Source: Limnospira fusiformis SAG 85.79 (GTDB lineage Bacteria > Cyanobacteriota > Cyanobacteriia > Cyanobacteriales > Microcoleaceae). From it: a stretch of DNA of 64,000 bases. The translations under genes were made by a program, and so were the position numbers. The notes beneath the pieces were generated by a model, which was not told the DNA's origin, did not search any database, and saw nothing but the letters and a program-made list of their open reading frames with translations. The stretch is taken from assembly GCF_012516315.1 (NCBI RefSeq), contig NZ_CP051185.1, forward strand, positions 4,221,363 to 4,285,362, written 5' to 3'. Positions 1 through 64,000 of this stretch are shown here, one piece after another (positions within the stretch are counted from its first letter, which is position 1; each line of letters opens with the position of its first letter).

Positions 1-489
1 TTGTAACCGAGGACTAACCCAACCTTTCATGTTTTCAATCGATTCTAGCCAATTTTCTGACCGCAAAAAACCAGTTATCTCTTGTGACTGCGGGTCATAT
101 AGATAATATTCGTCTACGCCATAGCGTTGATAAAATAGTAGTTTTTCCGCCATTTTTTTCGATGTATTTCCCGGCGAAAGAATTTCAAATACTACCTGCG
201 GCGCGATATTATCCTCTTCCCATTGTCGATATGAGCCTCTATCCCCCTTGGGACGACCACAAGCTACCATGACATCTGGCGCAGTACGGATTTTATTATT
301 TCCTTCCACTGGATACCACAGTAAATCACCCGCCACAAAGATATTTTCATCCCCAGAAAACAATATTTCCAGGTTTTCTTTGATAATCACAATCCAGCGA
401 AATTGTTGCGTGTTATCAGACATGGGTTGACCGTCACTTTCAGGATAAATAACTGTCGGTTGGGTTTCGGGTATAACTTGTTGTACCAT
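1..489 (-). CDS. Uma2 family (DUF820) putative endonuclease, partial
   Basis: An open frame reads from an ATG at 489 on the minus strand through the window edge, so the C-terminus is missing. The translation begins MVQQVIPETQPTV and contains the DUF820/Uma2 landmarks: 'DLLWYPVEGN', 'APDVMVACG', 'PQVVFEILSPGNTSKK' and 'KLLFYQRYGVDEYYLYDP'. Family knowledge: Uma2 proteins have a PD-(D/E)XK restriction-endonuclease-like fold, are hugely expanded in cyanobacteria, and their physiological role is mostly unknown. The E of 'VVFEIL' and the preceding D of 'APDV' match the expected acidic positions. No neighbour suggests a more specific function. Confidence 0.85.
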   Translation of the reverse strand, partial: MVQQVIPETQPTVIYPESDGQPMSDNTQQFRWIVIIKENLEILFSGDENIFVAGDLLWYPVEGNNKIRTAPDVMVACGRPKGDRGSYRQWEEDNIAPQVVFEILSPGNTSKKMAEKLLFYQRYGVDEYYLYDPQSQEITGFLRSENWLESIENMKGWVSPRLQ

Positions 490-892
490 AATCGATTATT
501 CCCATATATTCGCGACTTCCTAAGATTGTAGCATTTTTCGAGATATTAATCAATCTTCCCAAACTTGATGACCGGGGTAGTCAATTATCAGTAAAAAACG
601 TAACATCAATATTGGGATGGTCGGAAAAGAGTCTAGGGATTCTAGTGTTAGATATAGGTGATACTCTGGGATGGGCGATACTACTGCTTAGTCGTTGGGC
701 GATCGCTCATTGATGATACACCCGAAATTATACTCAGGCTGATGAGATCTTGTATTAATGTGGCACTCCCATATTAAAATACTGTCAGCCTAGGGGTTGT
801 TTATCGGATATAAACGGAGATCAACCACCCGGACAAATTTCGGAAAATATCCTTAAATAACCTCAGTTAACCACATTAAACTGATCAAATAA
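490..892. other. Intergenic region, no gene recognised
   Basis: About 400 bases between the divergent Uma2 gene and rph. It has one HIP1-like GCGATCGC near 700, stop codons in all frames, and no convincing hairpin-plus-T-tract. Both flanking promoters should lie here but I cannot assign them with confidence. Confidence 0.5.
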
Positions 893-1621
893 ATGATGTC
901 TTGGCAACGTCCCGACGGTAGACAGCCCCACCAACTGCGCCCTGTACAGTTTGAGCTAGATTATACTCAATTTGCGGCTGCCTCAGTCCTAGCAAAATCC
1001 GGCAATACCCAAGTGCTTTGTACGGTAACAATTCAACCGGGAGTACCCCGATTTTTGCAGGATACCGGAAAAGGTTGGTTAACCGCAGAATATCGGATGC
1101 TTCCGGGGGCGACTCCCCAACGTCAACCCCGGGAATTGATGAAACTCTCAGGTAGAACCCAGGAAATTCAACGCCTGATTGGTCGTAGCTTACGCGCGGC
1201 GGTAGATTTACAGGCTATGGGGGAAATAACTGTTACGGTAGATGCTGATGTGTTACAGGCGGACGCAGGAACCCGCACCACCTCGATTACTGGGGGGTTT
1301 GTCGCCCTGGCTCATGCTTTTAATAAAATGGTAAAACAGGGACAGTTAAAGCGATCGCCTATTATTCATCAGATCGCCGCCATTTCTGTCGGAATGATGC
1401 ACGGGGAACCCTTACTTGATCTCAATTACCAGGAAGACGTAGCAGCCGATATCGACTTTAATGTGGTCATGCGCGATGACCTGGGAATTATTGAACTTCA
1501 GGGAACAGCAGAAGCAGAAAGTTTGAACCGAAATCAGTTAAACCAAATCTTAGACTATGCCGAAAAAGGCATTACAGAACTCTGTCAATTACAAAGGCAG
1601 GTTTTAGGGCTAACTGATTAA
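893..1621 (+). CDS. rph: Ribonuclease PH
   Basis: A 242-residue protein, the usual length for RNase PH, a phosphate-dependent 3'-5' exoribonuclease that trims tRNA 3' ends and acts as a hexamer in the cytoplasm. Landmarks include '[13 protein letters not shown]' at the N-terminus, '[11 protein letters not shown]', '[14 protein letters not shown]', '[19 protein letters not shown]' (arginines for RNA and phosphate binding), '[20 protein letters not shown]' and '[18 protein letters not shown]'. Two ATG codons are adjacent (893 and 896); the family usually starts at the second, giving [10 protein letters not shown]. It is convergent with the following SLH gene. No defects seen. Confidence 0.95.
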
Positions 1622-1650
1622 TTAAATGATTAATCATCAAAGCTGATTTA

Positions 1651-1707
1651 GGGGCGGGTTATCCTGTGAATTAATTATCCCCACAGCCCCATTAATCAAC
1701 CCGTCCC
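1651..1707. repeat. Small palindromic element between convergent genes
   Basis: An inverted repeat, GGGGCGGGTT at 1651-1660 and AACCCGTCCC at 1698-1707, encloses an AT-rich loop. It lies between the stops of rph and the SLH gene. The same GGGGCGGGTT/AACCCGCCCC stem occurs inside the 208-bp tandem arrays and in a small insertion at 51235-51294, so it is probably a dispersed cyanobacterial palindromic repeat rather than a simple terminator. Confidence 0.55.
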
Positions 1708-1723
1708 GACTGACCTGATGAAT

Positions 1724-4036
1724 CTAAATAAATATTCCCAAACCATTGTGAACCCTGGCGGCTGTATCAGGGGTGCGATTAAGTAAATGCCCACCCAGCA
1801 CCAAACTGGTAGAACTGCCACCATCCAAATTTATAGCATCGATCGCCCCTAATTGCTGCATCAATTTTGCCATTTCTGTTAAACTAGGTCCCGCCCCATT
1901 CACCCGGTTATGAACAGTCACCATAAGCACTTCTCCCGTCGCTGTCACACCCACAGCGCTGCGGATAGCCAACTGTTGACCAAACCAATAATTAAACCCT
2001 TCCGCCTCTGCATTAACCACAATATTGCGATTTTGCACCAACAGAGGTCCGCCACCCATAATATGAGGAAAATCTATAAACTCAGAGGGAGTAGTTGTCG
2101 CCGTAATTGTTAACCGAGAACCGACCCCAAAAGCACTAACAGCACTCCGAAAAGAACGGAAAACCAGCAGATAACCATTAGTGGGGATAGCTGTGGGAGT
2201 TTGATCATCAGGTAGTTCAATTTGTCGAGTTACTTGGTCTCCCGAAACTACCACCACAATTTCATTAAGAGTTAGAGGGAAATAACTGGCTCCCCATTCG
2301 GAAGTATAACGAGCAATTCCCGCCTTCACATATCCAGTATTTAGCAGGTCTACCTCAAAGCGTTGTCCCGTAGAAATTACCAGAGTTTCTACTAACTTTA
2401 ATCGCCCCATTCTCACTCTTCCATTATTATCCCAAGCCATAGCACCCCGATTAAGTATTGGCCCAGAAAACCACTTATTATCCTTACGAATAACCCCCAA
2501 AGGTAATAAGTTATTACGGTTAAAATATCCGCCATTAATCCCCCCCAAACTTGACCAAGTTTTGGTAATAGCTAAGAAAGAGTTAGTCCCCCGCATCTGA
2601 TTGGTTTCGGTCCATATCGGGGCGATTGACAACCCCGACCGAGGAGTTATCGTTAACCAGACTGCCGGAAATTTATCCCCTTCTAAAGTTAAATATTGCT
2701 GTCGCGATCGCAGTCCTGGATAAACCAAAATACTCTGTTCCACTAAAGCATCTCGCCGCAGTTCAATTACCAATCTATCGCGATTATGAAGGGTTTGGGT
2801 GCGGACTCTATACCCATCAGGTAAAGTTCCCTTAATCACGGTTTGAGTGGCTGAAATGCGAACGACAATGGGTGATGGTTTCTCAGAACTGCCGCTAGTT
2901 TCCCCCTCATTTTGTTGTTCTTGATTACCAGATTTAGGGGGTGTGGTTGCCGTTTCCGGAAACCGATTGGCTAGAGATTCAGCAGCGATCGCATCTAACA
3001 CCACTTCCCATTCTCGACTTTGTTCGTAAAGTTCCCAAGGGGTAGCTTGACTTAGTTGTATCTCAATCCGGCAAATACCATCGTTTTCATTAACCGTAAT
3101 ATTGTCAACTTTGCTAGGTACAGAGAATATGCGTAAAGTTTGGTTATCAATAACCATTTCCCAATTCCCTACCGGGGCGATATCGTCCAAATTCAGATAG
3201 CGATATTCCCGATCTAGTTGAGTTTTCAGGCGGTAAGATTTGCTAATAGTTGAAAACCACTTAACAGGCTGAACGTTAACATCATCAGTATTCAGTAACT
3301 CCATACCTAAAGCCAATATCGCCCCTTTGTTGCTAACTCCCGTATAAGTGCAAATTCCCGAACTCCACTGACCCCAAGCCGCGCGCCAAGTCCGACCATT
3401 TACTGATAGGTGAGTCCCCCGCCGAATTACTCCGGGGTTAGCAAGTTCCACAATATACGGGGAAGCTACTATAGGGCTTTGGTTCAGAAATACTCGCGCC
3501 TGGTAAATGCAAGCCGCCACTTCTCCCCTCGTGGCGGGACGGTTAGGCTTCAAAATATCAATGGTAGGCGCGTTTACTACTAAGCGGTTTCGGGTGGCTG
3601 TGGCGATCGCCTGTTGGGCGTAGTTGGGAATATTACCCCCATCCTTATATATAGCAGTTAAAGACACAGATGCTCCCGCCTGCATCTGTAAGCCAGACAC
3701 TAAAGCCAGTAAAACGTGCAACCGGGAAATGTTCTCCCCAGGAAGAAACCGACCATCAGGAAAACCACTGATAAATCTGGATCTAAACGTATTGCGGATC
3801 GCTTCAGCCGCCCAAAAATCGGCCGGAACATCTGCAAAGGGTGTATACTCCCGTTGGGGTACTAGGGAAAAGGCCGCTTGGACAATGGAGGCAAATTCAG
3901 CCCTGGTCATCGTTTGGTCGGGGCGGAAGGTTCTATCTTTAAACCCACTCACAACCCCTTGGCGTTGCAGACCTTGGATAAACGGATAAGCCCAGTGTTG
4001 GCTGATATCGGTAAATGAGGCGACTGTGTTGTTCAT
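1724..4036 (-). CDS. SLH-domain protein with C-terminal phosphodiester glycosidase (DUF2233/NAGPA-like) domain
   Basis: About 770 residues from the ATG at 4036. A longer frame opens at a TTG at 4105, but that codon lies in the T-tract of a hairpin and is an unlikely start. Three S-layer homology units cover roughly residues 8-180 ('FTDISQHWAYPFIQGL', 'FADVPADFWAAEAI', then a more divergent unit) and would anchor the protein to the cell wall. A middle region holds an AMIN-like beta segment ('VVRISATQTVIKGTLPDGYR'). The last 270 residues match phosphodiester glycosidase domains: 'SLGGINGGYFNR', 'FPHIMGGGPLLVQN' and the terminal 'AINLDGGSSTSLVLGG'. No classical signal peptide is visible from this start. 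The substrate is unknown; an envelope role is inferred from the SLH units. Confidence 0.85.
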   Translation of the reverse strand: MNNTVASFTDISQHWAYPFIQGLQRQGVVSGFKDRTFRPDQTMTRAEFASIVQAAFSLVPQREYTPFADVPADFWAAEAIRNTFRSRFISGFPDGRFLPGENISRLHVLLALVSGLQMQAGASVSLTAIYKDGGNIPNYAQQAIATATRNRLVVNAPTIDILKPNRPATRGEVAACIYQARVFLNQSPIVASPYIVELANPGVIRRGTHLSVNGRTWRAAWGQWSSGICTYTGVSNKGAILALGMELLNTDDVNVQPVKWFSTISKSYRLKTQLDREYRYLNLDDIAPVGNWEMVIDNQTLRIFSVPSKVDNITVNENDGICRIEIQLSQATPWELYEQSREWEVVLDAIAAESLANRFPETATTPPKSGNQEQQNEGETSGSSEKPSPIVVRISATQTVIKGTLPDGYRVRTQTLHNRDRLVIELRRDALVEQSILVYPGLRSRQQYLTLEGDKFPAVWLTITPRSGLSIAPIWTETNQMRGTNSFLAITKTWSSLGGINGGYFNRNNLLPLGVIRKDNKWFSGPILNRGAMAWDNNGRVRMGRLKLVETLVISTGQRFEVDLLNTGYVKAGIARYTSEWGASYFPLTLNEIVVVVSGDQVTRQIELPDDQTPTAIPTNGYLLVFRSFRSAVSAFGVGSRLTITATTTPSEFIDFPHIMGGGPLLVQNRNIVVNAEAEGFNYWFGQQLAIRSAVGVTATGEVLMVTVHNRVNGAGPSLTEMAKLMQQLGAIDAINLDGGSSTSLVLGGHLLNRTPDTAARVHNGLGIFI

Positions 4037-4103
4037 AAAATATTGCGATCGCAAAGGTGAAACCTTAACCCCATATTTTAATTCCTTCACCACTCCCACT
4101 CCC

Positions 4104-4140
4104 AAAAAAAAACGCCCACACTCATAAAGTGTGATGGGCG
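4104..4140 (-). terminator. Rho-independent terminator or leader attenuator on the minus strand
   Basis: Reading the minus strand, a stem of GCCCATCACAC/GTGTGGGC with a short loop (4113-4140) is followed by nine T residues (4104-4112). It sits about 70 bases upstream of the SLH gene start on the same strand. No minus-strand gene lies immediately upstream, so it either insulates the gene from intron-derived transcripts or acts in its leader. Confidence 0.6.
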
Positions 4141-4626
4141 CTTGAATCAGGGTGCATCTACTATGATATGTAGTATAACCCCTGATGGGTGAAACCCTAC
4201 ACTAGCTTAACAAAACTTTACAATTGCCAATTTCTCCTATACCATCAATTATTGATTTTTTATTCAACGCCGCGTCGCCGCCTTTTTGCCCTAACCCCTT
4301 GACAAATTTCTGGCGATCGCCTATCATTGTCTCGTTTATTCACCATGGCTATACGCTTGATTTTTTATTCAACGCCGCGTCGCCGCCTTTTTGCCCCAAC
4401 CCCCTTGACAAATTTCTGGCGATCGCCTATCATGATATCGTTTATTCACCATGGCTATACGCTTGATTTTTTATTCAACACAGTCCCATCAAGAAACCAA
4501 ACTTCTCCGATTAACCCTGGGGTAACGCTGGCTTTATCAATGGTAGTTGGTCGGGTAGAAAATTATGAATTTTTACTTGTGAAAATTATCTGCTGTCCCT
4601 TCCTGCCAAGGTGTGCAGCCGTAGAC
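4141..4626. repeat. Non-coding region with a hairpin and a ~106-bp direct repeat
   Basis: A second inverted repeat (ATCAGGG...CCCCTGAT, 4146-4186) lies beside the terminator. From about 4251 to 4480 a unit of 105-106 bp occurs a little over twice: the segment GATTTTTTATTCAACGCCGC starts at 4254 and 4359, and its first part recurs at 4465. Each full unit carries a GCGATCGC site. Short frames over the repeat are not gene-like. Confidence 0.7.
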
Positions 4627-4654
4627 TTGTCGTTTAAATTTCATCGGTTATAAT
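4627..4654 (+). promoter_or_regulatory. Sigma70-type promoter of the small ORF
   Basis: TTGTCG at 4627-4632, a 16-base spacer, and a perfect TATAAT at 4649-4654, about 45 bases before the start of the 57-residue ORF. Only the -10 box is perfect; the -35 matches at four of six positions. Confidence 0.5.
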
Positions 4655-4699
4655 GGTAGTAGAGGTAAATAAAATCTATAATCAACAGAGGTAAAGACC

Positions 4700-4873
4700 A
4701 TGTTACAAACTCTTCATAAAACCCCAGTTAAAATCCCTCAACAGTCCCGGACTTTCAACGAGATTAGACCAGAACGCAGTCACACTAAAGCTCTCACCGA
4801 AAAAGGCAAACTCGTTGGCCATTGGCGCACTGATGACCAAGGAAAACTCTATTGTCAGTGGTTTCGGGAATGA
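4700..4873 (+). CDS. Small basic hypothetical protein (57 aa)
   Basis: ATG at 4700, stop TGA at 4871-4873. An AGAGG ribosome-binding site lies eight or so bases upstream and a good promoter at 4627-4654. The translation starts MLQTLHKTPVKIPQQS and ends 'LVGHWRTDDQGKLYCQWFRE'. It is basic and soluble, with no membrane segment or known motif recognised. The clean promoter, ribosome-binding site and start arrangement make it more credible than the overlapping frames in the repeat upstream. Function unknown. Confidence 0.6.
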   Translation: MLQTLHKTPVKIPQQSRTFNEIRPERSHTKALTEKGKLVGHWRTDDQGKLYCQWFRE

Positions 4874-5096
4874 GTGTTTCTGATTAGAGGGGGATTAACA
4901 AGTAATTTCAGGAGATTTCCGGAAATATTCTTCCAGTTATGGTAGTAATTAGGGGTCGAGAGAGATGTCACCATCTCCCCCTCCCATTCAAAACCGTACT
5001 TGAGACTTTCACCTCATACGGCTCTAGTGGTGCTTCCACATCCAGATAATTGGCATAGACACGAAAAACTTCCTGATGTGACGCACGCGCAGACTG

Positions 5097-5982
5097 GTTA
5101 TGGTCGAAAGAGAAGTCACCTTCCCCAACTCCAATTCCAAATCGTGCTTGCGAGTTTCCCAGCACACGGCTCCTGATGTAGATACCCTATTTTTCAGTAG
5201 GAACAGGGCTACGACCCCCCGCTTTGTAACCTCAACTTTAGGAGCTATATACAACCTCGTAGTCTTTAAACTCGCACTCGTCATCAAACTCTTAATTGTC
5301 GCGGTCTCTATATCCACACCGTGGCTAGTGGGCATATCCTAACCATTACAGTTAGGCATTAGCTTTCAGCCACATCCTTTCCCCTTAAAGGTATACGCTT
5401 ACACTTTTCACTACTCCACAGGTACATCCTGCCGAGAGCCTAAAAGGGGTTTAAACGTTCCGTTTATACGGGCATTCCATCTTTAGACTTGTCCTGTCCA
5501 CCGGGGTAATTTCAAAGGTCTGTGTAGGTAGTAAAGAGAAACCCCTACTTTTCCCCTTGCTCTTTTGAGCGCAGCGTGTCAACCTGTTTCGCTACCTCTT
5601 TATGACGGTGGTTCAAGTCGGAACATTCAGATTTCCTTAGTCATGGATGGTTGGCAGTGGTCGCATCTGGTAGTAGGTTCTACTTCACGCCTTCCATTCC
5701 CCGCTTCAATCTGACGGGTTATGATTCCTAAAACTGGGGGTGGCTACCGCCGTTACTCTCAACTTCGCGCTATAATAGGAGGCTCACAACTTCCTCCGTT
5801 CTAACGTTCTGTCTTGACCCAGAGTTCCCTGCCTTGCTTAGATTTCTCCAAGCGTCGGGACATATAAACAGTTATGGGATGGTCAGGGAAGCGACTCCCT
5901 ATATTCCACCAAGGGGTGGAAGTCCCACCGGGCAGTTATTTCGGGTATTGCCACCCTATGCGCGTGCCTGAACGTTTCGCAC
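5097..5982 (-). mobile_element. ORF-less group II intron nested in another intron
   Basis: About 886 bp on the minus strand, starting GTGCGAAACG at 5982 and ending CGACCATAAC at 5097, with its own domain V-like segment (GAGCCGTGTGCTGGGAAAC). It splits the outer intron ORF after the codons for 'SLTME': the outer sequence breaks after ATGGAG and resumes with CAGTC, as in the intact copy at 55406-55412. It keeps only the opening of an intron ORF ('MTSASLKTTRLYIAPKVEV'), so it cannot make its own maturase. Confidence 0.75.
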
Positions 5983-7020
5983 CTCCATTGTTAAAGATAC
6001 AGCATTGACGTTATCTAACGCCGTTTTATCATCATGACAGTGGCGGTGTAATAGCTGAAGGTTGTTGTATTCATCCTTTCCACCGAGGTTTCGAGGTACA
6101 ATGTGGTCTACTTCAACTAAGTCATATGGGGTCAAATATTGCCCGCACCAGGTACACTTGCCTTTTTGCTTTTTGAGTAGTTTTGCTACCCTATTTGGCG
6201 TTCCGATTGCTTGTCCTTTTCTGTTTGACCAGTAAGTCCAATTTCCGTCGTATGGTGTTGCTTCAGGTTTGATCAGGGTGTGTCTGACAATTGGAGTCCA
6301 GTTATGTTTCCATAACTGAAGTCCATCTTTAGTTCTAAATAACCAGGTTTCATGTCTTTCTTTCCCATTACTGAGTATGACCGTTCCCGGTCTCAAATAA
6401 TTCCTCAGTTTTTCGATGTTTGCCTTTCCGCATCTTGATACTTTCCATGCCCTTAACATTTGCCAAATTATGTCATCTAGCTTGCTGAATGTCTCGGATG
6501 AAACTACTCCTGAGTAGTAATTTTCCCACCCCCGAATAATCGGGTTTAGCCTGCTAATCAGGGCAGACTGGGGTGCGGTCTTATGCTGTTTTATCACACC
6601 CTTAATCACTTCTGTATGGGCTTGAACTGCTTTCTTACTGGGTTTTATGTGGGTTTTGTGACCGATTAATCGGCTCGCTGTCCCACCTGTTTTTCCCGAT
6701 TTATATTTTCCTACAGGGTATTGCCTGATATTAAATCCTAATAAATCAAAACCTGCTTCTTCTGTTCTGCCCTCGTATTGTATGGGGTTAAGTGTATGAC
6801 ACACTCTAGTCTTTTCAGGTTTAATTTCCAATCCTACAGGTTTTAACCATTCGGAAATAGCATTTTTACACGGTTCAATGATATCGAGTGAAGGTGATAT
6901 TACTACGAAATCATCGGCGTATCTTACTAACGAGGCTTGCACTCTATTAGCTTTCTTGGGATACATTGTTTCAATTAACCTAACCATTCCCAACAGTGCA
7001 ATGTTGGCGAGTATTGGACT
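5983..7020 (-). pseudogene. Group II intron reverse transcriptase/maturase, C-terminal fragment
   Basis: The frame begins at the IS630 junction and encodes 'SPILANIALLGMVRLIE', the catalytic 'YADDFVVISPS' box, the maturase (domain X) region around 'SRLNPIIRGWENYYSG', and a C-terminal HNH nuclease ('CTWCGQYLTPYDLVEVDHIVPRN' in two parts, then 'LQLLHRHCHDDKTALD'). Reverse-transcriptase motifs upstream of 'SPILAN' are absent. The last codons read into the nested intron and give an aberrant tail, 'VRNVQARA'. The intact protein would splice and mobilise the intron RNA. This copy is not functional. Confidence 0.85.
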
Positions 7021-7977
7021 TATAGCAAAAGACAGAGTAGTTAGGACGTATAATAGCAAGGATATCTACAGAAGACCCAAAAGGCCAGCCCCCTACAGTT
7101 ACGACCTTAGACAAAAAGTTATCAATGCAATTGAACTATACGGTATGTCCAAAACCAAAGCCAGTCAATTTTTCCATCTCAGCCGGAACACTATCAATCT
7201 CTGGCTCCAAAGAAAAGAACACACCGGAGACTTCCTCCCTAAACCTAATCGCCCACCTGGTCATAACCACCAAATTACCGACTGGCACAAATTCAAGGCT
7301 TTTGCCCAAGAGCATGGCGATCAAACCTCCGCTCAGATGGCTCAACTTTGGGATGACGACATCTCTCCTCGCACCATATCCAGAGCCTTGAAGAAAATTG
7401 GCTTCACCAGAAAAAAAACTTACGGCTACCAAGAACGTGATGAGCAACAGCGAGAGGAGTTTATTGCTCATATTGAAAAGATGGAGCCGGAAGGGTTAGT
7501 TTACCTCGATGAAGCTGCCATGAATAGTCAAGACTCGGATTATCCTTATGGTTACTGCGAGGAAGGACAACGCTTCCATGCCCTCAAATCAGGGAAGAGG
7601 CAGGGCAGGGTGAGCTATATGGCGGCATGGTGTCATCAACAACTCTTAGCTCTCTTTACCTTTGAGGGTTGTTGTAATCGGACAGTGTTTGAGTTGTGGT
7701 TGGAGTTTATCTTAATTCCAACATTGAAGCCAGGTCAGACTCTAGTATTGGACAATGCAACGTTTCATAAAGGGGGGCGGATTGCTGAACTGGTGGAGGC
7801 AGCTCAATGCCGTTTACTCTATCTTCCGCCTTATTCGCCAGACCTCAACAAGATAGAGAAATGTTGGTCGTGGTTGAAAGCCCGCATTCGCCATTGTATT
7901 GAGCAGTTTGATTCTCTCCATGATGCCATGGATTCTGTTCTCAAGGCTGCGTCCTAACCGTATTGACTAGTGCTATA
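7021..7977 (+). mobile_element. IS630-type insertion sequence, copy A
   Basis: About 957 bp with a TA target duplication (7021-7022 and 7976-7977) and ends TATAGCA.../...TGCTATA, as in five other copies here. It interrupts the intron reverse transcriptase on its left and abuts the 208-bp array on its right. The two flanks do not belong to one another, which points to a deletion or recombination at this copy. Confidence 0.9.
7082..7957 (+). CDS. IS630 family transposase, copy A (start codon lost)
   Basis: 291 codons uninterrupted: an N-terminal helix-turn-helix ('SYDLRQKVINAIELYGMSKT'), then the DDE catalytic residues in 'YLDEAAMNSQ', 'TLVLDNATFHKGG' and 'YSPDLNKIEKCWSWLKA'. The codon that is ATG in the other copies is AGG here (7082-7084), so translation would have to begin upstream in the left end or in the intron (in-frame ATG at 6878), or not at all. 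The A8 tract after 'GFTRK' keeps the reading frame open. Confidence 0.85.
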   Translation, partial: RPAPYSYDLRQKVINAIELYGMSKTKASQFFHLSRNTINLWLQRKEHTGDFLPKPNRPPGHNHQITDWHKFKAFAQEHGDQTSAQMAQLWDDDISPRTISRALKKIGFTRKKTYGYQERDEQQREEFIAHIEKMEPEGLVYLDEAAMNSQDSDYPYGYCEEGQRFHALKSGKRQGRVSYMAAWCHQQLLALFTFEGCCNRTVFELWLEFILIPTLKPGQTLVLDNATFHKGGRIAELVEAAQCRLLYLPPYSPDLNKIEKCWSWLKARIRHCIEQFDSLHDAMDSVLKAAS

Positions 7978-10868
7978 TCACCCTGGTAGGGTGCGTCAGA
8001 GGGATAACATATCGGGTTAACGGCCAATTTGGTTCATCTGACGCACCACCCATATCGTAGTCAAGAAACCGGGTTTCTCAGGGAAAACGGTGGGGCGGGT
8101 TTACCAAAACCTGGGTGGGGAATTGATAATTGACGGCAAAACCCGCCCCTACAATGAATAATTAATAATTAATAATTAATAATTATCACCCTGGTAGGGT
8201 GCGTCAGAGGGATAACATATCGGGTTAACGGCCAATTTGGTTCATCTGACGCACCACCCATATCGTAGTCAAGAAACCGGGTTTCTCAGGGGAAACGGTG
8301 GGGCGGGTTTATCAAAACCTGGGTGGGGAATTGATAATTGACGGCAAAACCCGCCCCTACAATGAATAATTAATAATTAATAATTAATAATTATCACCCT
8401 GGTAGGTGTGCGTCAGAGGGATAACATATCGGGTTAACGGCAATTTGGTTCATCTGACGCACCACCCATATCGTAGTCAAGAAACCGGGTTTCTCAGGGG
8501 AAACGGTGGGGCGGGTTTATCAAAACCTGGGTGGGGAATTGATAATTGACGGCAAAACCCGCCCCTACAATGAATAATTAATAATTAATAATTAATAATT
8601 ATCACCCTGGTAGGGTGCGTCAGAGGGATAACATATCGGGTTAACGGCCAATTTGGTTCATCTGACGCACCACCCATATCGTAGTCAAGAAACCGGGTTT
8701 CTCAGGGGAAACGGTGGGGCGGGTTTACCAAAACCTGGGTGGGGAATTGATAATTGACGGCAAAACCCGCCCCTACAATGAATAATTAATAATTAATAAT
8801 TAATAATTATCACCCTGGTAGGGTGCGTCAGAGGGATAACATATCGGGTTAACGGCCAATTTGGTTCATCTGACGCACCACCCATATCGTAGTCAAGAAA
8901 CCGGGTTTCTCAGGGGAAACGGTGGGGCGGGTTTATCAAAACCTGGGTGGGGAATTGATAATTGACGGCAAAACCCGCCCCTACAATGAATAATTAATAA
9001 TTAATAATTAATAATTATCACCCTGGTAGGGTGCGTCAGAGGGATAACATATCGGGTTAACGGCCAATTTGGTTCATCTGACGCACCACCCATATCGTAG
9101 TCAAGAAACCGGGTTTCTCAGGGGAAACGGTGGGGCGGGTTTATCAAAACCTGGGTGGGGAATTGATAATTGACGGCAAAACCCGCCCCTACAATGAATA
9201 ATTAATAATTAATAATTAATAATTATCACCCTGGTAGGGTGCGTCAGAGGGATAACATATCGGGTTAACGGCCAATTTGGTTCATCTGACGCACCACCCA
9301 TATCGTAGTCAAGAAACCGGGTTTCTCAGGGGAAAACGGTGGGGCGGGTTTACCAAAACCTGGGTGGGGAATTGATAATTGACGGCAAAACCCGCCCCTA
9401 CAATGAATAATTAATAATTAATAATTAATAATTATCACCCTGGTAGGGTGCGTCAGAGGGATAACATATCGGGTTAACGGCCAATTTGGTTCATCTGACG
9501 CACCACCCATATCGTAGTCAAGAAACCGGGTTTCTCAGGGGAAACGGTGGGGCGGGTTTACCAAAACCTGGGTGGGGAATTGATAATTGACGGCAAAACC
9601 CGCCCCTACAATGAATAATTAATAATTAATAATTAATAATTATCACCCTGGTAGGGTGCGTCAGAGGGATAACATATCGGGTTAACGGCCAATTTGGTTC
9701 ATCTGACGCACCACCCATATCGTAGTCAAGAAACCGGGTTTCTCAGGGAAAACGGTGGGGCGGGTTTACCAAAACCTGGGTGGGGAATTGATAATTGACG
9801 GCAAAACCCGCCCCTACAATGAATAATTAATAATTAATAATTAATAATTATCACCCTGGTAGGGTGCGTCAGAGGGATAACATATCGGGTTAACGGCCAA
9901 TTTGGTTCATCTGACGCACCACCCATATCGTGGTCAAGAAACCGGGTTTCTCAGGGGAAATGGTGGGGCGGGTTTATCAAAACCTGGGTGGGGAATTGAT
10001 AATTGACGGCAAAACCCGCCCCTACAATGAATAATTAATAATTAATAATTAATAATTATCACCCTGGTAGGGTGCGTCAGAGGGATAACATATCGGGTTA
10101 ACGGCCAATTTGGTTCATCTGACGCACCACCCATATCGTGGTCAAGAAACCGGGTTTCTCAGGGGAAATGGTGGGGCGGGTTTATCAAAACCTGGGTGGG
10201 GAATTGATAATTGACGGCAAAACCCGCCCCTACAATGAATAATTAATAATTAATAATTAATAATTATCACCCTGGTAGGGTGCGTCAGAGGGATAACATA
10301 TCGGGTTAACGGCCAATTTGGTTCATCTGACGCACCACCCATATCGTGGTCAAGAAACCGGGTTTCTCAGGGGAAACGGTGGGGCGGGTTTATCAAAACC
10401 TGGGTGGGGAATTGATAATTGACGGCAAAACCCGCCCCTACAATGAATAATTAATAATTAATAATTAATAATTATCACCCTGGTAGGGTGCGTCAGAGGG
10501 ATAACATATCGGGTTAACGGCCAATTTGGTTCATCTGACGCACCACCCATATCGTAGTCAAGAAACCGGGTTTCTCAGGGGAAACGGTGGGGCGGGTTTA
10601 TCAAAACCTGGGTGGGGAATTGATAATTGACGGCAAAACCCGCCCCTACAATGAATAATTAATAATTAATAATTAATAATTATCACCCTGGTAGGGTGCG
10701 TCAGAGGGATAACATATCGGGTTAACGGCCAATTTGGTTCATCTGACGCACCACCCATATCGTAGTCAAGAAACCGGGTTTCTCAGGGGAAACGGTGGGG
10801 CGGGTTTACCAAAACCTGGGTGGGGAATTGATAATTGACGGCAAAACCCGCCGCTACAATTAATAATT
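7978..10868. repeat. Tandem array of 14 copies of a 208-bp unit
   Basis: The marker CCCTGGTAGG starts at 7981, 8189, 8397, 8605, 8813, 9021, 9229, 9438, 9646, 9854, 10062, 10270, 10478 and 10686: a 208-bp period with one 209-bp unit. Each unit holds three inverted repeats: GTGCGTCAGA/TCTGACGCAC, the palindrome GAAACCGGGTTTC, and GGGGCGGGTTT/AAAACCCGCCCC. An AT-rich linker of repeated TAATTAA follows. Copies are nearly identical, with shared variants in neighbouring copies. There is no unique spacer sequence between copies and no coding potential. Confidence 0.95.
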
Positions 10869-13800
10869 ATCCATTATCAATTTAGCAAAGGAAAGCGCAT
10901 CTAAGCGATCGCCTTTTAGAGAGTATAAGCGCACGAAATCATTAACCCAGTCTAGGATAGTTTGAGTGGTGAATTGGAAAGGAGAATATTTGAGAGACCG
11001 TTGGAGATGTTCAACCGCTGCGGCTGTGTCCCCGGTGGTGTAGGCGTGCCATGCTTGCCACGTTTGCGATCGATAGCGAAGCCTGTGGCTGAGGTTTTGT
11101 ACCCCTTTTATCACCTCCTCACACTGGGCAAATTCATCGCTTATGGGGGCTGATATAGCCGGATGAAGGATGTTTATGGTTTCCCTAAGCATCCGTTCTT
11201 CCCGAAATAGTTGTTCGGCTCTCAGTTTACTCGCCTGTCCCATAGCTTGTCGGAGTTGAGGATTAACGGCCCATTCTTCGAGAGTGTGGGCGAGTTCCCG
11301 CGCCGTAGCTGCTGGGTCAACATTCGGGTTAGGTAACAGTTTCCCGGTTCCGCCTAAACCTTCAGGAATGCCACCGGCGGCGGAAGCGACAATAGGTAAA
11401 CCCTTAGCCATAGCTTCCATAATGGCGAAGGAGGGGGCGGCTTCTGAATAGGAGGTTAACACAAAGATGTCACAGGCATCTAGCCAGTCGGGAACATCCC
11501 AGCGTTGACCTAGGAAAATCACCTTTTCGGCTACCCCTAGCTGTTGTGCCATTTCCCTAAGTTCGGGTTCTACATCACGATCGCTACCTTTTCCGGTTCC
11601 CGCCCATACCAGATATAGTTTTGACCAAATCGGGGAATTTTTCAAGTGGGCGATCGCTTCTAGTTGATGACGGTGACCTTTAATTGGGGCGAGTCGGGCT
11701 GAAGTAAAGCACATTACTGCATCTTCGGGAAGGCTAATTTCCTGGCGCAACCGTTTTCGCGCTTCTGGGTCGGGGGGGTTAAAGTATTTTGGCGATCGGC
11801 CATAATAAACCACATTGCCTTTATTTTCAGGTAATTTAAAATCCTGATGGAGAATGTTTAAATGTTCCCGCGCCGCCACATTTACCACCCGCGCCAAACC
11901 ATATTGATAGCGCACAGCTTCTCGATATGGGATATCATCACCCATGGAAAAATCGGCGTGTTCACTCATGGCTAAACCTAGGGCGATCGCATAGGGAATT
12001 TTTTGTTCAATAGCCACCTGTTTAGCCGCAAAATGGGAATAGGGCCAGCCATCACTAAAGATAATAAAATCCGGCTTCAGTTGAGAATACAATTTTTCGT
12101 AATCTTGGCAATTTCTCAACACTCTAGCCAAATCTGAACTCGTACTGTAATCTAGCCAAAACTGTTGCACTCCCAAACTCCCCTCTTGTTCCACCAAAGG
12201 GCTAGTATGTTTTGGTCTAACTGCTGTGACTTGATAACCAATTTTAGCCAATTCACACATAATTAGATGATCATATTGTGCCAGTCCGCCAATACCCGGA
12301 TCATCTGTATTGATTAAAACAATGTGTTGATTCATTAAAGCCGATTTCGATAAATTTAACTGTGATTTTTGTCGGCATCTTGAACCGCCGATAAATAATG
12401 TATAAATATCTTGCCATTCTGGGCTCTTAATGAGTTGCTCAATTAACAACTTTTCTCCATACTCTTGTGAGATATTATGAGAGGCATTTGTCCAGTGTAG
12501 TAAAGTCTCCATCGGAGAAACATCACTATATTCTAAGGACTTCTGTAAACATTCTACCATCAATTGAGGGTAGCCATCTCGATACATTCTCCATGCTAAC
12601 CATATCCAGCGCTCATAGCGTTCTTTTCTTTCCAGTTGACGGATAGATATGGGTAATTCCGGGCGGCGGAAAAACTCATTCATTAAGGCTTCCGTATGGC
12701 GGATGACTTTTTCCCCTCCAGACATCAAACTACAATCATGTTGGCGGTAGCAGGCGTGCATTTTTTTCAGCCAAACGGTGCGACACCCTATTAAAGATAA
12801 CCGCAGGACAAAATCTAGGTCTTCTGTGAGGGGACGGCGATGATCAAATCCTCCCACTTTTTCCCACCATTCACGCCGCATAATTAAGGCGCTAGGACGG
12901 ACACATTTATATAAAACCCAGGTTTCTAAGTTCAAGAATGGTGCATTTTCCCAGGGTCTAACTTGGGCTAGGAATTGAGAATTTTGGTCAACCACTATCC
13001 AGCCACTTTGGATTAAATCAATGGAGGGATTTTCCTGGAAGTGGCTAACTTGTTCGGCGAGTTTTTCGGGCAAAAAAAAGTCATCCCCATCTAAAAAAGC
13101 GAGAAATTCTCCCCGCGCCAAACTACAACCATAATTTCTGGCTTTGGCAACCCCCTGGTTGGGTTGATAGTGATAGGAAATTACGTCTAAATAGGGTTCG
13201 ATAACCTGCCGGGTGTTGTCGGTGGAACCGTCATCAATTACGATAACTTCATAGTCTGTATAGGTTTGTTCCAGGGCGCTTCTGACACACAGTTCAATAT
13301 AGCGATCGCAATTATAAGCGGGAATAATTACACTAACTTTAGGGGTGGTTTTGGGGAGGGTTTCTAAGAGGAGTTGTTGCCATTCTGGTTGTTGTCTAAA
13401 GCTGTGGGTATCCATTAATTCACCGTAGCCAGTACAATAACCCATAAAGCGATGTATCCAGTCAGAAACGGTGATAGGAAGGGTGTAGGGGCTATAGGAA
13501 AGCGATCGCCTTAGAAATTCTGCCATTTTGGTCGGATGACCAGTATAATAAAATCGCCAAGCCATCCAGGTTAATGATTCATAACGGGTCTGCCTCTCTA
13601 GTTGGCGGATAGAGTCGTCCAGGTCTGGTTGTTGGAAAAAGTTTTCATGGACGGCATTAAAAGCCTCTAACTGTTTGGTAGGATCGGCAATAGACATGGC
13701 GCGATCGTGTTGGCGATAACCCACGGTCATCTGTTTTAACCAGGTAGCCTCACATCCCATTTTGGCTAGTCGCAGCACAAAGTCTACGTCGTCCGCACCG

Positions 13801-14333
13801 TCAAACCGCGAGTCAAAGCCTCCCGCCTTTTCCCACCACTCTCGCCGGAACATCATCGCACTGGGTAAAATGGGAGTATCAGTCAACCAGGTTTCTAGGG
13901 TGAGAGTTGGGACTTTATGCCAGGGTTCAATATTTGATTGGGGTGTACCGTCGGCACTAATAATTTGCCAACCACTGTTGACCAGTCCTACCCCAGGGTG
14001 AGAGTCGAAGCAGGCGACCTGGGCTGGCAATTTGTCCGGGAGGAAAATATCATCATGGTCTAATAGGGCGATTAATTCTCCCTTAGCGGCTGCTATACCG
14101 AGATTTCTGGCTGCTGCTATGCCACCATTAGTTTGGGATATACTGTAAATACGTGATCCGTAGGATTGGAGAATTTCTGGGGTGCTGTCGGTAGAGCCGT
14201 CATCGACTACAATAATTTCATAGTCCTGATAACTCTGGCTGAAAATGCTATTGATGGCTTCGGCAATGTAGCGATCGGCATTGTAAGCGGGAATGATGAC
14301 ACTGACTCTGGGTTGGCGAGTAGTTGCTGACAT
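10860..14333 (-). CDS. Multidomain glycosyltransferase: GT2-GT2-GT4 with repeated helical segments
   Basis: 1157 residues. Residues about 8-240 are a GT2 domain ('SVIIPAYNADRYI', 'IVVDDGSTD', 'LLDHDDIFLP'). A second GT2 begins near 330 ('SVIIPAYNCDRYIE', 'VIDDGSTDNT', 'FLDGDDFFLP'). A GT4 domain begins near 666 ('NTDDPGIGGLAQYD') with the C-terminal motif 'SEAAPSFAIMEAMAKGLPIV'. Each catalytic domain is followed by a related helical segment containing 'QLERQTRYESLTWMAWRFYY', 'QLERKERYERWIWLAWRMYR' or 'LRYRSQTWQAWHAYTTGD'. Such enzymes build polysaccharide or glycan chains in the cytoplasm. The stop codon and last residues (DNY) fall in the AT-rich tail of the adjacent repeat array, so the native C-terminus may have been altered. 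Confidence 0.93.
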   Translation of the reverse strand: MSATTRQPRVSVIIPAYNADRYIAEAINSIFSQSYQDYEIIVVDDGSTDSTPEILQSYGSRIYSISQTNGGIAAARNLGIAAAKGELIALLDHDDIFLPDKLPAQVACFDSHPGVGLVNSGWQIISADGTPQSNIEPWHKVPTLTLETWLTDTPILPSAMMFRREWWEKAGGFDSRFDGADDVDFVLRLAKMGCEATWLKQMTVGYRQHDRAMSIADPTKQLEAFNAVHENFFQQPDLDDSIRQLERQTRYESLTWMAWRFYYTGHPTKMAEFLRRSLSYSPYTLPITVSDWIHRFMGYCTGYGELMDTHSFRQQPEWQQLLLETLPKTTPKVSVIIPAYNCDRYIELCVRSALEQTYTDYEVIVIDDGSTDNTRQVIEPYLDVISYHYQPNQGVAKARNYGCSLARGEFLAFLDGDDFFLPEKLAEQVSHFQENPSIDLIQSGWIVVDQNSQFLAQVRPWENAPFLNLETWVLYKCVRPSALIMRREWWEKVGGFDHRRPLTEDLDFVLRLSLIGCRTVWLKKMHACYRQHDCSLMSGGEKVIRHTEALMNEFFRRPELPISIRQLERKERYERWIWLAWRMYRDGYPQLMVECLQKSLEYSDVSPMETLLHWTNASHNISQEYGEKLLIEQLIKSPEWQDIYTLFIGGSRCRQKSQLNLSKSALMNQHIVLINTDDPGIGGLAQYDHLIMCELAKIGYQVTAVRPKHTSPLVEQEGSLGVQQFWLDYSTSSDLARVLRNCQDYEKLYSQLKPDFIIFSDGWPYSHFAAKQVAIEQKIPYAIALGLAMSEHADFSMGDDIPYREAVRYQYGLARVVNVAAREHLNILHQDFKLPENKGNVVYYGRSPKYFNPPDPEARKRLRQEISLPEDAVMCFTSARLAPIKGHRHQLEAIAHLKNSPIWSKLYLVWAGTGKGSDRDVEPELREMAQQLGVAEKVIFLGQRWDVPDWLDACDIFVLTSYSEAAPSFAIMEAMAKGLPIVASAAGGIPEGLGGTGKLLPNPNVDPAATARELAHTLEEWAVNPQLRQAMGQASKLRAEQLFREERMLRETINILHPAISAPISDEFAQCEEVIKGVQNLSHRLRYRSQTWQAWHAYTTGDTAAAVEHLQRSLKYSPFQFTTQTILDWVNDFVRLYSLKGDRLDALSFAKLIMDNY

Positions 14334-14443
14334 GATTGGTCCTTGATCAAAAAAACAGAAGTTGATAGTCTCTAAGGGATTGGGGTATTGCTAGACTCAG
14401 ATGAACTTAATCTCAGTATCGCCAAAATGGAGGAAATAATAGC

Positions 14444-14683
14444 ATGGGCAAAAGAACATACATTAAAGACAAAAAATTGCTCAATACTACCCTGAAAAAG
14501 GATATTAAGTGGACTCCTACTAAAATCATTCTTGCGGCTTTGGGATTTCTGATTCCTTATGGGGGTTTTGTCTATTATAGTACATCAATTTCTCTGATTT
14601 TTACCGGGTTATTGATAGCTGGGCCAGTTATGGCTGGGGCCTTTTATGGTTTCATATATTTTGTGAACCGGGATCTATTCTAA
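14444..14683 (+). CDS. Small membrane protein of unknown function (79 aa)
   Basis: ATG at 14444 with a GGAGG ribosome-binding site about ten bases upstream. The N-terminal 25 residues are basic and hydrophilic (KRTYIKDKKLLNTTLKKD). Two hydrophobic stretches follow, around residues 27-45 ('IILAALGFLIPYGGFVYY') and 49-72, so it probably spans the inner membrane twice. It lies between the divergent glycosyltransferase and the TPR cluster. No family recognised; resembles the many short cyanobacterial membrane proteins near surface-polysaccharide genes. Confidence 0.6.
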   Translation: MGKRTYIKDKKLLNTTLKKDIKWTPTKIILAALGFLIPYGGFVYYSTSISLIFTGLLIAGPVMAGAFYGFIYFVNRDLF

Positions 14684-14797
14684 GTGCCTCATCATTTAGG
14701 TGTTGAGAGTTGATGGTGGTGGGTGAGGATGGCCCATACAACGGTATAAAGTTGGTCGAGTTTGGTTAAGTAATTAGTTATTTTTGAAGATGAGTTG

Positions 14798-16594
14798 ATG
14801 TCTGTACCTAACCCGGAAGCGGAGGCTTTGAGTTTACACGAAAAGGCAGAAAACTATTTAGCCGAGGGAAAGCTGGAGAAGGCGATCGCTTTTTACCAAA
14901 AGGCGATCCAGCTAAACCCTCGTTTCTCCTGGTCTCACCATAAATTAGGGGATGCTTTCTCTCAACTGGAAAGGTGGGATGATGCTAGGTCGGCTTACCA
15001 AAAGGCGATCGCTGTTAATTCCGGCTTTTTTTGGTCTTATAATAATTTAGGAAATACTCTGATTAAACAGGGTCATTGGTCGGCAGCTATTGAAGTATAT
15101 CAAAAAGCAATTTCTCTTGATACTAATTTTCCCTGGTGTTATTATAATTTAGGTAATGCTTACAGTTATATCGGTGAATGGGAAAAGTCTATTGATGCCT
15201 ATTTAACAGCTTGTCAACTTGATGATAATTTACCAGACCTTGATGAAAAGTTGGGTGATGCTTTGGCGGGATACTGTCAGGGAAATCTTGATAATATCAT
15301 CGAACACTTAACTATTTTGCCATCCTTTCTGGATATCACAATTTATCAAAAATTAGCCGACAATTTAGCCAGAAAATATTATTGGTTAGCAGCCATTATA
15401 TTATATCAAAAAGTGTTGGCTATTGAGCCAAAAAATCCAGAGATTTTACCCAAACTTAATCAGGCTTGGGAACGCCAACGGGAACTTGAACATCAGTTAA
15501 ATATCCACAATCAGATTGTTAAACAGCATCCTGATAGTTATGATGCTTATTATCGCTTAGGCAATGCTTTATTTAAAGTGGGGAAATGGCATCAGGCTAT
15601 TGAGGCTTATTTACGGTCTATGGAATTAAATCCGAATTTACCTCCTTGGTTATATAAGGATTTGTGGACATTGATTAAAGCCGAAGGACGCTTAGGGGAA
15701 GTGGTGGATTTATATCAAAAAGCCATTGTTAAAAATCCCAAATCCTGCGAATTATATATTAATTTAGGAGAAGTTTTTGCCCAACAAGGCAACCTAAAAG
15801 CAGCGATAAATTGTAACCTTCAAGCCACAGCTATTAAGTTTAAACAGGAGTTAACCAACCCTCAATTGCCCCCTCAATTTATCATTATTGGTACTCAAAA
15901 AGGGGGGACTACTTCCCTATATTATTATCTTGAAAAACATCCACAAACTGCTTTATCTGTCATCAAAGAAATTGAGTTTTGGTCTCGGAAGTTTGACCGA
16001 GGTATAGACTGGTATTTGAGCCATTTTTGTACTATACCTAAAGCCGATAGGGTGATGACTGGGGAAGCGACACCTAGTTATTTGGACTGTCAGTCTGTAG
16101 CGGAACGTCTGTTTAACTGTTATCCTGACATGAAATTAATTGTAATGCTAAGAAATCCCATAGATAGGGCGATTTCTCATTACTATCATTGGGTTAATAT
16201 TGGTTGGGAATCGCGAGATTTATCAACAGTGATCGCCTCAGAAATAAACCGATTTAAACAGGGTAATCGTCAGATTTGGGACTGTCCCCATAGTTATTTG
16301 GCACGTGGTATATATGTGGAATTTTTGAAACATTGGTTATCTATCTTCCCCAAAGATAATTTTCTGATTCTCAAAAGCGAGGATTTATATAATAGTCCAG
16401 ACAATACTTTAAGGAGAGTACATCAGTTTTTGGGTTTAGCCGATTATTCATTACAAACATATCCCAAATACAACTCTCGATTTTATCCTGATGTGGCTGA
16501 AATATGGCGCTATAAGTTGGGAGAATTTTACCAACCTTACAATCAAGCTTTAGAGGATTTTGTGGGTGTAAAATTTGGCTGGAATAGCGGTTAA
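14798..16594 (+). CDS. TPR protein with C-terminal sulfotransferase domain (1)
   Basis: 598 residues from the ATG at 14798; a TTG directly upstream also fits. Residues about 8-345 are tetratricopeptide repeats of the 'AIAFYQKAIQLNPRFSWSHH' type. The C-terminal 240 residues are a PAPS-dependent sulfotransferase: the 5'-phosphosulfate loop 'IIGTQKGGTTSLYYY' near residue 363, 'GEATPSYLD', and the 3'-phosphate motif 'RNPIDRAISHYYH' near 450. By family it would transfer sulfate from PAPS to a sugar or protein hydroxyl, with the TPR part holding partners or substrate. It is first in a run of five same-strand TPR-enzyme genes with short gaps, probably co-transcribed. Many KAIA codons in the repeats are HIP1 sites. 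Confidence 0.9.
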   Translation: MSVPNPEAEALSLHEKAENYLAEGKLEKAIAFYQKAIQLNPRFSWSHHKLGDAFSQLERWDDARSAYQKAIAVNSGFFWSYNNLGNTLIKQGHWSAAIEVYQKAISLDTNFPWCYYNLGNAYSYIGEWEKSIDAYLTACQLDDNLPDLDEKLGDALAGYCQGNLDNIIEHLTILPSFLDITIYQKLADNLARKYYWLAAIILYQKVLAIEPKNPEILPKLNQAWERQRELEHQLNIHNQIVKQHPDSYDAYYRLGNALFKVGKWHQAIEAYLRSMELNPNLPPWLYKDLWTLIKAEGRLGEVVDLYQKAIVKNPKSCELYINLGEVFAQQGNLKAAINCNLQATAIKFKQELTNPQLPPQFIIIGTQKGGTTSLYYYLEKHPQTALSVIKEIEFWSRKFDRGIDWYLSHFCTIPKADRVMTGEATPSYLDCQSVAERLFNCYPDMKLIVMLRNPIDRAISHYYHWVNIGWESRDLSTVIASEINRFKQGNRQIWDCPHSYLARGIYVEFLKHWLSIFPKDNFLILKSEDLYNSPDNTLRRVHQFLGLADYSLQTYPKYNSRFYPDVAEIWRYKLGEFYQPYNQALEDFVGVKFGWNSG

Positions 16595-16671
16595 TGGCTG
16601 AGTTTTAATCAATGTAAATAATTGGCAAGATTAGTATATAATTAGGGTGAGTATAGGGGTGAGTGAATAAT

Positions 16672-19335
16672 ATGGAGCGTGATTTTCAACTTCCGGGGGA
16701 ATTAGTGAGTCTTCATCAACAGGCGATCGCCTATTTAGAAGAAGGGAAATTTGATGAGGCGATCGCTAACTGTCAACAAGTTATCCAACAGCAGCCCGAA
16801 TGGGTTATGGCTTATAAAACTTTGGGGTTGGCTTTACAAAAAAGTAACCGCCTAGAAGCAGCAGAAAACGCCTATAAAAAAGCTATCAATCTCGACTCTG
16901 ATTTCGTGGCTGCTTATGGAAATCTTGGCAGTCTTTACGCGCAACAGGGAAGGTGGGAAGAAGCGGAAGCAACGTTAAAGCAAGCCATCAGTATTGACCC
17001 TAATTTTCGGGGATTATATCGCAATTTAGCCAGAGTTTTAACCAAGATAGGACGACCGGAAGAAGCTCAAAGCTATTGGCAAAAGGGACTGAAATTAGAT
17101 GCAATTTTAAAACAGCGAGGACAAGAGGAATTACAGATAGGAAATACCTTAGCTGAAGCCGGGAAATGGTCAGAGGCGGTGTCAGCATTTCAAAAGGCGA
17201 TCGCTTACCATCCTCAGTTATTTTTAGCGCACCATAAATTGGGGTTAGGTCTGATGCAATTAAATCAGCCAGCCGAGGCGGTGTCGGCTTTTGAGAAGGC
17301 GATCGCTATCCAACCAGATTTTAGTTGGTCTCATCACCATTTAGGAGAGGCTTTTCAGGTGTTAAATAAACCGGCTTTGGCGGTAGAGGCATTTCGGAAG
17401 GCGATCGCTATCAACCCAGATTTTTGTTGGTCTTATTATCAATTAGCCAAAGCTGCCACCCAACTCCAGCAGTGGGAAGATGTAGCATATGCTTACCAAA
17501 AAGCCATTCAATTAAAGTCAGACTTTCTGGAGTTTTATTTAGGCTTATCTAAGGCATTATTTGAGTTAAAACGCTGGCAAGATTTGGTGAAATTATACCC
17601 CTCCATTTTATCACAACAGCCTGATTTGATCAAAAACTATTATTCCCTGGCAGAAACTTTAGTTGAGCAGGAATGTTGGGATGCTGCTTTAGTGATTTAC
17701 GAGGCCATCATTGAACAAAACCCAAGTTTTTTAGAATCTCCTAATAATAGAGTTAATTGGGGTAAAATTTTAGTCAGCCAAAAACGTTATGAACAGGCGA
17801 TATCTCAGTATCAAATTCTAGTTAATCAAAATCCTAATTGCGAATATTTTTATGGATTACTAGCAGATGCTTATTATCAAAATAAAGACTGGTTAACCGC
17901 CTTAGAAAATTATCAAAAAGCGATATCTATAAATAGTAATCAGGACTGGTTTTATTGCTGCTTGGGGAATTGCTTACACCAATTAGGTAATTTTGACCAA
18001 GCAATTGAGGCTTATAGAAAGGCTATTACCATCAAAAATTATCCTTGGTATTATGAAGAAATTATTAATGTATTGATGTCTCAGGAAAAGTGGGAAGATG
18101 CGCTGGAATTCTGTTTTGAGTCACTTAAAAATGACCCCAACTATTATCAATTTTACGACAAAATAAAGACAAACTTACTACACTTAGGAAGACATCAAGA
18201 TGCTCAAAGATGCAATCATTTACAATTACCTCATGATCTGCTTTCTAAATTCTGTAATTTACCAAGTCCAGACAAGTGGTTAGTCAATAGTAGAAGTTGT
18301 AGCAATGTTCAAACTATCGAGATATATCCATCGACTTCCGTGAATTTTAAACAGCCAACTACAGTTTCCAAGAGTTCTTTGGGTTTCACAAGTCATCGAA
18401 CCCAGCAACCATCCGGATCAGTGAAAATTTTTCCACAAGCTAGAGGCTTAAATACTGGTCCGTTAAATTTGTTAAACACAATAATAACAGCCAATAATCA
18501 GGTTGTTCAAGATTTATCTTCCGACAACTCAGGAATTGCTTTAGCTGCTCATAATTTACCAGAGACCATACACTTAGAAGGAAATATTGCTTTTGTATCT
18601 GCTCATTATGGACACAACTACTTTCATTGGATGGTCGAGGTAATACCTAGGTTACATCTGGTTTTAGCCAGCGGAGTACCCGTTGATAAAATTGTGGTTA
18701 ATAAGTTTGGTCACAAATATGAGGATGAAACTTTAGCTATGTTTGACATTCCCGAACATCAAAAAATGTTTGGCTGTTTTCGTCACGTTCAAGCTGAGGT
18801 TTTGATAGTCCCATCTCGCACCTTTTTTATACCAAAATGGGCTGGTTATTTTGTCAAAAATTTAGTTTTAAAACATCCATTACTGGAAGAGGATAATCGA
18901 TGCAATTACTCTAGTAAAATTTATATTAGTAGAGCTAATGCTTATATTCGCAAAGTTATCAATGAACAGGAGTTAATGGATATCCTAAAACCATTAGGTT
19001 TTGAAGTGGTCTATCTTGAAAATATGTCGGTGAAACAACAAGCATTGTGTTTACATCATGCGGAAGTTGTAATTTCTCCTCATGGTGCTGGGTTAACTAA
19101 CTTAGTTTTCTGTGAACCTGGAACTAAAGTAATTGAGTTATTTCCTCCCGCAGACTGGACCGTTACATGTTACTGGACTATGAGCGAAATTTGTGAATTA
19201 GATTATTATTACTTAGTGGGCGAATTTAATCCAGAATTACCCAAGGAAATAGGTAATGAGATCGATAGAAATCAAAATTTTTATATAGATATAAACAGTT
19301 TATTAAAAACTATGGAAATTGCTGATATAATTTAA
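16672..19335 (+). CDS. TPR protein with C-terminal GT61-like (DUF563) glycosyltransferase
   Basis: About 887 residues from the ATG at 16672; a GTG three codons earlier (16663) is too close to the AGGGG ribosome-binding site. Residues about 10-510 are TPR units. A linker leads into a GT61/DUF563 domain from about residue 600: 'ALAAHNLPETIHLEG', 'HYGHNYFHWMVEVIPRL', 'KIYISRANAYIRKVINEQEL' and the family signature 'HGAGLTNLVFCEPGTKVIEL' near 803. GT61 members transfer xylose, GlcNAc or related sugars; the acceptor here is unknown. The first three TPR units closely resemble those of the three following genes, indicating duplication with exchange of the catalytic module. Confidence 0.88.
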   Translation: MERDFQLPGELVSLHQQAIAYLEEGKFDEAIANCQQVIQQQPEWVMAYKTLGLALQKSNRLEAAENAYKKAINLDSDFVAAYGNLGSLYAQQGRWEEAEATLKQAISIDPNFRGLYRNLARVLTKIGRPEEAQSYWQKGLKLDAILKQRGQEELQIGNTLAEAGKWSEAVSAFQKAIAYHPQLFLAHHKLGLGLMQLNQPAEAVSAFEKAIAIQPDFSWSHHHLGEAFQVLNKPALAVEAFRKAIAINPDFCWSYYQLAKAATQLQQWEDVAYAYQKAIQLKSDFLEFYLGLSKALFELKRWQDLVKLYPSILSQQPDLIKNYYSLAETLVEQECWDAALVIYEAIIEQNPSFLESPNNRVNWGKILVSQKRYEQAISQYQILVNQNPNCEYFYGLLADAYYQNKDWLTALENYQKAISINSNQDWFYCCLGNCLHQLGNFDQAIEAYRKAITIKNYPWYYEEIINVLMSQEKWEDALEFCFESLKNDPNYYQFYDKIKTNLLHLGRHQDAQRCNHLQLPHDLLSKFCNLPSPDKWLVNSRSCSNVQTIEIYPSTSVNFKQPTTVSKSSLGFTSHRTQQPSGSVKIFPQARGLNTGPLNLLNTIITANNQVVQDLSSDNSGIALAAHNLPETIHLEGNIAFVSAHYGHNYFHWMVEVIPRLHLVLASGVPVDKIVVNKFGHKYEDETLAMFDIPEHQKMFGCFRHVQAEVLIVPSRTFFIPKWAGYFVKNLVLKHPLLEEDNRCNYSSKIYISRANAYIRKVINEQELMDILKPLGFEVVYLENMSVKQQALCLHHAEVVISPHGAGLTNLVFCEPGTKVIELFPPADWTVTCYWTMSEICELDYYYLVGEFNPELPKEIGNEIDRNQNFYIDINSLLKTMEIADII

Positions 19336-19362
19336 TTAGTTGTTTGAGTGAAAAAATTGCCG

Positions 19363-21393
19363 ATGAGTTTATCGATGAATACCCCAGACCGTGCCGTTAT
19401 ATACCATAAACAAGCAATTGAACATCTCAAAGAAGGTAAATTAGAGGAAGCGATCGCCTGCTGTAATTTCGCCTTGGAAAGACAACCATATTGGCCAGAT
19501 GGTTATAAAACTTTGGGACTGGCTTACCAGAAGCAAGGTAACTTTGAGCAAGCCTTAATTGCCTATACAAAAGCATTAGAAATTAAACCAGATTTTGCTG
19601 AAGTTTACGGCAATTTGGGAAGTCTGTATGCCGAACATAAATTGTGGCAAGATGCAGTGCAAGCCTATGATGTCGCTTTGCGTCTTAATCCTGATTTGGT
19701 GGGGTTATATCGTAACCTGGCTCAATTATTAATTATGTTTGGAAAATATGAAGATGCTATCAGTTATTGTCAGCAAGCGATCGCTAAACAACCCGACTCA
19801 TTTAAAGCCTATTATTTATTGGGAAATGCACTGAGTGGCTTAGAAAAATGGTCAGCAGCAGAAACGGCTTATCAGCGTGGTGCTGAACTTAATCCTCAAT
19901 GCGATCGCATTCATGTAGACCTAGGGAATATGTTGGCTCAACAGGGAAATTGGCAACCCGCGATCGCTGCCTATCAAACAGCTATTAAAATTAACCCCAA
20001 AAATGAACTCGCTTATCATAAATTAGGAAATTCTTGGTTTCGCTTACAGGAACCAGAAAAAGCGATTTCTGTTTATAAAAAAGCCATGGAAATTAACCCA
20101 CTAACTCCTTGGTCTCATCTCCCATTAGGGCGATCTTTGTTAGAGGTTGGTAAAGTTCAAGAAGCGATCGCTATTTGTTTTCGAGCAGTTGAATTAAACC
20201 CTAACTCCTACTGGGCTTATGAAAATTTGGGGGATGCTTTAAGCAGAAACCGACGTTTTTCCCAAGCCATTCCTATATATTTACAAGCCTTACAAAAAGT
20301 TCCTGAAGACAGGCCGGGAGTTAGTAAGAGTTTATATCGTCAATTGGGTTATGCGATCCGGGAACAGAGTCAAGCAGATGTAGATAAGGCTAGTCAGTGG
20401 TTATCGGAAATGATTAATCATCCACCGGATCACAATTGGCAAAAATTGGGTTTGACCAAACAAAACCCGGAACCCTATTTACAATTAGGAGAAATGTTAG
20501 CTAAAAATTATCAGTTTGAAGGAGCGATCGCCTTTCATAAACTCGCCTGTGAATGTCAACCTAAGAACGCTGAAATCCTGGAAAAATATCAGAATATTTG
20601 TCAGCAATACCAAGAGTTTGAGGAAAAAATTAGCTCCCTACAACTTGCCACCCAAGAAGACTCTACCTCCCCTAAACCTTATACAGAACTGGGTAATTTA
20701 TTATCTGAACATAACCGCCTAGATGAAGCTGCTAGTTATCACCGCACCGCCTTAAAACTCCGAGGATGGGATGTTAGCGAACAACGTAATTATCGATTTA
20801 CCCGAGACTGGTTTAGTAGTAATATCCCCACCTGGGAAAAAAATTTACATCATCTGGCGGGTATTCCCGGCTTTCAAGCCTTAGAAGTTGGCAGTTTTCA
20901 GGGGATGTCAGCCTGTTGGCTGCTTGATTATATCCTGACTCATCCGACTGCGACAATTACTTGTATTGACCCATATTTTCAACCGGAATTTAATAGCAAT
21001 ATTGCTCAAACTAATGCAGGCGATCGCGTGATTAAAATAGTCGGATATTCTCAAAATATTCTGAATTCTCTGGCGGCTGATTACTATGACCTAATTTATA
21101 TTGATGGTTGTCATTTGGCGACGGTAGCCTTCCGAGATGCTTTGCTCTCATGGCGACTTTTAAAGGTGGGAGGAATGGCGATTTTTGATGATTATAATGT
21201 TTCCGAAGAAGATGACCAAGAACAAGAAGCTAAACGGGGAATTAATCTATTTTTAGAAAAGGTGAAAGATTGGGTGGATATTATAGATGAGGGGTATCAA
21301 TTATTTTTAGTGAAAACCGGAGATGGTTTCCAGCCTGGTGAATTGGAAATGTTGTTATCAGAAATTGATGGACCATTACAAGCCTATTATTAA
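19363..21393 (+). CDS. TPR protein with C-terminal class I SAM methyltransferase
   Basis: About 676 residues. Start candidates are a GTG at 19348 and ATGs at 19363 and 19375; none has a clear ribosome-binding site. TPR units cover residues about 10-470. The C-terminus is a Methyltransf_24-type domain: SAM motif I 'LEVGSFQGMSACWLL' near residue 506, 'ITCIDPYF', then 'DLIYIDGCHLATVAFRDALL' and 'LKVGGMAIFDDYNVS'. Related domains O-methylate sugars in glycan clusters. It lies 27 bases after the GT61-like gene, and its stop is just before the next start, consistent with an operon. The DxH/DD residues suggest metal-assisted O-methylation (inference). Confidence 0.87.
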   Translation: MSLSMNTPDRAVIYHKQAIEHLKEGKLEEAIACCNFALERQPYWPDGYKTLGLAYQKQGNFEQALIAYTKALEIKPDFAEVYGNLGSLYAEHKLWQDAVQAYDVALRLNPDLVGLYRNLAQLLIMFGKYEDAISYCQQAIAKQPDSFKAYYLLGNALSGLEKWSAAETAYQRGAELNPQCDRIHVDLGNMLAQQGNWQPAIAAYQTAIKINPKNELAYHKLGNSWFRLQEPEKAISVYKKAMEINPLTPWSHLPLGRSLLEVGKVQEAIAICFRAVELNPNSYWAYENLGDALSRNRRFSQAIPIYLQALQKVPEDRPGVSKSLYRQLGYAIREQSQADVDKASQWLSEMINHPPDHNWQKLGLTKQNPEPYLQLGEMLAKNYQFEGAIAFHKLACECQPKNAEILEKYQNICQQYQEFEEKISSLQLATQEDSTSPKPYTELGNLLSEHNRLDEAASYHRTALKLRGWDVSEQRNYRFTRDWFSSNIPTWEKNLHHLAGIPGFQALEVGSFQGMSACWLLDYILTHPTATITCIDPYFQPEFNSNIAQTNAGDRVIKIVGYSQNILNSLAADYYDLIYIDGCHLATVAFRDALLSWRLLKVGGMAIFDDYNVSEEDDQEQEAKRGINLFLEKVKDWVDIIDEGYQLFLVKTGDGFQPGELEMLLSEIDGPLQAYY

Positions 21394-21409
21394 TCTCACT
21401 AAATTATTT

Positions 21410-23236
21410 ATGGTATCTCTACCTCCGAAATTGTTAGCATTACAACTTCACCAGCAAGCTATTATGTACATTAATAATCGCGACTGGGAGTCGGCTATCC
21501 AAGCTGGTGAACAAGCCTTAAAACTCTACCCTGATTTAGCGATCGCCTGTAAAACTTTGGGGATAGCTTGGCAATGCAAAGGAGAGTTAACTGAGGCGGA
21601 AAAATGGTATAAACAAGCCTTAACAATTAAACCAAATTTTGCTGAAGTTTACTCTAATTTAGGTAGTTTATATGCGAAACAAAGCCAGTGGCAACCTGCT
21701 ATTACAGCCTATAAAACTGCCCTAAAAATTAACCCTAATTTAGCCGGAGCTTATCGAAATTTGGCGAAAGTATGGACTGAGTTAGAGGATACCGATAATT
21801 TTATGAAATGTCAATATAAAGCTCTGCAATTAGAACCGGAGAAAGGGAGTGCTGATGATTATATAAAGTTAGGAAATCTGTTCCTAAAGTGCCGCCAATT
21901 TACTAAGGCGATCGCCTGTTATCGGCAAGCCATTAAATTATATCCTGATACCTCTGAAGCCTATCATAACTTAGGGGAAGTTTTGAAGGCATTAAAAAGA
22001 CCGAAACAGGCAATTTTGTCTTATCAAAAAGCTCTGAAAGTTAATCCCCAGTCTACCATGACCTATCGTAGCTTAGAAAAAATCTTAATTGAGCATCACC
22101 AATGGGACGAACTCATTAAAGTTTATTATCAACATTTAACCGTAGATTATAATTGCTTTGAAACCTATCGCAATTTGGGTAAAATTTTACTGCAAAAAGG
22201 TCAAATTCAAGATGCTATGAATGCCTTTCTTAAAGCCATTGAAATTAAACCTGATTTTTCTTGGTCTTATTGGAACTTATGGAATATTTTAGCTGAATAT
22301 GAACAGCTAGACCAAGCCCGGGAAATTTTAGTAGCAGCCATTGACCGTTTTTCTGATTCTGAACAAGTGAAATTGAATTTGGGGGAACTTCTCAGCCATC
22401 AAAACAAGTTCCCGGAGGCTATGGTAGCATATCGGGATGCTGCTGCTCAAAAAATGCGGCGATCGCATCCTGAAATTATGGCGAAATCTGGAGATAAATC
22501 GTCTCCTATCCCACCTAATTTTATCATTATTGGCGCTCAAAAAGGTGGCACTACATCTCTGTATCGTTATTTAGAAGAACATCCTCAAATTGTAGGTTGT
22601 ATCAAAAAAGAAACTCATTTTTGGGATAAGCATTTCGACAGAGGTTTAGATTGGTACTTATCCCACTTTCCTCCCAGTCTTGTCGAGCCTAATATTATCA
22701 CTGGGGAAGCCACGCCAAATTATTTGGAATCCGCCAAAGTTCCTGAGCGTATATTTGAGGTATTTCCTGATATCAAATTAATTTTCTTACTGCGTAATCC
22801 CATCACGCGAGCCATATCTCAATATCACCATTGGGTAAGATTAATGCGCGAATATAGACCCTTAGAAATAGTGATGAAATCGGAGTTAAACCTAATTACA
22901 AGTAATTTAGAATCGGAGAGGAAACTAAGTCAATATCCCGGATATCTCTGGCGAGGATTATATCTACCATTTCTGGAAAAATGGATGTCGATTTTTCCCA
23001 GGGAACAGTTTTTAATTATCCGCAGTGAAGATTTTTATCAAAATCCGTCCCAAGTTTTTAATCGGGTTTTGGATTTTTTGGGATTACCTAGCTATGAACT
23101 ATCTAACTATTGTTCCTATAACTCAGGACGTTATCCCCAAATCGAACCTTCAGTTTATAGTCAACTCCGAGATTACTTTTATCCTCATAATCAAAGATTA
23201 CAGGATTTTTTAAATTTAGAGTTTGATTGGGATTAA
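21410..23236 (+). CDS. TPR protein with C-terminal sulfotransferase domain (2)
   Basis: 608 residues from the ATG at 21410. A longer frame opens at 21323, but that overlaps the previous gene, and the residues before MVSLPPKLL do not resemble the paralogs. TPR units span residues about 8-350. The sulfotransferase follows with 'IIGAQKGGTTSLYRYLEEHP' near 371, 'KKETHFWDKHFDRGLDWYLS', 'GEATPNYLE' and 'RNPITRAISQYHHW'. It is the closest relative in the window of the next gene and of the gene at 14798. Predicted to sulfate a surface glycan or glycoprotein; substrate unknown. Confidence 0.9.
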   Translation: MVSLPPKLLALQLHQQAIMYINNRDWESAIQAGEQALKLYPDLAIACKTLGIAWQCKGELTEAEKWYKQALTIKPNFAEVYSNLGSLYAKQSQWQPAITAYKTALKINPNLAGAYRNLAKVWTELEDTDNFMKCQYKALQLEPEKGSADDYIKLGNLFLKCRQFTKAIACYRQAIKLYPDTSEAYHNLGEVLKALKRPKQAILSYQKALKVNPQSTMTYRSLEKILIEHHQWDELIKVYYQHLTVDYNCFETYRNLGKILLQKGQIQDAMNAFLKAIEIKPDFSWSYWNLWNILAEYEQLDQAREILVAAIDRFSDSEQVKLNLGELLSHQNKFPEAMVAYRDAAAQKMRRSHPEIMAKSGDKSSPIPPNFIIIGAQKGGTTSLYRYLEEHPQIVGCIKKETHFWDKHFDRGLDWYLSHFPPSLVEPNIITGEATPNYLESAKVPERIFEVFPDIKLIFLLRNPITRAISQYHHWVRLMREYRPLEIVMKSELNLITSNLESERKLSQYPGYLWRGLYLPFLEKWMSIFPREQFLIIRSEDFYQNPSQVFNRVLDFLGLPSYELSNYCSYNSGRYPQIEPSVYSQLRDYFYPHNQRLQDFLNLEFDWD

Positions 23237-23343
23237 ATTAATGATGGACAATGATTGACATTTGGCAATTTTTGTGCTATATATATTAGCCATCAGTGGA
23301 TGTTTTCAGCATCCTAGAAGTTTGAAAAAGATTTAAATTGATA

Positions 23344-25488
23344 ATGCCATCCTCCGAAGAAATACTAGCATTACAGCTATATCAGCAGGCTAACACATAT
23401 CTAGCCCAACAGCAATTTTCTGAGGCGATCGCTTCCTGTAAAACTGCCTTAGAATATCATCCTAACTTGGCTCCAGCATACAAAATTATCGGCACTGTTG
23501 AACAGCTACAAGGGGAGTTTGATCAGGCGGAAGCATCCTATAAAAAAGCCTTAGAAATCGAGCCAAATTTTGCCGAAGTTTACGCGAATCTTGGCAGCCT
23601 TTTTGCTCAAAAAAATGATTGGCAATCTGCGATTAACTGCTATGAAAAGGCTATCGAAATTAAACCGGATTTTGGCGGTGTTTATCGCAACTTAGCCAAA
23701 GTATTTGGGCAAATTAATCAGCAGGATAAAGCCAACTACTGTTGGTTAAAAGCTATCAATATTGAACCACAAAATGTTAACCTTCCTGAATATCTGGAGG
23801 TTGCCAAAGCACTGGATAATCAGGGAAAATTTCCCCAAGCGATCGCCATTTATGCTAAGGCGATGGCAATTTATCCAAACGTGGCAGAAATTTCCTATAA
23901 TTTAGGGGAAACTTTCGTCAATTGTGAACAATGGGAATCAGCGATAAACGCCTATAAACAGGCTCTGGAAATTGACCCAGATTTGTATTATGTCTATAGT
24001 CGTTTGGGGGATGTTTTCACAGAACAGAAAAATTACCAGGATGCGATCGCCGCCTATCAAGAATGCCTTAAACTGAAGCCAGACATAGATTGGATAAATT
24101 TGAAGCTGGGGGAAATCTGCCAAAAACAAGGAGATATAAAACAAGCGATCGCCGCCTATCAAAAAGGCATAACTATCCAACCAAAATTAACATGGCCTTA
24201 CTTAAAACTCTTAGAACTTTTGAACCACCTCGAATCATGGCAGGAAATTTTTAGTAACTATAAAGAACTCCTAAATAACCATCCAGATAAATCGGCGATA
24301 ATTCACCAAAAACTAGCCGAGGCAGCCGTAAGATTCAAGAAATGGAATCAGGCGATTAAAAATTTCCAAAAAGCCCTAGAAATCGACCCAGAATGCTTTG
24401 ATGCTTGTCTGCAATTAGCCCAGATATTTCTGCGCCAAGGAAAACCAATTAAGGCTATAGAAGCCTATATCAAAGCCGTAAATATTCGGCCTCATTTTTA
24501 TTGGTCATATTGGAATCTGTGGAATTTATTATCCGAACACAATCAACTTGATATCGTCATTGAAATCTATCGCCAGAAACTCCAAGACTTTGCTGATTTT
24601 CATGTAGTTTCTATGAACCTGGGAGAGGCTTTAAGTCGTCAAGGAAATATCCAAGAAGCCATCACCCATTATCGAAATGCCAGCCACAAAAAACTGTTAA
24701 AAAATCGCCCAGAAATTGCTAGTCAATATTGGGACAATAACCATCCCATGCACCCGAATTTTTTAATTATTGGCACTCAAAAAGGCGGGACTACTTCCCT
24801 GTACAACTATTTAAGTAAACATCCGCAAGTATTACCCTGCATCAAAAAAGAAGTTTACTTTTGGGCTATGCTGTTTTATCGAGGTTTAGACTGGTATCTT
24901 TCCCATTTTCCCCACCTAGCGACCTCAGCAGAATTTATCACGGGAGAAGCCACCCCTCACTATTTAGAGATCCCAGAAGTTCCCCGCCGCGTCTGGGAAG
25001 TATTTCCGCGCATGAAACTGATTGTGTTATTGAGAAATCCGATAATCAGGAGTTTTTCACATTATTATCATTGGCAGAGATTAATGTGGGAAAAGAGGTC
25101 TTGGAAAGAGGCTTTTACCACGGAATTAGAAATCATGTCTAACCTAGATCATATCGAATTTAATTCTCCCGGCTTACAAGGTGAAAAGAAATACCTAGCC
25201 AGAGGCATATATATCAATTTTCTGGAAAATTGGATGTCAGTATTTCCCCGGGAGCAGTTTTTGATTATTCGTAGCGAAGACTTTTACGAACATCCCCAAG
25301 CCATTTTCAATCAGGTCTTAGAATTTTTGGAACTCTCCCCCCACCAACTCCATAAATATCACCCCTTCAACGCTGGAGAATATGAAGTCGATCGCCAAGA
25401 TCCAGTTTTCCAGCAACTCCGGGAATTCTTCCGACCCCATAATCAGAAACTAGAGGAATTTTTAGGACGACAATTAAATTGGCATTGA
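23344..25488 (+). CDS. TPR protein with C-terminal sulfotransferase domain (3)
   Basis: 714 residues from the ATG at 23344; a TTG six bases earlier is also in frame. This is the longest of the three sulfotransferase paralogs because of extra TPR units (about residues 8-455). Catalytic motifs are 'IIGTQKGGTTSLYNYLSKHP' near 474, 'KKEVYFWAMLFYRGLDWYLS', 'GEATPHYLE' and 'RNPIIRSFSHYYHW'. It ends the run of five TPR-enzyme genes; a 63-base gap separates it from the kinase-like gene. Confidence 0.9.
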   Translation: MPSSEEILALQLYQQANTYLAQQQFSEAIASCKTALEYHPNLAPAYKIIGTVEQLQGEFDQAEASYKKALEIEPNFAEVYANLGSLFAQKNDWQSAINCYEKAIEIKPDFGGVYRNLAKVFGQINQQDKANYCWLKAINIEPQNVNLPEYLEVAKALDNQGKFPQAIAIYAKAMAIYPNVAEISYNLGETFVNCEQWESAINAYKQALEIDPDLYYVYSRLGDVFTEQKNYQDAIAAYQECLKLKPDIDWINLKLGEICQKQGDIKQAIAAYQKGITIQPKLTWPYLKLLELLNHLESWQEIFSNYKELLNNHPDKSAIIHQKLAEAAVRFKKWNQAIKNFQKALEIDPECFDACLQLAQIFLRQGKPIKAIEAYIKAVNIRPHFYWSYWNLWNLLSEHNQLDIVIEIYRQKLQDFADFHVVSMNLGEALSRQGNIQEAITHYRNASHKKLLKNRPEIASQYWDNNHPMHPNFLIIGTQKGGTTSLYNYLSKHPQVLPCIKKEVYFWAMLFYRGLDWYLSHFPHLATSAEFITGEATPHYLEIPEVPRRVWEVFPRMKLIVLLRNPIIRSFSHYYHWQRLMWEKRSWKEAFTTELEIMSNLDHIEFNSPGLQGEKKYLARGIYINFLENWMSVFPREQFLIIRSEDFYEHPQAIFNQVLEFLELSPHQLHKYHPFNAGEYEVDRQDPVFQQLREFFRPHNQKLEEFLGRQLNWH

Positions 25489-25550
25489 TAACCGTCCGAA
25501 AGCGCTATCCTTGAGGATAATATCAGCCCTATCCCAATTTCCTAAGCATA

Positions 25551-27656
25551 ATGCGGTTGCAGCGCCAGTTTAATGGAAAAATCATCACCCTCGACACCAG
25601 AAACCCCATTGGGAGTGGTGGTGAGGGTCGCATCTACGTTGTTGCCAACGACCCCACCCTAGTAGCCAAAATCTACCATAACCCGACGGACGAAGACGCA
25701 GACAAACTAACCCTAATGTACAACGCCCCCCCTGCCAATTTAGACGTAATGCCGGGGATGACCTTAATAGCTTGGCCGATCGACCTGTTGCGGACTGTCG
25801 ATAACCGCCCCCACATTGTTGGGTATCTAATGCCGCGAGTCACGGCGGCTGCACCCATCCACACATTTTACACCCCCAAAACCCGCCGGGAACAGAAACC
25901 CCTATTTAACTATCTCTACCTACACCGTACTGCGCGCAACCTAGCTGCCGCTTTTAACGATATTCACAGCGGAGGCTATGTAGTAGGAGATGTCAACGAA
26001 TCCAATATTTTAGTCAGCGATACCGCCATTGTCACCCTAGTAGATACAGACTCCTTCCAAGTGCGCGACCCCTATACTGACCTGACGTTTCGCTGTCCGG
26101 TAGGAAAAGCGGAATTTACGCCGCCAGAATTGCAAAATCAGACTTTCCGAGATATCGATCGCACAGCAGAACACGATCGCTTTGGTTTAGCAGTGCTGAT
26201 ATTTCAACTACTAATGGAAGGAACACACCCCTTTTCTGGGGTATATCAAGGCAGTGGCGACCCCCCAGCCATAGAAGCGCGGATCAAAGCCGGTCATTTC
26301 GTCTATGGGAAAAAACCAGTCCCCTACCAACCGATGCCCTTAGCCCCCTCCTTCAAAACCCTTCACCCCAGCCTACAGGAACTATTTATCCGCTGTTTTG
26401 AAGACGGCCACAACTACCCCGAAAAACGCCCCCCAGCCATAGCTTGGACACAGGCGCTCAAGCAAGCAGAATCCGACCTAACCACCTGTACTAAGAATCG
26501 ACAACACCGATACAGTAACCATCTCAAATCCTGTCCTTGGTGCGATCGCACCCGCCAACTAGGAGGACGCGATCCCTTTCCGTCCCGAGAGGCTGTGCGT
26601 TCCGGTCAACACCTAGAACCACTAAAAATCAAAAAGCGCCATCGTCTCACCCTCAACCCTAGAGTTACCCGTCCCCAACAACCATCGCGAGTCATCACCC
26701 CCACCACCAAAAGCCCCAGACGGGTCCTCAAACGTCCCCAACCTCCCGCCATTATCAGATCACCGCGCACATGGTTAGCAATTTGGCATATTACCGAAGG
26801 CGCAATAGTTGGGGGTGTTTGGGGAGTTACCTGTTTATCAGCGATCGTCGCCATAATTTTCGCCCTCTTTGGACCCACCAGCGGCATACTCGGAGCCATG
26901 ATCGTCGGTAGCATTTGGGGCTGTTTTTTCGGTGCCACCGCCGGGTTATTCATACCCGAACCCATTACCGGACCTAGCAAAATCCCCGTCATCATTGGTG
27001 GTCTATGTGGAACCTTCATCGCCGCCGCCATAGCTGGAGTCGTTTTCGGCGCTTTAGAACAAGATGCCCTCATTGGTCAGGCGATTATGTGGGGCGCGTT
27101 TATGGGTATGGTGTGGGGTACCATCTGGAACCTCTTTAAACCCCCTCTATCGGTTCCCAAGGGCCGTGTACACGGTAAAAATGGCATGATTCTAGGTGCT
27201 ATATGGGGAGCCTTTTTGGGTACAGCCATCGGTAGTCTTTTAGGAGCGATCGCCGTCCTCGCCATGGAATTAGACCAGCCTGGTAACTCCACCCCAGAGA
27301 TCATCTCTCGCATTTGTGTCACAGCCATTGTCGCCGCCGGATTGGGTGCGTTGGGGGGGATTCTATCTGGTGCTACCTTTGGCACCATTGGCGGCGCACC
27401 ACCCCTCCCCACTGCTATACGACTAGCCGGACGACGGGGAGCGTGGGTGGGTATGGTTTGGGGTAATTTCCTGGGAGTTATTACCGGCGCTTTTTTAGGA
27501 GCGATCGCATCTACCCTATTTCCTCAATTGCTGCAAACCAGCCCCCCAGACAACAGCATCCCCCTATTGTTAGGAGCCATTATCGTTTCCGCAGGGATTG
27601 GTTCAGCCTGGGGCATATTTTCCGGCATGATTTGGGGAGGACTCGGTAAATTTTGA
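25551..27656 (+). CDS. Kinase-like protein (COG4248 type) with zinc ribbon and glycine-rich membrane domain
   Basis: 701 residues. The N-terminal 300 residues look like a divergent Ser/Thr kinase: glycine loop 'GSGGEGRIYV' near 21, 'LVAKIYHN' with the ATP lysine near 40, a catalytic-loop equivalent 'VVGDVNESNILV' near 143, and 'VDTDSFQV' in place of DFG. A short zinc-ribbon-like 'SCPWCDR' follows near 327, then a basic linker, then from about 420 a run of hydrophobic, glycine- and tryptophan-rich segments ('GGVWGVTCLSAIVAIIFALF', 'GAIWGAFLGTAIGSLLGAIA') suggesting six or more membrane spans of glycine-zipper type. Kinase activity is plausible because the lysine and two aspartates are present. 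Its target is unknown. Codon GC content is a little higher than in the TPR genes. Confidence 0.75.
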   Translation: MRLQRQFNGKIITLDTRNPIGSGGEGRIYVVANDPTLVAKIYHNPTDEDADKLTLMYNAPPANLDVMPGMTLIAWPIDLLRTVDNRPHIVGYLMPRVTAAAPIHTFYTPKTRREQKPLFNYLYLHRTARNLAAAFNDIHSGGYVVGDVNESNILVSDTAIVTLVDTDSFQVRDPYTDLTFRCPVGKAEFTPPELQNQTFRDIDRTAEHDRFGLAVLIFQLLMEGTHPFSGVYQGSGDPPAIEARIKAGHFVYGKKPVPYQPMPLAPSFKTLHPSLQELFIRCFEDGHNYPEKRPPAIAWTQALKQAESDLTTCTKNRQHRYSNHLKSCPWCDRTRQLGGRDPFPSREAVRSGQHLEPLKIKKRHRLTLNPRVTRPQQPSRVITPTTKSPRRVLKRPQPPAIIRSPRTWLAIWHITEGAIVGGVWGVTCLSAIVAIIFALFGPTSGILGAMIVGSIWGCFFGATAGLFIPEPITGPSKIPVIIGGLCGTFIAAAIAGVVFGALEQDALIGQAIMWGAFMGMVWGTIWNLFKPPLSVPKGRVHGKNGMILGAIWGAFLGTAIGSLLGAIAVLAMELDQPGNSTPEIISRICVTAIVAAGLGALGGILSGATFGTIGGAPPLPTAIRLAGRRGAWVGMVWGNFLGVITGAFLGAIASTLFPQLLQTSPPDNSIPLLLGAIIVSAGIGSAWGIFSGMIWGGLGKF

Positions 27657-27747
27657 TCTGCGATTTTCCCCGGGAAGGATGCCAACGGTTATAACTCCAT
27701 GATAAAGTCATCCGAAAAGACCATCACCCTTATACAAACATATCTGA

Positions 27748-28980
27748 ATGCACATTGCTTGGCTTGGAAAAAAATCACCATTTTGCGGTAACGTTACCTA
27801 CTCTCGGGAAGTAACCAATATGCTGCTTGACCGGGGATATCAGGTTAGCTTTATCCATTTTGCCCAAGAAACCACCCACCCCGAACGTCGAGAACAGTGG
27901 CCCCCAGAAAATGGACACTGGAAAATTACAGCCCAAGATTTCCAGTTTAGTAGCGATTCTCTCGGTGACACTCAGAGAACCAAAGAAGTGCCACTTCCCT
28001 GTCTCTATAAGTCTCAGATCTACACCATCCCTACCCTCAAATCTAGTAAGGTACTGATGCGGTCTCTGCAAGCATTAAAGCCTGATCTGGTTCATGCCTC
28101 CTTAACCCTGTCTCCCCTTGATTTCCTCCTCCCAGAAATTTGCGAAGAATTAAACTTACCCTTAGTAGCCACCTTTCACCCCCCTTTCGATCGCAAACTC
28201 CGCAACCTGACTTCTGGGACTCAGCATCTGATGTACCAGATTTATGCTCCCTTCCTGGCTAATTATCACCGGGTAATTGTCTTTTCTCAAATTCAGAAAG
28301 ATTTACTGGTTAAACTCGGAGTCGCTGAACACAAAGTAGCCATTATTCCTAATGGCGTGGATGTCCAAAAATATTCTCCCGGAACCTCTCGCCTCAAATC
28401 TCAACTTCAAAGCGATCGGATTTTCGTCTATCAAGGACGCATCGCCACCGAAAAAAATGTCGAAGCCATGTTAAAAGGCTGGAAAAAAGCCCGCATGGGT
28501 GAAAACTGCCGCCTATTATTAGTAGGAGATGGACCCTTAGCCCCTTATCTGCAAGGCTTGTATGGCTTAGAAGACGGCATAATTTGGGCAGGTTTTATCG
28601 GCGATGAAGATAAGCGCATCGAAATTTTACGCGGCTCCGATGTGTTTATTTTACCCTCCTTAGTCGAAGGACTATCCTTATCTCTACTGGAAGCTATGGC
28701 CTGTGGTGTCGCCTGCATAGCCACCGATGCTGGTGCTGATGGTGAAGTCTTAGAAAATGGCGCGGGTGTCGTCTTAAAAACCCAAGGCGTTAGCAGTCAA
28801 CTACAAACCTTATTACCTGTGTTTAGAGACCACCCTGAAATGGCAACTGTTTTAGGTAAAAAAGCCCGAAATAGAGTCCTAGAAAAATATACTTTAGATG
28901 AGAATATCACCCATATAGAAAGGTTATATATTGACGTAGTACAAGATGCTAAAATAGCGGTTAAACTGCATTTAAATTAG
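27748..28980 (+). CDS. GT4-family glycosyltransferase
   Basis: 410 residues with the two-domain GT-B organisation. The N-terminus is 'MHIAWLGKKSPFCGNVTYSR', a glycine-containing acceptor-side loop. The C-terminal half has 'IPNGVDVQKYSPG', 'VYQGRIATEKNVEAML', 'LLLVGDGPL' and the nucleotide-sugar motif 'PSLVEGLSLSLLEAMACGVA' (EX7E). These are retaining glycosyltransferases that use nucleotide-activated sugars at the cytoplasmic face. Its position after the TPR-enzyme cluster supports a role in the same glycan pathway (inference). Confidence 0.92.
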   Translation: MHIAWLGKKSPFCGNVTYSREVTNMLLDRGYQVSFIHFAQETTHPERREQWPPENGHWKITAQDFQFSSDSLGDTQRTKEVPLPCLYKSQIYTIPTLKSSKVLMRSLQALKPDLVHASLTLSPLDFLLPEICEELNLPLVATFHPPFDRKLRNLTSGTQHLMYQIYAPFLANYHRVIVFSQIQKDLLVKLGVAEHKVAIIPNGVDVQKYSPGTSRLKSQLQSDRIFVYQGRIATEKNVEAMLKGWKKARMGENCRLLLVGDGPLAPYLQGLYGLEDGIIWAGFIGDEDKRIEILRGSDVFILPSLVEGLSLSLLEAMACGVACIATDAGADGEVLENGAGVVLKTQGVSSQLQTLLPVFRDHPEMATVLGKKARNRVLEKYTLDENITHIERLYIDVVQDAKIAVKLHLN

Positions 28981-29017
28981 TCAAAAGTTATCTATATAAT
29001 TAACCGCTAATTAACTG

Positions 29018-29854
29018 TTAATAACTAAGAGGTTCAATGTCTATCCATACTCCAGTTTTAGGGATATCTGGAAAAAACTCTACCCTCAGTTTAGGTAAAC
29101 AACTCAAGCGGTCATCCATCAAAACCCCCGCCCCTTGCAACGTCAAAGCATCTAAACAAGCACCAGCCAAATTATCAATATCAGAATTGGTCCGATGATT
29201 ACCAAACAAACGGATAGTCACCGCCGCCCGTCTGAGGGGAAATTTATTTGTTAAATTCCGTTCTGATATCTGGCGATACAATTCAACTTCCGCCCGGTTC
29301 CGCCACTCCCGATATCGAGGAGGTAAATAAGTCCCATTACTGGTAACCCGGGGACGCGCCTTCGGAACTACAGCACCCTCAATTACAAAGCTAATCAATT
29401 CCGTCTTGGGCGGTATTTCCTCCTCTGGGGGAACCGGGGTAAATTCTACATCAATAGGGGTATCATAGTCCTTGACCTCCTCTATGGGGGGTTCTACTTC
29501 CTCTATGGGGGGTTCTACTTCCTTCTGGGCTTCTGATTCCAAAGGTTTGGGTTGTGGTGCATATTCCCCAATACAAGCCGCCTCGATGCCTATTTCCACC
29601 CCCAGAAATCCTGGCCAAGTGCGAGCAATCTGCATATAAGTGTCAGCACTTTGGGCAGAAATATCAATCGACTCTAGCCAACCTTCCCAGTCAGTCGAGG
29701 TCAATTTGGTTTGTGCTTGTAGCAATAAAACTCCCGCATGGTAAGCCGGAACTAACGCCGTCTGGGGACTTCCTAGACACCGCTGATGTTCGTAGCTAAT
29801 GGCACGCGCCAGATTTTCTAATTCAGAAATTTTCGGTTTCAGTTCAGTTAACAC
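29018..29854 (-). CDS. DUF3102-like / RusA-like nuclease fusion protein
   Basis: 278 residues. The N-terminal 90 residues ('LLLQAQTKLTSTDWEGWLES', 'SAQSADTYMQIARTWP') resemble the DUF3102-type helical module common in phage and plasmid proteins. A glutamate/proline linker with a direct repeat of 'EVEPPIE' follows. The C-terminal 115 residues match the RusA Holliday-junction resolvase family: 'FVIEGAVVPKARPRVT', then 'NSDIDNLAGACLDALT' and 'GVLMDDRLSCLPKLRVEF', which supply the aspartates expected for metal binding. RusA enzymes cut four-way DNA junctions. No phage structural genes surround it, so it is an isolated chromosomal gene of likely mobile origin. Confidence 0.75.
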   Translation of the reverse strand: MLTELKPKISELENLARAISYEHQRCLGSPQTALVPAYHAGVLLLQAQTKLTSTDWEGWLESIDISAQSADTYMQIARTWPGFLGVEIGIEAACIGEYAPQPKPLESEAQKEVEPPIEEVEPPIEEVKDYDTPIDVEFTPVPPEEEIPPKTELISFVIEGAVVPKARPRVTSNGTYLPPRYREWRNRAEVELYRQISERNLTNKFPLRRAAVTIRLFGNHRTNSDIDNLAGACLDALTLQGAGVLMDDRLSCLPKLRVEFFPDIPKTGVWIDIEPLSY

Positions 29855-30078
29855 AATAATCTCAAGTCCACCTCATTAGTTATCAATTTTCCTCTACTAG
29901 GGGGTTCTCAGTACCCCATCCCCAGGTCAGTATCAGTAGTTTAACGGATTCACGCTACAGCTACCACGCCGAGCATTTCCTACCCCATATAAATAACAGG
30001 CTGTTTGGGAACTGTTAGTTCTAATCTAGCCTCCTGCATCTTACTTCAGTAGGAGAATTGGGGGTCATAAGGTCAGTG

Positions 30079-31896
30079 TCAATTGACAGAAGAGGAAAAC
30101 TCACCGCCATGATTACCATTTTGGTCTAATAAATGATGATAGCCTTGATGCCACAAAGTTTGCTGAGGAATGCCAATTTTAATCCCTTCACGGTCGAAGG
30201 CTTCTTTGACCCGACACCGAAACTCTCGACCGACTTCCCACTGTTTCACAGGTTGAGTAGTAATCCAAATGCGGACCAATATTCCCCGATGACTCACGGC
30301 ATCAACCCCCAAAACTTGGGGTAATTCTAAAATCAAATTCCGCCAATGGGGTTCCTGTAGCATTTCTTCTCCGACTTGTTTCATAACCTCCATGGCTTTG
30401 CGGATATCGGAATCATAGGCTACCTCAATAGTAAAATTAACTCGCGACCAATTTTTGGTCATATTTTCTACAATGGAAATACTGCCATTAGGAATGGTGA
30501 TTAAATTGCCATCAAGATTGCGAATTTGGGTGATATAAAGATTTATATACTCGACCAAACCACTTTTATCTTCTACGGCAATTACATCACCGACGGCATA
30601 TTGGTCACTCCACAAAATTAAACAGCCATTTAAGACATCTTTAATGGTACTCTGAAAGATGTAAGTTAAGGCAAAACCAATGACACCGACCCCGGTTAAT
30701 ATTTCATTCATCTGAATATTAAAAACTGAACTGAGAATGGTATTAAGGGTCAACAAAATGCCAACAAAGTAACTGGTAAATGATGCCAAACCTTTCAGGG
30801 CTGCCATATATGTGATTTGTCGTGACAGAAATCTTTGCTGCGAATTGGGATATTTAAACAGAGATTGGTTAACCCATTCTTGCAAGGAATATTCAATAGA
30901 CAAATGGCTGATTTTAATGGAGGCAATGACAATGAGATAATAAACCAATAAAGAGAGGGGAACTCCCCCTAGGGCTACACCTATGGCGCGGGTGGCTGGA
31001 TAGTAATATAAAAGATAGGCTAATCCCCCTAACCAAATAAAAATTTGTCCCCACTGAGTTACCTGCCGGAGGAATTGAATAACTTGCTTTTTTTGATTAG
31101 GAGAAAGATTGGGTAAACGACTCCAAATCTGATTAAATCCAAATTTAAACCGGGATTTAGGTATGATTTTAGGGTCAGAGTTGGGGTCAGCTTCAATAAT
31201 ATCTGTGGCGGTTTGAGATAAATTTTGGATGCGTTGATTTTCTCGGTCAATGATTTTCTGGACTTGCCATAATATCCAGCTACTCAGGATGATTATCCCC
31301 AAAAATAGGAGGGTAAAGGGAAGTTTGCGATTCCAGAAATACTGTTGAAAGGCGCGGCGTTCTGAGATGGAACGGTACAATTCTTGATAGATGGTATCTC
31401 GCCACTGTTTAGCGATCGCTTTTTTAGATTGTCCTTGATGAAGGGAGTCAAAATCAGTAATTGTGATGATCACCTGATCCTGTATTTGCGGTTGTTCAGG
31501 AGCATACACGACAGTTTCATCATTGCGGATACCCACTTCAATTCGGAGGGTGTCGGGATTTTCTACCGCCGCCACAATGGACATCAAAATTTTTTCAATG
31601 CGTTGAACTCTCTGCTGAACGTCAAAATCTTGAGGATGATCTGGGGAGATAGTCGGTTGAGAAGTGACTTCAAGGATGCTGCGATTATCGAGTCTAACCG
31701 GGGCACAAAATAAGTTAGCACAGGCTCTAGCTCGAATCCGAGGGTTACTGACTCTCGTGATATCCTGAAATGTGGGAAGGGGTGGCAATTGTGCGATCGC
31801 TGCAGTTCCCCAAGGGGCGAACATCCCCACGGCTAATAAACCGATCGCAAAACATTTAATTACTCGATGAAACCTATAAAATTTGCCTTTCATCAT
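30079..31896 (-). CDS. Mechanosensitive ion channel, MscS family
   Basis: 605 residues. An N-terminal signal-like segment ('VIKCFAIGLLAVGMFAPWGT', then AIAQLP) precedes a periplasmic domain of about 170 residues. Several membrane segments begin near residue 185. The pore-lining and beta domain follows: 'GVGVIGFALTYIFQSTIKDV' and 'LWSDQYAVGDVIAVEDKSG', then 'RNLDGNLITIPNGSISIVEN' and a C-terminal alpha/beta region. Family role: tension-gated efflux that protects against osmotic downshock. The large N-terminal periplasmic extension places it with the longer YbdG/YnaI-like or cyanobacterial MscS paralogs rather than minimal MscS. Confidence 0.88.
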   Translation of the reverse strand: MMKGKFYRFHRVIKCFAIGLLAVGMFAPWGTAAIAQLPPLPTFQDITRVSNPRIRARACANLFCAPVRLDNRSILEVTSQPTISPDHPQDFDVQQRVQRIEKILMSIVAAVENPDTLRIEVGIRNDETVVYAPEQPQIQDQVIITITDFDSLHQGQSKKAIAKQWRDTIYQELYRSISERRAFQQYFWNRKLPFTLLFLGIIILSSWILWQVQKIIDRENQRIQNLSQTATDIIEADPNSDPKIIPKSRFKFGFNQIWSRLPNLSPNQKKQVIQFLRQVTQWGQIFIWLGGLAYLLYYYPATRAIGVALGGVPLSLLVYYLIVIASIKISHLSIEYSLQEWVNQSLFKYPNSQQRFLSRQITYMAALKGLASFTSYFVGILLTLNTILSSVFNIQMNEILTGVGVIGFALTYIFQSTIKDVLNGCLILWSDQYAVGDVIAVEDKSGLVEYINLYITQIRNLDGNLITIPNGSISIVENMTKNWSRVNFTIEVAYDSDIRKAMEVMKQVGEEMLQEPHWRNLILELPQVLGVDAVSHRGILVRIWITTQPVKQWEVGREFRCRVKEAFDREGIKIGIPQQTLWHQGYHHLLDQNGNHGGEFSSSVN

Positions 31897-32290
31897 ATAG
31901 CCGATAGCACCTCAAGAGAGTCAGGACAAGACAAAACTCTGATATTATAGCGCTTGCTAATTTTATGTTAAGCCCCTAAGCTGACAACAGGCTGAAAGGA
32001 ATATCTCAAAAGGCATAGCTGATTAGTGGTCCTGGGGGTGGGCTGGCTGGTGATCTGGGGGTCTCCCAAATGCACCCATGATACATCCCCAGATTGATCG
32101 GTGTTGACAGACCGGGAATCTAGTAATCTTAGGCACGGTGGTATGTCAAAATGAAATATTGGTCGAGGAGCTGTGATTTTGCGATCGTCGGGTGTTCAAA
32201 CTTCCCGATTAAGCCAAAACCTGCTAAACCCTAGCCAGTAGAGAATTTTAGACACTAGCCTTAAAAATCAACAGAGTTCTGACAATCCCA
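31897..32290. other. Intergenic region with a hairpin, upstream of purB
   Basis: No gene recognised. An inverted repeat ATCTGGGG (32053-32060)/CCCCAGAT (32087-32094) with a 26-base loop lies in the middle. It has no T-tract and its role is unknown. Confidence 0.4.
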
Positions 32291-33586
32291 ATGATTGAAC
32301 GCTATACCTTACCCGAAATGGGTTCGCTGTGGACAGACAACTATAAGCTAAAAACGTGGCTACAGGTGGAAATTGCCGCCTGTGAAGCCCAAGCCGAACT
32401 CGGCTATATTCCAGAGTCAGCCGTGGAGGAAATTCAAGCCAAAGCCAATTTTGACCTAGCGCGCGTCCTAGAAATTGAAGCCCAAGTGCGCCATGATGTG
32501 ATTGCCTTTCTTACCAATGTTAACGAATATGTTGGGGATGCTGGACGCTACATTCACCTAGGGTTAACCAGTTCCGACGTTTTAGACACAGCCCTAGCTT
32601 TGCAACTGGTAGCTAGTACGGATTTACTTCTCGAACAGGTAGAGACCCTAGCCCAAGCCATTCGCTATCAGGCGCAACAGCATCGAAATACCGTGATGAT
32701 TGGTCGATCGCATGGTATTCACGCCGAACCCATCACCTTTGGCTTTAAACTAGCCGGATGGTTAGCCGAAGTCTGTCGCAACCGGGAACGTCTGGTACGT
32801 CTGCGACAACAAATCGCTGTAGGTAAGATTTCCGGGGCGGTGGGAACCTATGCTAATGTTGATCCGAGGGTAGAGGCGATCGCCTGTCAAAAACTGGGAC
32901 TGCAACCCGACACCGCCTCAACTCAGGTAATTTCCCGAGATATTCATGCTGAATATGTGCAAACCCTCGCCTTGCTGGCTGCTTCCATTGAGAGATTTGC
33001 CGTAGAAATCCGCAATCTGCAACGTACAGACGTTTTAGAAGTAGAGGAATTTTTCGCACGGGGTCAAAAAGGCTCATCTGCTATGCCTCACAAACGCAAC
33101 CCTATCCGTAGCGAACGCCTCACCGGACTAGCCCGCATTGTGCGTGGTCATGCGATCGCCGCCTTAGAAAATGTAGCCCTATGGCATGAACGGGATATTT
33201 CCCATAGTTCTGTCGAACGCATGATTTTACCCGATGCTTCCATTATTACCCATTTCATGTTAGTAGAAATCACAGATTTGGTGAAAAATCTTCTGGTTTA
33301 TCCTGACAACATGAAGCGGAATATGAACCTCTATGGTGGCGTAGTCTTCAGCCAGCGCGTCTTACTTACCCTAGTGGAAAAAGGCATGAGTCGGGAGGAC
33401 GCTTATCGCATTGTTCAATCCTGCGCTCATCAGGCTTGGAATACTCCCGACGGGGATTTTCATCAATTAATTACCCAAGACTCTGCTATCCAGTCTTACC
33501 TATCCCCAGATGAAATTGAATCCTGTTTTCAGGCTGAACATCACCTTAAACATTTAGATGACATCTATCAAAGATTAAGCATCTAA
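32291..33586 (+). CDS. purB: Adenylosuccinate lyase
   Basis: 431 residues, typical length. It cleaves SAICAR to AICAR and adenylosuccinate to AMP in purine synthesis, as a cytoplasmic homotetramer. Landmarks: 'MIERYTLPEMGSLWTDNYKL' at the start, 'HDVIAFLTNVNEYVGDAGRY' and 'HLGLTSSDVLDTALALQL', 'MIGRSHGIHAEPITFG', and the fumarase/aspartase-family signature 'GSSAMPHKRNPIRSE'. Catalytic histidines and the flexible-loop serine are present. No operon partner is visible. Confidence 0.96.
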   Translation: MIERYTLPEMGSLWTDNYKLKTWLQVEIAACEAQAELGYIPESAVEEIQAKANFDLARVLEIEAQVRHDVIAFLTNVNEYVGDAGRYIHLGLTSSDVLDTALALQLVASTDLLLEQVETLAQAIRYQAQQHRNTVMIGRSHGIHAEPITFGFKLAGWLAEVCRNRERLVRLRQQIAVGKISGAVGTYANVDPRVEAIACQKLGLQPDTASTQVISRDIHAEYVQTLALLAASIERFAVEIRNLQRTDVLEVEEFFARGQKGSSAMPHKRNPIRSERLTGLARIVRGHAIAALENVALWHERDISHSSVERMILPDASIITHFMLVEITDLVKNLLVYPDNMKRNMNLYGGVVFSQRVLLTLVEKGMSREDAYRIVQSCAHQAWNTPDGDFHQLITQDSAIQSYLSPDEIESCFQAEHHLKHLDDIYQRLSI

Positions 33587-33704
33587 ATCCTCTGGCTCAG
33601 GGAATTTACTCTCAGTATCAATAGTCAATACTTAGTTAATAATTCCCTGCCGATGAAATTTATCTAAATTGAACTGCCAAAAATCTTGACAATAAAGAGG
33701 TAAT

Positions 33705-34403
33705 ATGCTAAGAAAAACTGCGTTAGTTATCATTACATTTGTTCTGGTATTTTGGTCATGTAACTTGTGGGCAGAACCAGCTTACAGCCTGCCTTTAATC
33801 GCTCAAACACCTCCCCCTAACCTCATTACAGATTATAGCCAAGTTTCAGCAGCTAATCGACTGGTAGATATTCAATCTGTCAATCGCAATATTCGCTTAG
33901 ATATTCGCTATGCAACCCCCAATAATTTTGTCAACCGAACCCTTTACCCTGTGTCTCGATGCCTACTCCGTCGTCCCTTCGCCCAGAGACTTTCCGATGT
34001 ACAAAAAGACCTAGAAACCATGGGATTAGGGTTAATGGTTTATGATTGTTATCGCCCTTGGTCTGTGACTTGGCAAATGTGGCAAATTCTCCCAGATTCC
34101 CGTTATGTAGGTAATCCGGCGCGGGGTTCCCGTCACAATCGCGGCGCGGCGGTTGATTTGACTCTAGTAGATTTGAGAACTGGTCAACCTCTGGAAATGC
34201 CTACAGATTACGATGATTTTACCGAGAAAGCCTGGAGAGATTACACAGGCAATGAACCCCAAGTCCGTCGCAATAGCAACTTATTAGAGTTGAAAATGAA
34301 ACAATATGGCTTTGAACCCTTAATGACTGAATGGTGGCATTTTGATGCTCAAGGCTGGGAAAGGTATGGTTTACTTAATGTCAGTCTTGACCGAGTACCT
34401 TAA
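33705..34403 (+). CDS. D-alanyl-D-alanine dipeptidase, VanX family
   Basis: 232 residues. Residues about 1-30 form a signal peptide or membrane anchor ('TALVIITFVLVFWSC' with a possible lipobox-like cysteine, then 'NLWAEPAYS'). The zinc dipeptidase domain has 'NIRLDIRYATPNNFVNRTLY', 'YDCYRPWSV', the zinc and substrate motif 'GSRHNRGAAVDLTL', and 'TEWWHFDA' with the catalytic glutamate and last zinc histidine. VanX enzymes hydrolyse D-Ala-D-Ala. With a signal sequence it probably works in the periplasm on peptidoglycan-derived dipeptide, not in vancomycin resistance (inference). A terminator follows directly. Confidence 0.92.
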   Translation: MLRKTALVIITFVLVFWSCNLWAEPAYSLPLIAQTPPPNLITDYSQVSAANRLVDIQSVNRNIRLDIRYATPNNFVNRTLYPVSRCLLRRPFAQRLSDVQKDLETMGLGLMVYDCYRPWSVTWQMWQILPDSRYVGNPARGSRHNRGAAVDLTLVDLRTGQPLEMPTDYDDFTEKAWRDYTGNEPQVRRNSNLLELKMKQYGFEPLMTEWWHFDAQGWERYGLLNVSLDRVP

Positions 34404-34410
34404 AAGTAAA

Positions 34411-34439
34411 AATACCCCTGATAGTTCAGGGGTATTTTG
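34411..34439. terminator. Bidirectional terminator between convergent genes
   Basis: Perfect inverted repeat AATACCCCTGA (34411-34421)/TCAGGGGTATT (34426-34436) with a four-base loop and T-rich flank. It separates the VanX-type gene from the convergent small membrane-protein gene. Confidence 0.9.
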
Positions 34440-34443
34440 TCCA

Positions 34444-34665
34444 TTACCGGGAAGTGAGACTATCAGGAATGTGGAGTTTATATAGTTTTAATAGACCCAA
34501 AACAATTAAGATTTGTAGGCTCCAGTGTGCAAAGGCGAAACCCCATATAAAACAAACAATTCCGGTTAATCCTGCCAAAACAAAGGGAATATCTTCGGAT
34601 GTTTGCATATACACCAAAAGAGAGCCAAATGTTAATATAAGTAGTGCTAGATACACTGATGGCAT
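34444..34665 (-). CDS. Small membrane protein of unknown function (73 aa)
   Basis: ATG at 34665 preceded by a strong GGAGGT ribosome-binding site with good spacing. Residues about 2-19 ('YLALLILTFGSLLVYMQ'), 27-47 ('FVLAGLTGIVCFIWGFAFAH') and 49-62 are hydrophobic, so two or three membrane spans are likely, ending in a short charged tail. It is convergent with the VanX-type gene and bounded by terminators on both sides, giving a single-gene unit. No motif identifies its function. Confidence 0.7.
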   Translation of the reverse strand: MPSVYLALLILTFGSLLVYMQTSEDIPFVLAGLTGIVCFIWGFAFAHWSLQILIVLGLLKLYKLHIPDSLTSR

Positions 34666-34847
34666 AATTTCTACCTCCAGGGGGATGCAGGGTTTGGGCT
34701 ACAACATCAAGCCTAATGGGAAAATATGAAGATCCCGTGAATAACGCCAAACTCTTTACAGAGCTTTACCTGGCTGCGATGGTAGAGTTCCCTAGCATCG
34801 GGTCAGCGACCGGACTATTTCTATTCTACATTCAAACTTTCAACAGT

Positions 34848-34886
34848 AAAAAGCCCCGCTTGACCAACAAATCAGCGGGGCTTTTT
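34848..34886. terminator. Bidirectional rho-independent terminator
   Basis: AAAAAGCCCCGCT (34848-34860) and AGCGGGGCTTTTT (34874-34886) form a perfect 13-bp stem with a T-tract on both strands. It lies directly before IS630 copy B. Confidence 0.9.
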
Positions 34887-34900
34887 CCCAATAACACATC

Positions 34901-35861
34901 TATAGCACAAGACAGGAAAGTTAGGACGTATAATGGAGAGGACGAGATGACTAAGAAGACCCAAAATGCCAGCCCCCTATAGTTACGACCTCAGACAAAA
35001 AGTTATTGATGCAATTGAACTAGACGGTATGCCCAAAACAGAAGCCAGTCAAGTTTTCCATGTCAGCCGGAACACCATTAATCTCTGGCTGCAAAGAAAA
35101 GCACAGACCGGAGACTTCCTCCCTAAACCTAATCACCCACCTGGCAATAACCACAAAATTACCGACTGGCAGAAATTCAAGGCTTTTGCCCAAGAGCATG
35201 GCGATCAAACCTCCGCTCCAATGGCTGAACTTTGGGATGACGACATCTCTCCTCGCACCATATCCAGAGCCTTGAAGAAAATTGGCTTCACCAGAAAAAA
35301 AACTTACGGCTACCAAGAACGTTGGAAGCAACAGCGAGAGGAGTTTATTGCTCAGATTGAACAGATGGAGCCACAAGAAGTGGTCTACCTCGATGAAGCC
35401 GGCATGAATAGTCAGGACTCGGATTACCCTTATGGTTACTGCGAGGAAGGAAAACGCTTCCATGCCCTCAAATCAGGGAAGAGGCAGGGCAGGGTGAGCT
35501 ATATGGCCGCATGGTGTGATCAACAACTCTTAGCTCCCTTTACCTTTGAGGGTTGTTGTAATCGGACAGTGTTTGAGTTGTGGTTGGAGTTGATCTTAAT
35601 TCCAACATTGAAGCCAGGTCAGACTCTAGTATTGGACAATGCAACGTTTCATAAAGGGGGGCGGATTGCTGAACTGGTGGAGGCAGCTCAATGCCGTTTA
35701 CTCTATCTTCCGCCTTGTTCGCCAGAGCTCAACAAGATAGAGAAATGTTGGTCGTGGTTGAAAGCCCGCATTCGCCATTGTATTGAGCAGTTTGATTCTC
35801 TCCATGATGCCATGGATTCTGTTCTCAATGCTGCGTCCTAACCGTATTGACTAGTGCTATA
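34901..35861 (+). mobile_element. IS630-type insertion sequence, copy B
   Basis: About 961 bp, with left end TATAGCACAAGACAGG, right end ...CTAGTGCTATA and a TA duplication. It lies between a terminator and the tRNA-His gene and interrupts no recognisable gene. Confidence 0.92.
34966..35841 (+). CDS. IS630 family transposase, copy B (intact)
   Basis: 291 residues from ATG (MPAPYSYDLRQKVIDAIE). A helix-turn-helix N-terminus is followed by the DDE domain: 'VVYLDEAGMNSQDSDYPYGY', 'TLVLDNATFHKGG', 'SPELNKIEKCWSWLKA'. The A8 tract at about codon 110 is in frame. With copy F this is one of two copies that look able to make a full transposase. A small change, PCSPELNK for PYSPDLNK, lies next to the catalytic glutamate. 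Confidence 0.92.
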   Translation: MPAPYSYDLRQKVIDAIELDGMPKTEASQVFHVSRNTINLWLQRKAQTGDFLPKPNHPPGNNHKITDWQKFKAFAQEHGDQTSAPMAELWDDDISPRTISRALKKIGFTRKKTYGYQERWKQQREEFIAQIEQMEPQEVVYLDEAGMNSQDSDYPYGYCEEGKRFHALKSGKRQGRVSYMAAWCDQQLLAPFTFEGCCNRTVFELWLELILIPTLKPGQTLVLDNATFHKGGRIAELVEAAQCRLLYLPPCSPELNKIEKCWSWLKARIRHCIEQFDSLHDAMDSVLNAAS

Positions 35862-36013
35862 TCTGATGGGTTAACTCATCTGTCCATTAGGGACTCGATA
35901 CCTGCTCATGATTGGGTTAACCCGGCTTTTCCCTGTCTCCGCTAGCCGAAAAAAAAATTTCGCTCAGGTTATTGCTTTTTATTTGATGTCTGTGCTACGA
36001 TTACTAATCGTAT

Positions 36014-36087
36014 GGCGGGCGTAGCCAAGTGGTTAAGGCAGAGGATTGTGGTTCCTCCACTCGTGGGTTCGAATCCCATCGTTCGCC
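36014..36087 (+). tRNA. tRNA-His (GTG anticodon)
   Basis: Cloverleaf by eye: acceptor GCGGGCG (36015-36021) pairs with CGTTCGC (36080-36086), with the extra G-1 at 36014 opposite C73 as expected for tRNA-His. The D-loop contains AAGTGGTTAAGGC, the anticodon loop ATTGTGGTT carries GTG, and the T-arm is GTGGGTTCGAATCCCAT. CCA is not encoded. The 3' end doubles as the attachment site of an integrated element. Confidence 0.95.
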
Positions 36088-36090
36088 CTG
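36068..36090 (+). other. attL: tRNA-His 3' end direct repeat
   Basis: A 23-bp segment starting TTCGAATCCC and ending TTCGCCCTG, covering the T-loop to just past the tRNA end. It is exactly repeated at 39389-39411. Confidence 0.9.
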
Positions 36091-36374
36091 AAGTCTATCA
36101 CCTTATCCTAGCTGCAATAGCGGGATTTACTTAACCCGATAGTCGTACCGTTACACTTAATATGCACTCCATTCAGTCTTAGCACACGGGACGATTAGTG
36201 CATATCCCTTAGCAACAAAACTTAATTATTGACGGGTTAATCAATAAGCACAACTTAATCAATCTGTCAAATATCCATTCCTCCCCCCAGCAATTCTCAT
36301 TTTAGAAAAAAGCGACTCAAGGACGGAAAATGGGGTAGTGTAAGGACATCCAAGAGCCAATATGGTCAGAGCCG

Positions 36375-37108
36375 TTGGAAAAACATAAGTTGTTTGACAC
36401 AATCGTCAGTTCTTTTCGCCAGCGTTTGTCCTCGTTACCGGACAAGCGTACTGGTAAGAATAGCCACTATGGGATGGAAGACGCAGCTCTAAGCGCGTTT
36501 AGTGTGTTCTTCACTCAAACCCCATCATTCCTTGCCTATCAACGCACCATGGAAGGCAACAAAGGCAAGAGCAATGCTCAAAGCTGGTTTGGGATTCATC
36601 AAATTCCCTCGGACAACCACATCCGGGATTTGTTGGACTCAGTGTCACCAGACCACATCTTTCCGGTCTTTGAGGATATCTTACAAGTATTGGAAGTCCA
36701 GGGGCAGTTAGAAGGCTTCCGTTCACTTGGGGGCAGTCTATTAGTAGCGTTGGATGGCACTGAATACTTCAGTTCCTACAAAATTCACTGCCCCCAATGC
36801 TCGAAGCGCACCCTGAAGTCAGGAGAAACCCATTACTTCCATAGCGTTGTCACCCCAGTCATCGTCTGTCCGGGAAAGACTGGTGTGATTCCCTTGGTTC
36901 CTGAATTGATCGTGCCCCAAGATGGTCATGACAAGCAAGACTGTGAAAATGCTGCCGCGAAACGCTGGCTATCAAGTCAAGGGCAACGCTAATGGGCTGT
37001 GAAGGTCACGGTTTTAGGAGATGATCTCTATTGCCATCAACCGTTGTGCCAGCAGTTTCTGGAGCAGCAACTTAACTTCATCGTGGTCTGTCGCCCCGAG
37101 TCTCATAC
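36375..37108 (+). pseudogene. DDE transposase remnant, unassigned IS family
   Basis: Frame opens near 36375 (TTG; 'PLEKHKLFDTIVSSFRQRLS') and encodes 205 residues including 'LVALDGTEYFSSYKIHCPQC', with a CPQC zinc-knuckle-like pair and a catalytic-type aspartate, then 'LVPELIVPQDGHDKQDCE'. A TAA at 36990-36992 interrupts it, and translation continues in frame ('WAVKVTVLGDDLYCHQPLCQ') until IS630 copy C cuts it at 37109. It resembles IS4/ISNCY-like transposases found in cyanobacteria. Family assignment is tentative. Not functional. Confidence 0.7.
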
Positions 37109-38070
37109 TATAGCATTAGTCAAGGTGGTTAGGACGCAGCTTTGAGAACGGAATCCATGGCATCATGGAGAGAATCAAACTGCTCAATGCAGTGGCGAAT
37201 ACGGGCTTTCAGCCACGACCAACATTTCTCTATCTTGTTGAGGTCTGGCGAATAAGGTGGTAGATAGAGTAAACGGCATTGAGCTGCCTCCACCAGTTCA
37301 GCAATCCGCCCCCCTTTATGAAACGTTGCATTGTCCAATACTAGAGTCTGACCTGGCTTCAATGTTGGAATTAAGATGAACTCCAACCACAACTCAAACA
37401 CTGTCCGATTACAACAACCCTCAAAGCTAAAGGGAGCTAAGAGTTGTTGATGACACCATGCGGCTATCATACTTACCCTGCCCTGCCTCTTCCCTGATTT
37501 GAGTGCATGGAAGCGTTTTCCTTCCTCGCAGTAACCATAAGGGTAATCCGAGTCCTGACTATTCATGCCGGCTTCATCGAGGTAGACCACTTCTTGTGGC
37601 TCCATATGTTCAATCTGAGCCATAAACTCCTCTCGCTGTTGCTTCCAACGTTCTTGGTAGCCGTAAGTTTTTTTTTCTGGTGAAGCCAATTTTCTTCAAG
37701 GCTCTGGATATGGTGCGAGGAGAGATGTCGTCATCCCAAAGTTCAGCCATTTGAGCGGAGGTTTTGTGGCCATGCTCTTGGGCAAAAGCCTTGAATTTCT
37801 GCCAGTCGGTAATTTTGTGGTTATTGCCAGGTCGGTGATTAGGTTTAGGGAGGAAGTCTCCGGTCTGTGCTTTTCTTTGCAGCCAGAGATTAATGGTGTT
37901 CCGGCTGACATGGAAAACTTCACTGGCTTCTGTTTTGGGCATACCGTCTAGTTCAATGGCATCAATAACTTTTTGTCTGAGGTCGTAACTATAGGGGGCT
38001 GGCATTTTTGGTCTTCTTAGTCATCTCGTCCTCTCCATTATACGTCCTAAGTATTCTGTCTTGTGCTATA
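37109..38070 (-). mobile_element. IS630-type insertion sequence, copy C, with frameshifted transposase
   Basis: About 962 bp on the minus strand with TA ends. The transposase (38005 down to 37129) is split because the A tract after 'GFTRK' has nine A residues instead of eight; the two parts overlap in different frames (38005-37610 and 37689-37129). DDE motifs are otherwise intact. Its two flanks belong to different genes (integrase and the transposase remnant). Confidence 0.9.
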
Positions 38071-39306
38071 TTTGCTGTCATTGACCGCAACACTGTGACC
38101 AAATGAACGTGCTCTGATTTCCTGCGGTATCCCATTCATCTCACCTAATTGGTTGGCTAGATGTCGGAAAGCTAATGCTTGAGTAAAGCCCCAATCGTGA
38201 CGTTTAAGCCATAACCTGTGGTTATTATTAAAACCATTAGGGTCTTTAGATGTTGTAATAGGCAAACAAACGTTATGAATCCCAAGACGGTCAATCAAAG
38301 CCTTGTCTTTTGACATTGGGATAGCCAACCGTTGACCTGTTTTGGTGCTACTACCAAAGTAAGTAAACTCACCAATAACCAACACTAACTCAAGGTTGTT
38401 AGGGTCAGATATGACCGGGAAAGTGATACCGTCAATCTTGACTACCTTGTTTAGGTTTTGTACTGCCGCGACCTCTGATGGTCTCAACCCGTATAAAGCA
38501 CACATTGCCGACACCCAACACCAGCCATCACGTACTTGATTTTCTGTGACAGAACGATAATCAGTGTTGCGTTCCTTATTTAGCAAACCTAGCAAGGTAT
38601 CTAAATCTATACTTTGGGACTTAGTAAACACTGTCTGGGCGGGGTCAATCTTTTCTCATTTCTCTAGTGCTTTTTTGCAGCCAGCACGTTCTGCTACTTG
38701 TCTTAATCGATAGTAACGATTTTTGAAGTCTTTGTGACCTACCGGACTATTACCGTCCTGTAATGGGCTATACAGTGCTTCTTTGATACCATCCCAGCTC
38801 ACATAAACATCCCAGTCTGTGACTTTGTTAAACACAGTAAGAAAACAGCGTTTAAATGAACTTTGGTCACTTGATATATCGCGAGAGCGCTTCCGTTTAG
38901 TGTTCTTGTGTACCCCATTAAAGTAATCATCTTCCATCTCTTTAAACACTTGGCGATAGGTGATTAAGTCGTTTTCCAAAGGGGTTTTGTTTTCATCAAG
39001 GATAGTAGCCTTGTACCAGTCCAGCCATTCAGACACCGACTGAAATTGTCCGTCAAGGGATTTATGAACTAACCAGGCCTTATCAACGGCCTTACGGATA
39101 CCCTCAGAAGTGAACTGACAATTACATCCTCGCTGCTTACGCCCTCCCGTCTCCGGGTCAGTAGTGATGTCTAGCTGAATTGTCCCCCGGTTACGCTTAA
39201 TCCTGACACCTTTGGGACATTGTTTGCGGGATAGGTTGAAAAACTCAAGAATATCCTCAAAGCCTTGATATGTACCACTATGTGTACTGTTTGTACTTGC
39301 ACTCAT
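38071..39306 (-). pseudogene. Tyrosine recombinase (integrase) of the tRNA-His element, broken
   Basis: From ATG at 39306 the frame encodes an N-terminal arm-binding and core-binding region for 216 codons, stops at an in-frame TGA (38656-38658), then continues in the same frame with 'FTKSQSIDLDTLLGLLNKER'. The catalytic domain shows 'YGLRPSEVAAV' (first catalytic arginine) and 'FRHLANQLGEMNG...SFGHS' (histidine/arginine region). IS630 copy C at 38070 removes the part with the nucleophilic tyrosine. It lies beside attR and reads away from it, the usual int-att arrangement. It would have catalysed site-specific integration at tRNA-His. Confidence 0.82.
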
Positions 39307-39388
39307 TTTGCACTAACTCCTAAATGTGCGATCGCTTTTGAGTGCATTAGAATGGCGGTAGAATAGGGGTTATAGCTATCCTGATGAC

Positions 39389-39411
39389 TTCGAATCCCAT
39401 CGTTCGCCCTG
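39389..39411 (+). other. attR: second copy of the tRNA-His 3' end
   Basis: Exact 23-bp match to 36068-36090, about 80 bases from the integrase start. No tRNA 5' half precedes it, so it marks the right junction of the element. Confidence 0.9.
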
Positions 39412-39436
39412 GGGCTGAATTCCCCCTGGTTTTTTG
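39408..39436 (+). terminator. Original tRNA-His terminator, displaced by the integration
   Basis: CCTGGGG/CCCCCTGG stem followed by a TTTTTT tract directly after attR. Before integration this would have followed the tRNA gene. Confidence 0.6.
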
Positions 39437-39509
39437 TGTGACTACTACTCACGGGACGACCTATGGTGGAGTCCTTCGTTGGAAGTCTCCAGACTCCCCA
39501 TCCCTGATT

Positions 39510-40382
39510 TTAGATGGCGATCGCTTCTAACGAACAAGCCTTCTCCAGGTAATCATACCAGGCTTCCATACCTTCCCCAGTACGAGCAGATACCTCCAAA
39601 ATCTCAGCTTGTGGTGCAATGCGGCGGATATTGTTAATCGCAGTTTCGCGATCGAACCCTACCGCTTCCGCAATGTCGATTTTATTGATGATGGCTATAT
39701 TGGCAGTTTTGAACAGAGTCGGATATTTTAGGGGTTTATCTTCTCCTTCCGTCACCGACAACACAGCTACCCGCAAATTTTCCCCCAGGTCGTAGGCGGC
39801 GGGACAAACTAGGTTCCCCACATTTTCGATAAATAATAATTGCAGATTATCCAGGTTGATTTTACTTAAAGCCTGGGAGATCATTTCCGCTTCCAGGTGA
39901 CAGACGCTTCCCGTCGTAATTTGCACTACCTGCATTCCGGTTCGTCGCAACCTTTGAGCATCATTATCAGTTTCCAGGTCTCCCACAATTACCGCACTAT
40001 TGAGACGGGAACCCATATCTGATAAAGTGCGTTCCAGTAATGCTGTTTTTCCTGAACCGGGAGAAGACAGCACATTGATCGCAAACAGTTTTTTCGCTAA
40101 AAAGAAGCCTCGATTTCTTTCCGCGAGTCGGTCATTTTTGGAAAGGATGGCTGTGTGAACATCCACTGTTTGATGTTCGCTGTGCTGATGATCATGGTTA
40201 TGATCATGGTGGTGGTGATGATCGTGACCATGGTGGTGATGGTGATCATGATCGTGATCGTGACCATGGTGGTGATGGTGATCATGATCGTGATCGTGAC
40301 CATGATCGTGATCGTGATCTGTTGCGTGACTGTGAATGTGGATGTTTCCCGGTGTAACGGCGCAACCGCAATTGGTACACAT
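39510..40382 (-). CDS. hypB: Hydrogenase nickel incorporation GTPase HypB
   Basis: 290 residues. '[13 protein letters not shown]' at the start gives the high-affinity nickel CxxCGC motif. Residues about 15-72 are a histidine/aspartate-rich tract for nickel storage. The GTPase domain has Walker A '[12 protein letters not shown]', '[11 protein letters not shown]', '[19 protein letters not shown]', '[13 protein letters not shown]' and '[13 protein letters not shown]'. HypB delivers nickel to [NiFe]-hydrogenase with HypA. It follows hypA with two bases between stop and start, so they are co-transcribed. The reverse-strand frame over the His-rich tract is an artefact of its repetitive codons. Confidence 0.96.
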
Positions 40383-40384
40383 AA

Positions 40385-40726
40385 CTACGAAACCTCTAAG
40401 GATGTCAGTTCTAATTCTCTTCCTTGGCGAATGTCAAGACTGGGTTCGCCACACTGGGGACATTCATAAAACCAGGTTTTGGGTTCAAATTCCTGATTAC
40501 AGTGGTGACAGTAACAGCGAACCGGGAGATAGTCGATCTCGAATTTGGCTTTGGCGGCGATCGTTCCAGCAACCACGACATCAAAAGCAAATTCTAGGGC
40601 TTCTACGGCTACTCCAGAATCAGCGCCTACTGTCATTTTAATACGGTGAATCTGATTAGCGCCCTGTTCTTTAGCTTTTTGTAAGGCGATCGCTAAAGTT
40701 TGTTCCATAATACCAACTTCGTGCAT
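40385..40726 (-). CDS. hypA: Hydrogenase maturation nickel metallochaperone HypA
   Basis: 113 residues, standard length. The N-terminus '[15 protein letters not shown]' carries the nickel-binding His2. A zinc site is formed by '[10 protein letters not shown]' and '[10 protein letters not shown]' (two CxxC pairs). HypA receives nickel from HypB for hydrogenase (and sometimes urease) maturation. It is first in a two-gene unit with hypB. No hydrogenase structural gene lies in this window. Confidence 0.95.
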
Positions 40727-40848
40727 CGCCGTTTACTCCGATGTAGATGAGACTTGTTTTTAGGAAACCAGAAACCCGATTTTTGTCAAAACCGGGTTTC
40801 CCTAAGATGTGATCGCGTAGGGTCTCCCAACCAGAATCGCTATGGTAA

Positions 40849-42598
<1,750 letters not shown>

Positions 42599-43753
42599 AT
42601 GACTAAACGTAAGCGTATCGGGATTTTGACCAGTGGAGGAGACTGTCCCGGTCTGAATGCAGTAATTCGCGCGGTCGTGAATTATGCTACTTGTGAATAT
42701 AATTGGGAAGTACGGGGCATTCCCTATGCCACCCAGGGCCTAATTGAGCGTAAAAGTGTTGTGTTGAACCGCTATGGATTAGAACGCCATGGGATTGACC
42801 CGTTACTGAGTATGGGTGGGACTATTCTGGGGTCCATTAATAAGGGAGATACCGAGGCTCAAGCTGATGAGGTAATTTCTGGCTACCATGACTTGGAATT
42901 GGATGCTCTGATCGCTATTGGTGGAGACGGTAGCCTTGCCATTTTGCACAAATTGGCGAAAAAGGGCAATATGAACCTGGTAGGGGTTCCCAAGACTATT
43001 GATAATGATGTCGCTTGTACGGAACTCTCGGTGGGTTTTAATTCCGCTGTGAGTACAATTTTAGATTCCCTCGATCGCCTTAGCTGTACGGCTGCGAGCC
43101 ATGATCGGGTGATGGTTGTCGAAGTTATGGGTCGCACCACCGGACACTTAGCTCTACATTCTGGAATTGTTGGCGGCGCAGATGCTATCTTGATTCCAGA
43201 AATTCGCTATTCTGTCTCTGGTTTGTGTAAACGCATACAGCAGTTACGGAATTTATGGGAGCGCAAATTTGCGATCGTCGTCGTCGCTGAAGGTGCTAAA
43301 ACTACCAGCGGAGAGTCCCGGTCTTATAAAGATGCTTTGGGAGAAGTGCGATTACGCGGTATAGGTGAATATGTGGCTACGGAAATTGAAACTACACTAG
43401 GGGTAGAATCGCGAGCTACAGTCCTTGGTCATGTCCAGCGGGGTGGTGCGCCTTCCTCTCAAGATCGCTTGCTGGCTACCGCTTTTGGTAAAACTGCTGT
43501 TGATGTGATTGCGGCTGAGGACTATGGCAAAATGGTGGCTTGGAGCAACCACCAAGTTGTCACCGTCTCCCTCGAAAAGGTATTTCAGAATAGCCCCCGC
43601 CTACTTGACCCTAATGGATTTTGGATAGAAACAGCCAGGGCTCTTGGTGTCTATCTGGGAGAAGAATCAGAAATACACAGTACCTGTTCCACCAGCCAAA
43701 ATGGTCATCAGGATAATGTCAATATTGAAACCCCAGAAACTATACTGAACTGA
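42599..43753 (+). CDS. pfkA: 6-phosphofructokinase
   Basis: 384 residues from the ATG at 42599, chosen for its GGAGG site and because 'MTKRKRIGILTSGGDCPGLN' matches family N-termini; an upstream frame to 42518 lacks support. Key motifs: 'GGDCPGLNAVIRAVV', 'GGDGSLAILHKLAKKG' (the G of GGDGS favours ATP over pyrophosphate), 'GVPKTIDNDVACTELSVGF' with the catalytic aspartate, 'VEVMGRTTGHLALHSG', and 'LGHVQRGGAPSSQDRLLAT'. It phosphorylates fructose 6-phosphate in glycolysis. The C-terminal 20 residues are polar and divergent. Confidence 0.93.
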   Translation: MTKRKRIGILTSGGDCPGLNAVIRAVVNYATCEYNWEVRGIPYATQGLIERKSVVLNRYGLERHGIDPLLSMGGTILGSINKGDTEAQADEVISGYHDLELDALIAIGGDGSLAILHKLAKKGNMNLVGVPKTIDNDVACTELSVGFNSAVSTILDSLDRLSCTAASHDRVMVVEVMGRTTGHLALHSGIVGGADAILIPEIRYSVSGLCKRIQQLRNLWERKFAIVVVAEGAKTTSGESRSYKDALGEVRLRGIGEYVATEIETTLGVESRATVLGHVQRGGAPSSQDRLLATAFGKTAVDVIAAEDYGKMVAWSNHQVVTVSLEKVFQNSPRLLDPNGFWIETARALGVYLGEESEIHSTCSTSQNGHQDNVNIETPETILN

Positions 43754-43764
43754 TATCTGAGAAA

Positions 43765-44133
43765 TTAAAGCGATCGCTTTAAATTACGGAGGCGATTAGA
43801 GAAACTTCTCATTACCAGTAAAGCAAATAGGGGGGTCTGTTGAATGGCGAATAAAAATCGCCGTTCATCCATTGTTGCCAGTTTACAGCCAGTTTTCGCT
43901 ATGGCTGTAGAGGCGCGAGTTTTCTCTGGATGAACTAGGGCTCCTTCCCCAAACACATCCCCCTTTTTCAGGGTTTCAATTACTTTTCCCTTCACCACAA
44001 AATCTACTTCCCCCTCAAGAATACCGTACATTAAATCGCCGGGTTCTCCTTCTTCAAAAATTACCTCTCCGGCCGATAAAATCTGCTCCGGCAGGTTTTC
44101 AAAAATTTGGACAGTTTGTGCAGGTTCTAACAT
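43765..44133 (-). CDS. Cyclic nucleotide-binding domain protein
   Basis: 122 residues from the ATG at 44133 (MLEPAQTVQIFENLP); the frame extends to a TTG at 44160. A single CRP-like cNMP-binding beta-roll: 'AGEVIFEEGEPGDLMYGILE', 'GKVIETLKKGDVFGEGALVH' and 'KTRASTAIAKTGCKLATM'. The phosphate-binding cassette FGE-GAL-(x)-RAST is present. No DNA-binding helix-turn-helix follows, so it is a stand-alone sensor or adaptor, not a CRP-type regulator. Such short proteins are widespread in cyanobacteria. It lies downstream of tal on the same strand. Confidence 0.85.
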   Translation of the reverse strand: MLEPAQTVQIFENLPEQILSAGEVIFEEGEPGDLMYGILEGEVDFVVKGKVIETLKKGDVFGEGALVHPEKTRASTAIAKTGCKLATMDERRFLFAIQQTPLFALLVMRSFSNRLRNLKRSL

Positions 44134-44187
44134 AGCTAATGGATAATTGACAATTGACAATGGACAATGAGAAACAGGTAATAAAAC

Positions 44188-44234
44188 TCCCTATCTTACT
44201 CCCTCTCCTTCTGGGAGAGGGAGTAAGATAGGGG
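44188..44234. terminator. Long perfect hairpin between tal and the cNMP-binding gene
   Basis: CTATCTTACTCCCTCTCC (44191-44208) is perfectly complementary to 44214-44231 with a five-base loop. The stem is long enough to act as a terminator or RNA-stability element for the minus-strand tal transcript, though it lacks a clean T-tract. It may instead be a dispersed repeat. Confidence 0.5.
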
Positions 44235-44244
44235 GAGTAGTCCG

Positions 44245-44373
44245 ACCATCCTTATTGTCATCTAAATCCTGAGAAACAGGATCGGTTCCCGCCCATTCTT
44301 TACGGGTGATAAATCCATCTCCATCGGGGTCTTCAACAGGTCATAACTCTTAATCCGCATGGGTTAAAGTTTC
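44245..44373 (-). pseudogene. Relic of the transaldolase C-terminal EF-hand extension
   Basis: Reading on past the tal stop in the same frame gives ETLTHAD, stop, EL, stop, then 'PVEDPDGDGFITRKEWAGTD' and 'PVSQDLDDNKDGRTTP'. The first stretch is a perfect EF-hand loop (D-x-D-x-D-G...E). Family knowledge: many cyanobacterial transaldolases carry C-terminal EF-hands. Three stops (TAG at 44374-44376, then TAA and TGA) separate it from the enzyme here, and its second loop is degraded. It is probably no longer translated. Confidence 0.7.
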
Positions 44374-45360
44374 CTAACTTTCGAGGATAGTTAATCGTTC
44401 GGCGAGTAGGTCTTCCAAGGATTCTAAAGCCTTAGAAAACCCCTTGATTCCTTCCTCTAATTTTTCGGAAGCCATCGGATCTTCCTTGTGCATTTTAGCA
44501 AAGGTTGACCCATCCATTGAGATTTTTTCTATGTCCGATGATTTAGCTAATTCGGGGTCGAGTTTGCGGGGTAAATCTCCCGTTTTAGTATCAAGTTCTT
44601 CAAGAAGACTCGGAGAAATTGTGAGTAAATCACAGCCAGCCAGTTCAGTGATTTCGCCAATATTACGGAAACTCGCTCCCATCACTTCCGTGGGATAGCC
44701 GAATTTTTTGTAGTAGTTATAAATTTGGGTAACAGATTGCACCCCAGGGTCTTCATGAGGGGCATAATTTTCCCGTCCGGTCTTCTTTTTATACCAGTCT
44801 AAAATGCGACCTACAAAAGGAGAAATTAACGTCACTCCAGCTTCAGCACAGGCTACAGCTTGATGAAATCCAAATAATAGGGTAAGATTACAGTGAATTC
44901 CCTCTTTTTCCAAGATTTCGGCGGCGCGAATTCCTTCCCAAGTTGAGGCAATTTTAATCAAAATGCGATCGCGTGAAACACCGTGGGATTCATATTCAGA
45001 AATCAGATAACGAGCTGTAGCGAGCGTGCCTTCAGTATCATAAGATAAACGAGCATCAACTTCTGTCGAGACGCGACCCGGAATAATTTCCAGAATTTGT
45101 AACCCAAAAGCCACGGCTAAACGGTCCGTGGCTCGGGTAGCTACATCTTTCGGAGTCGCTTCGGTTCCTAGTTCAGCGCGAGCTTGTTTCAGGGTATCAT
45201 CAACAATACCTTGATATTCTGGCATCCCTGCTGCTGCTGTAATCAAAGATGGGTTAGTAGTGGCATCTTGGGGGGTAAAGTTGTGAATAGCTTTGATATC
45301 CCCAGTATCAGCAACAACAATAGTAAAATCTCGCAGTTGTTTTAACAAAGTGTTGGACAT
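44374..45360 (-). CDS. tal: Transaldolase
   Basis: 328 residues of TalB type: '[21 protein letters not shown]', split here as '[11 protein letters not shown]' and '[13 protein letters not shown]', plus '[18 protein letters not shown]', the Schiff-base lysine in '[17 protein letters not shown]', '[19 protein letters not shown]' and '[13 protein letters not shown]'. It links the pentose-phosphate pathway and glycolysis. An AGGAG ribosome-binding site lies just before the ATG at 45360 and directly after the 3' splice site of a group II intron (45372), so the gene's leader is interrupted. The C-terminal EF-hand usual in cyanobacteria has been cut off by stop codons. Confidence 0.94.
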
Positions 45361-45448
45361 TTTTAGCTCCTATTAGGGGTCGAGAGTAGAGTCGCCTCTA
45401 CCCCCTCCCATTCAAAACAGTGCGTGAAAGTTTCCCTTCACACGGCTC

Positions 45449-48137
45449 CTAGTCTGATTGTTCCATTGTTAAGGATACAGCGTTGGCGTTATCTAGTGCC
45501 GTTTTATCATCGTGACAATGGCGATGTAATAGTTGAAGGTTTTTGTATTCATCCTTTCCGCCTGAGCTTCAAGGTACAATGTGGTCTACTTCAACTATAT
45601 CCGATGGTGCGAAATACTGTCCACACCAGGTACATCTACCTTTTTGTTTTTTGAGTAGTTTTGCTACCCTGTTGGGCGTGTCGATTGCTTGTCCTTTTCT
45701 GGTTGCCCAGTAAGTCCAGTTTCCGTCGTATGGTGTTGCGTCAGGGCGTATTAGGGTGTGTCTAACAATCGGAGTCCAATTATGTTTCCATAGTTGGAAT
45801 CCATCTTCGGTCTGGAATAACCAAGATTCATGTCTTTCTTTCCCATTGCTAAGTTTAACCGTTCCTTTGTGGAAGTAGTTTCCTAGCTTTTCGTGGTTTG
45901 CCTTTCCGCATCTTGATACTGTCCATGCCCTTAACATTAGCCACGCTGTGTGGTCTAGCTTAACGAAGGTCTCTGATGAGACTACCCCTGAGTAGTAGTT
46001 TGACCATCCCCGTATTACCGGGTTTAGCTTGCTAATCAGGGCTGATTGAGGTGCTGTTTTAAGTTGTTTTATTACACCTTTAATCGTTTGTGTATGGGCT
46101 TTAACTGCTTTGTTGCTGGGTTTTATGTGAGTTTTGAATCCTAATAGTTTGTGGGGGGTTTTATTAAATAAGAAGCCTCCTTTTCTTCTTCCCCCAAGTT
46201 TCCCAGATTTATATTTTCCTGCCGGGTATTGCCTGATATTGAATCCAAGAAAGTCGAACCCTGGTTTTTCTGTTTTACCATTGTACTCAATAGGATTGAG
46301 TGTGTGGCAAATTCGAGTTTTTTCAGGTTTTATTTCTAGTCCAACAGGTTTTAACCATTCGGAAATAGCAGTTTTGCACTGTTCAATGATTCCTAAGTCT
46401 TTGGATATGACCACAAAATCATCGGCGTATCTTATTACCGTGGCATAAGGTTTACCATTGGTACTTTTCGGATACAGTTTCTCAATTAACCTAACCATGC
46501 CATCCAGTGCAATGTTAGCTAGGAGTGGACTTATTACCCCTCCTTGAGGTGTCCCTGTTTCTGTATCTTCAAATGCGCCGTTATCTAGCACACCTGCTTT
46601 GAGTCATTGTTTCAGGTCTTTCTTCAGGCTGCTCGGACAATGAATTTTGGATAGTAGATAATCATGGTTTATTCGGTCAAAACATTTCGCTATATCTGTA
46701 GGGGTCGAGAGGGAAGTCGCCTTCCCCCACTCCCATTCAAAACCGTGCTTGATACTTTCGCATCACACGGCTCCTGATGTAGATACCCCTTGGCAACGGG
46801 AACAGAGTTACCAACCCCTGCTTTTGTACTTCAACTTTTGGAGCTAAATACAACATCGTAGTGTTTAAACTCGCTTTCGCTGTTAAACTCCTGTTGATTG
46901 CAGTAACTATATCTACACCGTGACTAGTGGGCATATCCTAACCATTACAATTAGGCTTTGGCTTTCAGTCACATCCCTTCCCCTTAAAGGCATACGATTA
47001 CACTTTCACTACTCAACAAGATGTACTTGTCGAGAGCCTAAAAGGGGTTTAAACGTTCCGTTTATACGGGCATTCCATCTTTAGATTTGTCCTATCCACC
47101 GGGGTACATTAAAGGTCTGTGCACAACTTTCGTTGCTTCTGGGTAGTATATACAAACCCCCACTTTTCCCCTTGTTCTTTTGAACGCAGCGTGTCAACCT
47201 ATTTCGCTACTTTATATTGACGATGGTTCAAGCCGGACATTCGGTTTCCCTAATCATGGATGGTTGGCAGTGGTCTCGTTTCTGGTGTTGGGTTACACCT
47301 CGGAACCTTCCGTTCCCCGCTTCAATCTGACGGGTTGTGAATCCTGAAACTGGGGGTGGCTATCGCCGTTACTCTCAACGTCCTGATTTCTCAGTTTGTT
47401 TATGACCTTGAGTCCCCTGCCTTGCTTAGATTTCTCCAAGCGTCGGGACATATAAACAGTTATGGGATGGTCAGGAATATGAATTCCTTATATTCCACCA
47501 AGGGGTGAAAGTCCCATTAGGAGGTTATTTCGGGCATCGCAGCCCTATTTCACTCCTAAACGTTTCGCACGAATCCAGAATATAATAACCTCCTTTGTTT
47601 ATACTTTGAAAGATTCTGGATATTGCGTCGTGGGCTGACCGTCCGGGACGAAACCCATAGCTTGTGCTTTCAAATCTCGATTCCCATTCAGGTTCGAGAG
47701 CCGATTTAACCAAGGCTTGCCTTGCTCTGTCTTGGATAGCAGGTATTCCCAGGGGGCGTTTTTCATCCCTTCCAGGTTTTGGAATCCACACCCGTCGCAG
47801 TGGTTTTGCTTTGAGGTTTCCCTTGATGTTCTTAACAATTTCAAACCTTTGCCTTGGAGAGATTGCTCTCATTCCATCAACACCGGCTGTTTTCTTGCCT
47901 TGATTGTCTTGAGTCACTCGTCGCACTGCTAAGAGTCGGGCATAATGTGACTTCACCAGTAGACGTTGCAACCTTCGTGCCTTTGCGTCCTGTCCCGATT
48001 TAGCTGCTTGAAATATCCTCTTTTGGAGCTTGAAAACTTTTCTCTGAACTTTCGCCCATGGAATAGCTTTCGATACAAACGCACGTCTTGATTGGTTTTG
48101 ATTTCTCAAATCCTTTCTTTAAACTCGCTTTCGTCAT
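45449..48137 (-). pseudogene. Reverse transcriptase/maturase of the tal-leader intron, split and degraded
   Basis: The ORF starts at ATG 48137 ('MTKASLKKGFEKSKPIKT'), shifts frame near codon 18, and continues as 'AIPWAKVQRKVFKLQKR', 'AGVDGMRAIS', 'PLGIPAIQDRARQALVKSAL' and 'SYGFRPGRSAHDAISRIF' to 47571, where the nested intron enters at 'YYILDS'. It resumes at 46697 with 'DIAKCFDRINHDYLLS', meets a TGA (W to stop) after 'KDLKQ', and continues through 'YADDFVVISKD', domain X and the HNH motif. There a second TGA replaces the arginine after 'VEVDHIVP'. The frame ends at 45449. It cannot give an active maturase unless it is spliced and suppressed. Confidence 0.85.
46698..47570 (-). mobile_element. 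ORF-less group II intron nested in the reverse-transcriptase gene (tal leader)
   Basis: 873 bp, GTGCGAAACG at 47570 to CGACCCCTAC at 46698, with domain V (GAGCCGTGTGATGCGAAAG). Removing it exactly joins GGATTC to AGATATAGC, restoring the 'YILDSDIAKCFDRI' reading. Only a stub of an intron ORF remains ('MTAKASLNTTMLYLAPKVEV' and onwards). It is almost identical in length, sequence and insertion point to 53351-54223. Confidence 0.85.
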
Positions 48138-48845
48138 AGTAACTCCTACTAGACTCTATTCTTGTACAATCAAACCGTGACCCGTTAACATATCCCTAGC
48201 ATTACAGTCGGGCATTGGCTTCTGGTCACATCTCACCCCCTAATAGGCTTACGCTTACACTTTTCACTACTGACTTTCTCGACCAGATTATCAGAGCCTA
48301 AAAGGGGTTACAACGTTCCGTTTATATGGGCATTCCATCTGTAGATTTGTCCTATCCACCGGGGTACTTTTAAAGGTCTATGAAGATGGTGAAACAAAAC
48401 CTCTTCTTTTCCCCTTGCTCTTTTGAACGTAGCGTGTCAACCCATTTCGCTACTTAATGGTTACGATGGTTCAAGCCGGACATTCGGTTTCCCTAATCAT
48501 GGATGGTTGGCAGTGGTCGCATCTGGTAGTAGGTTCTACTTCACGCCTTCCGTTCCCCGCTTCAATCCTGGGGTTGTGATTCCCAAAACTGGGGGTGGCT
48601 ATCGCCGTTACTCTTGACGCAATTGTTGAGGAATCGTTAAGATTTCCGGTTTTGCGTTTTGACCTTGGGTTCCCTGCCTTGATTTGGTATCATAAAGATA
48701 CAAATCGTCGGGACATATAAACAGTTATGGGGATGGTCAGGAGTGCGCTCCTTATATTCAACCAAGGGGTTGAAATCCCCACCAGGCGGTTATTTCGGGT
48801 ATTGCAACCCTATTTCATGCCTGAACGTCTCGCACAGTTTCATCC

Positions 48846-48851
48846 ATTATA
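48846..48851 (-). promoter_or_regulatory. Probable -10 box of the tal promoter
   Basis: TATAAT in TTGCTATAATGG on the minus strand, 10 bases upstream of the intron 5' end. No strong -35 is seen. A transcript from here would enter the intron within a few bases. Confidence 0.4.
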
Positions 48852-48979
48852 GCAATCAGCCATGATTGATAACTGTTCATGGCTGCTCATCCTCTGGTCA
48901 AGTGAGTTAGCCTTCTAGCTACTACCCTGATGAATAGCCCCTAAAACATCCATTGACTACTGAACATGATTCACTATTT

Positions 48980-49182
48980 ATTAGGGGTCGAAAATAGAGT
49001 CACCTCTATCTCCTCCCTTTCAGAACCGTGCGTGAAAGTTTCCCTTCACACGGCTCCTGGTTTAATTGCTCCCTTGTGAAGGATACAGCGTTAGCGTTAT
49101 CAAGTGCCGTCTTATCATCGCGGGTGTGGCGGTGTAATAGCTGAAGATTCTTGTATTCATCCTTTCCGCCGAGGCTTCGAGG
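48980..49182 (-). mobile_element. Group II intron 3'-terminal fragment
   Basis: Minus strand: the end of an HNH-containing intron ORF ('LQLLHRHTRDDKTALDNANA'), domain V (GAGCCGTGTGAAGGGAAAC) and the 3' end CGACCCCTAAT at 48980. Everything upstream is cut off by IS630 copy F at 49183. Confidence 0.85.
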
Positions 49183-50139
49183 TATAGCACAAAACAGAAC
49201 AGTTAGGACGTATAATGGCAAGGATATCTACAGAAGACCCAAAATGCCAGCCCCCTACAGTTACGACCTCAGACAAAAAGTTATTGATACAATTGAACTA
49301 GACGGTATGCCCAAAACAGAAGCCAGTCAAGTTTTCCATGTCAGCCGGAACGCCATTAATCTCTGGCTGCAAAGAAAAGCACAGACCGGAGACTTCCTCC
49401 CTAAACCTAATCACCCACCTGGCAATAACCACAAAATTACCGACTGGCATAAATTCAAGGCTTTTGCCCAAGAGCATGGCGATCAAACCTCCGCTCCAAT
49501 GGCTGAACTTTGGGATGACGACATCTCTCCTCGCACCATATCCAGAGCCTTGAAGAAAATTGGCTTCACCAGAAAAAAAACTTACGGCTACCAAGAACGT
49601 TGGAAGCAACAGCGAGAGGAGTTTATTGCTCAGATTGAACAGATGGAGCCGGAAGGGTTGGTTTACCTCGATGAAGCTGGCATGAATAGTCAAGACTCGG
49701 ATTATCCTTATGGTTACTGCGAGGAAGGAAAACGCTTCCATGCCCTCAAATCAGGGAAGAGGCAGGGCAGGGTGAGCTATATGGCCCCATGGTGTGATCA
49801 ACAACTCTTAGCCCCCTTTAGCTTTGAGGGTTGTTGTAATCGGACAGTGTTTGAGTTGTGGTTGGAGTTCATCTTAATTCCAACACTGAAGCCAGGTCAG
49901 ACTCTAGTGCTAGACAATGCAACGTTTCATAAAGGGGGGCGGATTGCTGAACTGGTGGAGGCAGCTCAATGCCGTTTACTCTATCTTCCGCCTTATTCGC
50001 CAGACCTCAACAAGATAGAGAAATGTTGGTCGTGGCTGAAAGCCCGTATTCGCCACGGTATTGAGCAGTTTGATTCTCTCCATGATGCCATGGATTCCGT
50101 TCTCAAGGCTGCGTCCTAACCGTATTGACTAGTGCTATA
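49183..50139 (+). mobile_element. IS630-type insertion sequence, copy F
   Basis: About 957 bp with TA ends. It separates a minus-strand intron 3' fragment on its left from a plus-strand intron ORF on its right, so it marks a rearrangement breakpoint. Confidence 0.92.
49244..50119 (+). CDS. IS630 family transposase, copy F (intact)
   Basis: 291 residues from ATG at 49244; the frame is open further upstream to 49151 through the left end. Helix-turn-helix N-terminus, then 'LVYLDEAGMNSQ', 'TLVLDNATFHKGG' and 'YSPDLNKIEKCWSWLKA'. The A8 tract is in frame. With copy B it is a candidate source of active transposase for the broken copies. Minor changes include 'RNAINLW' in the DNA-binding part and 'ARIRHGIEQ' near the C-terminus. 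Confidence 0.92.
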   Translation: MPAPYSYDLRQKVIDTIELDGMPKTEASQVFHVSRNAINLWLQRKAQTGDFLPKPNHPPGNNHKITDWHKFKAFAQEHGDQTSAPMAELWDDDISPRTISRALKKIGFTRKKTYGYQERWKQQREEFIAQIEQMEPEGLVYLDEAGMNSQDSDYPYGYCEEGKRFHALKSGKRQGRVSYMAPWCDQQLLAPFSFEGCCNRTVFELWLEFILIPTLKPGQTLVLDNATFHKGGRIAELVEAAQCRLLYLPPYSPDLNKIEKCWSWLKARIRHGIEQFDSLHDAMDSVLKAAS

Positions 50140-50342
50140 TATATGGCGATAGCGAGTTTAAAGAAAGGGTTTGGGAAACCAAAACCAATCAAGACTACGA
50201 ACAACGCATGGAAAGTAATCCCATGGACTAAGGTTCAACGGAAAGTTTTCAAGCTCCAAAAGAGTATATTTCAAGCAGCTAAATCGGGACAGGATGCAAA
50301 GGCTAGAAGGTGGCAACGTCTATTGGTGAAATCATATTATGC

Positions 50343-51213
50343 GTGCGAGACGTTTAGGAGTGAAATAGGGATGCAATGCCCGAAATAGCCTCCTAGTGGG
50401 ACTTCCACCCCTTGGTGGAATATAAGGGACTCGTATCCTGACCATCCCATAACTGTTTATATGTCCCGACGCTTGGAGAAATCTGAGCAAGGCAGGGGAC
50501 TCAAGGTCATAAACAAACTGAGAAATCAGGGAGTAGAGAGTAAAGGCGATAGCCACCCCCAATTTCAGGATACACGATTCTGGGATTGAAGCGGGGAACG
50601 GAAGGCGTGAGGTAGAACCTACTACCAAATGCGACCACTGCCAACCATCCATGACTAGGGAAACCGAATGTCTGGCTTGAACCATCGTAATGATTTAGCA
50701 GCGTAATAGGTTGCCACGCTGCGCTCAAAAGAGCAAGGGGAAAAGTAGGGTTTTGCATAAAACACCTACACAGACCTTTTTAAGTACCCCGGTGGAGAGG
50801 ACAAGTCTAAAGATGGAATGCCCATATAAACGGAACGTTTAAACTCCTCATTGGTTCTCCTTATCAAAAAAGTGAGCAATATTACTCACAAGGAGTAGTG
50901 AAAAGTGTAAGCGTATACCATTGAGGGGAAAGGATGTGACTGAAAGCCAATGCCTAATTGTAATGATTAGGATATGCCCACTAGTCACGGTGTAGATATA
51001 GAGACTGCGACAAGTAGGAGTAATATGACGAGAGCGAGTTTAAAGACTACGAGTTGTATGCCAAGCTCCCAAAGTTGGAATCATAAAGCGGGGGTTCGTA
51101 ACCCTGTTCCTAGTGACAAAAAGGGTATCTACATTAGGAGCCGTATGAGGTGAAAGTCTCAAGTACGGTTTGGAAGTGGAGTTGGGGAAGGTGACTTCCC
51201 TTTCGACCATAAC
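50343..51213 (+). mobile_element. ORF-less group II intron nested near the start of the reverse-transcriptase gene
   Basis: 871 bp from GTGCGAGACG to CGACCATAAC. Removal joins TATGC to CCGACTCTTAGC, matching the undisturbed gene of the tal-leader intron. It holds domain V (GAGCCGTATGAGGTGAAAG) and the stub 'MTRASLKTTSCM'. Its 3' end is of the same type as that of 5097-5982. Confidence 0.85.
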
Positions 51214-51234
51214 CCGACTCTTAGCAGTACGGCT

Positions 51235-51294
51235 GTAGGGGCGGGTTCCACGGTCAGCCATGCTTCCCAACAGTCAGCTTAATAAACCCGCCCC
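51235..51294. repeat. Small palindromic repeat inserted in the reverse-transcriptase gene
   Basis: About 60 bp ending in GGGGCGGGTT (51238-51247) and AACCCGCCCC (51285-51294). It replaces a dozen bases of the intron ORF that are present in the tal-leader copy. It shares its stem with the 208-bp array and with 1651-1707. Confidence 0.6.
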
Positions 51295-51474
51295 CCAAGA
51301 TAATCAAGGCAAGAAAACGGCTGGAGTCGATGGAGTAAGAGTAATCTCTCCAAGGCCAAGGTTTGAGCTTGTTGAGAGCATTAAGGGAAACCTCAAAACA
51401 AAACCACTGCGACGGGTGTGGATACCAAAACCTGGAAGGGATGAAAAACGCCCTCTAGGAATACCCACAATCCA

Positions 51475-52219
51475 GGTGTTGCATCATAGAAAATGATATT
51501 CTCAAATAAATCAAGATAAATTGTCCTTATTGCCAAAGCCATAAAGTAGTCAAAAATGGTCATCGTCAGGGAAAACAGAGTTACCTGTGCCGTGAATGTG
51601 GTCGCCAATTTCGAGAAAATCCCTGTCCTGGAGGTTACAGTTCTGATGTCAAAGAGCTTTGTGTGAAAATGTCCCTCAATGGCATGGGATTTCGAGCCAT
51701 TGAGAGAGTCACTGGTATTTCTCACAACACAATACTTAACTGGGTTAGAGTTGCAGAAACCCACATTGATGAGGCAAACTATGAAATTCCTGAAATAGCT
51801 CAAATTGATGAGCTTCAGACTTTTGTGGGTTCAAAAAAAAACCATCTGGGTCTGGACAGTTGTGAATACCAAACTGCCTGGAATTCTGAAGTTTGTCATA
51901 GGCGACCGCTCATTGCTGACTTTTACCACATTATGGCAAATGATTCAGGGCTGGGCTGGTTTTCTATATATTACGGACGGATACAAAGTTTATCCTTGCT
52001 TAATTGAGGATTGCAATCATCTAGTCAGCAAAACGGCTATGACAAGAGTAGAAGGAGAAAACTGCCGTCTGAGGCACTATTTAGCCAGGCTACATCGCAA
52101 AACTTTGTGTGATTCCAAGTCCACTGAGATGTTGTACAAATCAATTCGCTTACTTATCTATTATTTGAAGCATGGACAACTTCCTCCGTTCTCTTAATCA
52201 TTCCTCACTGTGCAATACC
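51475..52219 (+). mobile_element. IS1 family insertion sequence with degraded transposase
   Basis: 745 bp with ends GGTGTTGCA and, inverted, GGTATTGCA, and a 9-bp target duplication CACAATCCA (51466-51474 and 52220-52228). The transposase (51516-52197) shows the IS1 zinc finger 'CPYCQSHKVVKNGHRQGKQS' followed by 'YLCRECGRQF', a helix-turn-helix ('GFRAIERVTGISHNTILNWV'), and the DDE part 'KVYPCLIEDCNHLVSKTAMT'. Its start codon is ATA where ATG is expected. A nine-A tract at 51833-51841 joins the two halves in a +1 relation, not the usual -1. Probably inactive. Confidence 0.88.
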
Positions 52220-52357
52220 CACAATCCAAGATAGAGCAAGGCAAGCCTTGGTTAAGTCGGCTCTCGAACCTGAATGGGAATCGAGATTTGAAAGCACAAG
52301 CTATGGGTTCCGTCCTGGACGGTCAGCCCACGATGCAATATCCAGAATCTACCAAAG

Positions 52358-53319
52358 TATAGCACAAGACAGAACACTTAGGACGTATAATGGAGAGGAC
52401 GAGATGACTAAGAAGACCAAAAATGCCAGCCCCCTATAGTTACGACCTCAGACAAAAAGTTATTGATGCCATTGAACTAGACGGTATGCCCAAAACAGAA
52501 GCCAGTCAAGTTTTCCATGTCAGCAGGAACACCATTAATCTCTGGCTGCAAAGAAAAGCACAGACCGGAGACTTCCTCCCTAAACCTCATCACCGACCTG
52601 GCAATAACCACAAAATTACCGACTGGGAAAAATTCAAGGCTTTTGCCCAAGAGCATGGCGACAAAACAGCAGCTCAAATGGCTGAACTTTGGGATGACGA
52701 CATCTCTCCTCGCACCATATCCAGAGCCTTGAAGAAAATTGGCTTCACCAGAAAAAAAAACTTACGGCTACCAAGAACGTGATGAGCAACAGCGAGAGGA
52801 GTTTATTGCTCAGATTGAACAGATGGAGCCACAAGAAGTGGTCTACCTCGATGAAGCCGGCATGAATAGTCAGGACTCGGATTACCCTTATGGTTACTGC
52901 GAGGAAGGAAAACGCTTCCATGCACTCAAATCAGGGAAGAGGCAGGGCAGGGTAAGTATGATAGCCGCATGGTGTCATCAACAACTCTTAGCTCCCTTTA
53001 GCTTTGAGGGTTGTTGTCATCGGACAGTGTTTGAGTTGTGGTTGGAGTTCATCTTAATTCCAACATTGAAGCCAGGTCAGACTCTAGTATTGGACAATGC
53101 AACGTTTCATAAAGGGGGACGGATTGCTGAACTGGTGGAGGCAGCTCAATGCCGTTTACTCTATCTACCACCTTATTCGCCAGACCTCAACAAGATAGAG
53201 AAATGTTGGTCGTGGCTGAAAGCCCGTATTCGCCACTGCATTGAGCAGTTTGATTCTCTCCATGATGCCATGGATTCCGTTCTCAAAGCTGCGTCCTAAC
53301 CACCTTGACTAATACTATA
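52358..53319 (+). mobile_element. IS630-type insertion sequence, copy D, with frameshifted transposase
   Basis: About 962 bp with a TA duplication at 52358-52359 and 53318-53319. Removal joins CCAAAG to TATAAACAAAGG in the intron ORF. The transposase (52423-53299) is split by a nine-A tract at about 52752-52760, as in copy C: first frame 52423-52782, second 52739-53299. Catalytic motifs are otherwise present. Confidence 0.92.
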
Positions 53320-53350
53320 TAAACAAAGGAGGTTATTATATACTGGATTC

Positions 53351-54223
53351 GTGCGAAACGTTTAGGAGTGAAATAGGGCTGCGATGCCCGAAATAACCTC
53401 CTAATGGGACTTTCACTCCTTGGTGGAATATAAGGAATTCATATTCCTGACCATCCCATAACTGTTTATATGTCCCGACGCTTGGAGAAATCTAAGCAAG
53501 GCAGGGGACTCAAGGTCATAAACAAACTGAGAAATCAGGACGTTGAGAGTAACGGCGATAGCCACCCCCAGTTTCAGGATTCACAACCCGTCAGATTGAA
53601 GCGGGGAACGGAAGGTTCCGAGGTGTAACCCAACACCAGAAACGAGACCACTGCCAACCATCCATGATTAGGGAAACCGAATGTCCGGCTTGAACCATCG
53701 TCAATATAAAGTAGCGAAATAGGTTGACACGCTGCGTTCAAAAGAACAAGGGGAAAAGTGGGGGTTTGTATATACTACCCAGAAGCAACGAAAGTTGTGC
53801 ACAGACCTTTAATGTACCCCGGTGGATAGGACAAATCTAAAGATGGAATGCCCGTATAAACGGAACGTTTAAACCCCTTTTAGGCTCTCGACAAGTACAT
53901 CTTGTTGAGTAGTGAAAGTGTAATCGTATGCCTTTAAGGGGAAGGGATGTGACTGAAAGCCAAAGCCTAATTGTAATGGTTAGGATATGCCCACTAGTCA
54001 CGGTGTAGATATAGTTACTGCAATCAACAGGAGTTTAACGGCGAAAGCGAGTTTAAACACTACGATGTTGTATTTAGCTCCAAAAGTTGAAGTACAAAAG
54101 CAGGGGTTGGTAACTCTGTTCCCGTTGCCAAGGGGTATCTACATCAGGAGCCGTGCGATGCGAAAGTATCAAGCACGGTTTTGAATGGGAGTGGGGGAAG
54201 GCGACTTCCCTCTCGACCCCTAC
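53351..54223 (+). mobile_element. ORF-less group II intron nested in the reverse-transcriptase gene (second site)
   Basis: 873 bp from GTGCGAAACG to about CGACCCCTAC, with domain V (GAGCCGTGCGATGCGAAAG). It sits at the same codon ('YILDS' before 'DIAKCFDRI') as the nested intron of the tal-leader copy. The stub 'MTAKASLNTTMLYLAPKVEV' is conserved. One extra C seems to be present at the 3' junction. Confidence 0.85.
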
Positions 54224-55499
54224 CGGACATAGCTAAATGCTTTGACCGAATAAACCATGATTACCTACTGTCCAAAATTCATTGTCCAAGCAACCTCAAG
54301 AAAGACCTGAAACAATGGCTCAAAGCTGGGGTGCTAGACAACGGTGTATTTGAGGATACAGAATCAGGGACACCTCAAGGAGGGGTAATAAGTCCAATAC
54401 TCGCCAACATCGCACTGGATGGCATGGTTAGGCTCATAAAAACAATGTATCCCAAGAAAGCAAACAGAGCACAAGCTACTGTTATAAGATACGCTGATGA
54501 CTTTGTTGTGATATCCCCATCACTAGAAATCATTGAACAGTGCAAAACTGCTATTTCCGAGTGGCTAAAACCTGTTGGACTAGAAATAAAACCTGAAAAG
54601 ACTCGAATTTGCTACACACTCAATCCCATTGAGTACAACGGCAAGACTGAGGAACCTGGGTTTGATTTTTGAGGATTCAATGTTAGGCAATATCCGGTAG
54701 GAAAATATAAATCTGGGAAAAGTCAAAAAAGGTTCAAAACCCACATCAAACCCAGCAATAAAGCAGTTAAAGCTCATACAGAAGTAATTAAGGGTGTAAT
54801 AAAACAACATAAAACAGCACCCCAATCAGCTCTGATAAGCAAACTAAACCCAAGTATAAAGGGATGGTCAAACTACTACTCAGGGGTAGTCTCATCTGAG
54901 ACCTTCAATAAACTGGATAACATAGTCTGGTTAATGTTACGGGCATGGACAGTATCAAGATGCAGAAAGGCAAACTACGAGAAGCTAGGAAACTACTTCC
55001 AACAAGGAACGGTTAAACTTAGCAATGGGAAAGAAAGACATGAATCTTGGTTATTCAAGACTAAAGATGGATTTCAACTATGGAAACATAATTGGACTCC
55101 GATTGTCAGACATACCACAATACGCCCTGATGCAACACCATACGACGGAAACTGGACTTACTGGGCAACCAGAAAAGGACAAGCAATCGACACGCCAATT
55201 AGGGTAGCAAAACTACTCAAAAAGCAAAAAGGCAAGTGTACCTGGTGTGGGCAATACTTTACCCCATCAGACCTAATTGAAGTAGACCACATTGTACCTC
55301 GAAGCCTCGGTGGAAAGGATGAATACAAAAATCTTCAGCTATTACACCGCCACACCCGCGACGATAAGACGGCACTTGACAAGGCCAACGCTGTGTCCTT
55401 AACAATGGAGCAGTCAAACTAGGAGCCGTGTGAAGGGAAACTTTCACGCACGGTTCTGAATGGGAGGGGATGGAGGCGACTCCATTCTCGACCCCTAAT

Positions 55500-55938
55500 C
55501 GGGGACTTGAACAGGTTTTCGCCAAAATGAGAATTGCTGCGGGGCTTGTATCCCATTAGCTTTGGTCAAAAGTAGGGTAAACTTAAATATTGTGATACTC
55601 CAGCGCTCCAGATAGCCCATTCCATTGTGATCGGGTCAGATGAATTGGTGCGGTGTGTGCTACCATGTTCAAGCGTAATTATAACCAGCGGGGACTGCTA
55701 TCGTCACATTTGGAGAAAATATTGGATAGTGGGGCTAGGCGGAATACTCACTATAAAAGGCTCGAACCCGATAAGCGGTGGTAATACACGAGCTTGTGGG
55801 AGAAGCCCGCACCATAATCTGGCATCAGTGTCGGGAGTACCTCACTAAAGGTCAGTCAACAACCCACTGTTAACATCGAAAACCAGAATATGATTAAACC
55901 TAGGAATAAAGCTTAAACAGCATCAGAGGATAATCACC
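55500..55938 (+). other. Region upstream of hmpF with a possible IS200/IS605 right-end (omega-RNA-like) remnant
   Basis: No tnpB or other gene is present. The segment from about 55740 to 55845 contains GCTTGTGGGAGAAGCCCGCA and CATCAGTGTCGGGAGTACC, ending CTCAC. From memory this resembles the 3' ends of cyanobacterial IS200/IS605-type elements, which fold into the TnpB guide-RNA scaffold. The hmpF leader follows. Recognition is from sequence feel only. Confidence 0.35.
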
Positions 55939-57690
55939 GTGCTTTATTTAGCGGAAGTACAAAAGCAGAAAAGTGGTTTTATAGGTGGCGGTCGGGCTGA
56001 ACTCAAGTTGCTGGTTTGTCAGCGGGGCGAGAACAATTGGAGCGCCGTACCGGGGGACGATCTGGTTCCGGCGGAGGATGCCAACAGCTATAAGGATGGC
56101 GCTCTAGTGTTAGTCGAACTCAATGCCAGCAAACAAGTTCAGCGCATCGAGGACGGCAAAAAACTGGTCAGAATTCTTGAAGATTTTTCCCGATTGCAAG
56201 ACAGATTCAAAAATCAACAAGAAGAAATCGAACAGTGGAAAGAATCCCTCACCTACCAAACTCAAGAACTAAATCGCCGAGAACAAGAACTAAATCGCCG
56301 AGAAATGGAAATGGAATCTCGGCGAGAACAGATGGATCATCTGGAAGCTGAACTCGATAAGCTCGAACAACAGCGACAGAGCCTGGAAAGGAGCAAACAA
56401 CAAGAGGAGAAACTGCGAGCTGAAATAGACAAGGCTCGCCACGAAGTTGAGAGTAGCCGATCGCAACTTGAAGAAGAAAAGCGATCGCTTGAGGAACAGC
56501 GGGCAGAACTGGAAACCCATAAAGGATTAAGCCCAGAAAAAGCCCAAGAAATGCAAGCACTTCTGGAGCTACTCTCAGGTGGTAACTCTATCGAGTCTCT
56601 CAGAGAATTGATAGAGCGAGCCCAAAACCAGATCAATGATGGCATCTCTGTAGGACAAACCTACCGTCAGCAAATGGAAGAACACCGCAACCGTGCTTCT
56701 GAGTTGCAGCAGGAGGTAGACCAAGTGACTACACTGCGCCATCAGTGGTCAGAATGGCATCAGTCCCACATCACGTTGTTAAATGATCGGGCACAACTGA
56801 ACTCCCGCCAAAATCTGTTGGAATTCAATGAACAACAAATTCAGCGATTAGAACAAAATATTGAATACCGACAGGCCCTGTTAGAGCAACTGCAACGTCT
56901 TTCTGAGTCGGTTGCTAGTCGTTCCACTTCTGGAGTTAAGGTAGATACGGCACCCTTGCAGAAAATGCCCATTGAACAACTACAGGCGGAAGTTCAACGC
57001 TTGCAGGAAGAATGGGATCGATGGTTCCGCATGGTTAAAGAACAAGAAGAGGAACTCAAATACAAACAAGAGGAAATTGAGGAACTTCAACAGGAAATTA
57101 ATCGGGCTTCTGGGAGCGTTCGCGCTCAGAAAGAATCGGATCTAGCCGATGAACAAGATGCCTATCAAATGCTGAATAAAACCCTAGAAGGACAGCGTCG
57201 GACTTTGGGGGAAAGGGAAGACCACATGAACCAGTATCAAGCGGTTTTGCTACAACGACAAGGTAGCGCCGGAACTGTTGATATGGGGGTTGCTCTTGGC
57301 TTTCCGTCAATTCTGGCTGCTATTGAAAAACAGCAGCAAGCCAGCCGAAGTGAACTTGAGCAGTTGCGCGATCGCACGGAACAATTAAAAACTGAAATTT
57401 CTAACACGGACGCGCAATTGTCCCAACAAGAAACTGAACAGGAACAGAAACGTCAGCAACTAGAAGCCCAAGAACAGAGTTGGATTAAACAAAAACAAAC
57501 GTTAGCTGAAATTCAAGGTCGCGCTAATCTCTATGAAGAATTACTACCATCCCTTGAGGAAAACTGGAATAATTTACAAGAGCAGATCGAATCGTTGTTA
57601 ACACAATTTAATCAAATTCAGGAACTCAGCCAACAGCAAACTCAAACACAAGGAGAACTTAGTCAACTAATATCTGGTCTGATTTCCTAA
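55939..57690 (+). CDS. hmpF: Pilus motility taxis protein HmpF
   Basis: 583 residues from a GTG at 55939 with an AGAGGA ribosome-binding site. A globular N-terminus ('MLYLAEVQKQKSGFIGGGRA', then 'ELKLLVCQRGENNWSAVPGD' and 'KDGALVLVELNASKQVQRI') precedes about 450 residues of coiled coil rich in E, Q, R and L ('REQELNRREMEMESRREQ'). Family knowledge: HmpF is a cyanobacterial coiled-coil protein that localises to cell poles with type IV pili and is required for gliding motility and phototaxis. It stands alone between intron fragments. Frames on the other strand are shadows of the heptad codons. Confidence 0.88.
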   Translation: MLYLAEVQKQKSGFIGGGRAELKLLVCQRGENNWSAVPGDDLVPAEDANSYKDGALVLVELNASKQVQRIEDGKKLVRILEDFSRLQDRFKNQQEEIEQWKESLTYQTQELNRREQELNRREMEMESRREQMDHLEAELDKLEQQRQSLERSKQQEEKLRAEIDKARHEVESSRSQLEEEKRSLEEQRAELETHKGLSPEKAQEMQALLELLSGGNSIESLRELIERAQNQINDGISVGQTYRQQMEEHRNRASELQQEVDQVTTLRHQWSEWHQSHITLLNDRAQLNSRQNLLEFNEQQIQRLEQNIEYRQALLEQLQRLSESVASRSTSGVKVDTAPLQKMPIEQLQAEVQRLQEEWDRWFRMVKEQEEELKYKQEEIEELQQEINRASGSVRAQKESDLADEQDAYQMLNKTLEGQRRTLGEREDHMNQYQAVLLQRQGSAGTVDMGVALGFPSILAAIEKQQQASRSELEQLRDRTEQLKTEISNTDAQLSQQETEQEQKRQQLEAQEQSWIKQKQTLAEIQGRANLYEELLPSLEENWNNLQEQIESLLTQFNQIQELSQQQTQTQGELSQLISGLIS

Positions 57691-57721
57691 ACTGAGGATG
57701 AAACCCAGAAACAAGTCATAA

Positions 57722-57917
57722 GTGCGAAACCTTCAGGCATGAAATAGGGTTGAAATACCTGAAATAGCCGCCTGGTGGGGGTTTCATCCCCTAGGCGGAA
57801 TACAAGGAACGCACTCCTGACCGACCCCATAACTGTTTATATGTCCCTAAGTTTTGTATCCCAAGATACCAAAATTAGGCAGGGAACCCAAGGTCAACAC
57901 GCTCTGTAACAAATCGG
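57722..57917 (+). mobile_element. Group II intron 5'-terminal fragment
   Basis: Starts GTGCGAAACC 32 bases after the hmpF stop and continues into domain I sequence shared with the other introns (CCCATAACTGTTTATATGTC). It breaks off near 57917. Confidence 0.8.
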
Positions 57918-58064
57918 GTAGGGGTCGAGAATGGAGTCACCTCCATCCCCTCCCATTCAAAACCGTGCTTGAGATTTTCACCTCACACGGCTCCTGGTGT
58001 GGATGCCCACATTGTCAGTGGCACAGCGATACCAACCGCTGCTTTGTCCTTCTTTGTTCAGAGC
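57918..58064 (-). mobile_element. Group II intron 3'-terminal fragment
   Basis: Minus strand domain V/VI (GAGCCGTGTGAGGTGAAAA) ending CGACCCCTAC at 57918. It abuts the plus-strand 5' fragment directly and is cut at 58064 by the IS630-derived element. Confidence 0.8.
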
Positions 58065-59103
58065 TATAGCACAAGACAGAAAAGTTAGGACGTATAGCAT
58101 TAGTCAAGGTGGTTAGGACGCAGCTTGGAGAACGGAATCCATGGCATCATGGAGAGAATCAAACTGCTCACGTGCAGTGGCGAATACGGGCTTTCAGCCA
58201 CGACCAACATTTCTCTATCTTGTTGAGGTCTGGCGAATAAGGCGAAAGATAGAGTAAACGGCATTGAGCTGCCTCCACCAGTTCAGCAATCCGTCCCCCT
58301 TTATGAAACGTTGCATTGTCCAATACTAGAGTCTGACCTGGCTTCAATGTTGGAATTAAGATGAACTCCAACCACAACTCAAACACTGTCCGATTACAAC
58401 AACCCTCAAAGCTAAAGGGAGCTAAGAGTTGTTGATGACACCATGCGGCTATCATACTTACCCTGCCCTGCCTCTTCCCTGATTTGAGTGCATGGAAGCG
58501 TTTTCCTTCCTCGCAGTAACCATAAGGGTAATCCGAGTCCTGACTATTCATGCCGGCTTCATCGAGGTAGACCACTTCTTGTGGCTCCATCTGTTCAATC
58601 TGAGCCATAAACTCCTCTCGCTGTTGCTTCCAACGTTCTTGGTAGCCGTAAGTTTTTTTCTGGTGCAGCCAATTTTCTTCAAGGCTCTGGATATGGTGCG
58701 AGGAGAGATGTCGTCATCCCAAAGTTCAGCCATTTGAGCTGCTGTTTTGTCGCCATGCTCTTGGGCAAAAGCCTTGAATTTTTGCCAGTCGGTAATTTTG
58801 TGGTTATTGCCAGGTCGGTGATGAGGTTTAGGGAGGAAGTCTCCGGTCTGTGCTTTTCTTTGCAGCCAGAGATTAATGGTGTTCCGGCTGACATGGAAAA
58901 CTTGACTGGCTTCTGTTTTGGGCATACCGTCTAGTTCAATGGCATCAATAACTTTTTGTCTGAGGTCGTAACTATAGGGGGCTGGCATTTTGGGTCTTCT
59001 TAGTCATCTCGTCCTCTCCATTATACGTCCTAAGTGTTCTGTCTTGTGCTATATGTAGATATCCTTGCCATTATACGTCCTAACTTTTCTGTCTTGTGCT
59101 ATA
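58065..59103. mobile_element. IS630-derived MITE (80 bp) interrupted by an IS630 copy
   Basis: 58065-58094 reads TATAGCACAAGACAGAAAAG and on, and 59054-59103 is its inverted counterpart. Without the IS at 58093-59053 these form an ~80-bp element made of two facing copies of the IS630 left end, with outer TA ends. It has no coding capacity and could only be moved by a full copy's transposase. Confidence 0.75.
58093..59053 (-). mobile_element. IS630-type insertion sequence, copy E, with degraded transposase
   Basis: About 961 bp on the minus strand. The transposase (58988-58168) is broken by a seven-A tract at about 58656-58662 (one fewer than in active copies) and by an extra base near 58172 that truncates the C-terminus after 'ARIRHC'. 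It is inserted inside the MITE at its TA. Confidence 0.9.
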
Positions 59104-60827
59104 ATTATTAATTATTAATTATTCATTGTAGGGGCGCGCCTCAGCCGTCAATTATCAATTCCCCACCCAGGTTTTGGTAAACCCGCCCCACCGTTTCCCC
59201 TGAGAAACCCGGTTTCTCAAAGAAACCGGGTTTCTTGACCACGATATGGGTGGTGCGTCAGATGAACCAAATTGGCCGTTGACCCGATAGGTTATCCCTC
59301 TGACGCACCCTACGAGGGTGATAATTATTAATTATTAATTGTAGGGGCGCGCCTCGGCCGTCAATTCTCAATTCCCCACCCAGGTTGTGGTAAACCCGCC
59401 CCACCGTTTCCCCTGAGAAACCCGGTTTCTCAAAGAAACCGGGTTTCTTGACCACGATATGGGTGGTGCGTCAGATGAACCAAATTGGCCGTTGACCCGA
59501 TAGGTTATCCCTCTGACGCACCCTACGAGGGTGATAATTATTAATTATTAATTATTAATTGTAGGGGCGCGCCTCGGCCGTCAATTCTCAATTCCCCACC
59601 CAGGTTGTGGTAAACCCGCCCCACCGTTTCCCCTGAGAAACCCGGTTTCTCAAAGAAACCGGGTTTCTTGACCACGATATGGGTGGTGCGTCAGATGAAC
59701 CAAATTGGCCGTTGACCCGATAGGTTATCCCTCTGACGCACCCTACGAGGGTGATAATTATTAATTATTAATTGTAGGGGCGCGCCTCGCCGTCAATTCT
59801 CAATCCCCACCCAGGTTGTGGTAAACCCGCCCCACCGTTTCCCCTGAGAAACCCGGTTTCTCTAAAGAAACCGGGTTTCTTGACCACGATATGGGTGGTG
59901 CGTCAGATGAACCAAATTGGCCGTTGACCCGATAGGTTATCCCTCTGACGCACCCTACGAGGGTGATAATTATTAATTATTAATTATTAATTGTAGGGGC
60001 GCGCCTCGGCCGTCAATTCTCAATTCCCCACCCAGGTTGTGGTAAACCCGCCCCACCGTTTCCCCTGAGAAACCCGGTTTCTCAAAGAAACCGGGTTTCT
60101 TGACCACGATATGGGTGGTGCGTCAGATGAACCAAATTGGCCGTTGACCCGATAGGTTATCCCTCTGACGCACCCTACGAGGGTGATAATTATTAATTAT
60201 TAATTGTAGGGGCGCGCCTCGGCCGTCAATTCTCAATTCCCCACCCAGGTTGTGGTAAACCCGCCCCATCGTTTCCCCTGAGAAACCCGGTTTCTCAAAG
60301 AAACCGGGTTTCTTGACCACGATATGGGTGGTGCGTCAGATGAACCAAATTGGCCGTTGACCCGATAGGTTATCCCTCTGACGCACCCTACGAGGGTGAT
60401 AATTATTAATTATTAATTATTAATTGTAGGGGCGCGCCTCGGCCGTCAATTCTCAATTCCCCACCCAGGTTGTGGTAAACCCGCCCCACCGTTTCCCCTG
60501 AGAAACCCGGTTTCTCAAAGAAACCGGGTTTCTTGACCACGATATGGGTGGTGCGTCAGATGAACCAAATTGGCCGTTGACCCGATAGGTTATCCCTCTG
60601 ACGCACCCTACGAGGGTGATAATTATTAATTATTAATTGTAGGGGCGCGCCTCGGCCGTCAATTCTCAATTCCCCACCCAGGTTGTGGTAAACCCGCCCC
60701 ACCGTTTCCCCTGAGAAACCCGGTTTCTCAAAGAAACCGGGTTTCTTGACCACGATATGGGGGTGGTGCGTCAGATGAACCAAATTGGCCGTTGACCCGA
60801 TAGGTTATCCCTCTGACGCACCCTACG
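59104..60827. repeat. Tandem array of 8 diverged 208-type repeats, inverted orientation
   Basis: The marker GTAGGGGCGCGCC starts at 59128, 59341, 59561, 59774, 59993, 60206, 60426 and 60639, giving spacings 213, 220, 213, 219, 213, 220, 213. The unit is the reverse complement of the 7978-10868 unit with an extra GAAACCGGGTTTC stem and GGCGCGCC in place of the CCCGCCCC arm. Spacing alternates because alternate linkers have one more ATTATTA motif. The left-most copy keeps several variants typical of the other array. Short frames (about 65 aa) repeated in the units are not genes. Confidence 0.93.
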
Positions 60828-60884
60828 GACTAGAATGATGATTCGGTTATTATCTGTATTTGGTAGTCTGAACCACCCCGGTAT

Positions 60885-61847
60885 ATGAAAAAAGCGCTAA
60901 TTTGTGGAATATCTGGACAGGATGGAGCCTATTTAGCATCACTGCTGTTAGATCAAGGTTATGCGGTATATGGTACTTCCCGTGATGCACAGATGTCATC
61001 ATTTCGGAACTTGAAAAGGTTGGGAATTTATGACCGAGTGAAATTATATTCCATGTCTCTCACCGACTTTCGTAGTGTTCTTCAAGTTTTGACCCAGGTT
61101 GAACCACAGGAAGTCTATAACTTGGCGGGTCAGAGTTCCGTGGGTCTATCCTTTGACCAACCTGTGGAAACCCTCGATAGTATCGCTGGGGGAACCCTCA
61201 ACCTCTTAGAAGCGATCCGATTTACTGGCGCACCTATTAAACTCTATAATGCTGGGTCTAGTGAGTGTTTTGGTGATACCTACGGCGAACCTGCGGATGA
61301 AAATACCCCCTTTCGTCCTCGCAGTCCCTACGCGGTCGCTAAGTCCGCCGCCTTTTGGGAAGTCGCTAACTATCGCGAAGCCTATGGTTTATTTGCTTGT
61401 TCTGGAATACTATTTAACCATGAGTCCCCCCTGAGACCCTCCCGGTTTGTGACTCAGAAAATTATTCATGGAGCCTGTGCGATCGCCTCTGGAAATCAGG
61501 ATAAACTATATTTGGGTAGAATCTCCGTGCAGCGAGATTGGGGTTGGGCTCCTGAGTATGTCGAGGCCATGTATTTGATGCTTCAGCAGCCACAAGCTGA
61601 TGATTATGCGATCGCTACCGGGGAAACTTACTCTCTTGAGGATTTTGTCAAAACTGCTTTTGATTGTGTCGGTCTAAACTGGGAAGATTTTGTCGAAACT
61701 GACCAAAGCCTCTACCGTCCTACAGATATCGCTGTCGGTCGCGCCTCCCCCGCTAAGGCTAAACATAAGTTAGGATGGGAGGCTCAGGTTAAAATGCCTG
61801 ATATAGTCAAAATGATGGTGCAAGCGCAACAGGAGCGATCGCCATAA
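60885..61847 (+). CDS. gmd: GDP-mannose 4,6-dehydratase
   Basis: 320 residues, an extended SDR enzyme. 'KKALICGISGQDGAYLASLL' is the NADP-binding GxxGxxG, followed by 'DFRSVLQVLTQVEPQEVYNL', the catalytic 'NAGSSECFGDTYGEPADENT' and 'PFRPRSPYAVAKSAAFWEVA' (YxxxK), then 'FACSGILFNHESPLRPSRFV' and 'QRDWGWAPEYVEAMYLML'. It converts GDP-mannose to GDP-4-dehydro-6-deoxymannose, precursor of fucose and rhamnose-type sugars for surface glycans. It starts about 60 bases after the repeat array. Confidence 0.93.
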   Translation: MKKALICGISGQDGAYLASLLLDQGYAVYGTSRDAQMSSFRNLKRLGIYDRVKLYSMSLTDFRSVLQVLTQVEPQEVYNLAGQSSVGLSFDQPVETLDSIAGGTLNLLEAIRFTGAPIKLYNAGSSECFGDTYGEPADENTPFRPRSPYAVAKSAAFWEVANYREAYGLFACSGILFNHESPLRPSRFVTQKIIHGACAIASGNQDKLYLGRISVQRDWGWAPEYVEAMYLMLQQPQADDYAIATGETYSLEDFVKTAFDCVGLNWEDFVETDQSLYRPTDIAVGRASPAKAKHKLGWEAQVKMPDIVKMMVQAQQERSP

Positions 61848-61853
61848 TACCTA

Positions 61854-61882
61854 CATAGATATGATATAATATCATAGTCTAT
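61854..61882. repeat. AT-rich hairpin between gmd and the next gene
   Basis: An imperfect palindrome around CATAGATATGATAT/ATATCATAGTCTATG. It has no T-tract; it may be a weak terminator or an RNA element. Confidence 0.4.
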
Positions 61883-61917
61883 GCTGACAACTCTGATTTT
61901 TGATTAATTATTTACTA

Positions 61918-62448
61918 ATGGCTAAAAACAAAGAAGTTCACATTCTGGAAGTTGTCTTAGTCCCTAAAGAGGACTGTGAGTCCCTGCTGGATTTTAAGAT
62001 TGATAGACCCCAAGCCGAAGCTAAACTTAACTCTGCGGAAATTGAATTTTCCGGTTGGGTATTGGGTAAAACTTTACCCGCTATTGCTGTGGAAATCCTA
62101 CAGGGGGAAAAGATTGTTAAAACTATTTCCGTTAGTGATTCTCGTCCTGATGTCGCCAAGGTTTACCCCGACGCACCAAGCGCCAGTATTAGTGGCTTTA
62201 AAGAAATTATTGATTTGGGGGAATTTTCTGGGGAAAATGAACTCACTGTACAGGCTATTTTGCGGGATGATAGTATTGTTACTATCGGACAGGTACGATT
62301 CCAAACTCCTGAATCGGCTCAAGTTTCCGAATCCCCAACTGTGATATCATCTGAAAAGCTGGAACGTGCTAGGGCGGATTTAGAGCGATCGCGTCAATTT
62401 TTGGAACAGGTAAAAGCCGACTTAGCCAAATACGAAGTTAACCCATAA
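61918..62448 (+). CDS. Beta-sandwich-domain protein of unknown function, near gmd
   Basis: 176 residues from the ATG at 61918; a TTG at 61900 also opens the frame. The middle part, 'AEIEFSGWVLGKTLPAIAVE', 'SVSDSRPDVAKVYPDAP' and 'ISGFKEIIDLGEFSGENELT', follows the pattern 'GWVL...RPDV...P...GF' that I associate with beta-sandwich modules in cyanobacterial glycosyltransferases, methyltransferases and sulfotransferases. The C-terminal 35 residues form a short coiled coil ('KLERARADLERSRQFLEQVK'). No catalytic motif is seen. Position after gmd suggests an accessory role in the same glycan pathway (inference). Confidence 0.65.
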   Translation: MAKNKEVHILEVVLVPKEDCESLLDFKIDRPQAEAKLNSAEIEFSGWVLGKTLPAIAVEILQGEKIVKTISVSDSRPDVAKVYPDAPSASISGFKEIIDLGEFSGENELTVQAILRDDSIVTIGQVRFQTPESAQVSESPTVISSEKLERARADLERSRQFLEQVKADLAKYEVNP

Positions 62449-62572
62449 CCGCAGCTATATGGTCATCCCGCCGCTGGGAAACCCCTAGGAACCCGGACAG
62501 TTGGTTGATTAACCCCACCCACATCAACCTATGTTGGGTTCCACTTCCTTTCAACCCACCAACCCAGGAGAA

Positions 62573-62959
62573 TTAGAATTGTATGTGGTCGCCATATTGG
62601 GCGCGCAAACCCTCCCAGGCTTCTACCTGTCCTGGTTCATATTCTCCGGGTTTTCCCCATTGTAAAAAAGCACTTAAAGCTGGTTGATTTTCAGCATCTA
62701 AAAACCGAATCGCATAGGTAGTAAAATTCCCGCGCTTCGCTTCTCCCGTCTCAAATTTAACCGCTTTAATTTGGTCAATATTTAGGTGGAATTCAAACAA
62801 ATCGCTGTGCATATTAGCATACATTCCTTTCGGAAGTTCTGCATAAAATAGCTTTTGAATTTTCCCCTTAACTTCCAGAACAGCAGCACTACTGGTCACA
62901 ATTAAGCGCAAAGTTCCCAAACTTTCGCAAGACTCTAACAACTCTTTTAAATCAGCCAT
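62573..62959 (-). CDS. ChuX/HutX-like heme-utilisation family protein
   Basis: 128 residues. The sequence 'GTLRLIVTSSAAVLEVKGKI', 'YANMHSDLFEFHLNIDQIKA', 'YAIRFLDAENQPALSAFLQW' and 'QVEAWEGLRAQYGD' follows the ChuX/HutX pattern of a beta-sheet core with an 'FFDAEG...QV..F..LR' tail. Family members bind heme or related compounds. It is encoded just downstream of phoH on the same strand with a 37-base gap, but no heme-transport genes are nearby. Assignment is by pattern only. Confidence 0.6.
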   Translation of the reverse strand: MADLKELLESCESLGTLRLIVTSSAAVLEVKGKIQKLFYAELPKGMYANMHSDLFEFHLNIDQIKAVKFETGEAKRGNFTTYAIRFLDAENQPALSAFLQWGKPGEYEPGQVEAWEGLRAQYGDHIQF

Positions 62960-62996
62960 AGTTATTCTCAGCTATTACCTATCCAGTAATAGTCAT

Positions 62997-63950
62997 TTAT
63001 TTTTCATGTCGTTCATAGGCGGCGACAATGCGCTGAACCAGAGGATTCCGCACCACATCCGCCTGAGAAAACTCACAGAAAGCTATCCCTTCAATATTTT
63101 GCAGAATCTTGAGGGCAACTGTCAACCCCGAAGATTGATTTAGTGGTAGATCCGTCTGGGTAATATCACCCGTTACCACCATGCGCGATCGCGACCCTAA
63201 ACGAGTCAGCACCATTTTCATTTGTCCGGGAGTCGTATTTTGCGCCTCATCAAGGATGATAAAGGAATTATTGAGAGTGCGTCCCCGCATATAAGCAATA
63301 GGCGCAACTTCAATCACTCCCCTTTCCATCAAATTAGCTGCTTTTTCTGGGTCTACCAACTCATAAATCGCATCATAAAGAGGTCGCAAATAGGGATTAA
63401 CCTTTTGCTGCAAATCTCCCGGAAGGAAGCCTAGACGTTCCCCCGCTTCCACCGCTGGACGGGTAAGAATTAACCTTTCGTATTGGTCAGAAAGTAACGC
63501 CTGAAGCGCGATAATTGCTGCTAGATAAGTTTTACCAGTTCCCGCTGGTCCAATGCAAAAAGTTAAATCATGGGTGCGGATAGCTTGGATATATTGTCGC
63601 TGACGGAAAGTTTTAGCGCGTATATCCTGACCTCGGCGAGTTCTCGCTAAAACATCCTGCTGAAGTTCCCGCAGATTAGCTTCTTGGTGGGTATTAATAG
63701 CATGACGTGCGGTTAGAATATCGGGGTCTGTGATAGTTTTACCATTTTCCCAAAAAGGTTTGAGGGATTCTATCAAAACTCGGCACAATTCTACCTGTTT
63801 AGTCGTACCACTAATCAGCAAATCTTGACCCCGCAAAACTATCTGAGTTCCAGTTTGTTTAGACAGGGTTTTGAGATTATCTTCTTGATAACCCCCTAAA
63901 GCGATCGCACTTTCGATAGTAGGTAACTGAATCGTCAGTCGCTCAGTCAT
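62997..63950 (-). CDS. phoH: PhoH family ATPase
   Basis: 317 residues. An N-terminal KH-like region ('LKTLSKQTGTQIVLRG') leads to the PhoH P-loop domain: Walker A 'CIGPAGTGKTYLAAIIALQA', 'LILTRPAVEAGERLGFLPGD', Walker B 'FIILDEAQNTTPGQMKMVLT' and 'RMVVTGDITQTDLPLNQSSG'. PhoH proteins are RNA-associated ATPases, often phosphate-starvation inducible and involved in rRNA maturation. The ATG at 63948-63950 opens the frame ('MTERLTIQLPTIES'). Confidence 0.93.
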   Translation of the reverse strand: MTERLTIQLPTIESAIALGGYQEDNLKTLSKQTGTQIVLRGQDLLISGTTKQVELCRVLIESLKPFWENGKTITDPDILTARHAINTHQEANLRELQQDVLARTRRGQDIRAKTFRQRQYIQAIRTHDLTFCIGPAGTGKTYLAAIIALQALLSDQYERLILTRPAVEAGERLGFLPGDLQQKVNPYLRPLYDAIYELVDPEKAANLMERGVIEVAPIAYMRGRTLNNSFIILDEAQNTTPGQMKMVLTRLGSRSRMVVTGDITQTDLPLNQSSGLTVALKILQNIEGIAFCEFSQADVVRNPLVQRIVAAYERHEK

Positions 63951-64000
63951 TCACGTAAAACTCCTGGGAGGGTTGGAAGCTCCGTGATTTATCGCGGAGA

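Follow-up and report, generated by a model that had tools for sequence, protein, structure and literature searches.

The five-gene cluster described here may be one arm, in its Arthrospira form, of a TPR-transferase cassette that is conserved among cyanobacteria and modifies a candidate RTX surface protein, a reading that we favor while granting it slightly less than an even chance. The cluster lies within what we call the window, the entire 64,000-nucleotide stretch of Limnospira fusiformis DNA that was analyzed, and its set of catalytic modules, namely GT61b, Methyltransf_24 (MT24), and a sulfotransferase (ST) resembling heparan sulfate 3-O-sulfotransferases, is also borne by TPR carriers of other genera.

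The TPR-transferase cluster and its enzymes

Five consecutive TPR genes, p1 to p5, occupy positions 14795-25488 on the + strand with gaps of about 12-101 bp, just as the preliminary description had it, and Pfam assigns their differing C-termini in the order that it gave (ST, GT61-like, methyltransferase, ST, ST). p1 (14795..16594) ends in an ST module (Sulfotransfer_1/3, PF00685/PF13469; about 15851-16585), p2 (16663..19335) in GT61 (Glyco_transf_61, PF04577; about 18283-19332), p3 (19348..21393) in MT24 (PF13578; about 20782-21390), and both p4 (21410..23236; the ORF runs from 21323, with a likely start at 21410) and p5 (23338..25488) in further Sulfotransfer_1/3 modules (22493-23233 and 24733-25485, respectively). 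All five modules exceed the Pfam cut-off, the GT61 domain of p2 with 101.3 bits against a cut-off of 27, and they are preceded by 8, 13, 11, 9, and 12 detected TPRs from p1 to p5. In Arthrospira sp. PCC 9108, p4 is interrupted by an in-frame stop. On the 5' side of p1 are a short ORF that may encode a small membrane protein (14444..14683, + strand, read by eye) and a divergent GT2-GT2-GT4 glycosyltransferase (10860..14333, - strand, Pfam), a relative of which, also divergent, adjoins TPR-transferase clusters in G004 (61% over 99%) as well as in G007 and G018 (45-47% over about half). Beginning 62 bp after p5, the + strand encodes a protein with a weak, below-cut-off kinase match (25551..27656) and then a GT4-type glycosyltransferase (27748..28980, Pfam), both conserved in PCC 9108. 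Among the eight proteins of 10860-28980 that were scanned, Pfam recognized no Wzx/Wzy, PCP, or ABC export domain. Promoter-like sites numbered 48 (35.7 expected) and terminator-like sites 20 (13.9 expected), and we draw no argument about co-transcription from either number.

The p4 ST module is nearest to heparan sulfate 3-O-sulfotransferases (E 1.9e-31), and the cluster STs carry the PAPS loop, RNP motif, and putative catalytic Glu of HS3ST-like PAPS sulfotransferases. A loop of the G-(K/R)-x-G-T-x-S type, the RNP motif, and the Glu, all presumably with catalytic roles, occur in 25/25 aligned ST modules. The cluster STs share sequence, PAPS loop, and Glu region with the 3-O-sulfotransferase family, but they are bacterial and fused to TPRs. 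Similarly, the cluster GT61 is closest by profile to EOGT and POMGNT2, enzymes that act on proteins or glycoproteins, but is itself bacterial and TPR-fused. In the GT61 tree, p2 groups with MT-fused and standalone forms on the GT61b side (100/99), and L079:8096 of the same genome falls outside this group together with RTX-linked forms. For the p3 MT24 module, present in 46 of 61 family genomes, a comparison with solved structures, aimed at its substrate, yielded only weak matches to general O-methyltransferases.

The TPR carriers are reminiscent of O-GlcNAc transferase (OGT) and SPINDLY, in which a long N-terminal TPR superhelix likewise bears a C-terminal transferase, but ST, MT24, and GT61 take the place of GT41, a catalytic domain that Pfam did not detect in the C-terminal parts of p1-p5. 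OGT/SPINDLY-type TPR proteins are the best PDB matches of the p3 model (mean pLDDT 83.8), with target TM values of 0.75 for 1w3b and 0.83 for 6eou, compared with 0.90 for the consensus TPR superhelix 9qhb; since the consensus superhelix matches p3 equally well, an OGT-type match tests the fold and not the family. Such proteins are also the best structural matches of the p5 model, more weakly so at 0.41-0.44, and the catalytic part of this model is too poor (pLDDT mostly <60 at residues 450-540) to support any claim on the active-site geometry of the TPR-ST. The Asn ladder of OGT, which we take to correspond to TPR position 6, was ruled out as evidence of peptide binding, as Asn at this position shows no enrichment (0.38 of 28 TPRs vs 0.53 of 129 in other TPR ORFs of the same genome).

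Origin of the TPR blocks and modules

The earlier claim that four of the five proteins share a related N-terminal TPR block is borne out for p2-p5, whose similarity exceeds that of generic TPRs. Their N blocks (p2, 16687..17112; p3, 19372..19797; p4, 21428..21847; p5, 23356..23787; all + strand, from pairwise N-block comparison) are 39-47% identical in register, and the six pairs score 246-326, compared with a mean of 121 (sd 41) for 793 other between-protein pairs of 136-aa TPR windows. Only two of the six lie above every other window pair (maximum 298); among the six highest other pairs listed, five are shifted windows from the same protein pair that run into its N block, and the sixth, from p4/p5 (270), comes from the distal end of the TPR region. 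The p1 block scores lower against p2-p5 (153-222) and aligns better out of register in three of four comparisons. The motif patterns first read from the sequence (AYKTLG, VY.NLGSLYA, and YRNLA) do mark the shared block, with small deviations in p4 (ACKTLG) and p5 (AYKIIG and NLGSLFA).

Whether the cluster also originated locally, with one TPR block duplicated and catalytic modules exchanged to give a private scaffolded machine, is a separate matter, and we consider this very improbable. The p2-p5 similarity speaks for it, as does the p4/p5 pair, the only one among p1-p5 that looks like a tandem duplication, with ST modules that are sisters in the ST-module tree (99/95). So does an N-block clade of 21 rows (94/96), p4 and p5 among them, whose members bear ST, GT61, MT24, and MT24-GT61. 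However, the modules and most N blocks are placed with relatives elsewhere. The N block of an unlinked TPR-GT61 protein from the same genome outscores the left-out member in 4/4 leave-one-out profile tests (p2-p5), the p1 ST module pairs with one from a different genus (98/96), its lineage being shared with G004, and the p2 N block is unplaced in the N-block tree. Based upon these profiles and trees, a local-duplication origin of p2-p5 was rejected except for p4/p5. The part of the preliminary description that stands is a set of TPR scaffolds with differing modules, along with the deeper module mixing seen in the mixed clade, whereas in-cluster duplication as the source of all five genes is not supported.

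Recurrent association with RTX genes

In other genomes, the cassette starts with an RTX calcium-binding protein, followed by TPR-GT61a, by TPR-MT24 (in many cases with GT61b fused to it), and then by TPR-ST or TPR-GT2; in many of them MT24 and GT61b lie in an operon-like run with the RTX gene first and TPR-GT61a second. The combination of TPR scaffolds with differing catalytic modules is not confined to the window, and in 31/33 primary g10/g11 stretches a single polypeptide combines MT24 with GT61. An RTX gene, called from an ORF with three or more GG.G.D motifs, lies directly upstream of TPR-GT61 (same strand, within 1.5 kb; gaps 22-952 bp) in 24/33 family cases, 9/9 class cases, and 9/10 blind loci, the last found without regard to RTX; the class and blind sets share genomes, and six family genes and one blind gene at contig ends are left out of these counts. 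RTX occurred in 1/15 control regions (15 of 20, five contigs being too short, and one region spanning only 4.4 kb), the sole positive being L253 with three RTX ORFs. Among 14 family genomes, most of them picked for having an MT24/ST cluster with no RTX neighbor, 12 have RTX upstream of a GT61a gene; in G000 and G001 this RTX gene is the only RTX-tail match at E<=1e-7.

The association is also incomplete. When 27 strong GT61a matches (E<=1e-110) were compared with 25 of 125 RTX matches, 13 had no RTX upstream, and the genomes G006 and G070 showed none, absences that are not firm at this coverage. No RTX ORF was found in 9/20 class MT24 loci or in 31/56 family stretches, some of them short. Many class genomes encode ST-family genes without an adjacent MT24, and the two are close in only 4/20 non-family genomes with both matches. 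RTX was rejected as a neighbor of the lone TPR-MT24 of genus g3, occurring beside it in 1/6 stretches, on the opposite strand, and in none of L103-L106.

In the window itself we find the GT61b/MT24/ST arm, in which TPR-GT61b and TPR-ST stand beside MT24; p3 is a TPR-MT24 of the A2 family, one of the features by which we define the RTX/TPR-transferase cassette. No RTX gene lies within 91 kb of the cluster among those listed, and hence none upstream of a GT61a gene there. An RTX and GT61a unit is found 2.7 Mb away, at C1:1.515 Mb, where the RTX gene (C1:1514774-1515904, equivalent to L079:6775-7905) lies upstream of the genome's own TPR-GT61a. Five of 16 transferase loci in this genome (ST, GT61, and MT24 rows, including transferases without TPRs) have an RTX gene no more than 5 kb away (shift mean 0.88, p 0.003), from an incomplete RTX list in which 150 of 231 PF00353 candidates were scored.

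Candidate acceptors and biological meaning

The frequent position of these modules beside the gene for a calcium-binding, probably secreted protein suggests decoration of that surface protein. The RTX/TPR synteny is an association only, from which we infer the RTX protein as acceptor. In the reading that we favor, the p1-p5 enzymes would be cytosolic, because they have no membrane segment by hydropathy (max KD19 1.27) and the donors PAPS, SAM, and nucleotide sugars are cytosolic. The low-calcium cytosol would leave the RTX protein unfolded, and in this state the TPR superhelix would hold it; GT61a/GT2 would start and extend the glycan, and GT61b, MT24, and the STs would extend, methylate, and sulfate it. 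The glycosylated protein would then exit, probably by type I secretion, fold on Ca2+, and join a sulfated surface or gliding layer. In its most far-reaching form, which we regard as speculative and rather unlikely in its entirety, this would be an undescribed line of bacterial glycosylation in filamentous cyanobacteria, in which a family of cytosolic transferases, each with an OGT-like TPR superhelix, adds a sulfated and O-methylated glycan resembling heparan to RTX proteins that are still unfolded and not yet exported, with calcium folding the glycoprotein at the cell surface. Oscillin and other cyanobacterial RTX motility proteins are similarly Ca-binding RTX surface proteins, and the oscillin fibril surface is described as highly glycosylated (PMC3034196). 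Oscillin has 646 aa (PMC3034196) vs mostly about 260-390 aa for cassette RTX proteins, and they are likened here by type of protein.

The preliminary description had instead proposed a sulfated, methylated extracellular polysaccharide as the target. If so, calcium spirulan or another polysaccharide outside the cell or in the sheath would be sulfated and methylated by the cluster, and the TPRs would merely assemble the enzymes, which we regard as a serious, if minority, possibility. The 3-O-methyl- and 2,3-di-O-methyl-rhamnose, 3-O-methylxylose, and sulfate of spirulina spirulan (PMC11395459) fit the ST, MT, and GT set, and most reports of cyanobacterial ST genes concern EPS clusters (PMC8205485). 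Furthermore, the ST is nearest to glycan sulfotransferases, and GT2-GT2-GT4 adjoins the cluster, with a GDP-mannose-dehydratase-type gene near the G004 version. The Synechan xss locus of Synechocystis also pairs cyanobacterial sulfotransferases with glycosyltransferases, but it has Wzx/Wzy/PCP and regulators (PMC8205485), whereas the p1-p5 cluster has a methyltransferase and fusions to TPRs, and no exporter was recognized among the eight proteins scanned. A polysaccharide target is not the best supported, because the recurrent partner is an RTX gene and those eight proteins show no recognizable domain of a polymerase, flippase, or ABC exporter. MT24 is also conserved in the RTX operon of other genera and families, from which, to our knowledge, spirulan itself is not known.

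It is also conceivable, albeit unlikely, that the RTX protein and the transferases serve one surface layer non-covalently, with the TPR enzymes producing a sulfated glycan that RTX binds or orders through Ca2+. The RTX/TPR-GT61 synteny fits this equally, and spirulan sulfate chelates Ca2+ (PMC11395459), but the TPR carriers and the EOGT/POMGNT2-like GT61 weakly point to a polypeptide acceptor. Still more improbable, to the point that we give it hardly any credence, is a loose array of paralogous TPR-transferases with unrelated substrates; TPR-transferases do occur at several further loci in this genome, but the recurrent clusters and MT24-GT61 fusions argue otherwise.

We found no description of the cassette in the main texts of open-licence PMC literature, nor of spirulan genes in the literature searched, including the available parts of PMC8205485 and PMC11395459. 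If modification of an RTX surface protein by the cassette proves true, the small RTX protein would become a candidate substrate, and the cassette would provide a set of enzymes by which filamentous cyanobacteria, among them spirulina, which is used as food, sulfate their surface glycoproteins. Calcium-binding surface proteins would then be connected, in a way open to testing, with sulfated glycans and with gliding or the formation of sheaths. OGT would also gain a bacterial counterpart, one whose TPR helix bears four other kinds of transferase (ST, MT24, GT61, and GT2).

The five-gene cluster and its shared TPR block

The genome around the window is a single contig of 6.42 Mb. At window positions 14795-25488 (+), five ORFs (p1 to p5) each encode a long TPR region and a single C-terminal catalytic module, which in order are a sulfotransferase (ST), GT61, Methyltransf_24 (MT24), ST and ST, confirming the preliminary description of five TPR proteins with differing C-terminal modules. 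Gene order is identical in Arthrospira sp. PCC 9108 (88-90% identity), which also supplies the closest named match to p2 (88%, full protein covered) and in which an in-frame stop codon splits the p4 orthologue (L031:14741-16564). The p4 ST module resembles heparan sulfate 3-O-sulfotransferases (1t8t, E 1.9e-31). Every one of the 25 aligned ST modules has a PAPS-type loop, an RNP motif and a Glu at the putative catalytic position, and 24/25 have a Lys preceding this Glu. Searches with the GT61 module point to POMGNT2 and EOGT, both with a profile (E about 1e-7) and with a single sequence, and the p3-type methyltransferase module yields weak matches to general O-methyltransferases.

The N-terminal TPR block originally noticed in p2 to p5 is real, as the six pairs among these proteins score 246-326, whereas other TPR windows compared between proteins (n = 793) average 121 with an sd of 41. 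The block is not private to this cluster. Its profile has further strong matches in the genome, the best being an unlinked 752-aa TPR-GT61 protein (181 bits) that scores above the left-out member in 4/4 leave-one-out tests, and the p1 block ranks 14th among the matches. In the N-block tree, many forks of which are weak or open, p4 and p5 fall within a 21-row clade (94/96) carried by ST, GT61, MT24 and MT24-GT61 proteins, p3 clusters with carriers from two relatives, G004 and G006 (97/91), and p2 is without placement. The ST tree makes p4 and p5 sisters (99/95) and pairs p1 with an ST of G004 (98/96).

Repeats and mobile elements in the window

A 208-bp unit is repeated in tandem about 14 times at 7976-10869, its copies being 99% alike, and this array adjoins a GT2-GT2-GT4 gene. 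A further tandem array at 59109-60827 (period 213/433 bp, 96-98% alike) has a unit that, by eye, is partly common to the 208-bp array. Nine group II intron matches (RF00029) lie at 45372-57995 and 4948-5174, seven of them within about 13 kb, on both strands, in a stretch where AT skew is strong and long ORFs are few. At 5956-7957, a putative maturase-like ORF of a group II intron, which looks truncated, is overlapped by a putative transposase-like one. NsiR1, a nitrogen stress-induced RNA, is matched at 4106-4163 (-) with 44.3 bits vs a cut-off of 39.

RTX genes and related loci in other cyanobacteria

The p3-type MT24 module is found in 46/61 family genomes, spread over 6/11 genera (E<=1e-40), and in 52/388 sampled class genomes (E<=1e-45). 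Within two genera that we presume to be Microcoleus and relatives, 31/33 primary stretches have it fused with another GT61 in a single TPR polypeptide (1209-1374 aa where complete), usually with a TPR-GT61 ahead and a TPR-ST behind. Among class loci, 9/20 contain a run of RTX protein gene, TPR-GT61 and TPR-MT24, most followed by a TPR protein of 1.1-1.8 kaa; GT2 domains are present in all three of these that were scanned (L222, L226, L236), and one of the three additionally has a group-1 domain.

An RTX ORF occurs in 11/20 class loci, being absent from the other 9/20, and in 25/56 family stretches (window included) vs 1/15 control regions, RTX identity resting on PF00353 for the single protein scanned and on motif for the others. 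The RTX gene is the immediate same-strand upstream neighbour of TPR-GT61, specifically of 24/33 such genes in family loci, 9/9 in class loci and 9/10 in loci found irrespective of RTX (sole exception PCC 9108); these counts leave out genes cut by contig ends (6 family, 1 in the last set), and the latter two sets have genomes in common. Among the matches listed, RTX lies upstream of a GT61 gene of the RTX-linked type (GT61a) in 12/14 family genomes, picked mostly for an MT24/ST cluster without RTX, or by locus in 14/27.

In the GT61 tree, 18 rows split off at 100/99, comprising p2 and its PCC 9108 counterpart together with the MT-fused forms and several that stand alone, and 18/18 RTX-linked forms fall outside this group, including L079:8096 from the own genome. 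This own-genome RTX-linked GT61 (C1:1517577) has an RTX gene immediately upstream (L079:6775-7905, 376 aa), which is the sole RTX tail profile match in the genome at E<=1e-7; PCC 9108 likewise has a single such match, upstream of its RTX-linked GT61. Among the matches listed, 5/16 own-genome transferase loci have an RTX gene no more than 5 kb away (shift expectation 0.88, p 0.003); these five do not include the window cluster.

Two unusual architectures were also encountered. L111:6927-8519 encodes a 530-aa protein with a same-family ST, no detected TPR and an RTX gene about 4 kb off, and a 610-aa protein at C1:1530240 (L080:4959-6791) reverses the usual order, its ST match near the N-terminal end and its detected TPRs C-terminal.

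Possible targets of the TPR-transferases

These gene associations point to the RTX protein as a putative substrate of the TPR-transferases. Since p1 to p5 contain no hydrophobic membrane segment and the donors of these transferases are cytosolic, the target would be modified ahead of export. RTX repeats need calcium to fold and the cytosol contains little of it, and the TPR groove would take the unfolded RTX chain as a natural client. In its predicted structure (mean pLDDT 83.8), p3 is similar to the TPR superhelix of OGT and also to designed consensus TPR superhelices. Speaking against the RTX reading, an OGT-like asparagine ladder is not enriched in the TPRs. An NPTxP motif stands near the start of 27/28 family RTX proteins, as well as the Arthrospira one, and this stretch is a possible acceptor region.

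Alternatively, the enzymes may modify a polysaccharide rather than the RTX protein, a reading to which we assign about one third because spirulan chemistry (PMC11395459) matches an ST plus a methyltransferase equally well. EPS clusters are likewise the main setting reported for cyanobacterial ST genes (PMC8205485). The synechan locus has sulfotransferases in common with the cluster, but it also has polymer machinery, none of which was recognised in the eight cluster and flanking proteins scanned here.

In architecture the TPR-transferases are akin to OGT, but they lack GT41 and so are not OGT. The nearest precedent for the proposed glycosylated product, likened by description, is oscillin, an RTX protein whose surface is described as highly glycosylated and which favours gliding (PMC3034196). 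Searches of an open-licence literature library turned up no account of operons of the TPR-sulfotransferase or RTX/TPR-transferase kind. The RTX/GT61 unit elsewhere in the genome, the split in the GT61 tree and the joined runs elsewhere together suggest that the window holds one of the two parts of a larger system, and that these parts are joined in other genera.
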